Below, in pieces: positions 1-64,000 of a stretch of 64,000 nucleotides of DNA. This DNA is from Luzula sylvatica (taxonomy: Eukaryota; Streptophyta; Magnoliopsida; Poales; Juncaceae). The DNA lies in NCBI GenBank assembly GCA_946800325.1, contig OX326958.1, positions 10,364,001 through 10,428,000 on the forward strand. The letters run 5' to 3'. The position numbers were made by a program, and so were the translations under genes. Numbering within the stretch: the first letter of the stretch is position 1; every line of letters begins with the position of its first letter. A model generated the notes under the pieces. It saw only the letters and a program-made list of their open reading frames with translations. It searched no databases and was not told the origin of the DNA.

Positions 1-545
1 TATCTAGAACTTTCGTGTAGGTTGGTTTTCTGTCAGAGGAATTTACCAATTTCGTATGGACAGAATACTGAACAGGTTCATGCAGTTTTCTGTGTGAAAG
101 AATGTATATTGGATATACATGTCTTTTGGCTCATACTTATCCAATGTGATATAAATAGGATGTTTCTCTCTCTTCTATTCAGATCAATATATGGTATTAT
201 TAAGAATAATCCAGAAATATAAAGAGACATCTTTCAAAAGAGTGAAAGAGTGTGAAGAGAGAAAGACCGAGAAAAAGGAGTTTTTCTCGGTATAGAGAAT
301 CGATCTAATCAAGCAAGTTCGCCGGTGCTTCGTCTAGGCAGCTGCACCCGTGACCGATGAACTCCGACTCACGGTGGATATAAGTAGAGGAGCGACACTT
401 GTGGCTCTCCGATTGTGATCAAACCGAAGGAGCAAAACTGTTGGCTGTGGAAGAGTGTGGACGAGGGACACACGAAAGACAACCGGAGGCGTGTCAAAAT
501 GGCGGGAGACGTGTGGTATGGGACGCATGGGCTAGTCACAAACGT
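1..545 (+). mobile_element. Fragment of a Copia-type LTR (family F)
   Basis: This stretch matches, in inverted orientation, the LTR at about 29,690-30,500. Shared landmarks are the CTAGAACTTTC start, the 'ggctcatacttatcc' block before the promoter, the pyrimidine/purine leader, the GTGGATA-AAGTAGAGG module and the 'gacaaccggag' block. A TATA box (TATAAATA, 150-157) lies in the expected place for an LTR promoter. The copy starts outside the window and loses similarity near 545, before a terminal CA or primer site, so it is truncated. Short ORFs across it are not genes. Confidence 0.7.
150..157 (+). promoter_or_regulatory. TATA box of LTR family F
   Basis: TATAAATA sits about 90 bases before a purine-rich leader in the LTR fragment. 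The other LTR families here (A, B, C) carry the same octamer, so this is the presumed U3 core promoter. Present activity is unlikely because the element is truncated. Confidence 0.5.
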
Positions 546-699
546 GACACCGGAGAAAGAAAGGATGCGAGCGATCAACCCGTCGTGCGTGATCAATTTC
601 ACGCTGGTAATCGTCTATCCTTCTACTGCATCGTACCCTCGAAGTCATGGCGTGATCTTAGATTTTGGGTTTAGACATCAATTTTACCACATATTAAAA

Positions 700-3296
700 A
701 CTAACTATTTTGTTCGGTTTAGACACCAATTTTACCACATATTAAAAAAATATGATAACTGATTTTTTTTTAATGTGTTAAACTTCATTTTTTTCATAAT
801 TTTAGGAATAAGTGAAAAACATCAAAATTTGCTTATATTAGTCGTTAATTTAGGAGTTTCTCTTGGAAAACATGAATATTAATAATTTTGTAAATTATAT
901 ACATCAATTTTGGCATATATTAAATAATATTATAATTGATTTCTTCGTGATAGACTTCAAATTTTGTATTGTTTCAACTAGAATAATATAACAGAAATTC
1001 ACATGTGTTGGTCTTCAATTTTGAACTTTTTTTGTGGAAAACATGAAAAAAAACTATTTTGCTCTTTTTCGTCATCAATTTTGCCATTTATTTAAATAAT
1101 AAGATATATGATTTTTTTTCAAGGTGTTAGACTTCACTTTTTGCATAAATTGCAAAATAATTAAAAAACATTGAAATTTGCTTACCTAAGTCTTCAATTT
1201 TGGAGTTTTTTTAATAAAACATGAAAATCAAGTATTTGTTAATTTCAGACATCAATTTCGTCATTTATTATAAAAACATTATAATTCATTTTTTTAAGGT
1301 GTGTTAGACTTCACTTTTTGCATTGTTTCAACTTTTTTTTAATTATATAATATAAATTCAGATGTGTTTGCCTTCAAGTATAGAGTTATTTTAGAGGAAA
1401 ACATGAAAATTAACTATTTTATTCGGTTTAGATATAAAGTTTATCATATATTAAAAAATATGATATTTCATTCTTTTGAAGGTGTTATACTTCAATTTTT
1501 TCATAATTTACAAAATAATTGAAAAACATTTAAATTTGCTTATGTTAGTCTTTAATTTGGGAGTTTATTTTGGAAAACATGAAAATTAAATATTTTGTTA
1601 ATTTTGGACATCAATTATGTGTTAGTCATCAAATATGCAAAAAAGTAAAGTTTAACACATTTAATAAAACTCAATTCTAATATTTTCTTAATAGTTGCCA
1701 AATTTTATTTCTAAAATGAACGATGTAATCTATTTTCATGTTTTCCAACAAAAACCTACAAAATTGAAGACTAACATAAGCAAATTTATATGTTTTTCCA
1801 ATATTATCAAAATTATGCAAAAATTGAAGTCCAACACCTTAGAAAATCAAATGTCATATGTTTTTAATATACGCTAGAATTTATTTCCAAAACGAACAAA
1901 CTACTTAAGTTTCATATTTTCCTCAAAAAGAACTTCAAAATTGAAGACTAACACATGTGAATTTCTATTACGTTAATAAAAAATGTTGTTAAAAATGCAA
2001 AAAGTGAAGCCTAATAACTTCAAAAAAATAAATTTTAATATAATTTTAAAAAATTCCTAGATTGAAATATAAAATTAACAAAATAACTAATTTTCAGTTT
2101 ATGCTAAAAAGAACTCCAAAATTAAAGACCAACACATGAGAATTTCTATTATTTTATTCAAAAGCATTGCAAAATGAAAAGAGTGAAGTCTAACAACTTC
2201 AAAATATCGAATAATATATTTTTGTATTAAATGAAAAACTTTATGTCTAAAACGAACAAAAATACTTAATTTTCGTATTTTCCTAAATATTTTTCCAAAA
2301 TTGAAGACTAACATAAGCAAATTTCGATTTTTTCAAATATTAGTGAAATTATGCAAAATGTGATTTCTATCACCTTCAAAAAATTCAGTTATCGTATTTT
2401 TTTAATAAATTGAAGAATTGAATTCTGAAACGACCAAAATACCCTATTTTCATGTTTTCCTCAAAAAAAACTCAAAAGTTGAAGACTAACACGTGGGAAT
2501 TCCTATTATTTTATTGAAAAAATGTACAAAGTGAAGTCTAACACCTTCAAAAAATAAACTATATATTTTTGCAATAAATTCCAAAATTGATGTCTGAAAT
2601 GAAAAAAAAAAATATTTAAAATTTCATATCTTCCTACAAAAAACTCCGAAATTGAAAACTAACATAAGAAAATTTTGATGATTTTCTAATATTTCACAAA
2701 TTATGCAAAAAGTGTAGTCTACCACCATAAAATTAAATATCATATGTTTTTAATATGTGCTAAATTGTATATCTATAACAAAGAAAATACTAATTTTCAT
2801 ATTTTCCACAAAAGGAACTCAAAAATTGAAGACTAACACATTCGAATTTCCGTTATTCTATTAAAAAAAGTTGAAAAAAATGCAAAAATTGTAGTCCAAC
2901 ACATTCAAGAAAACAAATTGCAATATTTTGTGACAAATTCAAAAATCGATGTCTAACATGAAAAAAATACTTAATTTCCATGTTTTCCTAAAAAACTTCA
3001 AAATTGAAGACTAACATAAGAAAATTTCGATGTTTTTTCAAACAGTTCTTAAATTATTCAAAAGTGAAGTCTAACACCTCAAATAAAATAAATTCTCATA
3101 TTTTTTTAATAAATGGAAAAATTGATGTCTAAAAGAAATAAAATACTTAATTTTCAAGTTTTCCTCAAAAACCTCAAAAATAAAAGATTAACACATGGGA
3201 AAATCTATTGTTTTATTCAAAAAAATTGAAAAAATGCAAAAAGTGAAGTCAAACGAAAATTGATGTTTAAAATGAACAAAATACGTAACTTTTATG
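700..3296. repeat. AT-rich 177-bp satellite array, copy 1, with internal inversion
   Basis: The landmark 'ttgaagactaac' recurs at about 1,767, 1,942, 2,123, 2,301, 2,479, 2,654, 2,827, 3,004 and 3,181, a spacing of 173-181 bases. Before about 1,690 the same landmark is read on the other strand ('gttagtcttcaa' at about 838, 1,008, 1,187, 1,540). The array is therefore two blocks in opposite orientation. Within a monomer three related sub-blocks (gaagactaac, gaagtctaac, gatgtctaa) lie about 60 bases apart. 'acataag' and 'acacatg' variants mostly alternate, suggesting a dimer of about 355 bases. Short ORFs here are chance. Confidence 0.85.
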
Positions 3297-3627
3297 TTTT
3301 AAGATGAAACTGCACTCATTTGAGACCAAATAGGAATGTGTCTAAATTCGGAAAATGTGTTTAAAACGCGTATACTATACGATGGACTAACTATGGAGTC
3401 TTAAAAATGAGTTTTGTTAGCAATTCTGTTTTGTCAAGTTTCTACACAGATACTACTAGTTCAAATTGAACAGATTTGGTTAGTAATCCTTCCCTCTCAG
3501 TTTATCTGTGTAGTACAAAAACTAATCATCCCAAGTCGCATTTGGTATTATTCTTTTTGTTAATTTTATATGTACCATTCCATAACATCAAAAAAATTCC
3601 TCGTGATTTTCAACTTCAGAATTCAAA

Positions 3628-4367
3628 ATGGAAATAGAGAGACAGAGGATTTTTATTATCAAAGCGTTCTTGGTACTGTTTTTGTCAATACTGGCCGTAA
3701 AAGGTGGCATCAGTACAGGTTAGTAATATTAATATTAAAAAAAATTTATTAGCTTTTATCTTTAACTAGTTTTTTCATGTTTTTGTATATTATAAAAAAT
3801 CTCTATTTTTTATTTTCAAATATTCTCCAATGGATGATATTGAAAGAAAATCGGCCAAATACCCTTCAATTTTAAGAAATTAATAACCATCAAGTTTTTA
3901 ATAAAAAAAAGCACATTAGAAATACAATGTAAAAAAATATCTATTTAAACATCAAGTTTTTAATTTTCGTTGTCATTTTATTTTTGTAATAGTTTCATGA
4001 TTTTGTTTTTTTTTTAAATGTTTACAACGTGTTCTTTAAGTATTAAGTTCATCTTATTATGATTTTGTTTTAGGTCTTCAAGAAAAAAATGTAAAATTCA
4101 AATATATGTATAAGGTATTATATAAATGTAACATATAATATTTTTCAATTATTATGTGCTAAACAAATTAAGATTTTTTTAAATATTAAAAAGTTTGTGT
4201 TGTTCATTTAATAAAACTAATTATTTATTTGAACTTTGTACTTCTTTTCGAATCAATTGTAACAGAAGAAGTGAGAGTACCCCTCCGCCAAACCCAAAGA
4301 AAATCTCCTATCGCTGAGATTATAGGATTTATTGCCTCGCTGGCCCTAGGGTGTACCCTATTGTGAG

Positions 4368-4452
<85 letters not shown>

Positions 4453-4527
4453 GCGCGAATTATGTTTTATGTGGACAGATTTGGAGAGCATAACACCTCA
4501 GAACCGAAGGACGTATATATCACTATG
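3628..4527 (+). pseudogene. Membrane-protein gene, copy 1: exons 1-3 only
   Basis: Three exons can be read with canonical introns: 3,628-3,718 (ATG, donor GTTAGT), 4,266-4,362 (acceptor CAG, donor GTGAGT) and 4,479-4,527 (acceptor ACAG, donor GTGATA). Codons split across both junctions join in frame. The product begins with a basic start and a hydrophobic stretch (residues about 9-25) resembling a signal peptide or membrane anchor. Exon 2 encodes a second hydrophobic stretch (about 48-64). Exon lengths 91, 97 and 49 are identical in copy 2 at 50,716. Exons 4-6 are missing because the sequence runs into LINE-1 about 30 bases after exon 3. The family is not recognised. Confidence 0.6.
4371..4451. 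repeat. (TC)n microsatellite in intron 2
   Basis: About 80 bases of TC dinucleotide follow the exon 2 donor of membrane gene copy 1, ending in a short GCGCGC stretch. Copy 2 has a shorter tract at 51,450-51,487. It forms the pyrimidine tract before the exon 3 acceptor. Confidence 0.95.
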
Positions 4528-4559
4528 GTGATAATGGGTACTTATTTTTAAATTTTGTA

Positions 4560-5390
4560 ATTGCACCACTAAGGGGGATGAGTCAACGGAACCATTATGG
4601 CGGATGTGGATACCAAGGTACCGCTCTTTTGTCGCGGCAATATTTGCACCTAGCATAGACAAAATTTCTTCTTTGGAGGCTTCGGGTACGTTGCGACTAA
4701 ACTAAACCTTTGACTTGGATGGATTGAGACATTAGCCGGACACCAATTCAAACGAATTAAAGGCCTCATTTATGCGCATCACTTCGAGTGGGTTAGCCGC
4801 GGCGAAAACGGTCACATCGTCCGCATAGAGAGAATGGTTGAGTGGGGGGGCCGAAAATGCAATTTTAATGCCACTTATATAGTTAGATACTGTCACAAAA
4901 TTCAAAGACCGAGAAAATACACCCATTCCAAGAATGAATAGATATGGCGATAAAGGGCAACCTTGTCTCAATCCACGACCGGACTTGAAAAAACCATCAC
5001 CTCTACCGTTGAGCAAAATAAAAAATTTAGCACTTGCCATACATGCAACAATGAGACATATAAGGTGAGGATGGAAATTATAGTGATATAGGATATCTTG
5101 TATGTAATCCCAACTCATACGATCAAATGTCTTTGATAAATCCGCTTTAAGTGCAAGGGAGGGATTTGAGAGGTTTGTTTGGCTAAAGGAATGGAGTACC
5201 TCCTTGAGGATACTTATATTATCCGAGATTAATCGATTTGGGAGAAAGGCATTTTGTTCGTCAGCAATCATCTTCATCAAGAACGGCTGAATGCAGTTAA
5301 CGATAATTTTGGCAATAATTTTGTGAACGGTATTTAACACGCTAATTCGTCGGTAATCGGTGACGATTGCGAGTCATCAATCTTCGAGAT
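4560..5390 (-). pseudogene. LINE-1 ORF2, reverse transcriptase domain
   Basis: The longest open piece (5,340-4,732) shows the RT blocks in order: an NAFLPNR region, LKADLSKTFDR with the first catalytic Asp, a GLRQGCPLSP block, and the catalytic box YADD. Past an in-frame stop near 4,710 the frame continues with the SGQCLNPSKS block and a YLGIH block. It stops at the junction near 4,560. This polymerase would copy element RNA into DNA at a nicked genomic site. The C-terminal part of RT, the zinc knuckle and RNase H are absent. Confidence 0.85.
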
Positions 5391-5395
5391 TATTA

Positions 5396-6153
5396 TCATA
5401 TTTGAGTCTCCCAAACCGGTAGGCATAATACACGTACGAAAAAAATTCTTGGATAGTGGAGGTTAAAGGCGTGAGTAGAGAAGGGAGGAAATATTTTACA
5501 AAGCGACCCGTTATTTCGTCCGGCCCCCGGACTTTTATCCGGACCGAGCTCGCGAATAGTAGAGATTATTTCTTCGGTACTTGGAACACTCGCCATATGA
5601 GTGTGTTCAGAACTCTCTATTTTAGGTAAAGAGGAGGGGAAATCGGCCGAGTATACTCTCGACATCTTTTTGTAATGAGCTACGGGAGCTTGCCGAATTT
5701 CTTTGACATCACCCACCCATGATCCATTTTCAAGTTTGATAGAATGAATGATATTTTTCCTCCTTCGATTTGGTGAAAGTACTGTGTATTACGATCGCCA
5801 CCAATAACCCAATTCACCCTAGAGCGTTGATGCCAAATTTTTTTGAGTTGGTTTAGAGGTTGCCTACGTTCTTCGTGGACGGTTTTTTGCTTCTCACAAT
5901 TAAAAATGGATGGAGGATCTTGTTGTAGACGAAGCATTGACTCTTCGAGGGATTTGATTTTCTCGTGAGGGTTTGGTATTGAACGGGACCATTTGGGAAT
6001 TTCTTCTTTGAGGGTGTGATAAGTAGCATCCCAATTGGTATTGTCGCGTTGGACAGCTTGTTCACAAACCTCCTTGAAGCCTTTTTTATGAAGCCACCAA
6101 TGTTCCACCCGAAAGTTTCGCTTAACGGGGCGGGTTGGTAGTGTGGTACGCAA
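5396..6153 (-). pseudogene. LINE-1 ORF2, linker between endonuclease and RT
   Basis: Two overlapping frames (6,153-5,680 and 5,716-5,396) encode the region plant LINEs have between endonuclease and polymerase. It includes an HWWLHKKGF block, a charged coiled segment, an SRVNWVIGGDRNTQYFH block and the start of the RT domain (PDKSPG; normally followed by PDGF). Frame changes at about 5,700 and within 5,550-5,400 show decay. The order agrees with flanking endonuclease and RT pieces on the same strand. Confidence 0.75.
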
Positions 6154-6180
6154 TAATATTGGATGGTGGTTTCTACAAAA

Positions 6181-6613
6181 TCACGGTAAATTGAAAACAC
6201 TCGCATCCGGGTATGTCTCGGCCATAGTCACGTTTATAAGGCAACGGTCGAGCCTTTGCCTAATGTGTTGATCGTTAAATCGATGATTCGCCCACGTAAA
6301 ATCCGTACCATTATAACCTAGATCGATGAGGCCATTGCGGTTGATAAATTGATTGAACCGCTTGTTATTTGCGTGAAAAGAAGTGGATCCTCCTTCTTTT
6401 TCTTTGGGCGAATCGCGTGGAGATCTCCTATGATGCAAGTCGGTATCGAATTATCATTGAAGTGTGTGTCCAATTCCGCCCATATGGACGGATTATTGAC
6501 CATATGAGGATCCCCATACACACAAAGAAGTTTCCATTTAATTTTGTTTCTTGGATCTAGAACATAGGCGAAAATGTAGTAGAAATTAGATTCAATAATA
6601 TTAACCGTTACAT
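6181..6613 (-). pseudogene. LINE-1 ORF2, C-terminal endonuclease half
   Basis: Frames 6,716-6,318 and 6,438-6,181 carry the apurinic-endonuclease-like fold: a CVYGDPH block, an IGDLHAI block where the family normally has GDFN, a GYNGTDFTWAN block and a QRLDRCL block. This nuclease would nick target DNA for target-primed reverse transcription. The catalytic-loop change (N to H) and the frame change near 6,430 indicate inactivity. The upstream half lies at 9,247-9,467 on the other side of the CACTA insertion. Confidence 0.8.
6611..6613. repeat. Target-site duplication CAT, left of the CACTA element
   Basis: CAT here and at 9,244-9,246 flanks the element exactly at the CACTA termini. Three-base duplications are the signature of CACTA transposases. 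Confidence 0.85.
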
Positions 6614-8671
6614 CACTACAACATATCTGTGTTATTGGGACATGGGAAAACCGTCCCAATAAGGCTCCAAACCGTCTCAATAAGCTTTTTGGGACGGTTG
6701 GCCGTCCCAAACACACCGTCCCAATTAAGGGCGTACGTAACAGGGACGGGCCGTCCCAAAAGGCTTATTGGGACGGTTTTTTTTTTGGGACTGGCAGTCC
6801 CAATAAGGATGGATGATGTGATAGCGCAGGGAAGTACGTGACAGTTGTTTTGCGACGGCCCGTCCCTATAACGTATTTGCGACTGTTTGTATCTGCGACG
6901 GCCCGTCCCTATAACGTATTAGCGACGGCAATTATTTGCGACGGCCTGTCCCTATCAAGTATATGCGACATCACATATTTGCGACGGCCTGTCGCTATTA
7001 GTATTTATTGTTATTGTTATTATTTATTATTTTTATTAATATTGCTGATTATTATTTATTGATATATATTTATTACTAATTATTATATATTTATTATTAT
7101 TATTATTTTTTTGTATTATTATATTTATTAATATTGTTACTATATATTATTATTGTTTAGTATTATTATTATTATTTTTTATTATATTTATTAATATTGT
7201 TGATTATTAAATAATAATATATAATTACTTAATAATATATATAATTATATAATTATATAATTTTATATATAATTAAATAATTATACTACAAAAATCACAC
7301 ATACATACACATATTACATTGCATAGATATTACAGAGTTTTTTGATGGTCACACATACATACACATATTACGCACAACACATACACATTACATTGCATAG
7401 ATATTACACACACCCACACATACACAAATGCATATTACACACATTACATACATACATATTACACACATACATACACACACCTTACATACATATTACACAC
7501 AATACTTACAAAAAGTCAATTTACAAAGATCTTTATACACTCAACTGTTTAATACAAATATATCTCATAAACAAATAAATAAATTAACAAGTACTAATAA
7601 ATGTACATAAAATAATAAATAATATTTACTAAATATTAATTAATACATAATATAATCTCAAAGTAAATATAATATTATATTTATTATCAATTATGAAAAA
7701 ATCAGCAAAAGCAAATAGAATGAAAAAGTCATAAAAAAGAAAAACAGTATTTCAAAAGAAAAACAGAAATATTATTTAATTATTTAGCAAAATATTGAAT
7801 TACATAATTATTTAGCAAAATATTGAATTACATAATTATTTAATTCAAAAGAAAAACAATATTGAATTACATAATTATTCAAAAGAAAAACAATATTTCA
7901 GTAAATAAATTATAATTTATGATAATAATAATTTATCAAAACAAATTTTAAAATCTAAGTAAAATTGTAAAAAAAAAAAGAAATTTGGACCTTGGCTTCG
8001 AGTTTATTCGGGATTGTTTCGAATAAGAGAAGATCGGCTCCGAATTCGGCAAAAACTTGAACTCTTCATCTGTGTAAATCGACAAATTGTAAAATCACAG
8101 TTTATTACCAAATGAAAGCAAATCCAGTAAAATAAATAATGAAAAAAAAACACAATAAATACTTACGGAAGCGAGAAGGCTCTCACTCGTGCTGTCTCTC
8201 TCTCGCTTCTCGTGCTGTCTCTCTCTCTCTCGTGCTCGTGCTTGGCGATCTGGAGCTTCGTGGATATGGAGCTTCTCATATTTGGATAATTGCCCGCTTC
8301 TCGCTCTCGCTTCTAGCGCTGCAAATTAAGTTAAAATTTGTTTCACAGATTTGTAAACCCACTTTTCCTAATAGCTGTAAAATTTGTTTCAGAAAAGAAA
8401 AAAGAGCAAAAATCGTTCATATATCAGTGACTATCTAGACAAATCTGTCTAGAAAAGAGAAAAAAAATTGATACAAAAATTATTTCGAAAAAATATGTAG
8501 ATCTGTTAAAATATCGGGCAAAAAAATACCTTAAAATTATATGCATGCAACGAAATCTTCACCGGATCTTTATTGCGAGAGAGAGCTACTTCTTCACCGG
8601 AGGCTGTGAAAGGAGGGGCTGTGAGAGGAGAGAGAAAGAGAGCCGAGTAAGGGGGCTGTGAGCAAGGGAGC

Positions 8672-8708
<37 letters not shown>

Positions 8709-9243
8709 CCGAGTAAAGGGGGCTGTGAGAGGGGCAGTGTGAGAGAGAGAGCCGAGAGAGCAAGGGATTTTGAAAAATGAAGAGAGAGAGAGAGAGAGAG
8801 AGAGAGACGAGCTAGGGAATAGGAAAAAAGGGGGAAAGTTGAACATAATATGCTCGGTTTTTAGCGACGGGCCGTGGGTGATAAGCTTTCTGCGACGGGC
8901 CGTGGTAAGCTGGTATCTGCGACGGGCCGTGGTAAGCTGGTATCTGCGACGGATAAACATTCAGCGACGGGCCGAAGGTGATATATTTGAATTATCACGG
9001 ACGGGCCGACACTAGTGGGCCGACGCAAAAATTGTTTGGGACGGGGAAAGTTGTTTGGGACGGCCCGTAGCTGATTGTTGGGACGGGGAATTGTGTTTGG
9101 GACGGCCCGTACGTGATTATTGGGATGGCGATGTGATTTTGGGACGGCCCGTCCTTATTTTGGGACTTTTTTTGGGGCGGCCCGTCCCCATTCTAACAGA
9201 ATTTTGGGACGGCCCGTACCAAACCGGCAAATATGTTGTAGTG
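6614..9243. mobile_element. Non-autonomous CACTA (En/Spm) transposon in LINE-1
   Basis: The element begins CACTACAACATAT and ends with the exact reverse complement ATATGTTGTAGTG, flanked by CAT duplications. Sub-terminal regions (6,640-6,990 and 8,860-9,230) hold many short GGGACGGCCCGTCCC-like and GCGACGGCCCGT motifs, as expected for transposase-binding repeats. The interior is AT-rich with TTA/TAT tracts (7,000-7,270), CACACATA repeats (7,300-7,510) and CT/GA tracts (8,200-8,230, 8,670-8,810). No transposase domain was recognised, so it would depend on a relative. At 2,630 bases it is much shorter than an autonomous Spm. Confidence 0.92.
8671..8811. repeat. (GA)n microsatellites inside the CACTA element
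   Basis: Two GA-rich runs (about 8,673-8,706 and 8,779-8,808) are separated by a GCCGAGTAAGG-type unit that is itself repeated nearby (8,640-8,760). They produce serine/leucine or arginine/glutamate ORFs that are not genes. Confidence 0.9.
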
Positions 9244-9246
9244 CAT
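9244..9246. repeat. Target-site duplication CAT, right of the CACTA element
   Basis: Pairs with 6,611-6,613. Removing the element and one copy of CAT restores contiguous LINE-1 endonuclease sequence. Confidence 0.85.
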
Positions 9247-9467
9247 GGTTCGACCATAACAACCAAAGACCACCCGAAGACCCAAGAGAAGGAACTATAT
9301 GGTTTTTTACAATGGATAATTTTTTAATTCTATTACTAGCACGACTAAAATTGCCACGCGTCTCGGAAATGAAGGCGATTTGAGCCCGCGTGCTGTGGAT
9401 ACCTCCCAAGCATAGGAATTATTGCGCGGTCTCCACTCCCGCAACAATTCCAAGAGACTATATGCAT
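9247..9467 (-). pseudogene. LINE-1 ORF2 start, N-terminal endonuclease half
   Basis: ORF2 begins at the ATG at 9,467 with M-H-I-V-S-W-N-C-C-G, the usual endonuclease opening with the catalytic Asn. After a frame change near 9,390 it continues with an AFISETRGNF block carrying the catalytic Glu and an SSGGLWLLW block, up to the CACTA site. ORF1 ends just upstream, the normal plant LINE layout. Confidence 0.75.
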
Positions 9468-9479
9468 TAGGTATTCGGC

Positions 9480-10399
9480 GGTGGAATAAGGTCCACCACC
9501 GCTTTTGATTTTTTCGAAGGTTGTGAGTTATGGGCAGAACTAGAAACAAGTTCGGGACAATCCATGTGAACGGGGCGCAGCAATGACGAAAAGGAACTAC
9601 CCAAGGCGGTCCGGCTGCGCTTGGTGCGTGTTAGGGAAGAAGTGGGGCGAGATGGAGAGAGGGGTGAGGTTGTGGTGTTCTTCGGTTGTGGGCTTGAGGT
9701 GTCGTTAACGTCAAGTCGGGGGACAAAGAGAGCTTGATTAACCCATTGTCCTAACTGCTTTAGAGCTAGTAAAGAAGCTGTGTCATTATCTTTTAATCTC
9801 TCAATTCGGAATAGATCGAGCAGCCCGTAGTTTCACGACCTATCAAGCCACAAAAAGTGAAAATCATCGGTACCTTCTCTTAAACGATGTAGACAAGATG
9901 AGAGGCGAGGCTAGGTAGAGAAATAGAAATAGAGTCCTTGACGGCATAAGAGAGGGATAATATTAGGCGGATCTTGATAGCTTTATACCCATTAACAAAT
10001 ATGAAGCTCGGATTGGATAGTGGAGTCTCTATTTTTGCTGCCACTTGTTGGATACCCTCGGTACTAATTTGTTCTAGTGGAAAATGGTGAAATTGAAACC
10101 ATGTTTCGAAAGTATTGATCCGCTCACGATTAATCTCATCAACTCCTTTGATGGCCTGCACAATGACAAGCTTATCTCGAACTATCCATGGACCGTTGAT
10201 TAAGACCCGACTCATATCGGAATCGGATTTGAAGAAAACAAGTGTCAACTCGTTACCTTGTTCCGAGAATTCTGTATCAGGCGCGACTTTCCATAGCTGA
10301 ATTAGCGAATTGATTAGAGTTTTGTCAAGAAGAGGCTTAAGGGAGACGGTACGAATGAGTGATGCGAGGTCTCGTTTTCTCCGCACCATTTCGGATTGA
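9480..10399 (-). pseudogene. LINE-1 ORF1, main part (DUF4283-like)
   Basis: The open piece 10,389-9,880 encodes the RNA-binding-like DUF4283 domain of plant LINE and Copia-related gag proteins: a TLVFFKSDSDMSRVLINGPW block, then a FHHFPLE block and a region ending in the basic element core. After a frameshift near 9,885 a second frame continues to about 9,480 with a proline/serine-rich tail. The protein would coat element RNA. The N-terminal 30 residues lie at 12,002-12,096, across the miniature LTR insertion. Where ORF1 continues at 10,399 it joins that segment in frame. Confidence 0.75.
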
Positions 10400-10404
10400 T
10401 AAAT
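10400..10404. repeat. Target duplication left of the miniature LTR element (TAAAT)
   Basis: TAAAT here and TAAAG at 12,002-12,006 flank the element, four of five bases identical, as expected for an old five-base duplication. Confidence 0.6.
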
Positions 10405-10920
10405 TATTAAAATTAATGTTTTTTTAATTCATATTATTATTATGGCAGAATAATATTCAATGTATTTGTGTGTGAATATGAGATATAGGTGTCTATTAGA
10501 TATAATAGAAGTATCTAGAATAAACCAAAAATTGTATTAAGTGGGTGCATGTGATCTATAAATGCAACCCATCTCATATGTTTTAAGAGAGAGAAAAATC
10601 TCCAGAAAAAAGAGAAAAAAAATTCTGTGCAAAATTAGAATAAGGAGTAGAAAAAATAATCTCACCCTTGTCTCGAATGTTGTATCCATATAATATTGAG
10701 TTTGTATCTATCTATTTATTAGTGTTTGTATCATTGCCCCTTTTGGTCTTATCTTCGTGTGTTTCCACTTGGGTGGTATTTATCAATATCCATCAATCAT
10801 ATTAGTCAGATAGTTGTCACTTCCACGTGATATTTTATATCAACATTTGATATCCATCCCCATATCCAATACCCACATATCTTCTCCAATTAAATACATA
10901 AAAGCCCCAAAATCCCAACA
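10405..10920 (+). repeat. 5' LTR of the miniature element
   Basis: It starts TATTAAAATTAAT and ends CCCAACA, with a TATAAATG promoter-like site near 10,557. It matches 11,487-12,001 with scattered substitutions. The start is TA rather than the usual TG, so the exact left boundary is uncertain by a few bases. Confidence 0.85.
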
Positions 10921-10923
10921 AAT

Positions 10924-10935
10924 TGGTATCAGAGC
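10924..10935 (+). other. Primer binding site (tRNA-iMet)
   Basis: TGGTATCAGAGC, complementary to the 3' end of plant initiator methionine tRNA, lies three bases after the 5' LTR of the miniature element. It primes minus-strand DNA synthesis. Confidence 0.9.
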
Positions 10936-11486
10936 GACGATTATCGAAAGCGACGTTTATAGAGCGACGGTTATCGAGTTTAGTAGAAGTCGGAGAAGGA
11001 GTCACCAAGACAACCAAAGAGGTTACGTACTTGGCCTCAGACGAACTTCACAACTCATTTCCGATTTATCAAGTTTAGTAGTAATTTGGAGTAGGAGAAA
11101 ACCACGACAATCTAAGACGGTATGTTCGGGTTCCTACAAATTCCGCAACTCAATTTTGATGGAGAAAAATCGAAATTTTTGAGAATTATCATGAGGGTTA
11201 TTTGATCTCGCATGATCTATGAAAAATATTAGAAGGACAAGAAATTATCGATGATATGGGCATGACGAAGAAAAGAGATGATTCGAAGAAGAAGAAAAAA
11301 CAATCCGAAAAAAGGACGATTCGGAAAAACACGATTCGAAAAAGATGATCCGAAAAAAGGACTATTCGAAAAAAAATCCAATTAAAAATAAAAACGAGTT
11401 TAAAAAAAATAGACGAGTGTGACCGAAAAAAATCACTGGGGGTATCGAGAACAAAAAAAAACGACGAACAAAACATTAAGGCGGAG

Positions 11487-12001
11487 TATTAAAATTAATT
11501 TTTTTTTAATTAATATATTATTAAGGCAGAATAATATTCAATGTATTTGTGTGTGAATATGAGATATATGTGTCTATTAGATAGAATAAAAGTATCTAGA
11601 ATAAACCAAGAGTTGTATTGAGAGGGTGCATGTGATCTATAAATGCAACTCATCTCATATGTTTTAAGAGAAAGAAAAATCTCCAAAAAAAGAGAAAAAA
11701 ATTCTGTGAAAAATTAGAGTAAGGAGTAGAGAAAATGTTCTCACCCTTATCTCGAAATATTGTATCCATATATTATTGAGTTTATATCTATCTATTTATT
11801 AGTGTCTGTACCATTGCACCTTTTGGTCTTATCTTCGTGTGTTTCCACTTGGGTGGTATTTATCAATATCCATCAATCATATTAGTCAGATAGTTTGTCA
11901 CTTCCACGTGATATTTTATATCAACATTTGATATCATCCCCATATCCAATACCCACATATCTTCTCCAATTAAATACATAAAAAGCCCCAAAATCCCAAC
12001 A
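11487..12001 (+). repeat. 3' LTR of the miniature element
   Basis: Direct copy of 10,405-10,920, preceded by the purine tract AAGGCGGAG at 11,478-11,486 and followed by TAAAG. Confidence 0.85.
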
Positions 12002-12096
12002 TAAAGAACCACCTCTCTCGAGTCAAGCGAAGGTTCAATATGAATACCCAAAAGTTTCTGAATAAGTTCCTCATCGGAGAGTTGTGCTTGAGACAT
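12002..12096 (-). pseudogene. LINE-1 ORF1, N-terminal piece
   Basis: From the ATG at 12,096 the frame encodes a short acidic start (M-S-Q-A-Q-L-S-D-E-E-L) and reaches the miniature LTR site after about 31 codons. Removing that element joins it in frame to 10,399. An 18-base segment (acctctctcgagtcaagc) occurs at 12,009-12,026 and at 12,102-12,119, giving the residue string LDSREV twice. An upstream in-frame ATG at 12,120 could also be the start. Confidence 0.7.
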
Positions 12097-12769
12097 AGCT
12101 ACCTCTCTCGAGTCAAGCAAATTAATTTCCGTTTTAAAAAACCGAAAAAGGAAGATTGGGAATCGAAAAAAAACCTAGCTTTGTTCAGGTCAGGTAGAGG
12201 AAGATAACCGAAATCACAGAGTGCACCAATTAATTGAAAATCCCAGAGAATTAACCGTTTCCGGCACCAATTGATTTTGAGAACGATCAATTCAGTACTT
12301 AACTGACGATATCAGAAGAAATCGGATCCACACAGAGTGCACTATCACTGACTGTCACTGTCGCAAGAAAAATTGTCGAAAAACAAACCCCGGAACCACA
12401 TAACTAGGGTTTCGTCGCTGTACCCGCGTCATCTCTTCGAACCTCTTCTTCAGCCTCCGCGTAGATCCGCAACCGCCGAGTCGGATATTCTCTTCGTCAC
12501 TCACCACGCCCGTCCTACTTCGACGCCACTTCTTGATCTCTTCACTCTTCTCCGCCAAGTGGCCCTCTAAGGTTTCGTCGCGCCTCCCATATCGCCTCCG
12601 AGATCGTCCCAAGATCGCCTTCTTGGGTTTCGTCGCTGAGTCGGTTTTTTCGTCGCTGAGTCGCCTTCTTGATCGCCTTCTATGGGTGGTTACAGCCGTT
12701 ATTTCTTACAAAGGAAATAGATGGGGCTCGGTCTGGTGCCTATATTCAACTCATCCCCGATGGTCTGAC
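12097..12769. other. Probable LINE-1 5' UTR and GC-richer unassigned stretch
   Basis: Up to about 12,330 this is probably the LINE-1 5' untranslated region. From 12,355 to 12,700 it is GC-richer, with repeated GTTTCGTCGCTG and CGCCTTCTTG strings resembling a gene leader. ORFs exist on both strands but none shows a domain. The boundary between LINE and neighbouring CACTA sequence is not visible. Confidence 0.35.
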
Positions 12770-13008
12770 GGTCTAGGTAATTAGCGACGGCCCATTTTCT
12801 CGAAGGACCGACGGACCGATTAATTATGACTGTCTGACGGTAATGCTGCGGTCGCAAAATAAATCATGCTATTACCGATGGCCCGAGGTTGAAAAGAGTG
12901 GTCGATAAAACCTTACAGGGACGGATCGTCGGTGAAAAATTCAAACTTTTGCAACGGGTGGTAGGTAAAAATCAAGGCCCGTCGATGATAAATCAATATG
13001 TTGTAGTG
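12770..13008. mobile_element. Right end of a second, decayed CACTA element
   Basis: The stretch ends in ATATGTTGTAGTG (12,996-13,008), the same 13-base terminus as the CACTA at 6,614-9,243. It is preceded by degenerate sub-terminal motifs (CGACGGCCCATT, GATGGCCCGAGG, AGGCCCGTCGAT). The matching left terminus was not found, so this is a truncated copy. Confidence 0.7.
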
Positions 13009-14681
13009 TTTGTTGTTTCTTTGGACATGCTACATATCCATGTTTTCGTCGTGTGGAACCAACACGTCCTTTTTGATTGAAATCCGTGCTACATATTTGG
13101 ACGTGTGGAACCTTTCCACATAACTATTGGTCGTGCTACATATTTGGACGTGCTAAATATTTGAAAACTGTCGTTGTTATATCACTTTATAACCAACACG
13201 TCCTCCACACCATTATAGATAAAATAAAATCCTGAATTCTTTCGCAAAGTATTCAAGGATAAACTTCACAGCTATCAAGACAAATTCCGATTGGTTTAAA
13301 TATATAGAACCATTATACATTCACAAGAGTTATTCTCATGTAATCGCATTACATTTAAACTCGTGTAATTACCTTGGATTTTATTAAAGCTAAATTAGAC
13401 GTTTCATCTGTACGACATATATCCACTTACATATCAAGTCATACATAATAGATTATCACATCTAAATGTGAAGCATCATACCATTTCTATTTTTGCGATG
13501 CTTGTTCTCTCACATCGAGCCACAAAAATGTATGTCATTCAACATCTCGATTTAACTCCTCCAAGGAGTTATATGTTCAAAATCATTTTCAACAATATGT
13601 CGATATACGTGTGATAATATAGAACGAGGAACTTCTTAGATCTATCATATAGATCTTCACGCTTAATTCATAAGAGGTCTCGCCTAAATCCTTTGTCGTT
13701 AGAAGAAATATAATGTGGCTCTCACTAACCTTCGTGTGTACACAAAGTTTTCATTCGTTCCGACAATGTTAAAACAGTTATAACTTCGTCAAAATGATAT
13801 ATTCCAATTCCGAGAAGTTTTCTCTAATCGATCATATGGATCGTTAAAACGTGCATATCCTATCCCCGATTCTTATGAATCGACAAAACATGGCAAGATA
13901 TTCAGTTTATGTCAAGATATTCGGTTTTTCTATCCATTTTGCCACATCACATAGTCATAATACGCGATCATGGCAATCATAATTTTGAGAATGTGAAAGC
14001 ATGGCAATATGCGGAAGCTTTTCTTCATATTCCGACTATGAAATACTTGAAACTTTTCATAGCATCCTTGTTATATGCGTATTCCTATCCATGTCGGTTC
14101 TCATCTTGAAAACCCATTGACATTTCACGGGTCTAACCCGGAAAGTAATGAAATCATGTTCTAAACTTGATAATTTACACGGATTGAATCTCAGATTTCT
14201 TGACACTCTGCCATGTGGAACCATTACTTTTCATAGCATCCTTGTAGGATATCGAATCATCATATGATTTTGATCTATCATCATTAGCCACAATAAATCC
14301 GTATTTACCGGCTTATGATATAGCCTACTTGATGTAAAAAAAATTCTTTGTGTGTTCGACACATATTCATCAACTATTGATGAAGTTGTGTCAACTTTCA
14401 TCGGCACAATGTTATTTTCAGATCTCGAACTCTTTCGAGATTTATTCTACTCCCACTAGTCGAGATTTATTCTACTTCCACAACTTTCATCAGCACAATG
14501 ACATCAAGTTCCAAACTTGTGCACATTATGTCCTCCTCCAAGAAAGCATCTCTTCGAGCCACGAAAATCTCATTTTTGTCGGACGTTAGAATTAATACCC
14601 TTGAGTTTCCTTAAGGATATATGATAAATGAACAATTTCAGATTTGGGATTGAGTTTAACCGAAACAAATTTCGAAATATA
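13009..14681 (-). pseudogene. Decayed Copia F, downstream pol and 3' region
   Basis: The part 14,440-14,640 aligns with the minus-strand Copia pol at 62,190-62,380: the 'gagccacgaaaa' and 'ccttgagtttccttaaggat' segments correspond to its 'gagccacgaaaa' and 'cttgtttcttgaggat'. The rest (13,009-14,430) is probably the decayed RT/RNase H and downstream region of the same element, but no protein motif remains readable. Local direct repeats 'gtgctacatatttggacgtg' occur at about 13,090 and 13,132. The element continues at 18,530 after the hAT insertion. Confidence 0.55.
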
Positions 14682-14689
14682 CTCACACC
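14682..14689. repeat. 8-bp target duplication CTCACACC, left of the hAT
   Basis: CTCACACC here and at 18,522-18,529 exactly flanks the TAGAG termini. Eight bases is the hAT signature. Confidence 0.9.
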
Positions 14690-14699
14690 TAGAGGTGAC

Positions 14700-15105
14700 A
14701 ATCGGGCGGGTCGGGTCGTGTTCGGATCGGGTCATTTCGGGTTCGGGTCGTTTCGGTTTGCGGGTCATTCGGGTCATCGGGTCATTCGGGTCGCGGGTCG
14801 TTCGGGTTTCGGGTCGTTCGGGTTCGGGTCGTTTCGGGTTTCGGGTCGTTCGGATCCGGGTCGTTTCGGGTTTCGGGTCATTCGGGTTCGGGTCGTTTCG
14901 GTTTTCGGGTCATTCGGTTCCGGGTCGTTTCGGTTTTCGGGTCGTTCGGTTTCGGGTCGTTCGGTTTTCGGGTCGTTCGGTTCCGGGTCGTTTCGGTTTT
15001 CGGGTCGTTCGGTTTCGGGTTGTTTCGGTTTCGGGTCATTCGATTCCTGATCGTTTCGATTTTCGGATCGTTCGGTTCCGAATCGTTCTGATTTTCGGGT
15101 CATTG
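14700..15105. repeat. Left sub-terminal GGGTCGTTCGG array of the hAT
   Basis: About 400 bases of a degenerate unit such as TTCGGGTCGTTCGG / TTTCGGGTCATTCGG with spacing near 20-21 bases. It becomes AT-richer toward the interior. Such arrays are candidate transposase-binding sites. Confidence 0.9.
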
Positions 15106-16069
15106 GTTATAAATAATATTTTAATTAATATTACAAAATGTTGTATTATTTGTGATAAATAATATTATAAAATTTTAAAACATAAATTTATTTATTTGAT
15201 GAAATAATTTGATTATTTCCACAAATATAATGATTTTATTCTAAAAAGAATAAAATATTTTAATTAATTACATCGGTTTGTGTATGTATATATGAATTAA
15301 TAATTGACCTATAATTAATTTCATTTACCTCCCACAATTAAAACCTAAATACACTATCTCATTCTAAAAATATCATTCTATTATAATATTTAACATTAAT
15401 TCAATAAAAAAATTGACAATAAAATATAAAAATAATTATTGCTATATTTTGAGTAATTAACGTATAATTATTTCAAGTCAATGTGATTGTTGAATAACAG
15501 TAGGTAAGTGTTCATGTGATCAAAATATTATTAAATGAATGAAATGTGATTGTTAAATAATAATAGGCAATTATTTTATGTGCATGTCATAAATGAGTGA
15601 AATGTTATTATTATATCAATTATAAATTAGTGAAATGTGATTATTATTATTATTTGGAACATTTTTATTTGGAACATTTTTATTTCCCTCTCTTCTCATC
15701 AATTATAAATAATAATAGGCAATTGTTTTTTTTTTTTGGCGGCACACCAAAATTTGGACCATTTTAATTTCCCTCTCTTCTCATCTCTTTACCCTTTTTC
15801 AATCCTTTCTCTCTCTCTCTCTATCTCTCTCTCTCTCTCTAAATTTCTAAATTTTGTGAAAATTGGGATTTACATGGAATCTAAATTTTGTAATTTGTCC
15901 AGTAGCGAAGTTATATGATATGTCTTTGCAAATAAGATAATTTCAAATAATAAATAATTAAATATATAAAAAATAATGCAATTGAAATACATATTTAAAA
16001 TATGTGAGATCTACAATTAATTTTTGCTCAAATTTCTAAAAATATGAAAAATTAATTTAGGATATTTTT

Positions 16070-17830
16070 AAAAAATAAATAATAACTCCAAAATTATTTC
16101 CCTCAAAAATATTTTGTTACTTTCCCTCCTCTTTTCATTTCTCATATTTTTAATTAAACTTTTAATATTTATATAATTATTGAACATATTAAAATTTAGA
16201 GAATACATAGAAATATTCCTAACATAAAAAAATAAATAATAACTCCAAAATTATTCCCCTCGAAAATATTTTGGTACTTTCCCTCCTCTTTTCATGTCTC
16301 ATAATTTTAATTAAACTTTTAGTATTAATATAATTATTGAACATATTTTATCATATTTAAAATTAAAAATTCCAATATTTGGAGAAATATATCATGAGCC
16401 TTCACGGGAGATGGATAGCATGAACATCATCAAATCTCTCATTATTACATACTTTTGCCCATCATTTTCTTTAAATGGATGGCAAAGAGCAAGGGCAAAC
16501 CTAGTAATTACTATTAAAATAGAGGGCAAATAAATACAACATTCAAATGAACAAAATAGTGAAATAATTGGTGCAACCCATATCATATCATAAATTTTTG
16601 AACATAATAATTATGACTAAATATTAAGTACTGTATTAATAATATATGTAAATATTAAGTACTATATTATTAATAATATATCAATACTATTTAACATAAT
16701 AATTATAAATATATTATGTCGTATCTATACAATGAAAAAAAAATATTATAATAATAAAAATGTACATTTGATAATTATAAATATATTATGTCGTATCCAA
16801 TTAATTTTTGCTCAAATTTCTAAAAATATGAAAAATTAATTTAGGATATTTAAAAAAAAAGAAATAACTAGTAATGATATTTAAAAGTTACAATAGAAGA
16901 AGGTGTTCAAGATTACCAATTGAATTAGGAATAGATCCAATGAAATAATTACTCAATAAATTCCCTCAGTAATAAAATAAATGGAAACAAATAATTAAAA
17001 GTTCACAAGAAATATAAATGATGTAAATTATTTATTTATTTTTTTTACAGTTTATGGAGGTTGATAATGTGAACTAATTCAAAAAAGATTTTTTTCTTTA
17101 AATTCATTTGATGATAAATATCTGCATATTACATATTATATTAATCTCATCATCTTGTTAAAACTTAGTTATATATAATCATAAATATATTTATGATAAA
17201 TAATAACTCATTGTATGATAATATATGAGGGCTATATGAGAAAAACTAATAAAAGAAATATCATGTTATATTATATTATTATTGTTTAGAATTTGGATGA
17301 ACAATTAATGTCATTAAAATAAAATACATAGAAATATCATATTATAACTCTATTAAATATTTTGAATATATAATATTACAATTATATTAATATAATTATT
17401 GAACATATTCAAATTCAGATAATACATAGAAATATTCCTAACATAAAAAAATAAATAATAACTCCAAAATTATTTCCCTCCAAAATATTTCGTTACTTTC
17501 CCTCCTCCTCTTTTCATGTCTCATATTTTTAATTAGACTTTTAGTATTAATTTAATTATTGAACATATTAAAATTCAGATAATACATAGAAATATTTCTA
17601 ACATAAAAAAATAAATAATAACTCCAAAATTATTTCCCTCCAAAATATTTTGTTACTTTCCCTCCTCTTTTCATTTCTCATATTTTTAATTAAACTTTTA
17701 ATATTAATATAATTATTGAACACATTAAAATTTAGATAATACATAGGAATATTCCTAACATAAAAAAATAAATAATAACTCCAAAATTATTTCCCTCCAA
17801 AATATTTCGTTACTTTCCCTCATAGTTTCA
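16070..17830. repeat. Interrupted tandem copies of a ~160-bp AT-rich block in the hAT interior
   Basis: The landmark 'aataactccaaaattattyccct' starts near 16,081, 16,239, 17,455, 17,619 and 17,772. Each is followed by 'ttactttccctcctc', 'ttttaattaaactttta' and 'attattgaaca'. The two clusters are separated by about 1 kb of other AT-rich sequence (16,380-17,400), in which 'ctcaaatttctaaaaatatg' and 'aatatattatgtcgtat' are also duplicated. Confidence 0.8.
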
Positions 17831-18174
17831 TTTATCATTTTTTTAATTAAACTTTTAGTATTTCCTTACTTTCCCAGGTTCCCTTCTCTTATTATTTCTC
17901 ATTTTTTAATTATACCTTTTTCTTTCTATCCAAGCCAAACTTGAGTAATATTTACGTTACGTATGTTTATTGTATGTATAATTTGATGTTAAATATTAGT
18001 ATTTGTCATGCATGTATGTTGATGTTAATTTTTTTGGCATTTAAAAAAAAATATTCAATATTCAAATATATGCGCAAGACCAAAAAAAAAATAAGATACA
18101 CATGATATATTAGTTTATTTAATATTAATTATTACAAAAAAATCATATAAAAAAAAAATTTCATGCAGAACATA

Positions 18175-18505
18175 TGATAAGTTTCGGGTCATTCGGGTTC
18201 GGTTCGATTTCGGTTTCGGGTCATTCGGGTTTCGGGTCATTCGGGTTCGGTTCAATTTCGGGTTCGGGACATTCGGGTTTCGGGTCGTTCGGGTTTCGGG
18301 TCGTTCGGGTTTCGGGTCATTCGGGTTCGGGTCATTCGGTTTCGGGCCAATTTCGGGTTCGGGTCATTCGGGTTCGGGTTGATTTCGGGTTCGGGTCATT
18401 CGGTTTCGGTTTCGGGTTCGGGTTCGGGTCGTTGACTTGTCAACATTTTCGGGTCGGGTCGGGTTCGGGTTCGGGCGGGTCGGGTCATTTTTTCGGGTCG
18501 GGTCG
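18175..18505. repeat. Right sub-terminal GGGTCATTCGG array of the hAT
   Basis: Same unit and same orientation as the left array (TTTCGGGTCATTCGGG reads on the plus strand in both), although the terminal repeats themselves are inverted. Confidence 0.9.
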
Positions 18506-18521
18506 GATTTTGCCAGCTCTA

Positions 18522-18529
18522 CTCACACC
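18522..18529. repeat. 8-bp target duplication CTCACACC, right of the hAT
   Basis: Pairs with 14,682-14,689. Confidence 0.9.
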
Positions 18530-18982
18530 CTCAAATATGTACAAATAACAATTTCGGAACCATCCTGATCCATATCTCATATGACGTATTTTGTACCGAT
18601 TAGAAGGTTTATGGTCCTTATCTTATATGTAACCATTTATTAGTGCTGCTGTCTCAAGGGCGTATCCCCAAAATATTTTTGAGAGATCCGTTTGACTTAT
18701 CATTTATCGAGCCATGTCTAACATGCGTTCATTTCCTATTTTCGAATACATCTCAATGTTCCGAAATGAAGATAATCGTGAAACAATTCCACAATCATAA
18801 ATGATCATCAATACTTATAACTCAAATATCGCCTCTTCGATCATATCATGTGCTTAGCTCAAATACTCGCCTCTTCGATCCTATCAAAGGGGTTCAATTT
18901 TCTTGCTTAGTCGACTTTGTATTTTGTTTTTGAAACTTTTTGAATTTTTCAAAAGTCTCCACTTTGTCACACATTAAACATA
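18530..18982 (-). pseudogene. Decayed Copia F, integrase region
   Basis: Order and wording match the intact minus-strand Copia integrase at 62,500-62,800: 'ccatgtctaac', 'gttcaattt' and 'ctcaaatactcgcctcttcgat', then 'ttgaatttttcaaaag' and 'tttgtcacacattaa'. The frame is lost by many small changes and a duplicated 'ctcaaatatcgcctcttcgatc' segment (18,820-18,890). It joins the piece before the hAT and continues after element B at 27,604. Confidence 0.7.
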
Positions 18983-18987
18983 TATTA
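18983..18987. repeat. Target duplication TATTA, left of element B
   Basis: TATTA here and at 27,599-27,603, directly at the LTR ends. Confidence 0.9.
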
Positions 18988-19104
18988 TGAAAGAAAATAT
19001 GGCATAAGAATTAACTTGGAAGAATTTATATAAATAGGCAAATCTGCAATCAGAATTGGGCCCGATCTGCAGTCAGAATTGGGCCCGTTCGAACTTATTT
19101 CCTA

Positions 19105-19197
<93 letters not shown>

Positions 19198-19591
19198 CTG
19201 ATTTCATTTTGACCTAGCTAATTTTTCAGAATTAGGTTTTGAGCCGCCGTTTCTCTCTCTTTCTTCCACAGAACTGATTTCGTTTAGAGAGATTGAGAGG
19301 GAGATTCGAGCAAGTTCTTGAGAAGAATTGATCGTGATAGCGACTAGAACGACGTCGACGATTCCGATCGGTCGAAATCGAGGTGGACACGAGTAGAGGG
19401 ATTGCACGAGCATTCCTTGGAGAAGGTTCACGGATTTGGGAAAGAAGTCGACACATACTAACTTGTACGAGGTAATTTTCTCCAACTCTTCCTTTTTTGT
19501 TGGCTTTTCGAGCGTGATCCCGGTAGAATTAGGTTACGCATGCGAAACTAATTCTGCTGCACACTTTGATAAACGTGTTCGTAATCCCACA
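18988..19591 (+). repeat. 5' LTR of element B
   Basis: 604 bases. It carries TATAAATA (19,029-19,036), a duplicated AGTCAGAATTGGGCCCG unit, a (TA)n tract (19,109-19,194) and a U5 with a CGAGGTGGACACGAGTAGAGG module. It ends CCCACA before the primer site. The same family forms the solo LTR at 44,259-44,858. Confidence 0.93.
19109..19194. repeat. (TA)n microsatellite in the 5' LTR of element B
   Basis: About 85 bases of TA. The 3' LTR has a similar tract (27,118-27,200); the solo LTR at 44,259 has only a short TATATATA. Confidence 0.95.
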
Positions 19592-19592
19592 G

Positions 19593-19604
19593 TGGTATCA
19601 GAGC
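19593..19604 (+). other. Primer binding site (tRNA-iMet) of element B
   Basis: TGGTATCAGAGC begins two bases after the LTR end. Confidence 0.93.
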
Positions 19605-20565
19605 AATCGCTCGCTAAAACCATCGAAAATCGATGTTTTATTTCGAATTTAGGAAATTTTAGAATTTTTGGGCTAAATTGCAAAATTACAGATTGGATCT
19701 GTTGAAAATTGGATTTTCGGAAAAAAAAAAAAAAAAAAATTGGATTTTCGGAAAGAAAAAAAAAATGCCAATTTATAAATTCGATTCGGTATAGCATATA
19801 GCCTTAAACGGGGATGATTGTCTGTGAATGCTTGTATGTGTGTTGTGTGGGGGCCGGTGAGCTTTCCAAATTGTATTTTATTTAAATATGTGGGGACCGG
19901 TGAGTCTTCCAAAATTGTAATAAAATAAAATAGGTTTAGTTTTGAAGAGGGACCTTCAAGGCAAGACAACACGACACGGAGATTGGATCTTCAAAGCAAG
20001 GAATCATCTTGGGTTTTAGGATTGGGAATTTAGGGTTTTATGATTGCTCATAAAACTAAAAGGCCAATATGCTATACCGTAATATTTTATTTGGTTTTGT
20101 GAATGAATACAATAAATGATTTTATTAAAAGAAAAACCTCCCACGTAATTATCAAGTTATTTGCCTCCCAAAGTGGAACCTTCGAGACTAGTATTTGTTT
20201 ATTTGTGTTGCATGGCCATAGTCTGGCACAGATTTACACGTACGTAGCAAAGAAGGCCTACATTGATTAGGAGTTGACATGTTGCATGGCCATAGTCTGT
20301 CATGTCAATTCGCTGATTGAATGATACTCCACTTGTGGTTTGGACTTGACCAATTCGCTAGCAAGGCTAGGATTTGGGGCAAGGAGTGAGGTAGACACAC
20401 TCTGGTTTTGAGTTGGACTCAATACCGGACCTCACGAATAAAGCAAGAATCGTCTTGGAGATGATTGGACACCGTCCTACCCGACGTGACGTATTTTCTG
20501 AGTGGTTGGCCAAAGTCACCTTAGAAATACGTTAAATAGGGATCTTGTCGAAAGATTTAGATCAA
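19605..20565 (+). other. Non-coding 5' internal region of element B
   Basis: Where a Copia element normally encodes the N-terminal two thirds of gag, this 960-base stretch has no usable frame. It holds two runs of A (19,720-19,770), a duplicated 'gtggggaccggtgag' segment (19,848-19,912) and the phrase TTGCATGGCCATAGTCTG twice (20,208 and 20,280). A related phrase recurs at 25,976 near the other end of the element. Confidence 0.7.
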
Positions 20566-21234
20566 ATGACCGTTGATGAATTGGCAGGTTCACTCGAGGC
20601 ACACGAGCAGCGAAAGAAAAAGAAGGAGAACGAGGCACACCAAGAAGCACTGCAAGTCAAGGCGACCATAGATGAAGACAAGGCGATGTACGCTGAGAAC
20701 AATCGAGGAAGAGGACGCGGCCGTGGAGGTCGATTTGGTGGTCGAGGCAGAGGCGGAAACTATAATTCCGAAGAAAAGAAGCAACCGAATCAGCAAAATT
20801 GGCGCGGCCGAGGGCGAGGTCGTGGACGAGGAAGCTGGTCGAGTCGAGCAAGTGTCGAGTGTTACAACTGCGGCAAGCCTGGACATTACGCGAAGGAGTG
20901 CTGGTCCGAGAAAAAGGTAAAAGAAAATGCCAACCTAGTAGAGAAGGAGGCAAATGATGGTGTTCTCATGATGGCTCACAAAGACACCACATCGGAGAGC
21001 GATACAATCTGGTACCTCGACACCGGCGCAAGCAACCACATGTGCGGGCACAAACAACTTTTCGTAGAGATGAAGGAGCTAGACGATGGGCACGTGTCAT
21101 TTGGAGATGCGTCAAAGGTCCAAGTAAAGGGTAAAGGTAAAATTCGATTCTATCAGAAGGATGGTAAAGAAGGACATATCGAAAATGTCTACTACGTGCC
21201 TGAGATGAAGAGCAACATAATCAGCATGGGGTAA
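20566..21234 (+). pseudogene. Element B/A: gag C-terminus and protease
   Basis: The first ATG is at 20,566; an in-frame TAA lies upstream at 20,533. The protein has the 'TVDELAGSLEAHEQR' segment usual at the end of the Copia gag core and an Arg/Gly-rich stretch (RGRGRGG). A CCHC zinc knuckle follows (CYNCGKPGHYAKEC, near 20,862-20,903), then the protease with active-site D-T-G in WYLDTGASNHMCG (about 21,012-21,050). A TAA at 21,232-21,234 ends the frame; the next codons continue the same reading frame. The N-terminal gag domain is absent. Confidence 0.88.
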
Positions 21235-21237
21235 CTA

Positions 21238-22014
21238 TTGGAGAGAGGATACTCGGTCTTCATGAAAGATCGAACGATGCAGCTGAAGGACGATCGAGGT
21301 CAATTGGTTGCACGTGTTGAGATGGCGAAGAATCGAATGTTCAAGCTCAACCTGAGAAGTGTTCAGAGAATGTGCTTACGAGTCGATATGGAGGACAAAT
21401 CTTGGCTCTGGCATTTGCGGTTTGGACACTTGCACTATGGAGGCTTGCGAGAGTTGGCCAAGAAGGACATGGTGCACGGTCTGCCAGATATGGACTACAC
21501 GAGCAGATTTTGCGAAGGTTGCGTACTCGGTAAACATGCAAGAGTCCCATTTCAGAAGAAGGTGAAATATGAAGCAGCAAACCCTCTCGAGCTGGTGCAC
21601 ACCGACATTTGTGGTCCGATCACACCGAAATCGTTTAGTGAGAAAAGGTATTTTATTACATTCGTTGATGATTACACTAGGAGGACCTGGGTTTATTTTT
21701 TGAAGGAAAAATCCGAGGCATTCGAAGTGTTCAAGAGGTTCAAGGTGCTTGTCGAGAAGATGACCGGGCGATACATCAAAGCTTTGCGGTCAGATAGAGG
21801 CGGTGAGTACACGTCAACCGCATTTACGAGCTTTTGTGAGGAGCAAAGGATTAAGAGATTCTTGACTGCGCCATACTCGCCTCAGCAAAATGGTGTGGCC
21901 GAGAGGAAGAACCGGACCATTCTCGACATGGTTCGATCGATGTTGAAGAGCAAAGGAGTGCCAAAAGAATTTTGGGCCGAGGTGGTACAGTGTGCGGTGT
22001 ATGTACAAAATTGA
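21238..22014 (+). pseudogene. Element B/A: GAG-pre-integrase and integrase core
   Basis: Continues the same frame after the stop. It has the HLRFGHLHYGGL zinc-binding pre-integrase segment with a CEGCVLGK pair, then the catalytic core: D in VHTDICGP, D in LRSDRGGEY and E in QQNGVAERKNR, the complete DDE set. The integrase would insert the cDNA. A TGA at 22,012-22,014 interrupts the frame, but coding continues directly after it. Confidence 0.88.
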
Positions 22015-22023
22015 TGTCCTCAT

Positions 22024-22386
22024 GTGAAATTAGGCGAGAAAACACCTCAAGAAGCGTGGAGCGGCATGAAACCGACGGTGTCGCATCTCAAGGTGTTCGG
22101 AAGTGTGGCATATGCACATGTACCAGATCAAAGGAGGGCGAAGCTCGATGATAAAAGCAAGAAGTTCGTGTTCATTGGATATGACGAGAAAACGAAGGTA
22201 TACAAGTTGTACGACCCAATTGAAAGAAAGGTTGTGGTGAGTCGAGATGTTCATGTGAATGAGAAGAGCGCATGGGACTGGAGTAAGAAGTGCGAGATGG
22301 ACGATGAGGACGACGAGTCAGACGAGTCCGAGAAAGAAGAATCCTCAGCTACTGTACCGACTAGCCCCGCAATACCTGATGAATAA
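22024..22386 (+). pseudogene. Element B/A: integrase C-terminal region
   Basis: Same frame again: a TPQEAWSGMKP block, a HLKVFGSVAYAHVP block and a KFVFIGYDEKTKVYKLYDP block typical of the Copia integrase C-terminal domain. An acidic Glu/Ser/Asp-rich linker to RT follows. A TAA at 22,384-22,386 is the third in-frame stop, with coding again continuing beyond. Confidence 0.85.
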
Positions 22387-22851
22387 GACGAGCCGAGACA
22401 GACGCGCACAAGGAGCCTACAAGAGCTATACGATGCAACCAGTGAGGTACATATTGTTTGTCTTTTGGCAGATGCGGAGAATATTTCCTTTGAAGAAGCC
22501 GTGAGAAACAAGAAATGGAAATCCGCGATGGATGAAGAGATTGGGGCTATCGAGAAAAACAAGAGGTGGGACTTGGTCGAGTTACCAAAAGGATGCAGGC
22601 CCATAGGAGTCAAGTGGGTGTACAAGAAGAAGATGAATGCTCAAGACGTGATTGAAAGGTACAAGGCTCGATTGGTGGCGAAGGGGTATCGGCAACAGGC
22701 CGATATTGATTACGATGAGGTTTTTGCTCCTGTTGCGAGAATGGAGACGATCCGACTTCTCATATCTCAAGCAGCTCAATTCAAGTGGTCGATCTATCAG
22801 ATGGACGTGAAATCAGCATTTTTGAATGGCGTGCTCGAAGAAGAAGTCTAT
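22387..22851 (+). pseudogene. Element B/A: reverse transcriptase, N-terminal part
   Basis: The open stretch contains the Copia RT opening: a W-K-S-A-M-D-E-E block, [32 protein letters not shown] and [11 protein letters not shown] with the first catalytic Asp. It ends at a VY pair where the solo LTR is inserted. After that LTR the frame resumes at 24,308 with PPGYV. Confidence 0.88.
22847..22851. repeat. Target duplication TCTAT, left of the solo LTR
   Basis: TCTAT here and at 24,303-24,307. Removing the LTR and one copy rejoins RT in frame. Confidence 0.9.
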
Positions 22852-24302
22852 TGATAACAGGTTTTTGGCTAACACTTATGTTATATCGTTGAATAAAAAC
22901 ACCGTAAATCAAACAAGAAACATGTGAATACTAAAGATTGTATAGACTAAGTATGTAAGGATTCTTTAAAATAATTATTTCGAAGTTTCCAAAATTAATG
23001 AAAATTTGTCTAGAGAGAGGTCTGAATATTATAAAACTTATCCTAAAATTTCAAACAATTTGGACAACGGAATAAAAAGTTATTAACGAATTACAATCAG
23101 GTCTCTGAAAAACAGTCTCTGGAAACAGCAGGTTTTCAGTTTAAGTGACAGTTTTCAAAAATTCATATCAGTTCAAATATTTCATGAAATTCAACGATTC
23201 CAAGTAATTTAAAAATATTCAAAAAGTAATTTAAGTGACTGTTTTAAAAACAAGATTCAAGGGCAATCAAGGCAGTAATTTAAATAAGAAAATCGAATTA
23301 ACTACTAAAATTCTCGAGTTTATTAATCAATGCAAGAAATATTCAAAACAAACACAACCAAAAGAATTAAAGTAAAAGAAGGGTAACACCTATGCAAGTC
23401 CTAGAATGCCTAGAACTCGTTGTCGATGATGCCCCGTGAACCCGGCTAAACGCTAGCTCGAATTTCCGTCTTCTTCTACGTCGATCCTCCCGAATTGCCG
23501 AAGAACGCCTTCCGCAATATGATAGATCTAGTTCGTGTCGAGGTGGAGCAAGCACGCCTTCCTCCAAATCTTCACGTTGCACTCCTAGAGTTGAGAACAC
23601 CTCCACCCAAAGAACGGCTCTTGAAGATTTACTCTTTTCGGTTGTATTCTTGAATTTCTGGATGAGTTTGTAGAGAGAGAGAGAGTCGAAAATATGATGA
23701 TTTGGTCCTGACCAAGGGGTCCAATTTATAGGTTTGATGGTGTCTTCTGATTGGTTGAGGGAGAAATGGAAGGTTTTGGGCAGAGATTGTTGCCCCTGTG
23801 GGGCTGTGAAGGCAACAAATCAGCAACAAATCAGCAACAAATCAGCTAAGAAGGCAACAAATCAGCTCTAAAGAAGGCAAAGAATCTTCGTTTCCTGTGG
23901 GGCTGTGAGCTGTGGGATGCGAGCTGTGGTTGGGCTGTGAATTTCGCCATTGTGGCCAGTGCTGGGTCTGTGGATTGTTGCCCCTGTGCGCTGCACCGGT
24001 AAGGGTCTGCATTGCAACGCTTTGGTGATCTGCTTCTTTTGTTTTTACCTTTCCCACCTTGATCTTTTACCGAATGTATCGGTATGATATATCGTTTTGA
24101 CTGTCTTCAGTGTTTCGGAGGCACTGGTGCTGACCAAATTTCCAAGTTAGCCCTCTATTTCCTGAAAATGGCCAAAGAACACATTAGTGTAGAAATATTC
24201 ATGATGTTTGAAATATGTATTATAAAAGCATAGAATATAGTTCCACAAGGGCTAAAATCCCTAAATAAGATTCTTAAATCGTGCTCTATTTCCCTCACAT
24301 CA
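22852..24302 (-). mobile_element. Solo LTR (~1.45 kb) inside the RT of element B
   Basis: TG...CA ends (TGATAACAGG and ...CACATCA on the plus strand) are flanked by the perfect TCTAT duplication, with no internal region. A TATA box CCTATAAATTGG is read on the minus strand (23,719-23,730), followed by a CT-rich leader, so the LTR probably points left. Length and leader suggest a Ty3/Gypsy family. It arose by recombination between the two LTRs of a full element. ORFs inside it are not recognised. Confidence 0.88.
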
Positions 24303-24307
24303 TCTAT

Positions 24308-25482
24308 GTCGAGCAACCACCTGGTTACGTGAAAGCTGGAAAAGAAGGAAAGGTGTTGAAGTTGAGAAAGGCATTGTACGGGCTCAAACAGGCACCTCGA
24401 GCATGGAATACCCGAATCGACACATACTTCAAGAAGACCGGATTTGTACAATGCCCATACGAGCATGCATTGTACGTGAGAAAGAAGGAAAAAGACGTGT
24501 TGTTTGTTGCTCTCTATGTTGATGATCTGATTTTCATGGGGAGTAATGAGAAGATGGCGAAGGAATTCAAAGAAGCGATGACGCGAGAATTCGAGATGAC
24601 AGATTTGGGTCAGATGAAATACTTCCTTGGCCTCGAAGTTAAACAAGGTGAGTCAGGAATTTTTGTATCACATGAGGCGTACGCGAAGAATATTCTGAAG
24701 ATGTACAAGATGGAGGACAGCAACCCAGTGACGACCCCGATGGAGCTCGGTGCGAAACTCTCTAAATTTGAGGGAGGAGACAGAGTTGATCCGAGCAAAT
24801 TTCGAAGTTTGGTTGGGAGTTTGCGGTACCTTACTTGTACTAGGCCCGACATTGCGTATAGTGTTGGGGTGGTGAGTCGATTCATGGAGGAACCGAGGCA
24901 TTCACACTGGAAAGCAATAAAAAGGATTCTTAGGTACATTCGAGGTACGGAATCACTCGGGCTATACTACTCGAGGACGGACGAATACAAGCTGGTGGGC
25001 TACTCGGACAGTGATTGGTGTGGAGATGTTGACGATCGAAAAAGCACAGCAGGTTATGTGTTTTACATGGGAGATACTGCGTTTACGTGGCTTTCGAAGA
25101 AACAACCAATAGTGACGCTATCGACGTGCGAGGCGGAATACGTGGCAGCATCGTGGTGTGTGTGCCATGCGACATGGTTAAGGAATTTGTTGCACGAGTT
25201 GAAGATGACGCAACATGAGGCGACTGAGATACGAGTCGACAATAAATCTGCAATCGAGTTAGCAAAGAATCCGGTCCATCATGAGAGTAGTAAGCACATT
25301 GATGTGCGTTTTCACTTCATTCGAGAGCAGGTGAAGAAAAGCGATATGCGAATGATTCATGTGGCGAGCCAGGACCAGGTAGCAGACATTTTCACGAAGC
25401 CGCTTCCGACAGCGCTGTTTGAGAACTTCAAGAAGATGATCGGGATGAAGAATAGGCTTGAGCTTAAGGGAGGAATTTGTTA
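24308..25482 (+). pseudogene. Element B/A: RT C-terminal part and RNase H
   Basis: The frame runs without a stop for about 390 codons. It begins PPGYV, then KALYGLKQAPRAW and the catalytic LYVDDLIFMG box (YVDD, near 24,519). A TDLGQMKYFLGLEV thumb block follows, then RNase H with SDSDWCGD, STCEAEY and DNKSAIELAKNP (Asp/Glu/Asp catalytic set) and the end region IFTKPLP. The terminal LKGGIC stop overlaps the polypurine tract and the start of LTR A at 25,478, as in autonomous Copia elements. Confidence 0.9.
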
Positions 25483-25808
25483 ATAAACCCAAGCCCTATT
25501 AATAATTATTAATTTTAATTAGCCCAATTTATTTTAGGGAAAGTTTATTTTAAGGAAATTAATTATGGGGCAGATTTTAATTATAAGGAAATTAGTTTAG
25601 GAAATAGTTTTTAAGGCAATGTTTAATTCCTTGTATCTCAAGTTTATGGAGCCTATAAATAGGGCTTGGATGTTTAGCAATTAACATCATCAAATATCAA
25701 TTAGAAAAGAAAGAAAGACTTGTAAGAGACTATTAGAATTATAAGAGAGAGTTTTGTTTATTAGAAATTCCTATTAGAAATCCATATTCGAATCCCGTAT
25801 TACCAACA
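25478..25808 (+). repeat. Complete LTR of a second Copia family (A) inside element B
   Basis: Starts TGTTAATAAACCC right after AAGGGAGGAATT, the polypurine tract fused to the end of pol. It contains TATAAATA (25,654-25,661) and ends ATTACCAACA, giving the TGTT...AACA inverted ends of an LTR. At 331 bases it differs from the 600-base LTRs of B. It is the native 3' LTR of the pol gene just before it. No 5' counterpart was found. Confidence 0.82.
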
Positions 25809-27002
25809 TTTATGAGACATATATTTATATTATTATTGATCATATGACCTAAACCTTCATATTTCAAAAATTTTAAATAACAAGAAATTATGTGAGAGGT
25901 TATTCGATTATAATAATCGGATAGACCTTGAATTTTTTTCTAGTTTAGTGCATCGAGTCAGTTGAGAATAATATGTTGCATGGTCATAGTATGGCATATT
26001 GATTCGTCAATTGAATGATAGTAAAACCACTAAACGGAATGAATATAATTCTAAAACATCCCTCGTGTATAAAGTTGTTCATAGGTTTGAACCAGGTAGT
26101 CCATTCACTGAATGGAGACTTTTACATACACTGGCATATTCGTAGATGAGATGATCAGGTTTTACTGATCTGGGACGGTAGCGTCGATTCTAGAATATGG
26201 ATATACGCGGCGTCGTATATTGGACTGACCACTATATGAGTTTGTGACATGGTCAGAGTCATTGGAGACGAACTCACATCCAGATAGTGCGTTTTAGTTC
26301 TTCATACTTGAGTGATCTCACGGATACCTAGTATGTGAAAAGACAATGCTTTGATATAATTAACCCTACGCGTAACTGTGTAGTAGATATTACTATTGGG
26401 TATTGTTTTTAGCATAGGCAAATGATGTGAGGTTGCAAGATAGGAATTGTTCCTTTCTAACCTTCAAAAAGGATAGAGGGAGATATCTCTCAGGCACCTC
26501 GATTGAATTGAGATTGATGAAATGCTTGGCCAAGCTCGATGGAACTCAGTAGAGTTCGCATTGTTATTAACAATCTAATTCTTATCGAGAAAGAGTATAT
26601 CTGATCAAAAAGAAAAGGGGATGACTTGAAGTCTTAGGCTTCACCGTGACTCTTTTGATCGGAAGATATCGCGAACAAGAGAACTAGTAACACTTATCTG
26701 AGCTAGGTATGAAGATGTACTGCATCTTCATAAAGGTGTTCTCCACCTTTTTCGTGCTAATTCTGGGTAGGTATGAACGGCAGTCTAGTGCTCGCAATAC
26801 CTTGTGGATTGCTACTATATCCACTGCCAGTCTTAGACGAACCTACACGGTCACACCAATATTTTGTAACATATCGGATTCTCAAGATAATGCTCACCAA
26901 TACGTTTTTTGGACAAACAAAATGGAATCACGTGATATTAGATCTCACGACATATGTTGGACATATGGCCAAGTTGATTAAGTCTTAATCCAAGAGGGAG
27001 TT
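25809..27002 (+). other. Non-coding 3' internal region of element B
   Basis: 1.2 kb without a convincing frame. It carries TTGCATGGTCATAGTATGGCA (25,976-25,996) and 'caattgaatgatag', variants of phrases in the 5' internal region (20,208, 20,280). It ends in the polypurine tract CCAAGAGGGAGTT before the 3' LTR. It probably represents the non-coding core of the original B family. Confidence 0.7.
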
Positions 27003-27115
27003 TGAAAGAAAATATGGCTTAAGAATTAACTTGGAAGAATTTATATAAATAGGCAAATCTGCAATCAGAATTGGGCCCGATCTGCAGTCAGAATTGGGCC
27101 CGTTCGAACTTATTT

Positions 27116-27204
<89 letters not shown>

Positions 27205-27598
27205 CTGATTTCATTTTGACCTAGCTAATTTTTCATAATTAGGTTTTGAGCCGCCGTTTCTCTCTCTTTCTTCCATATAACTGATTTCGTTTAGAGAGAT
27301 TGAGAGGGAGATTCGAGCAAGTTCTTGAGAAGAATTGATCGTGACGGCGACTAGAACGACGTCGACGATTCCGATCGGTCGAAATCGAGGTGGACACGAG
27401 TAGAGGGATTGCACGAGCATTCCTTGGAGAAGGTTCACGGATTTGGAGAAGAAGTCGACACGTACTAACTTGTACGAGGTAATTTTCTCCAACTCTTCCT
27501 TTTTCGTTGGCTTTTCGAGCGTGATCCCGGTAGAATTAGGTTACGCATGCGAAACTAATTCCGCTGCATACTTTGATAAACGTGTGCGTAATCCTACA
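27003..27598 (+). repeat. 3' LTR of element B
   Basis: Starts TGAAAG, ends CCTACA and is followed by the TATTA duplication (27,599-27,603). It contains a (TA)n tract at 27,118-27,200. It differs from the 5' LTR by about a dozen substitutions plus TA-tract length. Confidence 0.93.
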
Positions 27599-27603
27599 TA
27601 TTA

Positions 27604-29673
27604 CCGTATCTCTTTTAACTACCCGTAAAAGTAACAAAATACCGCTAGCCTCCTCTTGCCTCAGAACTTATCAGAACATTTACATCTAAATGTAATTTGC
27701 AATAATTCGTTGGATCTTTCTCCAACCTTTGGAGAATGATGCCCATTGTCATCTTGCCTAATAAATAAGTATCGCATTAATCAATCGAATCTATTTCGAA
27801 TGGTTCTAGGAATCCATCATATGGAATCTGATACGCGTATCTCGTTTATATAGCCAAGACAGCAACGCCAAAAGAATCAATCAACTTCTAGGTTTAATCC
27901 TCCTCGGATTTCACCGTTATTTGAGTCATTAGTTTGGACAACTCCTTGTCCAAAAATTTTGTTTCGAAAACTTTTTCCCCAAAATACCCTTAGACCTTTA
28001 TTTCTTTCGATCCCGGCATCTCAATACTCTAGATTCCCCGGATGCTAAAAGCATCTCCTATTCAATTTACATCGCATGTCATGCAATTCCGGGATCGACT
28101 TATCTATCGAATGCATATGACATTCGGTCACAAAGATCAAATCTAGTACCATCAACACTTGAGTGTTAATCAAAGTCCCGTAAGTCGTTTGAAAATTATG
28201 TACTCTTTGAGCCGCATCGAACCATTCAACGCGCTCTACCTCTTGAAACTATTTCTTGAGCATTGTGTTTTACTTTCACAAGGAACGTAATATCGTTCGA
28301 TTCCTTCTTAAAGTTTATACATGCCACCATTTTCACAAGGCACGTAATTTTCAAAACAATTTTGAGAAATTTGCATCTATACATGCCACCACAAGGCACG
28401 TAATATCGTTCGATTTCTTCTTAAAGTTTATCGAACCCAACTTTCTCTAAAACTAAAGCCTCGAGCCCTGAATATACCATTTTCGTGTCCAACACATTCC
28501 TTTAAGTCTAAGAACTATTCTTTGACTATCAAGGTTAATTATGGTAATTACGGCCCAAAAACAATCTATCATATCGATCTCATCGATATATTTGGTGTTG
28601 TTAGAAAACATAATTCAAACGGATGATGAAAATTAAGCTCCCAACCGTGCGTACTAAATTTATATGCTTATATGATGAATAAATGAAAGTGTTATTTTAT
28701 CGAATCGGTAACCCTCATACTCATACGGGACTCCAAGTCCATAATACCCAAGACCCATATTTCACGATCCTTCCACAATTGACGAAGGCCTATCGGGTGG
28801 GATATCGCTTATTTAGGTAGGATAAATTCCAATCGTATCAAGTACGACTCTTGAACTTTTATAGAATTTCGGTGAATCGTATCATATACAATCTCAATTC
28901 CGTGTGTGCATTCTAACTATGCCCCGAACTCCAATCGGATTGGCTTGGACGGTTAAGTCACAACCATATCAAACGTATCGTTCAATTGGACTACTCATGT
29001 GCATGACGAAGGCCTAACAACACGTGAGTCCCCAATTAACGTTTGTCACCCATGATACCGACAACATGTGTGCATGACGAAGGCTTAACAAGACACACAT
29101 TGTGATACCAATTTCGATGGTTGTCGACACGGAAGGCATTTTCACGACATAAATATTATGAGGGATCATGGCTTTCAGTTTGTATACGTGACATAATCAT
29201 ATTATATCACATCACAAGATTAAAAAAAAAAACATCGAAGGGGCCATGAAGAATAGACCAGGGGCGTGGAAAAATGATCATTGGGGCGTGAAAATAGGCC
29301 ATGGGGCATGACCGTCAAGCCCCCAGCGCACCCCTACACCCTTTCACCCTTTGGGGACCCCTATGCACCCCCACTCCCCTGGGGACGATGGGGAGCGAGA
29401 AAATTGACCCCGGGGTGCAGAAAACACAGATTTTCTGCAGTATTCGCCGTTTCTTTCGTTTTCGCTCGTTTCCAAAACGATAAATCATGAAACTTTCTCA
29501 CGATCATTCCTAGATACTCTCAATCAACTTTTGGTTGATCTGTAGTGCATTTCACTTGTGATTTTAACGAAGTTGACGTTCTAAATATCTAGTATTATGC
29601 AAACGCGTATGAACTTTGATAACCCATGCGTATATTGAATATACAACTATGATTCGACCCTCGAATCGATGGT
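27604..29673 (-). pseudogene. Decayed Copia F, upstream pol, gag and leader region
   Basis: The stretch 27,700-27,780 ('tggatctttctccaacctttggagaatgatg...catcttgcc') matches the pre-integrase part of the intact Copia at 62,930-62,990, on the same strand, continuing the piece at 18,530-18,982. Further on no motif is readable. 28,730-29,150 carries repeated 'catgacgaaggcctaacaa' units (28,763, 29,003, 29,073), and 29,230-29,420 has a GGGGCGTG-AAAA repeat, probably leader sequence. Confidence 0.5.
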
Positions 29674-29685
29674 GTTTGCTCTGAT
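29674..29685 (-). other. Primer binding site of decayed Copia F (minus strand)
   Basis: GCTCTGATACCA is the reverse complement of the tRNA-iMet site TGGTATCAGAGC. It lies next to the LTR end (TTGTTGGCAATCGG) and fixes element F on the minus strand. Confidence 0.85.
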
Positions 29686-29687
29686 AC

Positions 29688-30500
29688 CATTGTTGGCAAT
29701 CGGTCCGACCCCGGACCTGCGCATAATATATGAAGGCCCGGTCCGGTTCCCAAATCCCGAGATCATTGTTGGCAATCGGTCCGACCTCGTCTAGACACGT
29801 CTCCGGTTGTCCTCGTGCGTCCCATGCCGACCCGTTTCTACAACCTTTTACTCATATACTTCTCAAGTTTGATCACAAACGAAGAGCCACATGTGTCGCT
29901 CGTCTACTCGTATCCACCATGAGTCATAGCATCTTGGTCGCGAATGCACCTGCCTAGACGATGCACCGACAAACTTGCTTGATCGCGTTTGATTCTCTAA
30001 TCCGAAAGACACCTTTTCTCTTTTCTCTCTTTCTCATCACACCCATTCAACTATTAATGGTGTTCTATCGAATGATCATCTCAATTAGTCTAATCTGAAT
30101 TAAATTCAGAATTCTCATAACTGACTTTGATTCACATCATAATTAACATCTTAGATCAGAAAGAAACCTCATATATATGCTATATAGGATAAGGATGAGC
30201 CAAAATGTATGATCTACTATACACCTTTTCAAACAGAAAATTGCACACACTCTTTCAGTATTCTTTTGTAACTAAATTGTTAAACCGTTCCAACCGACTT
30301 CAAACCTTCACGCAAGTTGTAGACAATATTATTATATTTCCAATACAATTTGACCGAGCCCAATTGGAGTTCGGATGCAAAATTTATGACGGTTTTACTA
30401 ACTGTATGTCAAATTGCTGCACCCATTCGGTATTCCATTAAAACAACACTGATACATCGCTCAAATGAAATATATTTCTACATGAAAGTTCTAGAGAATC
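29688..30500 (-). repeat. 5' LTR of decayed Copia F
   Basis: On the minus strand it ends ...CGATTGCCAACA beside the primer site and matches the LTR fragment at 1-545 in inverted orientation. The terminal segment TTGTTGGCAATCGGTCCGACC is present twice, at 29,688 and 29,768. The outer end is near 30,500, placed from the CTAGAACTTTC landmark shared with the fragment at 1. The phrase AATGAAATATATTTC occurs at 30,465 and 30,519 near that end. Confidence 0.7.
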
Positions 30501-30789
30501 TTATTATTTATTCAACCCAATGAAATATATTTCGAACATAGTATTGGTCATGGTATTTGTTATTCATGAATGTGTTTGTGTCATGTCATATAGAGCTTGT
30601 TATATGATTATAAATTTCAATTACAATTTCATAACAATTACATCAATTACTATTATTGAATTATCGTGCCAATTGTTTCACATTTTTTCGTTAATCTCAG
30701 ATTTTCCTGTTATCTGTTCTTAGATATGTTTTCTTCATATTTTGGGGGAAAATCACCATCGATCGAGTTGGCACATCATGCTCGATATC

Positions 30790-31465
30790 GTAAACAGGAC
30801 CAAATAGAGGCATGACACCGCCTACTCCAAATCGTAAATGGGACCAAAGAGATTCACGACACCGCCTACTCGAGATCGTAAACGTGGACCTAATAAAGCC
30901 ACAACACCGCCTATTCGAGATCGTAAACGGGACGATATCGGGGCGAATGAGAGGCACAACACTGCCTACTCGAAATCATAAACAGGGCGAAAGAGATGCA
31001 CGACAATGCCTACTCGATATCGTAAACGGGAAGACAGAGAGGCACGACACACTGCCTACTCAAAATCGTATACAGGACGAAAGATAGGCACGACACCGCC
31101 TATCATATACGGGACGAAGGACAGGCACAACACCGTCTACTCGGAATCATATATGGGATGAAGGAGAGGCACGACACCGTCTACTCGAAATCGTAAACGG
31201 TACGAAAGAGAGGCACGACACCGCCTACTCGAAATCGTAAACGGGACGAAAGAGAGGAACGACACCACCTACTTGAAATCATAAACGAGACGAAAGAGAG
31301 GCACGACACAGCTTACTCGAAATAGTATACGGGGCGAAAGATAGGCACAACACCACCTACTCGGAATCATGTACAAGACGAAGGAGAGCCACAACACCAC
31401 CTACTCGGAATCATATACGGGACGAAGAAGAGGCACGATACCTCCTACTCAAAATTGTAAATGGA
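30790..31465. repeat. ~43-bp minisatellite, block 1
   Basis: About 16 degenerate copies of a unit such as GGCACGACACCGCCTACTCG followed by AAATCGTAAACGGGACGAAAGA. Spacing between successive CCTACTC landmarks is mostly 43-46 bases. ORFs across it are repeat artefacts. Confidence 0.9.
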
Positions 31466-31610
31466 AAATCATATCACACAACTGAGGAATAAGCAACAGT
31501 GAAATAGACGAAATAAACTGCACAATATCAGGAATAAAAAAAAACAAAGAAGCAGCTTATGCAGACACATGCGAGAGCGCAATTTTGTTTAGAAATATAC
31601 ATAACATAGA
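31466..31610. repeat. Direct repeat, copy 1 (pair at 32,945-33,089)
   Basis: About 140 bases beginning AATCATATCACACAACTGAG and including GAAGCAGCTTA, matching 32,945-33,089 with substitutions and a small gap. The second copy ends where the Helitron begins. Confidence 0.7.
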
Positions 31611-31649
31611 ATCTCTATCACGGTACCAAACTCGATGCGAAGTGTGGGC

Positions 31650-31885
31650 CACCACTGGAAATCGTAAACGGGCTCAAAAAGAGAGACGGCATGCCTATTC
31701 AAAATCATAAACGGGGCCATAGAGAGGCACGACACCGCCTACTCGAATTCGTAAACGGGTCCAAAAGAGGCACGACACCGCCTCCTAGAAATCGTAAACA
31801 TGACCAAAGAGAGGCACGAAACTACGAATTCGAAATGTAAACAGTACAGAAGACATGCATGAAACTGCCTACTCGAAATCAAAAG
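31650..31885. repeat. ~43-bp minisatellite, block 2
   Basis: About six more copies of the same unit in the same orientation, separated from block 1 by about 190 bases that include the copy 1 direct repeat. Confidence 0.85.
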
Positions 31886-32944
31886 CTGAGAATCGAACCA
31901 TGCCATGTCGAGTGCGGCCCACATTCAACCTGCAAAAAGCATGACAAAAACTGTCATAAATACTCCTGAAAACTGAATAATGCCACAAATATTATTCTAA
32001 ACTACAAATACAAACAATAAACATGAAACCCTAAATCCTAACACTTAAATATTATTATAGAGAAATACCATTTCAGACATGTCGACATCGAAACTCTTGC
32101 TTGGCTTGATTTTCCGCAAGGTGCGTGCAAACTCGAATGTTTGCAAACTCGATTTTCCGTACATGCGAACCATAACAAATACAATAAGCAGATATTGCAA
32201 ACAAAATTATAACGAAGCATAAAGAGAAAAAGAGAAATTGGCTGACAAAATCGAAAAACACAACCAGAAGAGAAGAAGAGAAATTGACCATCAGATAATT
32301 ATTAATCATGCAAAGAAAAATGATTTTGTCTTGTTTTCTCTATAACCCGCAATTCAGACATTTATACAAACACTTGTCAGGCATGATAAGAACCCGATAT
32401 TGCTTAAAAAATGATAATTAAAAAACCAGTTAAATTTGATATCCAAAATAAAACACATAATCAAGAAAATGAAAGAAGGAAATCTGCAATATGTACGAAG
32501 AAACAAACCAAAAATTCAACGGAAACAAAAATGGTCGCTACATGGCTCTCCTCTTTTCCTTTTCTCTTCTCTTTTTTCCCGACTGCACATACATCGCATA
32601 AATCGCCAATAGCGAGTAGCATAAACATCTCAAGAACGACAGACGTTCGCATCGTCTCTCGTGGCCACCGCTCGTGTGCTTTCGCCATGAATCGCTAGGG
32701 TTAGGGTTTGGTATCTTGTCTCGTGAGAAAGAGAGAGAAGGAGGGGGAGGGGGAGGGAGAGGGAGAGGGAGAGGAAGAGAGAGGACGAGAAATGTGATAG
32801 ATATTTAATTGCCCCGTGATAACTTGAGTAGACATGGTGTTCCATGCACCGCGAACATATAATAATAAGTTTGTCTTTTGGAGCAAGTGAGCCATGTCCA
32901 ACCAAGAAGAATATGTAAGCACATATCAAACGGCTCAGAATCAC
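31886..32944. other. Stretch without a supported gene
   Basis: Mixed AT-rich sequence. A minus-strand frame at 32,688-32,461 (75 codons, two hydrophobic stretches) follows an AAACCCTAACCCTA leader-like string, but nothing confirms it as a gene. A GGGAGGGAGAGGGAGA purine tract lies at 32,738-32,795. Confidence 0.4.
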
Positions 32945-33089
32945 CCATCAAGAATCACATCACACGGCTGAGAAAGAAGCAACACATAATTGCACGAAGA
33001 AAAGCACATAAAATCAATAATTGGAAAAACAGAGAAGCAGCTTACGTGGACGCATGGGAGAGGGATATTTTGCTTACAAATAGTACTTA
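32945..33089. repeat. Direct repeat, copy 2
   Basis: Counterpart of 31,466-31,610; the Helitron abuts its right end. Confidence 0.7.
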
Positions 33090-34414
33090 CTAGATTTATC
33101 CCCGCGCAACTGCGCGGGATGTTTTTTTATATAATTATTTAAATAAAATTAACGGGTGTGCGAATTAACGCGCATGCGTTTGAACTAAATTAATCTAATC
33201 ATGACATATTTGCAAATATCATGATGTCAATAGATGCATAAGATTTATGAAATTATTTTATCACGAATATTATTTTCTAATATAATTTGTATAAATAGTT
33301 AAGGTGCTTCTAAGATCGATTAATATAATCATAATATATTCGCAAATTTAAATATCTATGTAAAATAGGAAAAAAAGCAAAAATGTAAAATAAGAAAAAA
33401 ATATCAAAATGTAAAATAGAACTGAAATGTAAATAAAAAATACCAAAATTTAAATTTATTTTTTTTATACAAAACCACTTGATAACGTGGAGGCTTAGAA
33501 TTGCAAGAAATTTATTTGATTTATATATAAGATATAATATATTATAATATGAAACTAAATAAATAACAAAATAAAAATAGTTAATTGTTAATTAATTGAC
33601 AAAACAAATGGTAGGAACCAAATCTGGACCAAGTAAGGTGAAAATCCTTTCCGGTACAACAATGCTTGCTGAAACTAGCCTCTAAAAACAAGAAAAAATG
33701 AATTAATTGAAGAACGAAATGGTTGAAGTAACTAATTGTTAATAAATTATCAAAATCAACCAACCCTAACCAAATATGAACCAATTAAGGTGCAAATCCT
33801 CTCGAGTAGCGAAATCATGAGAGAAAATCTATCTTGGATGACGGAAAGAGGGTATAGACCGAAAGAGGGTATAGACAAACTGACAAAGTCCTATCGTCAT
33901 CGTCATCTCTAGAGAAAAACACGAACGAAGAGGTAGAACGGATTTCGTTTCCGCTTGATACGGTGTCACCCATGTTTTGCAAAGAATAAAGTCGTGTTTG
34001 TTTTCAGGACATCACCACCACTTTTTCGGCTCTCGCCTTTTATTCTTTGACGCCACACTTTCACTAGGGTTTCACCACTCTTTACGCTAGGGTTTTTCTC
34101 GTCGGTTTGAAAATGAGATGGAGTGAGGGGAAAGAGAAATGGGATACAAAGAAGGAAGAAAGGAGAAGGAGAAGTATCCTCTGAGAAAGACGCCGAGGCG
34201 TATTATCTCCTTTGAGTGTGTTTATGAGAGTGACGACGGCGTAGGTAACTGGGTACATAGGTGTGGAGAAAAGTAGCTAAGAAGAGAGTGATAATGGACG
34301 TGAAAAATGAAAATAAAATCGTAGTTCAGCATGTTTCTGTAATCCGAGTGGGTTTAAAAAATGACGTGGCATCAGGTGAATGAGGAAAATTATATGTAAA
34401 TTTTATTAGTAGGA
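33090..34414 (-). mobile_element. Non-autonomous Helitron (minus strand)
   Basis: Read on the minus strand, the 5' end is A^TCCTACTAATAAAA (34,414) and the 3' end is a hairpin CCCGCGCA-GT-TGCGCGGG (33,101-33,118) followed by GATAAATCTAG^T (33,090). TC start, CTAG end, a hairpin about ten bases before the end, and insertion between A and T without duplication are the Helitron hallmarks. No Rep/helicase is encoded, so it is non-autonomous. The GC-richer part 33,830-34,300 may be captured host sequence but was not recognised. Confidence 0.8.
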
Positions 34415-34616
34415 TTACTTCTTTTTTTTTTCCTTTATGTTTCGTTGAATTTAGTGCATAAATACCGCTTTACATAAACCAAACATGTGAAATAAGACAA
34501 GTTGTAATAAACCATGAAATCAACATGATATACACTAAAGTATGTATATAACGGTGCACACATTTTTTGTTCAATTCATCTATGTAAGATGACCGCAATA
34601 AATGTTATCATATACA

Positions 34617-34862
34617 TGGAGAGTTCTATCATACACTTATTTTGCTTATTATACACATATTTTCAAGGATATTTTGTGTAATTATCAATTAATTAGTATT
34701 TAAAGTAATTATTCAAGTCTATTTATTAATAAATGATATACTAAATAACAAATTTGAATTATTTATGAAAGAAAAAACATCTATAAAAAATATAATTTAT
34801 GATACACCCTTCTAAATATACCCAAAATATCCTTTTAAAAGGTTGTATGATATAATTCCCCA
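34617..34862. mobile_element. MITE-like element with GGGGARTTNTATCATACA ends
   Basis: Left end GGAGAGTTCTATCATACA; the right end, reverse-complemented, GGGGAATTATATCATACAA. The 246-base AT-rich interior has no coding. About 65 bases of flanking sequence ('caattcatctaygtaagatga...catatacat') occur on both sides (34,565-34,616 and 34,882-34,940). A relative lies in the opposite orientation at about 52,907-53,088. The superfamily is undetermined. Confidence 0.6.
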
Positions 34863-34940
34863 ATATCATACTACATGTTTTTTCAATTCATCTACATAAG
34901 ATGAACCCAATAAATGTCATCATATACATACTAACCCAAA

Positions 34941-35449
34941 TAAATAAAGAGACAATATATTATCATTCATTAAAAAAATTCCGAAGTAAAACGTAAAATG
35001 AACACCAAGTTCATGAAATTAGAAACTGTCGAGGAGATGCTCATTGGTGAATTTTAGATAGTAGTATTGTAACGGATTAAAAACGAAACTTTGATTTTCA
35101 TTGATTAAACAGTTGAGATTACATGTCAATTATACACCTAAACCTAACTAATCAAGCACTTACAACCACTCAATTACTAACTAGTTTCTAACCACTCACA
35201 TCACATAACTGATTGAATCAATCAGAGCCGTTCAATACTTAACTGCTTTGACCCATCACAACCATTCATTATTTACATAACCTAAACCCGTAAGTACCTA
35301 ATCATAAACTACTAAACTAAAATCCAATATTTAATCAGCCCATGAGTTTTTTTAGCCGGTTAACGACTGCAAAGATCCCTGAAGATTTAAATCTCGATAG
35401 CAAGATGTTGTACTGGATGCCTCCGGTGTTTTCTCTAACACGGAACCAT
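34941..35449. other. Intergenic stretch downstream of the membrane gene
   Basis: AT-rich with CCTAAAC/ACCACTCA-type short repeats (35,140-35,300). Probably the 3' flank of the gene on the minus strand; no other feature seen. Confidence 0.4.
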
Positions 35450-36100
35450 CTAGATATCCATTAGGAAAAGGTCCGTACTAATATGGACTTTTACATCCTT
35501 GGTTTGTTGAGCCTTGTCGGAGCGAGTGTGGAGATAGAACGTGTAAACCAAATTAACAAAAAAGAATGGTGTTGAGACGACTCCAGAAACTAAGGCATCC
35601 TTTGAATGCCTATAAACCAGATCAAATATCACGTTAGCAATCATGGTTGATGACATGATATTTCCTAGTATTGTTAGTCTGTTACTCCTCTGAACATCTT
35701 CTTCATGATCATCCTCTTTCACACACCACAACAAACCAACAACAGAAATAAGAGCAATGCACATGCTTCCTGCTTTTATTGGATCATCACGTTGCGTGTA
35801 TGCAGCTCCGGCAAAAAGGATGGTGGCTCCCAACATTCCCGCATAACAAAAGATTACAACCTTAAGATGATCTTTGCTGCTATTATATAACTTGAGCAAA
35901 TCGATTTCCCCCTTGTCCACAAAAAGCTTATCCAACTTTTTGCTAAAAATGGACAAAATTGCCAAAATGAACCAAGGGAGGCTCTCCGAAATGTTAATGG
36001 TAATATCTGCAAATCTAGATTTACATTTTTCCATTGACCCAGCTATGGTTGCTTTCATTTCTGGGGCATTATTTTCCACCACTTGCGCTTCTATATCCAT
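35450..36100 (-). CDS. Putative multi-pass membrane protein, 216 aa
   Basis: A single uninterrupted frame from ATG at 36,100 to TAG at 35,450, in a region otherwise broken by stops. The N-terminus (about 1-38) is hydrophilic with a short acidic start. Hydrophobic segments lie near residues 41-57, 78-101, 108-125, 145-165 and 172-193. A charged loop (KEDDHEEDVQRSNR) lies before the fourth, and the C-terminal tail is polar. This predicts four or five membrane passes. I do not recognise the family. A related-looking fragment lies just upstream (36,115-36,324). It could be one exon of a longer gene, since splice sites were not resolved. Confidence 0.6.
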   Translation of the reverse strand: MDIEAQVVENNAPEMKATIAGSMEKCKSRFADITINISESLPWFILAILSIFSKKLDKLFVDKGEIDLLKLYNSSKDHLKVVIFCYAGMLGATILFAGAAYTQRDDPIKAGSMCIALISVVGLLWCVKEDDHEEDVQRSNRLTILGNIMSSTMIANVIFDLVYRHSKDALVSGVVSTPFFFVNLVYTFYLHTRSDKAQQTKDVKVHISTDLFLMDI

Positions 36101-36114
36101 TTTGTTCCAGAATT

Positions 36115-36324
36115 CTAGAATTCAGAAAAGTTCAACACAATGAAAGAGAAACAAGTCAGAATGCGGAAGATATCTGTCGATTGAGGCAAACCATGGATCC
36201 TTATATCCAGTGAAAATGTAGTTGTTGTGGCAGAAGCCAACACACCTAACATTGCAAAGAAAACCATACATTTTCCATATTTAGACCGGAGTAGTTGTCG
36301 AATGGTCATCCAACATAACCTCAT
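36115..36324 (-). pseudogene. Membrane-protein fragment upstream of the 216-aa gene
   Basis: A 69-residue minus-strand frame with a basic start, a hydrophobic stretch (CMVFFAMLGVLASATTTTF) and a second one near the end. The first resembles VVIFCYAGMLGATILFAGAAY in the downstream 216-residue protein, including the ML-A-T core. It may be a fragment of a tandem relative or an upstream exon. The 5' part of the reading lies in a segment duplicated at 36,478-36,545. Confidence 0.4.
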
Positions 36325-36545
36325 TTGAATATGAATACGAGGACATATATGGTGCCCTAGGTTGCACGGATACGGATACGGGTATTGTATCCGATACGAT
36401 ACGGATACGGCGATACGACAATTTTCAAAAAATCACGGATACGAATACGGATATATAATTATTATTTTTATATATTTAGACCGGAGTAGTTGTCGAATGG
36501 TCATCCATAATAACCTCATTTGAATATGAGGACATATATGGTGCC
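36285..36545. repeat. Direct repeat of ~75 bp around a GGATACGG-rich insert
   Basis: The segment 'tttagaccggagtagttgtcg...gacatatatggtgccc' occurs at about 36,281-36,356 and 36,474-36,545. Between them lies about 115 bases rich in GGATACGG/CGATACG (36,360-36,450). The second copy lacks one six-base unit of the first. Confidence 0.85.
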
Positions 36546-36765
36546 CCCTAATTCTCCCCAAACTCATGTTGATTGAATCAGCATGAGATCACTCTGTTAA
36601 TTGAGGACACTTTTAATCATCTCTAAAATATCTCTCTTGTGTAGAAAATTGCTATCGCTCCCAATTAACTCGGCACTGTATTAACAGTTAGTTGGGAGCG
36701 AACCCATTTAAGTACTCAAACCCTAATCATTCTCTTGCTTCTCTTTCATTTTGCAGCCGCCACAC

Positions 36766-36767
<2 letters not shown>

Positions 36768-36820
<53 letters not shown>
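36768..36820. repeat. (TC)n microsatellite
   Basis: About 52 bases of CT dinucleotide between two 'cacac(g/a)tctc' strings. Confidence 0.95.
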
Positions 36821-36822
<2 letters not shown>

Positions 36823-38295
36823 CACATCTCTTTTAAGTTAGTAAAGAGTATTGTCCTTAATTAACTATTGGGTTTGAGGGTCTTACAATGAAGCTCCATG
36901 TTGGTGATGTTATTCAAGAAAATGTAGTTCTAAATATGTCATAAATAAAAAACTGGCAGATCTTCGAAAATTTCCTTAAGTTTTAATTATTACGTGTTTT
37001 TCAATTTGAAGTGAGTTTATCAGTGTCAAATTGTCGATTTTCACTTAAGGCTTCTTTATTTTTCAATTATGTGGTTTTTTGTAATTTAGGAATAATAAAG
37101 GGGCCTTATGCAAGTTTCACTTAGTTGTTTTGTATTTTTTATGGCCATTGGTTTATTTTTTATCATGGTTAGACCTATACAACATTAATTACGTGTAATT
37201 TAGGAATAATAAAGGGGATTTGTGCAGTATTTTCGTATTTGATTTATTTTATCATGATTCGTGAATACATGATTTATTTTTATCAATTTTCAAACTTTTG
37301 GTACTTAAATAATATATTAATTATATAAAAAAAAATTAGGAGCATATTTTCTCAATTTAAATAATATCTATTTAACGAGAACGTGTCGAATACTTGATGA
37401 TTATTGGAATTTAACAAGGAAACATTACCTGATAAATGCCGGTATAGAAACCTAATTTCTTCACCATGGTCATATTGGTACAACGAAAATAACTTATGTA
37501 ATAAGAAAATGGATGTTTAATTTTCAAAAGATAGCAATGAACAATGATTGGTATTTTTCACACCCAAATTTCGGAATGAAATGATGGGAATTCTTGAAAT
37601 TCAGCCAAAACCAAAAGAACCATTATATTATTTTTTTATTCATTTTATATTTTCATAAACAGGCGCAAACTGACAAATGTTCTCAATTCACTCGACCGCG
37701 GAATTACATAACCAACCTTTCAACAAATCAACAAAAATCATCACCGTGAAACAACTACAACAATATAATCATCTTTTTTATAAACAAAACATAATACCCA
37801 AAAATAATCATAACAAATGCACGAACTCCCACGCTATAGCTCAACAAAGTTAAACAATCCTGCACAATTCCGGGGAGCAAAGCTAATTTAGTTCAAAATT
37901 GGAACTGAAAATTTAAATATTAGATCAATCACGCAACTATATCAAAATAATAGAGATGGACAATTTCTGTCAATTAATTTTTTAGGAACTGATCAAATCA
38001 TTAAAATGCTAAAAAGGATAGATAAATTAAAATTGGAAAAGTTGGTTTCTACAAAGTACAAAAATTATAAAATCCTAAAATTGTAAGTCTCAATTAACAA
38101 CTTTCAAAAACGCTCAAAAAATTTATGAAAATGAAAAGCTTTCAACTTCTTGCTAAATTCTATCCTTGAAAAAACAATTAGCAAACAAAACATATCTTGC
38201 AATAAATAAATAAAAATACATACAAATGCGGTAAAAAAGTTGCTTAGAATCAAAATACACCTAAGGCAGGATTCAACGCTGCCCAAAGGTATTAC
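36821..38295. other. AT-rich intergenic stretch
   Basis: No gene seen. The phrase 'taatttaggaataataaaggg' occurs at about 37,084 and 37,196, a local duplication. Otherwise unstructured. Confidence 0.5.
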
Positions 38296-38303
38296 GTTTC
38301 AAA

Positions 38304-39276
38304 TAGAGGTGGCAAACCGAGCCCTAATTCGGAAAATCGTCCGACTCTCCAGAGATCCGACTCGCCCACCACCTGTTAAGTCTAGAAAAATCAAACAACC
38401 GAACCCGTCCGACCCAACTCGAAAAATCAAATCGGAAATTGTCCCGATCTTAGTGTGTTGCGTATTACGCCAATCCAATTCGGCCCAAATCCGAGTTGTT
38501 CGAAACCCGATAAATCCGACACCGTCAAGCCCGAATCAAAACAGCCGGACTCAATTTGACCCGATTCAAATAAATTCAAGGTCCTATTCAAAGTCAAAAA
38601 GTATCATTTTCATATAACTTTGATATTTCAAAATTAATAAATTTTTTATTATTGAAATTTTTTTTGTTCGAAAAGTAAATTTCATAAATATAATAAAGTA
38701 TACGGATCTTCATTAACAAATTGATATATCAATATAACTTTCAAATTTCAAAATTTCAAAATTATTTCTTATTAATTTTTTTTCACAAATTAATAAATTC
38801 ATAAAAATGACAGTAAACTTAAAATGCATTTGATATGGACAAAAAAATAATAAATTTAATATAGTATCGAAATCAAATTATGACACTTCACAATAACTTG
38901 CTAGTTAATATTATATTTATTATATTTTTCGTGAGGAGGATGGGGTCGATGCTTCCAATAAGAAACAATGATCCAGATTTGGACAATAATTTAATTTTAT
39001 TTCCAATATTTCGACAAAATTAATTTTATATCCAGAAGCAGCCCGAATTCCGAAATAACTGGAAATCAGAAGTCGGAACGAATCCGCATCCTCCCGAACT
39101 TGAACATCCGACCAGACTAAGATTTCCAACTCGAAAGTGATCTGATCGAATATGACCCGAGCAAAACACAACCTTATCCGATTTGAATTACCCGAAGAGA
39201 TCCGAACTCGATAATTTATCCAAAATTCGGTAGGTTTAATCCGAAACCGTCCAACCGGACTAGTTTTCCACCACTA
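38304..39276. mobile_element. Second non-autonomous hAT element
   Basis: Left end TAGAGGTGGCAAACC; right end reverse-complemented TAGTGGTGGAAAACT. The flanks GTTTCAAA (38,296-38,303) and GTTTTAAA (39,277-39,284) match at seven of eight bases. Sub-terminal sequence is GC-richer with repeated CCGA/CCCGA units (38,310-38,580 and 39,040-39,260) around an AT-rich core. Same design as the 3.8-kb hAT at 14,690, but with different sub-terminal words. No transposase. Confidence 0.82.
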
Positions 39277-39284
39277 GTTTTAAA

Positions 39285-40228
<944 letters not shown>

Positions 40229-40744
40229 GTTCATATTTGAGATAGCAAGTTTATTTCTTCACTAAGTGTATTTTATTGCTAATTACAGGTTTTTAGAGGG
40301 AACTTCTTAGAAATCCGAGAGTGTAGTTGCCTTCGTCTCCTCGCGCCGTTAAAATCGATATATGATACTGACTAATTCGGTACACGTGTGAAGGAGAAAA
40401 CAAATAATCATCAACATAAGAGATTACACCAAACTCTACTCGAAAATCACTCACACAATTGCCACTCTACTGCCCCACCTACCTCACCTACCACCCCCAA
40501 CTACCCTCAATACTCTCACCTATCTCTCGGCCAATGAGAAAACCCCAAGGACACTCTAAATAAGACATCAAGTCCCTTGGGCAGAGATTGCTTCTTCTTC
40601 CCTCCCCTTTCTTCTCTCTCTCTCTCAAGCACTTCCAAGAACTTTCAAGAACATCAAGAACCGTTCAAGATTTACTCGAATTCTCGGGTGATTGTTTGCC
40701 TAGCAAGGAGCTTGCTCCTTCTTGATGTGAGCACACCATTTGGG

Positions 40745-41010
40745 TCCACGGAGCTTCCTCCATCGCCGGACTCGAAGCTTTCTTCATCCGGTGAAGCGGC
40801 CTAATCGAAGCAAGTCGTAGAAGATACACGTCACAACCGGACTCGGAGCTTTCTTCATCCGGAAACCTTCGGGATTGAGAGTGGAGCTTTCTTCATTACC
40901 GGACTCGGAGCTTTCTTCATCCGGTAAACCTCTCCTCTTTCGATTGGTTCGTGATTGCGTTTCACCTTCTTTCCTCGAACGGACTCGGAGCTTTCTTCAT
41001 CCGGGAGAGG
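40745..41010 (+). repeat. GGAGCTTTCTTCATCCGG repeats in LTR E
   Basis: Four close copies of GACTCGGAGCTTTCTTCATC at about 40,770, 40,841, 40,903 and 40,981, plus a degenerate one at 40,748 and a partial one at 40,881. They are separated by 30-80 unrelated bases. Spacing is irregular, so this is a dispersed cluster, not a simple tandem array. Confidence 0.9.
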
Positions 41011-41379
41011 CGACTACTTCGAGCGAGAAGTGCTCGTACCTTCCTAGCTTTCTAGCGGTTCGAGCATTGAGCGACCACACTAGACGAGGAAAGGAGCTCT
41101 TCTTGACACGTTGAAGCTTGCTTAGTCATTCTAGGTGTATTCTTTCCATATCTTGAATTTCTTGTATGTTGGATGATAGTTTTGAAGTTGTGTAAAGAAA
41201 ACCGTGTTTGAATCTAGTTTCTTGCTTAATCTTTGTTCTTGCATTAGATCTTTGGCTCTCTTTTGTTCTTGTGTTGCTCTCTTTTTACTTGCATTTTGGT
41301 CCTTAATTAAGATATTAAACAATCTCTGATCACGTTTCAATTCAAACCCCAAACAAAATACTCAAACTCAATTCCATAA

Positions 41380-41655
41380 AACATTCCGTTATAACGGACC
41401 CAAGTTGCATTACAACGGACTAGACGATTGGTCCTTTCGTATTAGGTTGGTTAAAACTCCATTATAACGCAATTAAGTTCTGTTGTAACGGATTAACCAA
41501 TTCGTTACAACGCTCCTCAAGTCCGTTGTAACAGACCTTCTATTACGTTGTAACGGACATTCTTCCGTTGTAACGGACTTCCACTTCACTTTTTCCATTA
41601 GAATTTTCATTGCATTCCGTTGTAATGGACTCACTTCCGTTATAACAGACAACTT
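41380..41655. repeat. Array of palindromic CCGTTRTAACGG sites
   Basis: About ten CCGTTATAACGG / CCGTTGTAACGG-like words in 275 bases (for example near 41,387, 41,479, 41,521, 41,541, 41,563, 41,616 and 41,637). Each is a near-perfect palindrome. The half site TAACGG matches the core recognised by plant MYB factors, which is established knowledge; use here is inference. Confidence 0.75.
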
Positions 41656-41842
41656 TCTGGAAATTAGTTTTGTTAATTCTTGCTTGTTTTTATTCATTAT
41701 TCGATGCATATACTCCTCGTGGAACGAACTTTCATATTTCCACTATACACATATATTTCCAAACTTGTTGATTGAATCGGGTTTTCACTTACAACGATAT
41801 CTCAAAATTTATAAAGCGATCGAAAACTCCGTTCATCAGTAT

Positions 41843-42404
41843 CGAAGGCCTTCGCTATGTCTTCTAAAAAAACTATCATATTTGCCTTGAAATATTTTGT
41901 TGAATCAATCATTTGTTGTGCCATTGCAAATCCATCAATTATATTTCTTTTTTTAACGAAACATGATTGCGAGTAATCCACCATTTGTTTTTGCAATCTC
42001 AAAGCTAGAATTTTGGAGAAGATCCTTTGCACTCCATGGATCAAACTTATTGGTATGTAATCTTTGGGATTATCAGGTGCTCATATCTTTGGGACTAGAG
42101 TTATATATGAGGAACTTAAAATTTTCAGTCCCTCATTCTTTAGTTCTTTTGAGTTGAAAATATATAACAGATCTAGGTGTATTAAGTCCCAATACATCTT
42201 GTAGAATTCACCTGTGAATCCATCTGGTCCTGGTGATTTATTTTTACCCCAACACCATACAACTTGTTTTATCTCTTTTAGTGATATACTTTCGTCTAAT
42301 TGTAATAGATCTTCTCTTTTATCATATAAAGCTTGAGGTTGAAGTAATTCTATTCTTACTTGATTGTCTTTTGACCCTAGTATAGTCTTGTAATAATCGA
42401 ACAT
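41843..42404 (-). pseudogene. LINE-2 ORF2, beginning of the RT domain
   Basis: Frames 42,404-42,081 and 42,044-41,843. They show the KSPGPDGFTGEFYK block, an ITLVPKI end, RISKILALRLQ-like and QSCFVKKRNIIDGFAMAQQ blocks, and the first catalytic Asp region with a Glu (FLEDIAKAFDT). The frame breaks between 42,081 and 42,044. The element stops here against LTR E. Confidence 0.8.
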
Positions 42405-43605
42405 AATTCTTGCCTTTTTCTTCTAATCTGTATATGGTTGATTACCGTCTTTTAGAACTGCTATTTTATCGTTCCTTTTGTGGTTGGTCGCAATCTGATG
42501 AAAATAAGCTGTATTTGTATCTCCATGTAATATCCAATTTTTCTTTGATCACTGTTTCCAAATTTCTTTCTCTTTCTTACTCAGTTCAGTTCCCGGAATC
42601 TTGCTTTTATTTTTGCTTGTAACCATCTTTCTGCCATAGTGATCGTCCTCTCTTCTTGATTCTTGTCCAACCAAATTAAAGTTTGTTTGCATATACCGAG
42701 TTGTTGGTTGATATCCATATTCTTTCTCGACTCCACTCCTTAAGTTTTTTTGGTAGTAATGTTAACTTCCTATCTAGATCTTTGATTTTTCTGACCTGTA
42801 TGGTATTCCAATGCTCCATTACTATTTGGTCTATCTCCTTGTATTTTAGCCAGTAATTTTCTAATCTAAAGAAATTTTGTCTCAAAAAGGTGGTATGAGC
42901 AGTATAAATTAATGGTGTATGATCAGAAGATGTATTGGCACTGGCCACTAGCTCTGAATTTTGATGAGAAGTAGACCATTGATTTGAGATGAGAACCCTA
43001 TCCAATCGTGACATTGTTTGCGCCCTTCTCCATGTAAATTTTTGACCCATGAGCGGCTGATCTATCAATTGGACATCATTGATACAATCTCTGAATTTTG
43101 CCGACGCTCTCCAGTCATATGTGGCACCCCTTCTTTCGTCTTGATTTAAAATCACATTAAAATCACCTAGTACCATCCAGGGTTAATTGTCTGTAGGCTT
43201 TAATGATCTTAGTTCCTCATAGAATTCATGTCTGCGTGCTCGTTAATTCGGGCCATAAACACTTGTAATCCATCTTTTTGATTGATCCCATTTACATTGT
43301 AATTGGATAGATATTGAGTAAGTTCTTTGAATTGCTCGCACCTTAGTGAACATTGCATCTCGCCATCCTACCAGAATTCCTCCCGAGGCTCCATTAGCTT
43401 TTAGGTAATCATACTCATTTATAATCCCCCCACATATTTCTCTCCGTATAGATTGATTTATTACCTCCATCTTTGTCTCTTGTAGGCACACTGTTTGTGG
43501 TTTCTCCAATGTTATATTCTTCCTTATTTCTATCCTTTTGTTCTTGTCATTTAAACATCTTACGTTCCATGTCAGGATCTTTAATTTTCTTGTTTTATCA
43601 ATCAT
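42405..43605 (-). pseudogene. LINE-2 ORF2, endonuclease and linker
   Basis: The start at 43,605 leads into KILTWNVRCLND (catalytic Asn), VCLQETKME (catalytic Glu) and ITSVYGPN. After a break near 43,243-43,176 come VLGDFNVIL (catalytic Asp/Asn), a KFTWRR block, MSRLDRVLIS and the SSDHTPLI catalytic His block. From 42,676 to 42,405 the linker is decayed. The nuclease motifs are unusually well preserved for such a broken element. Confidence 0.82.
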
Positions 43606-44059
43606 TCTTCCATATATTACACTCCATGCTATATCTCGTATGTTGAGAATATTCCTTTATGCGTTCAATCTTGTTCTTTTTATTCGTCCATGCTTTCGAG
43701 GAGTTGAGATAAATCCTTTGCAATGTAATACTAACCCTACTTTTTGACACGTCCCAGATATCAATAATCTTAACCCTACTACCATTGATGCAACCCAACC
43801 CTAATTCACCTACTGCACTACTACTCTTTAATTCAAAACAGACTGATTCATTACTACTTAAACTACTTTCAAAATACCCATTACAATCCCACAAAAGATT
43901 CGATAACTCCCATCCAAAACAACTACTACCATTATTAACCCTAATCCAATTGACTGCTACCATAACTGCCATATAACTGAAAATATAACCTAAACAAACA
44001 ATAACTGACTCGATAATACTGAACATTAAAGCTTGTTCAGCTAAGCTTCGCCGCTTTAA

Positions 44060-44253
44060 GACTTCATAGTTCATACATCATCTTGATTCTCAGATGCCTC
44101 GACGAACTGAGCATCTAAGTCTTCTGTTATTGCGATTCCTCCCAGCTTGAGGATTTCCTTGATTTCTTTCTCATTCAATTACTTAACTTCATTTCTAATC
44201 ACTGGATTCTTGATTGCTATGCATGCTACTTTCTTTGTGGTTTGCGAATCCAT
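44060..44253 (-). pseudogene. LINE-2 ORF1, C-terminal end
   Basis: Readable minus-strand coding (KEIKEILKLGGIAITEDL) with stops, between the solo LTR and ORF2. It continues the frame region before the LTR at 44,864. No domain is recognised here. Confidence 0.5.
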
Positions 44254-44258
44254 CTCCT
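44254..44258. repeat. Target duplication CTCCT, left of the family B solo LTR
   Basis: Identical to 44,859-44,863. Confidence 0.9.
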
Positions 44259-44858
44259 TGAAAGAAATATGGCTTAAAAATTAACTTGGAAGAATTTATA
44301 TGTATAGGCAAATCTGCAGTCAGAACTGAGTTCGTTCGAACGCACTCTTTTGTGCGTTCGGAACGAACTAATTCGTGATAGTCAGAGCTGCTGAGTCCGT
44401 TGGAACGAACTGAGTCCGTTCGGAACGGACTCAGCAGTCTGTTTCCTATATATATAAAGTTCTGATTCCGGGATTTAACCTAAGTTTTTTCTAGGGTTTT
44501 GAGCCGTCTTTTCTCTCTCTTCTTCAACAGAAATTCCAGATTAGATCTGGGCTAAATTGAGAGGGAGAATTGAGCAAAGGATTTGAGAGATTCAATCGTA
44601 ACGTCGACTAGAACGGCGTTGGCGATTTCCGATCGGTCGAAATCGAGGTGGACACGAGTAGAGGGACTGCACGAGCATTCCTTGGAGAAGATTCACGGAT
44701 TTGGAGAAGTAATCGACACGTACTAACTTGTACGAGGTAATTATCTCCGCAACTCTTCCTTTTTCGGTGGTTTTCGGGCGTGATCCCGATAGAATTAGGT
44801 TACGCATGCGTAACAAACTTCCGCTGCACACTTTGATATAAGAGTGCGTAACCCTACA
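44259..44858 (+). mobile_element. Solo LTR of family B
   Basis: Starts TGAAAG, ends CCCTACA and is flanked by the perfect CTCCT duplication. U5 is clearly the same as the LTRs of element B. U3 differs: instead of a long (TA)n tract it has a cluster of GTTCGTTCGAACGC and GTCCGTTCGGAACGG palindromes (44,329-44,440). Confidence 0.92.
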
Positions 44859-44863
44859 CTCCT

Positions 44864-47040
44864 CAAACTTGTTCTTCTGCGCTTTAGCCATGTATGACTC
44901 ATACTGACTGGACTCCTTGAGCTTGAGCCTTGTACTTCTTCTGAGCCCCTCAACTTTGTTGGTAAGCTTCTTTGGAGTTTGAAATCCTCCTTCTTGTCCT
45001 GTAATCCATACTCATTCATCGAGAATTGAGCAATTCTGTCGAATTCTTTGTCAACTGACAAAACCAGTTGCATGCCTTTATCTTCCTCTTCCTGCCTTTT
45101 TTGTAAGGCCCAGTCACACTGGCCCACCCTCACCTCTTCTTTGTCTAACTTGAAACTAACATATGTCATTGCTGGGTTGGATACTATATCCATCATGAAT
45201 CCTGGGTTTTGTACTTCTCCTTTTCCTTCTTTGAACCTATTCAAACCTAGAAGATCACAATCCTTTTTGTTTGCCAATGAAACAAGGTGTGTCAGAAAAA
45301 GTTCTGACAGAAAAGCAGGGACTTGTATTGGCGAATGGTAGGGGAAGAAATGGAGTTTGTTTTGAGTCTTTGACCATAATTAACGGTAACGCCGGTGTTG
45401 CCACCGGCTCACTGACTGCCTTCTTCCTCCATACCATCTTATGTTGTTGTTTTGCCTTTGAGTCTTTCCTAACCCATTACTTCTTGACTGGCGCTATGAC
45501 CTTCTTGACTAAATTTAAATATCTTCTCGGCATCTGGGCTGGCAATTCAACTTTCCGTGCAGTACGATGCTGGGGTGGTATCACACTAGACTGTGCATTT
45601 GAAGTATTGGTTTGTGCTCCCTCTGCCCCCATTATTGTCATTGTTTTCGTTCTGCACATTAGGTTGGTTACTGTTGTTACCTCCACTTCCTTCTTCCCCA
45701 CGATGATAGTGATCCGGCATCTCAGGACTCGGATAAACAACTTGCTCTATGTTATCTATTAGGACATGCACTCGTCTCCAATATAACCCTTCTCTCATTT
45801 TGAGAAACAAAGGGATATCTTCTGGGTTATCACACGAAATCGTAACAGGTACTTGAATATAATCTCCTTCAGGCTGAAAGTACGGTACCGTAAATAATGA
45901 CCCAAAACCCTAAACCGTAAACCCTAAAGTCCTGTATTAATTGGCGCTCCCGTCCCCTTCAATAATTCCGTGAGGTCCGGGGTATTGATTGCCAATATCG
46001 GAACATTTCTGAGTTTGAGATCTACTTTGAAAATATAGGGTTCATGCGTCATACCATATATGTTAGTTATTTGCATGGCTGAGAATTGATATTCTGGTGT
46101 GGTGAAGTTCCGACGGCCTATTAATTCATTTCTCGTCTCCTGAGAGTCACATATGAGAATAAAGTTTGCCGGATGCGTCTTGTAGACCCGGTATTGAACT
46201 GCGTGCCCCCCCCACATCTCCTCCTCAAATGTTCGGAAATTGCTGCCGGATTAGCTTGGTTCACGTTTCCGGTTGTGATGACGATGTAGGCTGATCGGAA
46301 CATGAAATCGTTTTCAGCCGCAATCACTCTTCTTGGTGGAAAATACATAGTCCTCTCAAACGGCCAATTATTTGGCTCATATTCAAAATACGCCATTTTT
46401 GGTCTCTCAAGCTCTTTTTGTTGAATTTGTTCTTTATTTTTCATTGAAGGTTTAGACTTGTATTTCTTTGCTTTGTGTCCCAGACTGTTACATTTATAGC
46501 AACGAATCGGTTCCCTACATTCCTTTTTCAGATGGTCTCGTGCAAGGCACCTGTAACAGTGCTTTGTTTTGGGAACTGTTCAAATTCCCCTTTTTTGGTT
46601 GGAATTACTGAGTGTTTTTTTTTTCTTTTGTTGCTGAAGAGATTTGGTTTAAAGCTTTTCTGATTTTGTTGAGTTTCGAAACCATTTGAATTGAGTGCTT
46701 GTAGATAGGTTTTTGCATGCCTCTGTTCATTCTTTCTTTGAATGGCCTCGTTAATGACAAACTCACCACTTTTATTGGGTTGTGTTGCTCGAGTGAGAAC
46801 TGTTGGAGCTATTTTCTCTATCGTCTTTTCACATTCTCCTTTTTTCGTTTTGATTTGATAGTGGCATGCCTGCTTATCTGTCCCTATGTTGTAACTGCTA
46901 TCGCCATTAATGATCTGAGTAACTTCTTTCTGTCGTAGATGAACATTAATGCTTGAAGAATTTTCCATAATCGCCTCAAAATCGCCTGCCTGTCGCTTCC
47001 TCCAAAAGGGCTCAATCTCTCTCAAAAGTAGCACTATCAT
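44864..47040 (-). pseudogene. LINE-2 ORF1 (two zinc knuckles, then DUF4283-like region)
   Basis: From 47,040 leftward: a hydrophilic N-terminal part and two CCHC-type knuckles (HCYRCLARDHLKKEC and CYKCNSLGHKAKK with the last Cys lost; 46,560-46,460). A long region (46,444-45,924) follows with alternating hydrophobic blocks such as FMFRSAYIVITTG and NFILICDSQETRNELI, resembling the RNA-binding part of plant LINE ORF1. The C-terminal part lies at 45,880-44,864. Zinc knuckles before that region are an unusual order. The frame is broken at about 46,520, 46,200, 45,920 and 45,300. Telomere-like repeats lie at 45,904-45,929. Confidence 0.65.
45904..45929. repeat. Short telomere-like CCCTAAA tract in LINE-2 ORF1
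   Basis: Two CCCTAAA heptamers and a degenerate CCGTAAA between them, the plant telomere repeat, at a point where the ORF1 frame is lost. Confidence 0.7.
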
Positions 47041-47149
47041 AAATGATTGTTAACCATGAAATATGATAATATTAGAATCGTAGAAAGTAAAATGGCATGA
47101 ACTGATTTTGTTTATCATCGTCGTCAACCATCGCTAATTTGAAAATGAC

Positions 47150-50100
47150 ATCAATTTTGACATATATTAAAAATATTATAATTGATTTTTTCGAAGGATA
47201 GATTTCCCATTTTGTTTTGTTTCAATTTTTTTGATTAATATAATAGAAATTCCATCAATTTTTGTGTTTTTTTGAGGAAAACATCAAAATTAACTATTAT
47301 GTTCATTTTAGACATCGATTTGATCATATATTAGAAAATATGAAAATTAAGTATTTTGCTTATTTCAGACATCAATTTGGTATTTATTACAAAAATATTA
47401 TAATTAGTGTTTTTGAAGATGTTAGACTTCATTTTTTTTTTCATTGTTTCCAAACTTTTTTAAAATATAATAGAAATTCATATGTGTTAGTCTTCAATTT
47501 TTGAGTTATTTTAGAGGAAAACATGAAAACTAACTATTTTGTTCGGTTTAGACATCAATTTTACCACATATTAAAAAAAAATATGATAACTGATTTTTTT
47601 TAATGTGTTAAACTTCATTTTTTTCATAATATGAGGAATAAGTGAAAAACATCAAAATTTGCTTATATTAGTCTTTAATTTAGGAGTTTTCTTGGAAAAC
47701 ATGAATATTAAGAATTTTGTAAATTATATACATCAATTTTGGCATATATTAAATAATATTATAATTGATTTCTTCGTGATAGACTTCACATTTTGTATTG
47801 TTTCAACTATTTTGAATAATATAATAGAAAAATTCACATGTGTTAGTCATCAATTTCCACATTTTGTATTGTTTCAACATGAATATTAATATATGCCAAA
47901 TTTTATTTCTAAAATGAACGATGTAATCAATCTTCATGTTTTCCAACAAAAACCTACAAAATTGAAGACTAACATAAGCAAATTTATATGTTTTTCCAAT
48001 ATTATCGAAATTATTAAAAAATTGAAGTCCAACACCTTAGAAAATCAAATGTCATATGTTTTTAATATACGCTAGAATTTTTTTTCAAAACGAACAAACT
48101 ACTTAATTTTCATATTTTCCTCAAAAAGAACTCCAAAATTGAAGACTAACACATGTGAATTTCTATAGCGTTAATAAAAAAGGTTGTTAAAAATGCAAAA
48201 AGTGAAGTCTAATAACGTCAAAAAAATAAATTTTAATATAATTTTAAAAAATTCCTAGATTGAAATATAAAATTAACAAAATAACAAATTTTCAGTTTAT
48301 GCTAAAAAGAACTCCTAAATTGAAGACCAACACATGAGAATTTCTATTTATTCAAAAGCATTGCAAAATGAAAAGAGTGAAGTCCAACAACTTCAAATTA
48401 TCGAATAATATATTTTTGTATTAAATGAAAAACTTTATGTCTAAAATGAACAAAAAAACTTAATTTTCGTATTTTACTAAAAAAAAATTCCAAAATTGAA
48501 AACTAACATAAGCAAATTTTGATTTTTTCAAATATTGGTGAAATTATGCAAAATGTGATTTCTATCACCTTCAAAAAATTCAGTTATCATATTTTTTTAA
48601 TAAATGGAAGAATTGAATTCGGAAACGAACAAAATACCCTATTTTCATGTTTTCCTCAAAAAAAACTCAAAAGTTGAAAACTAACACGTCGGAATTCCTA
48701 TTATTTTTTCGAAAAAGATGAAAATATGCAAAAAGTGAAGTCTGACACCTTTAATAAAATATTCCAATATTTTCTTAACAAATACCAAATTTGATTTCTA
48801 AAATGATAAAAATAATTAATTTCCATGTTTTCCTACAAAAAACTCCAACATTGAAGAATAACATAAGCAAATTTCTATGTGTTTCCAATATTTCCCAGAT
48901 TATGCAAAAAGTGAACTCTAACACTTTAAAAAATCAAATATCATATTTTTTTAATATATGCTTAATTTATTTCTAAAACGAACAAACTACTTAATTTTCA
49001 TGTTTCCTCAAAGAGAACTCCGAAACTGAAGACTAACAAATGTGAATTTATATTATCAATTCAAAAAGGTTGTCAAAAAATACAAAAAGTGAAGTAACGA
49101 CTCTATAAAAATAAATTTTAATATATTTGTAATAAATGCAAATATTTAAGTCTAAAATGGTCATAATACTTAATTTTCATGTTTTCCTAAAAAGAACCCC
49201 AAAATTGAAGACTAACACATGAGAATTTCTATTACTTTATTCAAAAAATGTTGAAAAAATGCAAGAAGTGAAGTTTAACAACTTAAAAATATCAAATAAT
49301 ATATTTTTGTAATAAATGAAACAATTTATGTCTAAAATGATCAAATACTTAATTATCATATTTTCCTAAAAGAACTCCAAAATTCAAAGCTAACATAAGC
49401 AGATTCCGATTTTTTAAAATATTTGTGAAATTATGCAAAAAGTGAAGGCTAACAACACCTTCAAAAAAATTAATTATCATATTTTTTTTAATAAATTGAC
49501 GAATTTATTTATGAAACGAACAAAATACCTTATTTTCATGTTTTCCTCAAAAAAAACTCAAAACTTAAAGACTAGCACGTGTGAATTCCAAATATTGTAT
49601 TCAAAAGTTGAACAAATGTAAAAAGTCTAACACCTTCAAGAAAAAAAATAATACTATTTTGTAATAAAATTCCCAAATTTATGCCTAAAATGAATAAAAT
49701 ACTTAATTTTCATGTTTTCCTACAAAAACTCCAAAATTGAAGACTAGCATAAGAAAATTTTGGTGATTTCCTAACATTTCGCAAATTATGCAAAAAGTGT
49801 AGTCTAACACTTTAAAATAAATAAATATCATATGTTCTTAATATATGATAAAGTTTATGTCTAAACCAACAAAATACTTAATTTCCATATTTTCCACAAA
49901 AAGGACTTCAAAATTGAATATCAACACATTCGAATTTCTATTATTTTATTCAAAAAAGTTTAAAAAATACAAAAAATGTAGTCTGACACGTTCACAAAAA
50001 TAAATTGTAATATTTTTGTGCTAAGTTCAAAAATGTATGTCTAACATGAACAAAATACTTAATTTTCATGCTTTCCTAAAAAAACTTCAAAATTGAAGAC

Positions 50101-50385
50101 TCGCATAAGAAAATTTCGAAGTTTTTTCAAACAGTTCTTAAATTATTCAAAAGTGAAGTCTAACACCTCAAATAAAATAAATTCTAATATTTTTTTAATA
50201 AATGGAAAAATTGATGTCTAAAAGTAATAAAATACTTAATTTTCAAGTTTTCCTCAAAAACCTCAAAAATAGAAGATTAACACATGCAAAAATCTATTAT
50301 TTTATTCAAAAAAATTGAAAAATACAAAAAGTGAAGTCAAACGAAAATTGATGTCTAAAATGAACAAAATACGTAACTTTTATGT
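47150..50385. repeat. AT-rich 177-bp satellite array, copy 2
   Basis: Same monomer as 700-3,296, again forward up to about 47,880 and reversed after it. The flanks of the turning point ('gccaaattttatttctaaaatgaac') are the same in both copies. Compared with copy 1, about 0.7 kb of the forward block is missing and the reverse block is longer by several monomers, consistent with unequal exchange. It leads directly into the duplicated membrane gene. Confidence 0.85.
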
Positions 50386-50715
50386 TTTAAGATGAAACTG
50401 CACTCATTTGAGACCAAATAGGAATGTGTCTAAATTCGGAAAATGTGTTTAAAACGCGTATACTATACGATGGACTAACTATGGAGGCTTAAAAATGAAT
50501 TTTGTTAGCAATTCTGTTTTGTCAAGTTTCTACACAGATACTACTAGTTCAAATTGAACAGATTTGGTTAGTAATCCTTCCCTCTCAGTTTATCTGTGTA
50601 GTACAAAAACTAATCATCCCAACTCGCATTTGGTATTATTCTTTTTGTTAATTTTATATGTACCATTCCATAACATCAAAAAAATTCCTCGTGATTTTCA
50701 ACTTCAGAATTCAAA
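50386..50715 (+). repeat. Duplicated 5' flank of the membrane gene (pair at 3,299-3,627)
   Basis: Nearly identical to 3,299-3,627 base for base, starting AAGATGAAACTGCACTC. It probably includes the promoter and 5' UTR, but no convincing TATA box was seen. Confidence 0.85.
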
Positions 50716-51447
50716 ATGGAAATAGAGAGACAGAGGATTTGTATTATCAAAGCGTTCTTGGTATTGTTTTTGTCAATACTGGCCGTAAAAGGTGGCATCA
50801 GTACAGGTTAGTAATATTAATATTAAAAAAAAATTATTAGCTTTTATCTTTAACTAGTTTTTTCATGTTTTTGTATATTCTAAAAAATCTCTATTTTTTT
50901 ATTTTCAAATATTTCCCCAATGGATGATATTGAATGAAAATCGACCAAATACACTTCAATTTTAAGAAATTAATAACCATCAAGTTTTTAATAATAAAAA
51001 AAACACATTAGAAATACCATGTAGAAAAATATCTATTTAAACATCAAGTTTTTAATTTCCGTTGTCATTTTATTTTTGTGTTTTTTTTTAAATGTTTGCA
51101 ATGTGTTCTTTGAGTATTAAGTTCATCTTATTATGATTTTGTGTTTGGTCTTCAAGAAAAAATGTAAAATGTAAAATATATGTATGACGTATTATATAAA
51201 TGTAACATATAATATTTTTTAATTATTATGTGCTAAACAAATTAAGATTTTTTAAAATATTAAAAAGTTTGTGTTGTTCATTTAATAAAACTAATTATTT
51301 ATTTTAACTTTGTACTTCTTTTCGAATCAATTAATTGTAACAGAAGAAGTGAGAGTACCCCTCCGCCAAACCCAAAGAAAATCTCCTATCGCTGAGATTA
51401 TAGGATTTATTGACTCGCTGGCCCTAGGGTGTACCCTATTGTGAGTT

Positions 51448-51449
<2 letters not shown>

Positions 51450-51487
<38 letters not shown>
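51450..51487. repeat. (TC)n microsatellite in intron 2, copy 2
   Basis: About 38 bases, half the length of the tract in copy 1 (4,371-4,451). Confidence 0.95.
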
Positions 51488-51488
<1 letters not shown>

Positions 51489-51562
51489 ATTATGTCTTAT
51501 GTGAACATATTTGGAGAGCATAACACCTCAGAACCGAAGGACGTATATATCACGTTGGTGAT

Positions 51563-52047
51563 GATTATTATATACATAGAAACATATCGCGGACCACGTC
51601 GACGACTCGCACGTATGAATCATAAACTACATGCAATTACCTATGAATATAACTATTATATACATAAAAACATACTATGTGAAATTGATCAAGGAAACAG
51701 GTTGTTCACTTAGTTGCTTTCTTGTTTGCTCGCTTCGATTCCGGTGACACGCACGTCTCACGCCTGCGCGATTCGACACCTAATTCGAAGCTCCTTTGTC
51801 GTATACAACCGGAATTGCTCCGGTTCGTCTCCGACCTTGCTCGACCTTGCTCTCGATTGATCACAAGAATCTCAGTTGAGATTCCTCTACTCGTATCCAC
51901 CTCGAGCTCGCATCTTTCGGTTGAGGCAAATTCCCCTAAAATTCAAGATATTATACTCGGTCTTCGTGCACTTTTAGCATCCTCTTTCTCTTTTCTACAC
52001 TCTTTATACATATACAAATATAATGCGATTAAAAAGTTTCAACTATA
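51563..52047. mobile_element. ~485-bp insertion in intron 3 of copy 2, LTR-like
   Basis: Aligning copies 1 and 2 shows extra sequence between 'gtgat' and 'aatgggtac'. It contains TTGATCACAA and CTCTACTCGTATCCACC, resembling the minus-strand LTR F (TTTGATCACAAACG, CTACTCGTATCCACC), so it may be an LTR fragment. The phrase 'aaaaagtttcaactataaat' occurs at its right edge (52,031) and again at 52,112. Confidence 0.5.
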
Positions 52048-52906
52048 AATGGGTACTTATTTTTAAATTTTGTAATGTAAAATTCGTAATCTAGAAAATC
52101 ATTTTATCGACTAAAAAGTTTCAACTATAAATAGAGTTTAATTTAATCCATGTTGAATTTTTCACAGGTGGCCTCTCTTTCGGTTATTCCATATGCAGTT
52201 CAGGTTGGTATTTGGGCATTTGACGAAGCTGCAGTTTTCCTAAGTGTACTTGTTTGCGAAACGATGAACGCAATAGTACCGTAGGATTTCTCACATTAAC
52301 TCGTGAAGAAACATCATGGTGTGATGTTGTAATTTGTGTACTTCGCACGGTTTCGACCTTATCTGAAGTTTTCAAGGAGTATCATTTAACGCAAGGAGTA
52401 TCATTTTCTCACATTACCGCAAGGAGTATCATTTAAATGAGCTTGTATTTTCTAAAAATCCTCGGATCATTTTCTCTTTGGTAAAAAAATTAATATTCTA
52501 ATATAAATTAGTCCAATATTCAGACATATCATTTTAATTCGATCTAATATCAGGTTTGTGCTCTAATGGTGGTTCTCGCGAGTTTAACAATAATAGTTTC
52601 AAAGGTAAAAGGCACGCGATACTCAACTCAGCGGAAATCAGATATTGAGATGGCAGATTATGGTAATAAAAGTTTAATTTGAAAATTTTATTTGTTTATT
52701 TCATTAATTTAGTTATTTGATTAACGATTTTAATTTAGGTGACAAAAATGGAGTGGAAACCATATGAAAGATAGTGGGAAGATAAGGCGATTAATTTGCG
52801 TTTCTTGTGACTCAGTTTATTATTGTTCTTGTATATAAAGTTAAAAAAGATGATGGCATGCGTTTCTTGCGATTAATTTGCGCTTCTTGTATTTAGAAGG
52901 ATTTAT

Positions 52907-53088
52907 CATAAATTTTACTTTTCATATATATATTTTTGTTTCATGAACAATTCAAATTTCCTATTTAGCATATCATTTATTGATAATACACTTGAAAAAC
53001 TACTTTAAATACTCATTAATTAATAATTAAATGAAATACCCTTGAAAATGGATGTATCATAAGCAAAAGAAATGTATGATAGAACTCC
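52907..53088. mobile_element. MITE-like relative of 34,617-34,862, opposite orientation
   Basis: The right end GAAATGTATGATAGAACTCCCC is the reverse complement of the left end at 34,617. The left end is degenerate ('gatttatcataaattt'). No coding. Confidence 0.5.
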
Positions 53089-53297
53089 CCATATATATAT
53101 ATATAATACTATTTATAATATTTATTTTTTACAATTATTATTTATATAAAATACTATTATAATACATCAAACAATACATAATACAAAATAATAGAAATAA
53201 AACCCTAAAAATACACAAATATTTAACGCAAATATACAAATGCAGCGTCTCTCGCTTGCCCTCACCCTCACCGTTCAAAATACACAAATAAAACCCC

Positions 53298-53319
53298 CCA
53301 GAACCCCCCCCCCTCCCCC

Positions 53320-53351
<32 letters not shown>
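53298..53351. repeat. Poly-C tract
   Basis: More than 50 bases nearly all C, with two CT interruptions and an uninterrupted run of about 30. Such a run is rare and its length is hard to sequence, so it may not be exact. Confidence 0.9.
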
Positions 53352-53353
<2 letters not shown>

Positions 53354-55400
53354 CTGCACAAAATTACTCGGCGACCCAAAATTGCATTACCTATTACATG
53401 CAGAAACGGTGAGAGATAAACTCCATGTCTTTTGTGCCAAAAATAAAATAAAATAGTGTATTAAGATTATGAAAATATGAAAAATACAAAACCTAATAAA
53501 CAAAACTTAATGAAGGATAGTATATAATTTCATTTGCAAAAAAAATGAACTGAAACAGTAAAGAAATAATTTTAAAAATAGAAAATATTTAATATTTTTA
53601 TCAAACAAAAAGATTAGTAAAGAAATATTTAATAAAAATGAACAATAATTTTTATCAACGCAAATTTATTGTCTATTAAAAAATAACAATAATTTTTCAA
53701 AAAACTATTTTTTCAGAAAAAAGAAGTTAAAACAACATAAAAAGTTAAAACAAATAAACTGAAAAAACAGTACAAAGAGTGAAAAAAAATACTAATAAGA
53801 TAGTAAAAAAAACAAAAACAAAAATCAAGACGAGAATTTTTAGAAAAATAAACATAGTGGATTTATTTTTCAAAATAACAGTAAAAAAAATACACCACAA
53901 AAAACTAATCATACTAACCCTTTGCCCTAAAACTAAAAAAACAAATAGTACTAAACATAATTTCAAAAAACATTTTTTTGTCCATATTAAGAAATAAATT
54001 ATGATTTAAAACAATAGATTACAAACCTTTATTGAAACGTGAAAAGTCGTGAGTCTTCCGACACCACGAGACTTGCTCCAATTCTCGTATCTCCAACAGA
54101 CAAGTAACCTAATAAACACAACTAATAATTTAAAATCAATAATAATAACATAATTTCAAAAAAGAACAAAAAAACTTTATTTAAAAGCTTAAAATTTAGA
54201 AAATTAAATATTTATACTGAATATAATAAGGCAGCAAAAATATTCAAAAAATAGGACAAGATTAAAAATAATAATAATAAAAATATTGAAAATATTCATA
54301 TCAAATAATACCAAAAATATTGAAAATATTCCTAAACTATAATCCTCAATAAACTACACACACAAAGTCACAAAAATAAATTCATATATACAAATATTAA
54401 TCTAAATAAAAAAAATGAAAATATAATAAAAAAGATGACCAACCTTTATTCAAAGGTGAAGATTTGCTAGTTTTTCGACACCACTTCAACTTGCTCAAAA
54501 CCCCGTCTTTCTCCAATGATCGACAAACCTAATTAATACATATAGTTTAAACAAAATAGTAAAAAATAATTAAAACAGAATAAAAGAACTAGGATTTAAA
54601 AAAACGTAATTAAGAAATAATTATAATGCAGAAACATGCCCAACCTTTATTTAAAATTGCATATTTGCTTGTTTTCCGAGGTAAATTATGAATATGTTAT
54701 TTACGCAAAAACCGAAAACCAGAGAACAACATAAAACAAGGTATCTAAAAGAATTAAATTAAAAAAAGAGTAATCAACTAAATACATAAAAAAACGAGGC
54801 TTAAAAAAATTCTAAAAAAGAGTAAGGAACTCAGTAAATCTGAGAACTTAAAAATCAAAAAAACATTTGGTCGACTACAAATTACGTAAATCTGGTTTTA
54901 CGGATCTAAAATTACCTAAAAATTACTTAAAATCAACTACAAATTACCTAGATATAAAATCATACCTCCAAACAGAACGAAGAACACCGAAGTGACGACC
55001 TAGCTGCACAGTCCCAAACAGCGCTGCTAGCTCCACGCCACCACCAACGCTAACTCAAAGCGACCACCATTAGCTCCAGTCGGATAAGTGTTCGATTTGA
55101 GAAGATGGCTCGGTTTAAAATTTAGTAAGAAGAAGGGTAAGAAGAACCGATGGCTCAGTTTAGGGTTAGGAAGAAGAAGGGAAATGAGGGAGAGTAAGAG
55201 AGAGAGAAAGAGTGAAGAATGGATAGCAAAGGAGATAGATTTTTTTTTTTGCTTTAAAAATCCGTAGGTGAATATTTACAAACGTCATCGTTACATAGAT
55301 ATACGTAGGACTCAATGGATGACAAAACGAGAAAAAAAACGGATCCTCACACAAGAGGTCCTTAAAAACTAGTTAGCACAAAATCCTAAACCAAATTATT
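53352..55400. repeat. AT-rich region with degenerate repeats, unassigned
   Basis: A block 'aacctttattcaaaggtgaa..ttgct..tttttcgacaccac..acttgctc' occurs near 54,026, 54,444 and, shortened, 54,643. The region ends in a purine-rich leader-like stretch (55,120-55,240) and 'gaggtccttaaaaactagtt'. Probably a decayed non-coding transposable element; no termini identified and no gene supported. Confidence 0.4.
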
Positions 55401-55416
55401 TTAATTGATCCGAGTC

Positions 55417-55790
55417 GTTCAAGCAAGATTATCCGCCTCCTTGTTCATGTTGCGCGTTATGTAATAAAAACGCCAATCCGGGTTTGATTTGGCTAGCTTT
55501 CTACAATCCTCGAACTCATAATACACCCGCCAATCCACGTCGAGAGAGGTGTTTGCAAGAGCGTGAATAAGACATCTATTATCCGAGAATAGGCGCAATA
55601 TGATATACCGAGAGATTGTAGGTTTTGTAGGGCAATGAGGCATGCTAAAACCTTGGCTTGGAGGGGGGATTGTGCCCGAATAGATTTGCCCTCACTATGG
55701 ATACGAACACCTTTTCGCTCTATTAGAAATCCATACCCCGAATTAGATGGCGTCCATGACCCGTCGAAATGGCAAGTGAATTCTTTGTTC
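55417..55790 (-). pseudogene. LINE RNase H domain fragment
   Basis: Minus-strand coding with the C-terminal RNase H of plant LINEs: CHFDGSWTPSNSGYGF (first Asp), an LQAKVLACLIALQNL helix where the catalytic Glu is replaced, FSDNRCLI (Asp) and NKEADNLA just before the stop near 55,417. One frame change near 55,590. Endonuclease and RT are absent, so it is a 5'-truncated or detached piece. LINE-1 and LINE-2 in this window both lack exactly this domain. Confidence 0.78.
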
Positions 55791-55859
55791 CTATGGGAAC
55801 CGGAGTCCCAATCGGCTATGTGTACATCCCAATTTCTACCACCATTGTATATATCATAT

Positions 55860-56992
55860 TTTTATTTTAAATCAATCGTCCTCGATTTTTAAGCACATAA
55901 AACACTTGTTATTAAAAGGTTTTTCTCCACGATCAAGTCTAAACAATCACACATCTTCTTAAAAAGAATTTTCACCATCCACTTAAAGAATACTCTTTTT
56001 CTCAAATGAATATTAAAGAAAACAATAAACGGTCTTTTATGAGACTAAATTGGGATTCCATCCCGTCTATAATAAGATTTGCCAAAATAAGTATTTATTT
56101 TAAATGATTTTTTATTGTGATTTACGTGGGACACCATTTTTGAATAACAACCCACTTTTAACTATGAAATTCTAAAAAGTTTTATTTAACCATTTTTGGT
56201 AGTTTTTGCATTCGTTTAAAAATTGGACAACTTACACTTAAGTATCCTAACCGTTCATGGCGACTTAAGTCCCAACCAAACATAATTTTATTGCGCTCAC
56301 GATTTTTTTAAAAAAAAAATTTACAATGGAGTAAGCCGGGCATGAGCGAACCGTACTCATGATCGGTTCGAAACATTGTGAATTAATATTTTATATATAA
56401 ATATTTCAAAAAAAATTGAAGTGAAATTTAGAAAGATGAAAAGAAAAGAAAAAGGAAAAAAAAAAGGAAAAAAAAAATGAAAAAAAAAGAAAGAAAAAAA
56501 AAAGAGAAAAAGAAAAAAGAATAAAAAAAGAATAATATATAAATATAAAATAATATTTTTGAGCAAAATTTGAGGAAATTTGGTTGAATTTAAGGATGAC
56601 CCAAGTACTTAAGTACCGAGCGGTTATAAAAGTGAATTACTTACATTAAATGTCAACTTTTGCAAAATTGAAGAAAATGGTTGTATTAATACTTTTATAA
56701 GATTTTTTCTCTTTAATTATGTGGTGTTACGTTCATTATGTGGTGTTTAACTACCTTTTTCGAGTGAAAATCATTTCTTAATAAATATCTTAAAAATTGG
56801 CAACAATTCTTATTATAGAAGTTTGATATTTTGTTTCTCTGGAAATAACATGTGATTAAAAGAGTATAATATTTCTTGTGAAATTCCAATTTATGAGGTA
56901 GTGTGATTACAAATTTAACAAAACCTAACTTGTATTTTTTGTGCTTAAAATATATTTTTCTTAAGTTTTATTTTGTCGAGGACGACAAAAGC
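55860..56992. other. AT-rich stretch, partly 3' internal region of Gypsy D
   Basis: No gene supported. The end, leading to AAGTGTGGGGGTT, should belong to the retrotransposon whose 3' LTR follows. An A-rich AAAAAGAAA tract lies at 56,440-56,535. Confidence 0.4.
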
Positions 56993-57006
56993 TAAGTGTG
57001 GGGGTT
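56993..57006 (+). other. Polypurine tract of Gypsy D
   Basis: AAGTGTGGGGGTT directly before the TG of the LTR; this wording is typical of Tat/Athila-type Gypsy elements (established knowledge). Confidence 0.7.
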
Positions 57007-57919
57007 TGTTAAGAGCTATTTTAGGCATATTTTAAAGGGTTAAAAAGGGAATTTTAGCACAATATATCACTTAGTTAACATATAAATTATAATAATTTTA
57101 AATATGATTTGAAATTGCTTAGCTATTTGAATTCGTGTTAATTTCAGGGCTAAAAGTAGGAATTTGCCGATTTCGAGATGACGGCTGCATTCCTCTCTCT
57201 TTTCTGATGAATTTGATATAAAATATCATAAAATTCGGAGAAGGGATGAGAGAGCAAGTAGAGAGAGAAAGTGGGTCCCACACCCGAGTGACCCGTTACA
57301 CGAATGGCAACACAGAACAGCTGACACCAAACCCAAACAACCCAGCAACAACCCAGCAACAAACCATCAACCCATTACTATTCAGAAGATTTTCTGTGGC
57401 AGATATTATGTACAGTCCATGAAAGCCCAATAGATTACTCAAAAGAGATCATTACACGAGTAGCCACACAATATGTGTCACAGAGGATCCTGTATGTAAC
57501 CACCACTTCAGCAATTACTGTGCATAACTAGAAAAATCAATGGACGGACATCTCCATTGAGACGCTCGTATACAAATTTGAACCAGAAAAAATCAAGATC
57601 GAGCTGAAACCAAAAATCAATGGACGGACCATAACTTTCGATTCTGTGGACCAAATCCAGTGATCTAAATATCAAACTTGCACGAAATGAGATCGTGGAG
57701 ATGATGGTTGGGTTAATTTTGCAAGACTTGGTCCAGGAAGCACGAATTTTCCCTATAAAGCCTCGGGTTCTGGTTCATAGACGGGGAGATTGAAGGAGAG
57801 ACCAATTTATCCCACTCCAAAGCTTGAAACACTTTAATCTAGCCACAAGAAAGGATCTGTGAGAGTTTGTTTGGGATCTGAGAAACCAGAAGTGGGAATT
57901 CGACTTCCCACTTCATACC

Positions 57920-57924
57920 AGATC
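57920..57924. repeat. Target duplication AGATC, left of element C
   Basis: Identical to 60,713-60,717. Confidence 0.92.
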
Positions 57925-58241
57925 TGTCATGACCCGAGGGTATACGTGTTATTAATAATAAATGAGGGGTTTACTTGCAAAATCCGCTTTCGGTTCACGA
58001 GGTGCATGATGCACCGTGTCTAGTTAATATTTTCCTTTATTATATTGTCGCATTATAAATAGAGAGAGAAGAGAGAATTATGGGATATTATTGATGTAAT
58101 TGTTTCTTCATGTAAGAATCAAGACATTGTCTCTTTATACTTTAATGAATCGAATTCGAATTCATTTAAAGTTTGTATCTTGATCTCATTTTATCCTAAT
58201 TTGAGGTTGTTTTAGTAACGATTCGAGGTTGAATCGTTACA
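57925..58241 (+). repeat. 5' LTR of element C
   Basis: 317 bases with TATAAATA at 58,054-58,061 and a short palindrome GGTGCATGATGCACC. Confidence 0.95.
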
Positions 58242-58243
58242 TT

Positions 58244-58255
58244 TGGTATCAGAGC
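58244..58255 (+). other. Primer binding site (tRNA-iMet) of element C
   Basis: TGGTATCAGAGC, two bases after the 5' LTR. Confidence 0.93.
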
Positions 58256-59129
58256 GACGATTCTCCGACCGTCACCACGCCTATCTCCTTGGTTCTTATC
58301 GGTTTCGAACCGATTCAGATCTGATTCACGGTGATTCTTCGATTTCTTGAGTTTCTCGATTTCTTGATTCTTGATTTGAATTCGATCCGACCTTCAATTC
58401 GAGCCAAATCAGATTTGATTCGCGGCGATTCTTCGATTCTCGAGTTTCTTGATTTGAATTCAATCCGATATTCCATTCGAGCCGATTCGATTCGTCGCAG
58501 CACACTCAGCGCCAATCGCCTATCCAAGACTCGAGTTTCGCTGATCCAAGATCTCTTTCTTCCCCAAATTCTCATCTAGGTTCGAAATTGAGTTGAAATT
58601 TTCTAAATTTGATCTTGTTTTCTCTGAAATTCGGTTCTTTCTTGATTGAATTGCGAGATCGAATGATCACTTGCACGATTCAGTCGATTTGGACCCAATT
58701 CTCGATTCGAAATCAATTCGCTGTTCTTCAGACCTTGCAAAACCGACGATCCAAGCCTTGGTAGAATCAAGCTTAGGGCTTGACAATTGTCCAAACGAGC
58801 CAAGCCAGCACCTATCGTCGCACGAAGAAGAAGAGTCGACCAGATGAGCCAAGCCATTTCCATCCCTTCCTCAATCGTGCGAGAAGGACCAAAATTCGTT
58901 GATTCACCAAGCTTCGCGTTCTTTTTCATCGCGTGAAGGAGGAGGAGAAGAAAGGGTTAGCGAATCCGGGTTCTTTTGATCCAACTAAGGTGGACTCGAG
59001 TTACTGGATTGTTTGTTCTGGTTTTTCAAGAAATCTGGATAAGAACACTCGGAATTCCATTTCCAACTCTGCTCAAAATCCAGAAAAGAAGGTCTGCAGC
59101 CAGTTACTGATTCTGTTAAGAAGCTGGAA
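58256..59129 (+). other. Leader region of element C
   Basis: Contains an imperfect duplication of about 100 bases built from GATTCTTCGATT, TTCTTGATTTGAATTC and ATTCGAGCC (58,320-58,500). A purine-rich GAAGGAGGAGGAGAAGAAAGG follows at 58,935-58,955. An open frame (58,933-59,133) precedes ORF 1 and overlaps its start by four bases, but has no known domain. Confidence 0.5.
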
Positions 59130-59990
59130 TTGAAAAGTCAAAATTCATATTCGAATTCTGTTAAGAATCCAGAATTGTTAACGGGTCTGATTTGTTTCTT
59201 AACGGGTCTGCGGATTGTTGAAACGTTTTGGGCCGATACGATGAGTAATAAAATAGTATATTTGTTGGATATTGTATATCCCGAATCATCGCATCGATTA
59301 ATTAAATTGGGGGAAGGAATCTATAAGGGGAAAAGTCGGTATTGGTGCGAAAAAGAAAATGCGGCCCATTATTGCGATGAAAGGTGTGATCAAAAGGTTT
59401 TGTATAATCGTGATTTCTCTCGGTGTAATGTGAGTAATAGATTATATTCATTATCTTGGGAGGAGAGACAAGCTATTGTAAGGTATAATCGAGAGAAAGA
59501 AATTGAGGAGAGGAACAAGATTTTTAACGAAATCATAAAGAAGATTGATCATATGTTGTCTAGAGTGAATTCGACTCAATTTTCTAGTGAAGTTAGAAGT
59601 ATCGATGATAAGTCGAATTGCGATGCAAATGAAGTGGATTCAAATGAATGGGAATCGGACTCGGTTGAGCGTGAATCGGATTCGGGCGTGATTGAAGCGG
59701 ATCCGGTTGAGCGTGAATCGGATTCGGGCTTGATCGAATCGGATTCGGGCGTGATTGAAGTGGATTCGGTCGAGCATGAATCGGATTCGGGCGTGATCGA
59801 AGCGGATTCGGGCGTGATCGAAGCGGATTCGGGCATGGTCGAAGCGGATCCAGTTGAGCGTGAATCGGATTCGAGCGTGATCGAAGTGGATCCGGTTGAG
59901 TGTGAATCGGATTCGGGTGCGCGCAAATCGGATTCGAAAAAGATTGAATCGGAGGACATAGTCGCAAAAAGCGAAATGACTATTCTTTGA
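59130..59990 (+). CDS. Element C ORF 1: 286-aa protein with acidic Ser/Asp/Glu repeats
   Basis: An intact frame. Residues 1-110 are mixed, with a Cys/His-containing segment (YWCEKENAAHYCDERC then a further Cys about 13 residues on) that could bind a metal. Residues 110-150 are charged and probably helical. From about 175 to the end it is a strongly acidic repeat of VERESDSGVIEAD-like units, encoded by 42- and 21-base DNA repeats (59,655-59,940). No gag, protease or polymerase motif is present. A later ATG at 59,238 could be the true start. It may be a divergent gag or a captured host segment; the function is unknown. Confidence 0.5.
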   Translation: MKSQNSYSNSVKNPELLTGLICFLTGLRIVETFWADTMSNKIVYLLDIVYPESSHRLIKLGEGIYKGKSRYWCEKENAAHYCDERCDQKVLYNRDFSRCNVSNRLYSLSWEERQAIVRYNREKEIEERNKIFNEIIKKIDHMLSRVNSTQFSSEVRSIDDKSNCDANEVDSNEWESDSVERESDSGVIEADPVERESDSGLIESDSGVIEVDSVEHESDSGVIEADSGVIEADSGMVEADPVERESDSSVIEVDPVECESDSGARKSDSKKIESEDIVAKSEMTIL

Positions 59991-59993
59991 AAA

Positions 59994-60383
59994 ATGCTCG
60001 AGTCGGGTACGATGCGATTAATATGTAAAACGTATGCGGATCCTTATTTGCATTTTAAGAGGGATAATTATCGAAAAAGCGTAAATGAAGATTTGAGAGT
60101 TTTGTGCGCATTTCAAGAAGGGCGGTTATCTTCATTCGAAACACGACTCAATGGAGGGCTCGACGACGAAGTGAAAAGGCCGCCTCCGAAACCGAATATA
60201 AGGTACGGTGTGGAATCTTCAAGGGTGGTGATTCGTGTCGGATTGAAAAGGCCTCCGCCAAAACCGAATATACGGTACGATGCGAAATCTTCAACGGTGG
60301 TGTTTCGTGTTATATTGAAAAGGCCACCGCCAAAACCTAATATAAATTTCGCACGTTTGATCCTTGAGGACAAGGATCTTTAA
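59994..60383 (+). CDS. Element C ORF 2: 129-aa protein with KRPPPKPNIRY repeats
   Basis: The frame begins three bases after ORF 1 stops and runs to a TAA at 60,381-60,383, just before the purine tract. After a basic N-terminal part it contains three copies of KRPPPKPNI(R/N)(Y/F) at about residues 62, 84 and 106, separated by 11-residue spacers resembling each other. Proline-rich repeats of this type are candidate protein-binding segments (inference). With element sequence on both sides and close spacing, the two frames probably share one transcript, perhaps originally one reading unit. Confidence 0.45.
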   Translation: MLESGTMRLICKTYADPYLHFKRDNYRKSVNEDLRVLCAFQEGRLSSFETRLNGGLDDEVKRPPPKPNIRYGVESSRVVIRVGLKRPPPKPNIRYDAKSSTVVFRVILKRPPPKPNINFARLILEDKDL

Positions 60384-60395
60384 AGGAGGCGGTAT

Positions 60396-60712
60396 TGTCA
60401 TGACCCGAGGGTATACGTGTTATTAATAATAAATGAGGGGTTTACTTGCATAATCCGCTTTCGGTTCACGAGGTGCATGATGCACCGTGTCTAGTTAATA
60501 TTTTCCTTTATTATATTGTCGCATTATAAATAGAGAGAGAAGAGAGAATTATGGGATATTATTGATGTAATTGTTTCTTCATGTAAGAATCAAGACATTG
60601 TCTCTTTATACTTTAATGAATCGAATTCGAATTCATTTAAAGTTTGTATCTTGATCTCATTTTATCCTAATTTGAGGTTGTTTTAGTAACGATTCGAGGT
60701 TGAATCGTTACA
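60396..60712 (+). repeat. 3' LTR of element C
   Basis: Starts TGTCATGACCC, ends GAATCGTTACA, followed by AGATC (60,713-60,717). Identical to the 5' LTR except one A/T change near 60,450. Confidence 0.95.
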
Positions 60713-62045
60713 AGATCCTAGATCAGGTGTGTTCTCGAGTTAGAAGGAGCGTTGAGGTGTTGGTGACAATGGAACACACTCAAGAGAGATCAATACAACC
60801 CTCTTCAAGAGCCATTTCAACCAAATTACCCAAATGTCCCTGGCAAGGGCATTTCAGATTTATTCAGGGGTTTTGCTGGAAAATTGAGCGTTGTCGAGAA
60901 GAATTGAGCACTCTACATCCTTTATTTACTCCTTTTAGACCCAAATATTGGTGGAGGAGCAATCTGAAGCCACTCTCTCACGCACTTAGGTGATTTCTTT
61001 CCTTGTTGGTATAGATTTAGGGTTTTAAATCTTGGTTTTGGTGATTTATTGTGTCGAACATTGTTATTTATGTTTAATATTGCTTAATTAATGATTACAA
61101 ACCTTTTTCACAATTTTCTGGATTTTATTTGAATTTATTACGAATTTTCCTTGTCATGAAACCCTAATTTCTGTTAATCACTGTCTGACTTTCTTAATTA
61201 ATTATAAAATTACTCATAATTGTTTAATTTCCACTTGATAATAATTCTTGTAGATCTTGATCTGTTCTTCAAATCCCTTTTTCAGATTTGAATTTGGAAT
61301 TTTGGTTGAATTGTTATTGATTTTTAAATTTCACTCAAAACCTAAATTCCAGTTTCCAGATTTTTGACCTAATTTCACAGAATTCGAATTTAAAGAACAT
61401 CTTCCTTGACAACTTTTAATTGATTTATGTATCGATCTGTATCAAACCAGTTAATTTATATTCAATATCAAACGATATATTATCAAACACTTTTTGAATT
61501 ATCTATTTTAGTTTTATTTTCCATTTTATATAGAATTTTGAATATCGAACTTTATACTCTGAATTTAGGACTTAAATGTAAAACTGTGTGAGTTGTTGTA
61601 TCTTTCTAAATTTGTGCGTGAATTGTAAAATATCTAGAAACCTTTTGATCAAACCAAATTCACCACTGTGTTGTACTAAGTCTATAATTCAATTATATAC
61701 CAGTATCATTTCATTTGCAGGTCTATATCTCAAGTTATTCAATTTTCAAAATAGTTCCAAACTAATATTGATTCGAAAACTTAACTGGATATTTTCACAA
61801 ATATGCCAGGGACTGTTTTGTAATTCCTTAATAACTTTTTATCTGAAAGTCTAAATTTCACAAAAATTGTACCAGACCTCATTTACATGATACTGAACAT
61901 AGTTGGAAAGTTTCATAATATTTCATAAAGTTTTGAATTAAATATTAATTTAATAGTGCATATATTCCTCGTGGACGATAACCCTATTTGTCCAATACTA
62001 CTTTTATCATAAAAATCTTTTGTTGTGCGAAAACGACCCTCAACA

Positions 62046-63957
62046 CACCTTTGTAGGAGATTGGCTCATCATCTAGAGTCAACTCATCATTGTCATTACT
62101 AATGAGAAATCCATATCTCTCAGGTTCTTGACGAGTCCTACCAGATCTACGTATAGCTTGTGTACTAGATCAACTTGTTCACTTTGTGGTTCTCGAATTT
62201 CTTCGAGATCAATTTTACTCCCACTGGCTTGACGATCTAGGAATTCCTTCTCTAAGAAGTGTCCTCGTCGAGCCACGAAAACCTTGTTTTCGCTAGGCAA
62301 GTAAAAGTAGTATCCTCTTGTTTCTTGAGGATACCCCACAAATAAACACTTGTCTGATCTTGGCTCGAGTTTTTACGTCAATAGTCTTTTGACGTATACC
62401 TCGCAACCCCAAATCTTAAAATAAGACAATAATGGCACCCTGCCATGCCATAATTCATATGGTGTCTTTTCAACATATTTGGACGGAACTTTATTCAGTA
62501 TATGAGCGGCCGTTTGAAGCGCGAAACCCCAAAATGACTTTGGCAACTCCGTTCGACTCATCATCGAGCGAACCATGTCTAACAAGGTCCAATTCCTCCT
62601 CTCAGACACTCCATTCCATTGGGGTGTACCGGGTGGAGTCCATTGTGATACTATACCACAATCTCGAAAATAGTCCTCAAACTCATAGCTCAAGTATTCG
62701 CCACCTCGATCCGATCGAATGGCTTTTACTTTCTTTCCCAGTTGAAGTTCTACTTCGTGTTGAAACTCTTTGAATTTCTCAAAAGTTTCACTTTTGTGAC
62801 GCACTAAGTATAGATAACCATATCTACTATAATCGTCAGTAAAAATCACAAAGTAGCGATACCCATTTCTAGCCTCGACACTCATCGGTCCACATACATC
62901 GGAATGTATGAGGGCCAACACATCTTTCGATCTTTCTCCTTTCTTGGAGAAAGATGTCTTTGTCATCTTACCCATCAAACAAGATTCGCAATTTTCTATT
63001 GACTCTAAGTCAAAAGAATCTAGCACTCCATCCTTTTGGAGTCTAGCAATGCGTTTCTCGTTTATGTGTCCGAGACGACAATGCCATGAGTATGTTTCAT
63101 TAGTTTGAGTAGTATTTATGTTATAAATGGACTGATTATTGTTGTTATTTTCTAAATCCAAGACATATAGACCATTTTCAACTAGAACATTACTAAAGAA
63201 AATGTCATTCTTGCGAATAAAACAATCATTAGTACCAATAACTAATTCATATCCATCCGCAATAAGTCTCGAAACAGAAATAATACTCCTACTCAAAGTA
63301 GGTACATAACAACAATTATCCAAAACTAAAATAAGTCCATTTGGCAAAGTTAAATCATACGTCCCTTCGGCTAATGCTGCTACTCGAGCTCCATTCCCGA
63401 CGCGTAAATCAACTTCGCCACGAATCAACGGTCTTCTACTTCTTAGGCCCTGCATATTATTACAAATATGAGTCCCACATCCAGTGTCCAACACCCATGA
63501 TGATGAAGTAAAGAAATAAGATTCGATAACGGAAATACCTGATGCCGGTGTGTCCAAGGAAGCGGTCTTTTGCTTGCTCTTCCTCAGGAAGATCTCGCAA
63601 TCACGCTTCCAATGCCTCTCCTTGAGGCAGTGGAAACACTTCTTGTCATCCTTTGCTTTCTTGCCCACGGGCTTAGGCGCAACCTTGTTGCCCTTTGCCT
63701 TCCTCTTCTTGTTTTTGTTCCCATTGCTTGGACTCTTCCCTTCAACCACCAATACTTCCGAAGTCCTAGACTTCATGTACCGCGGTTTCATGTCACTTTC
63801 GAATGTTCTGAGCATTCCGAAAAGCTGGGGAATGGTCCTTTGCATGTCTGACATGTGGAAATGCGAAATGAACGAATCGAAACTCGGTGGCAGTGACAAC
63901 ATGATCAAATCAGTTTGTAACTCCACCTCGAATTTCATGTCAAGCCTCTCAAGATGA
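62046..63957 (-). pseudogene. Copia gag-protease-integrase, minus strand, one stop
   Basis: The frame from 63,938 to 62,373 covers the end of the gag core, a Lys-rich stretch and a CCHC knuckle (CFHCLKERHWKRDC; the usual Gly is absent). Protease (WVLDTGCGTHIC) follows, then pre-integrase (HCRLGHI, CESCLMGK) and the integrase core with D (HSDVCGP), D (RSDRGGEY) and E (WNGVSERRN). After a single TAA near 62,375 the same frame continues to 62,079 (LFVGYPQETRGYYFY). RT is cut off by LTR D. It is the same family, or close to it, as the decayed Copia F. Confidence 0.88.
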
Positions 63958-64000
63958 TCGAAATATCATTTTATCTTGAGAAGGTGCGAGCTAACAGGCG
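63958..64000 (-). other. Upstream gag continues beyond the window
   Basis: Coding-like sequence on the minus strand continues to the edge; the start and 5' LTR of this Copia should lie to the right of the window. Confidence 0.5.

Follow-up and report, generated by a model that had tools for sequence, protein, structure and literature searches.

A recently inserted LTR element of Luzula sylvatica with one open frame split by a TGA

Non-autonomous LTR elements are usually held to be non-coding or to keep gag, and LARDs are larger than 2.8 kb. LARDs and other non-autonomous LTR elements without gag-pol are named in passages of PMC10552921. The element that we describe here, which lies in a 64-kb stretch of Luzula sylvatica DNA (the window, meaning the whole stretch analysed), resembles LARDs in having LTRs, a primer site, a purine tract and no recognisable gag-pol, but it differs from them in being smaller (2.8 kb) and in having a long open frame. 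TR-GAGs, reportedly described originally by Chaparro et al. in 2015, are like the present element in being non-autonomous with a single sense coding frame. According to parts of PMC8704663, TR-GAGs carry gag as their only ORF and are non-autonomous, and transposition of one of them was observed in Arabidopsis ddm1. A TR-GAG is recognised by an intact ORF with a gag domain, whereas the frame at this locus has no gag domain, has no zinc knuckle in its first part and is split by a TGA.

Additional ORFs (aORFs) of plant LTR retrotransposons provide another comparison and are reviewed in PMC7264820, as far as its available sections go. In excerpts of PMC11728184, the 5' aORF of sunflower Tekay is described as about 400 aa long, largely disordered and proline-rich, and as lacking amino-acid similarity to the aORFs of grasses. 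The present frame is similar in specifying a low-complexity protein (here 249 aa and 129 aa, compared with about 400 aa in Tekay) with no similarity to known proteins. The likeness probably extends to structure, with a predicted helical part here and parts that, by composition, are probably disordered. In the sections of PMC11728184 and PMC7264820 that deal with them, published aORFs sit beside gag-pol, whereas the present frame stands alone. Furthermore, aORFs are marked by their presence and conservation in most copies of a family, whereas this frame is known from one copy.

Two further systems share single properties with the locus. In the portion of PMC11963269 that covers them, the ORFs between POL and the 3' LTR of Retand are described as running antisense, and TRP28 occurs in 97% of the clusters. 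Tandem repeats and ORFs of unknown function close to the 3' LTR are common to Retand and our element, but the present frame is in the sense orientation and has no Pfam match above cut-off. Revolver, as outlined in extracts of PMC2851119, is a plant element of about 3 kb that has introns and terminal inverted repeats, and its one ORF does not resemble known transposases; its size and single ORF are similar to what we find here, but Revolver is not an LTR element. A recently spread element whose orphan frame stands alone would raise the question of whether selection can act on non-autonomous LTR elements for a protein that they themselves encode, and it offers a compact setting in which to study the role of aORFs in plant retrotransposons. 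Should other copies show the frame to be unconstrained, the case would be ordinary.

Element anatomy and the split frame

The element spans 57925-60712 (2,788 bp) and is a recent insertion. Its LTRs are 317 bp each with TG...CA ends, located at 57925-58241 (5' LTR, + strand) and 60396-60712 (3' LTR, + strand), and they are identical at 316 of 317 positions. Copies of the TSD AGATC flank the element on the left (57920-57924) and on the right (60713-60717), and the 5' LTR contains a TATA motif, TATAAATA, at 58054 (+). The primer binding site TGGTATCAGAGC (58244-58255, +), which we take to be of the initiator-Met tRNA type, starts two bases 3' of the 5' LTR, and the purine tract AAAGGAGGCGG (60382-60392, +) ends three bases 5' of the 3' LTR. 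The locus thus has near-identical direct LTRs, TG...CA ends, a TSD, a primer site and a purine tract, all of them criteria for an LTR retrotransposon, and the near-identical LTRs with primer site and purine tract described in an earlier, sequence-only reading were borne out. The leader at 58242-59042 (+, about 0.8 kb) has no long open frame, and the leader fragments tested had no Pfam match above the curated cut-off.

Of the 28 internal open fragments of at least 45 aa, we scanned 20, the other eight being antisense, and found no Pfam match above the curated cut-off, whether to gag, protease, reverse transcriptase, RNase H, integrase or any other family. With the LTR identity, this supports the earlier designation of the element as young and non-autonomous. 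A blast search of the 64-kb window for a second copy or fragment at E <= 1e-3 returned none, the matches being the element's own LTRs and internal repeats. Elsewhere in the window, LINE-like reverse transcriptase and endonuclease fragments were recognised by eye at 4735-5373 (-) and 42679-43182 (-), and interrupted copia-like ORFs lie at 20536-25480 (+), their translations also judged by eye.

The sequence-only reading reported two adjacent, intact ORFs. Both stretches exist, but they are a single stop-to-stop frame of 446 codons (59043-60383, +) with one in-frame TGA at 59988-59990 (+) and a TAA end at the purine tract. From the first ATG, the first part occupies 59241-59990 (+; 249 aa plus the TGA), and the second part occupies 59994-60383 (+; 129 aa from an ATG), a basic stretch with a pI of 10.0 compared with 4.4 for the first part. 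Only the TGA and one AAA codon separate them, and both are in the same reading frame. The first part had been given as a 286-residue acidic-repeat frame: the acidic repeats are there, but the length depends on a TTG start under the bacterial code, and translation from the first ATG (59241) gives 249 aa. The TAA (60381-60383) shares two bases with the purine tract, so that no gap is left between the frame and the last recognised site of the element. The closing residues LILEDKDL and the course of the frame through the purine tract (IFKGGGIVMTRG) may resemble the final part of pol in some plant gypsy elements.

The LTR divergence also bears on the age of the TGA. A single difference over 634 LTR sites scales to 3.4 internal substitutions since insertion and to 0.12 nonsense hits in the frame, and thus the TGA is more likely older than the insertion, a dating that rests on the single LTR mismatch. 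If the TGA came before the insertion, the element would have transposed with its frame already split, and the full-length product would not have been needed in cis.

Taken together, we consider it on balance probable that the locus is a young non-autonomous LTR element, mobilised in trans, with one lineage-specific additional ORF that is split here, in the one copy known. Such an element would retain what copying requires in cis, namely the LTR promoter, the primer site and the purine tract, and would be moved in trans by the proteins of an autonomous relative. Its internal region would consist of the 0.8-kb leader followed by the additional ORF, reaching the purine tract. The protein would begin with an N-terminal domain whose helix is coiled-coil-like, continue with the acidic heptads and end in a basic tail rich in proline. 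In its split form the frame, if translated, would give a 249-aa product and the basic tail would probably be lost; we infer that its coding function lies in the past. Downstream of the TATA-inferred start, five ATGs precede the one at 59241 and open frames of up to 33 aa, which counts against this explanation.

Search for relatives and the origin of the frame

Among about 5.8 billion proteins, neither part had a relative at E <= 0.01; the candidates with shared words numbered 3,100 for the first part and 1,439 for the second. As a control, a neighbouring copia protein gave 4,235 relatives at E <= 1e-10 among 7,985 scored, and among the 120 matches listed most of those with an organism name were plants. 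Low-complexity proteins diverge fast, which would account for the lack of relatives of an additional ORF. A Ty1/copia piece lies near the window end (62373-63938, -), with Pfam matches to gag pre-integrase, the pol beta-barrel and the integrase core, and a metagenome protein is 94% identical to it over 75% of its length.

Several weak matches were considered and set aside. PIP49_N (E 0.039 and 0.052) and TH_ACT, Matrix_Paramyxo_N, Mit_proteolip, TREH_N and Stereocilin (E 0.021-0.14) were all below their curated Pfam cut-offs and were taken as chance. Solved structures gave one match for each part (E 1.2 and 1), neither of them credible. Viral contigs contained no relative of either part and no match to the LTR-primer junction. 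The purine-tract pattern matched two viral contigs and the junction pattern matched one bacterial genome contig, each time in an open frame that, by eye, is unlike a plant element. A search of the titles and abstract starts of open-licence papers found no LTR element like the present one.

The frame could have come from a captured host gene, that is, from a plant gene fragment transduced into the element and carried without function. Captures by LTR retrotransposons are reported in sections of PMC7264820, the sense orientation and the lack of recognisable gag-pol fit transduction, and the split frame fits a lost function. We nevertheless consider this origin unlikely, because the frame has no relative at a threshold where a plant copia protein finds thousands, because no Pfam domain scored above cut-off, and because the frame runs up to the purine tract, as would be expected of a last gene belonging to the element itself. 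The sequence-only reading had named a captured host gene as one option, and the protein search gave no match for it.

A divergent gag of the TR-GAG type, in which the frame would be a structural protein past recognition, is quite unlikely in our view. The precedent is that of a non-autonomous element with a single gag ORF (PMC8704663, in the parts cited above), and both the sense strand and the position behind a leader fit it. A long helix of coiled-coil-like character is predicted for residues 73-112 of the N-terminal part, with blocks of ten residues reaching a mean pLDDT of 93 in a single-sequence model. The first 130 residues from the first ATG (pI 8.2, 5 Cys) have a mean pLDDT of 54.1, mostly at low confidence outside this one good helix, and the second part has a mean of 36.8, which is unusable; single-sequence models are too weak for judging a capsid fold. 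The gag reading proposed earlier is without sequence support, as there is no Pfam gag match and no CX2CX4HX4C (CCHC) knuckle in the first part. In addition, the acidic heptad region, with 38 D+E among 111 aa and a pI of 4.1, appears unlike a nucleocapsid. As for the remaining composition, 12 of the 13 prolines of the second part are within its 57-aa repeat region, and, in the first part, hydrophobicity over 19 residues peaks (mean 1.5) upstream of the first ATG.

Chance, codon usage and repeats

Simple repeats could have expanded in non-coding filler and been open by accident, which would make the frame a product of chance or of processes at the DNA level. The evidence is divided, and we regard this as quite improbable. 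Ahead of the repeats, 59043-59627 has 0 stops in frame compared with 14.1 expected, and the other five frames contain 6 to 25 stops. Dinucleotide shuffles of this stretch, which was picked for being open, left that frame open in 0/20,000 cases and any of the six frames in 2/20,000. Shuffles of 59991-60380 were open in the observed frame in 5/20,000 cases and in any frame in 443/20,000, and for 59991-60245, which is the second part with one repeat unit, the numbers were 119/20,000 and 2,985/20,000. The frame itself has 446 codons and one stop; simulated spans of 447 codons or more with no more than one stop occurred in none of 2,000 simulations under a non-repeat model, in one of 2,000 under a whole-internal model and in none of 2,000 under a flank model. 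With the repeats collapsed, the observed 338 codons with one stop were reached in 1 of 2,000 simulations.

In favour of chance, the non-repeat part is 196 codons long, and a stop-free stretch of that length was present at some position in 1.4% of 1,000 simulated internal regions; with 500 regions simulated under the same three base models, the rates were 3.2%, 9.2% and 0.2%. The second part, at 129 codons, was matched in this way in 31% of 1,000 simulated regions. As the three antisense frames of the heptad array are all open as well, the array adds little to the chance test. In most of the tests the frame, open but for one TGA, exceeds chance, the less favourable result being the 0.2-9% obtained in whole-region simulations. 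With moderate confidence, we conclude that the frame probably descends from a coding sequence.

Codon usage was trained on four copia pieces of the window. For comparison, 209 windows of 387 bp that lie clear of the training ORFs were scored, with the best of the six frames counting for each. The N-terminal stretch 59241-59627 scored -0.204, a value equalled or exceeded by 50% of the 209 windows, and is not coding-like; another frame of the same stretch, with 21 stops, scored higher (-0.045). This is a further point for a chance origin. The second part scored -0.001 as a whole and 0.025 before its repeats, both above the 99th percentile of the 209 windows (-0.006), and a held-out copia piece scored 0.069. 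The leader, which has no long frame, scored between -0.111 and -0.001 over its six frames, and thus the measure separates coding from non-coding DNA poorly.

The acidic repeats and the three KRPPPKPNI copies described previously are both present. The acidic units, sixteen as listed, are 21 bp (7 aa) long and of the ESDSGVI and EADPVER types, and they extend over 59631-59966 (+) with degenerate outer units. Among thirteen heptads, minority bases number 19, 19 and 13 at codon positions 1, 2 and 3, with no third-position excess. As far as its bases tell, the array is a DNA-level expansion with no protein-level constraint visible, which is in line with a chance frame. The KRPPPKPNI copies start at 60174, 60246 and 60318 within 60174-60344 (+), with a 72-bp period and a shortened third unit. 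Their four variable columns are all synonymous third positions. Between repeat units 1 and 2, the motif and the next codon have 4 synonymous and 0 nonsynonymous differences compared with 1 and 7 in the rest (hypergeometric 0.010), a test that is partly circular since the block was chosen for its identical residues. Over the whole 24-codon unit, 5 differences are synonymous (18.5 sites) and 7 are nonsynonymous (53.5 sites), which is no strong signal. For the retained function suggested by the sequence-only reading, then, the KRPPPKPNI comparison is suggestive, if partly circular, and the N-terminal codon usage speaks against it.

An element with a single accessory protein of its own is very unlikely. 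Such a protein would have an acidic half and a basic proline-rich half with a regulated stop between them, and it would favour the element's RNA in the competition for particles or enzymes supplied by an autonomous partner. If true, this would be a non-autonomous retrotransposon that codes without gag or pol. Two separate genes were judged unlikely, as both parts are common to one reading frame, and the earlier proposal of two partner proteins is likewise not supported. Two proteins from one RNA, the second made by reinitiation at the ATG (59994) one codon past the TGA or by read-through, are highly improbable: the differing composition of the second part and the purely synonymous variation of its motif would fit, but one nonsense mutation in a shared frame explains both parts at once, and the A that follows the TGA does not provide a strong read-through context.

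At 59652-59936 the heptad DNA (GAATCGGATTCG) is close to a palindrome, and the precursor models of five plant miRNAs match it weakly, with scores far under their cut-offs. Within the element, Rfam gave a single match at E <= 0.1, to MIR6459 (23.3 bits, compared with a gathering score of 100), and it was taken as chance because four other miRNA families weakly match the same near-palindromic repeat DNA; across the window there were no Rfam matches at gathering level. Tandem repeat arrays with a unit of about 178 bp (double unit about 350 bp) occupy 697-3254 and 47277-50342, each with inverted relatives beside it, and 1631-4535 is 87.6% identical to 48722-51565. Arrays with a unit of about 44 bp are located at 30781-31461 and 31654-31880.
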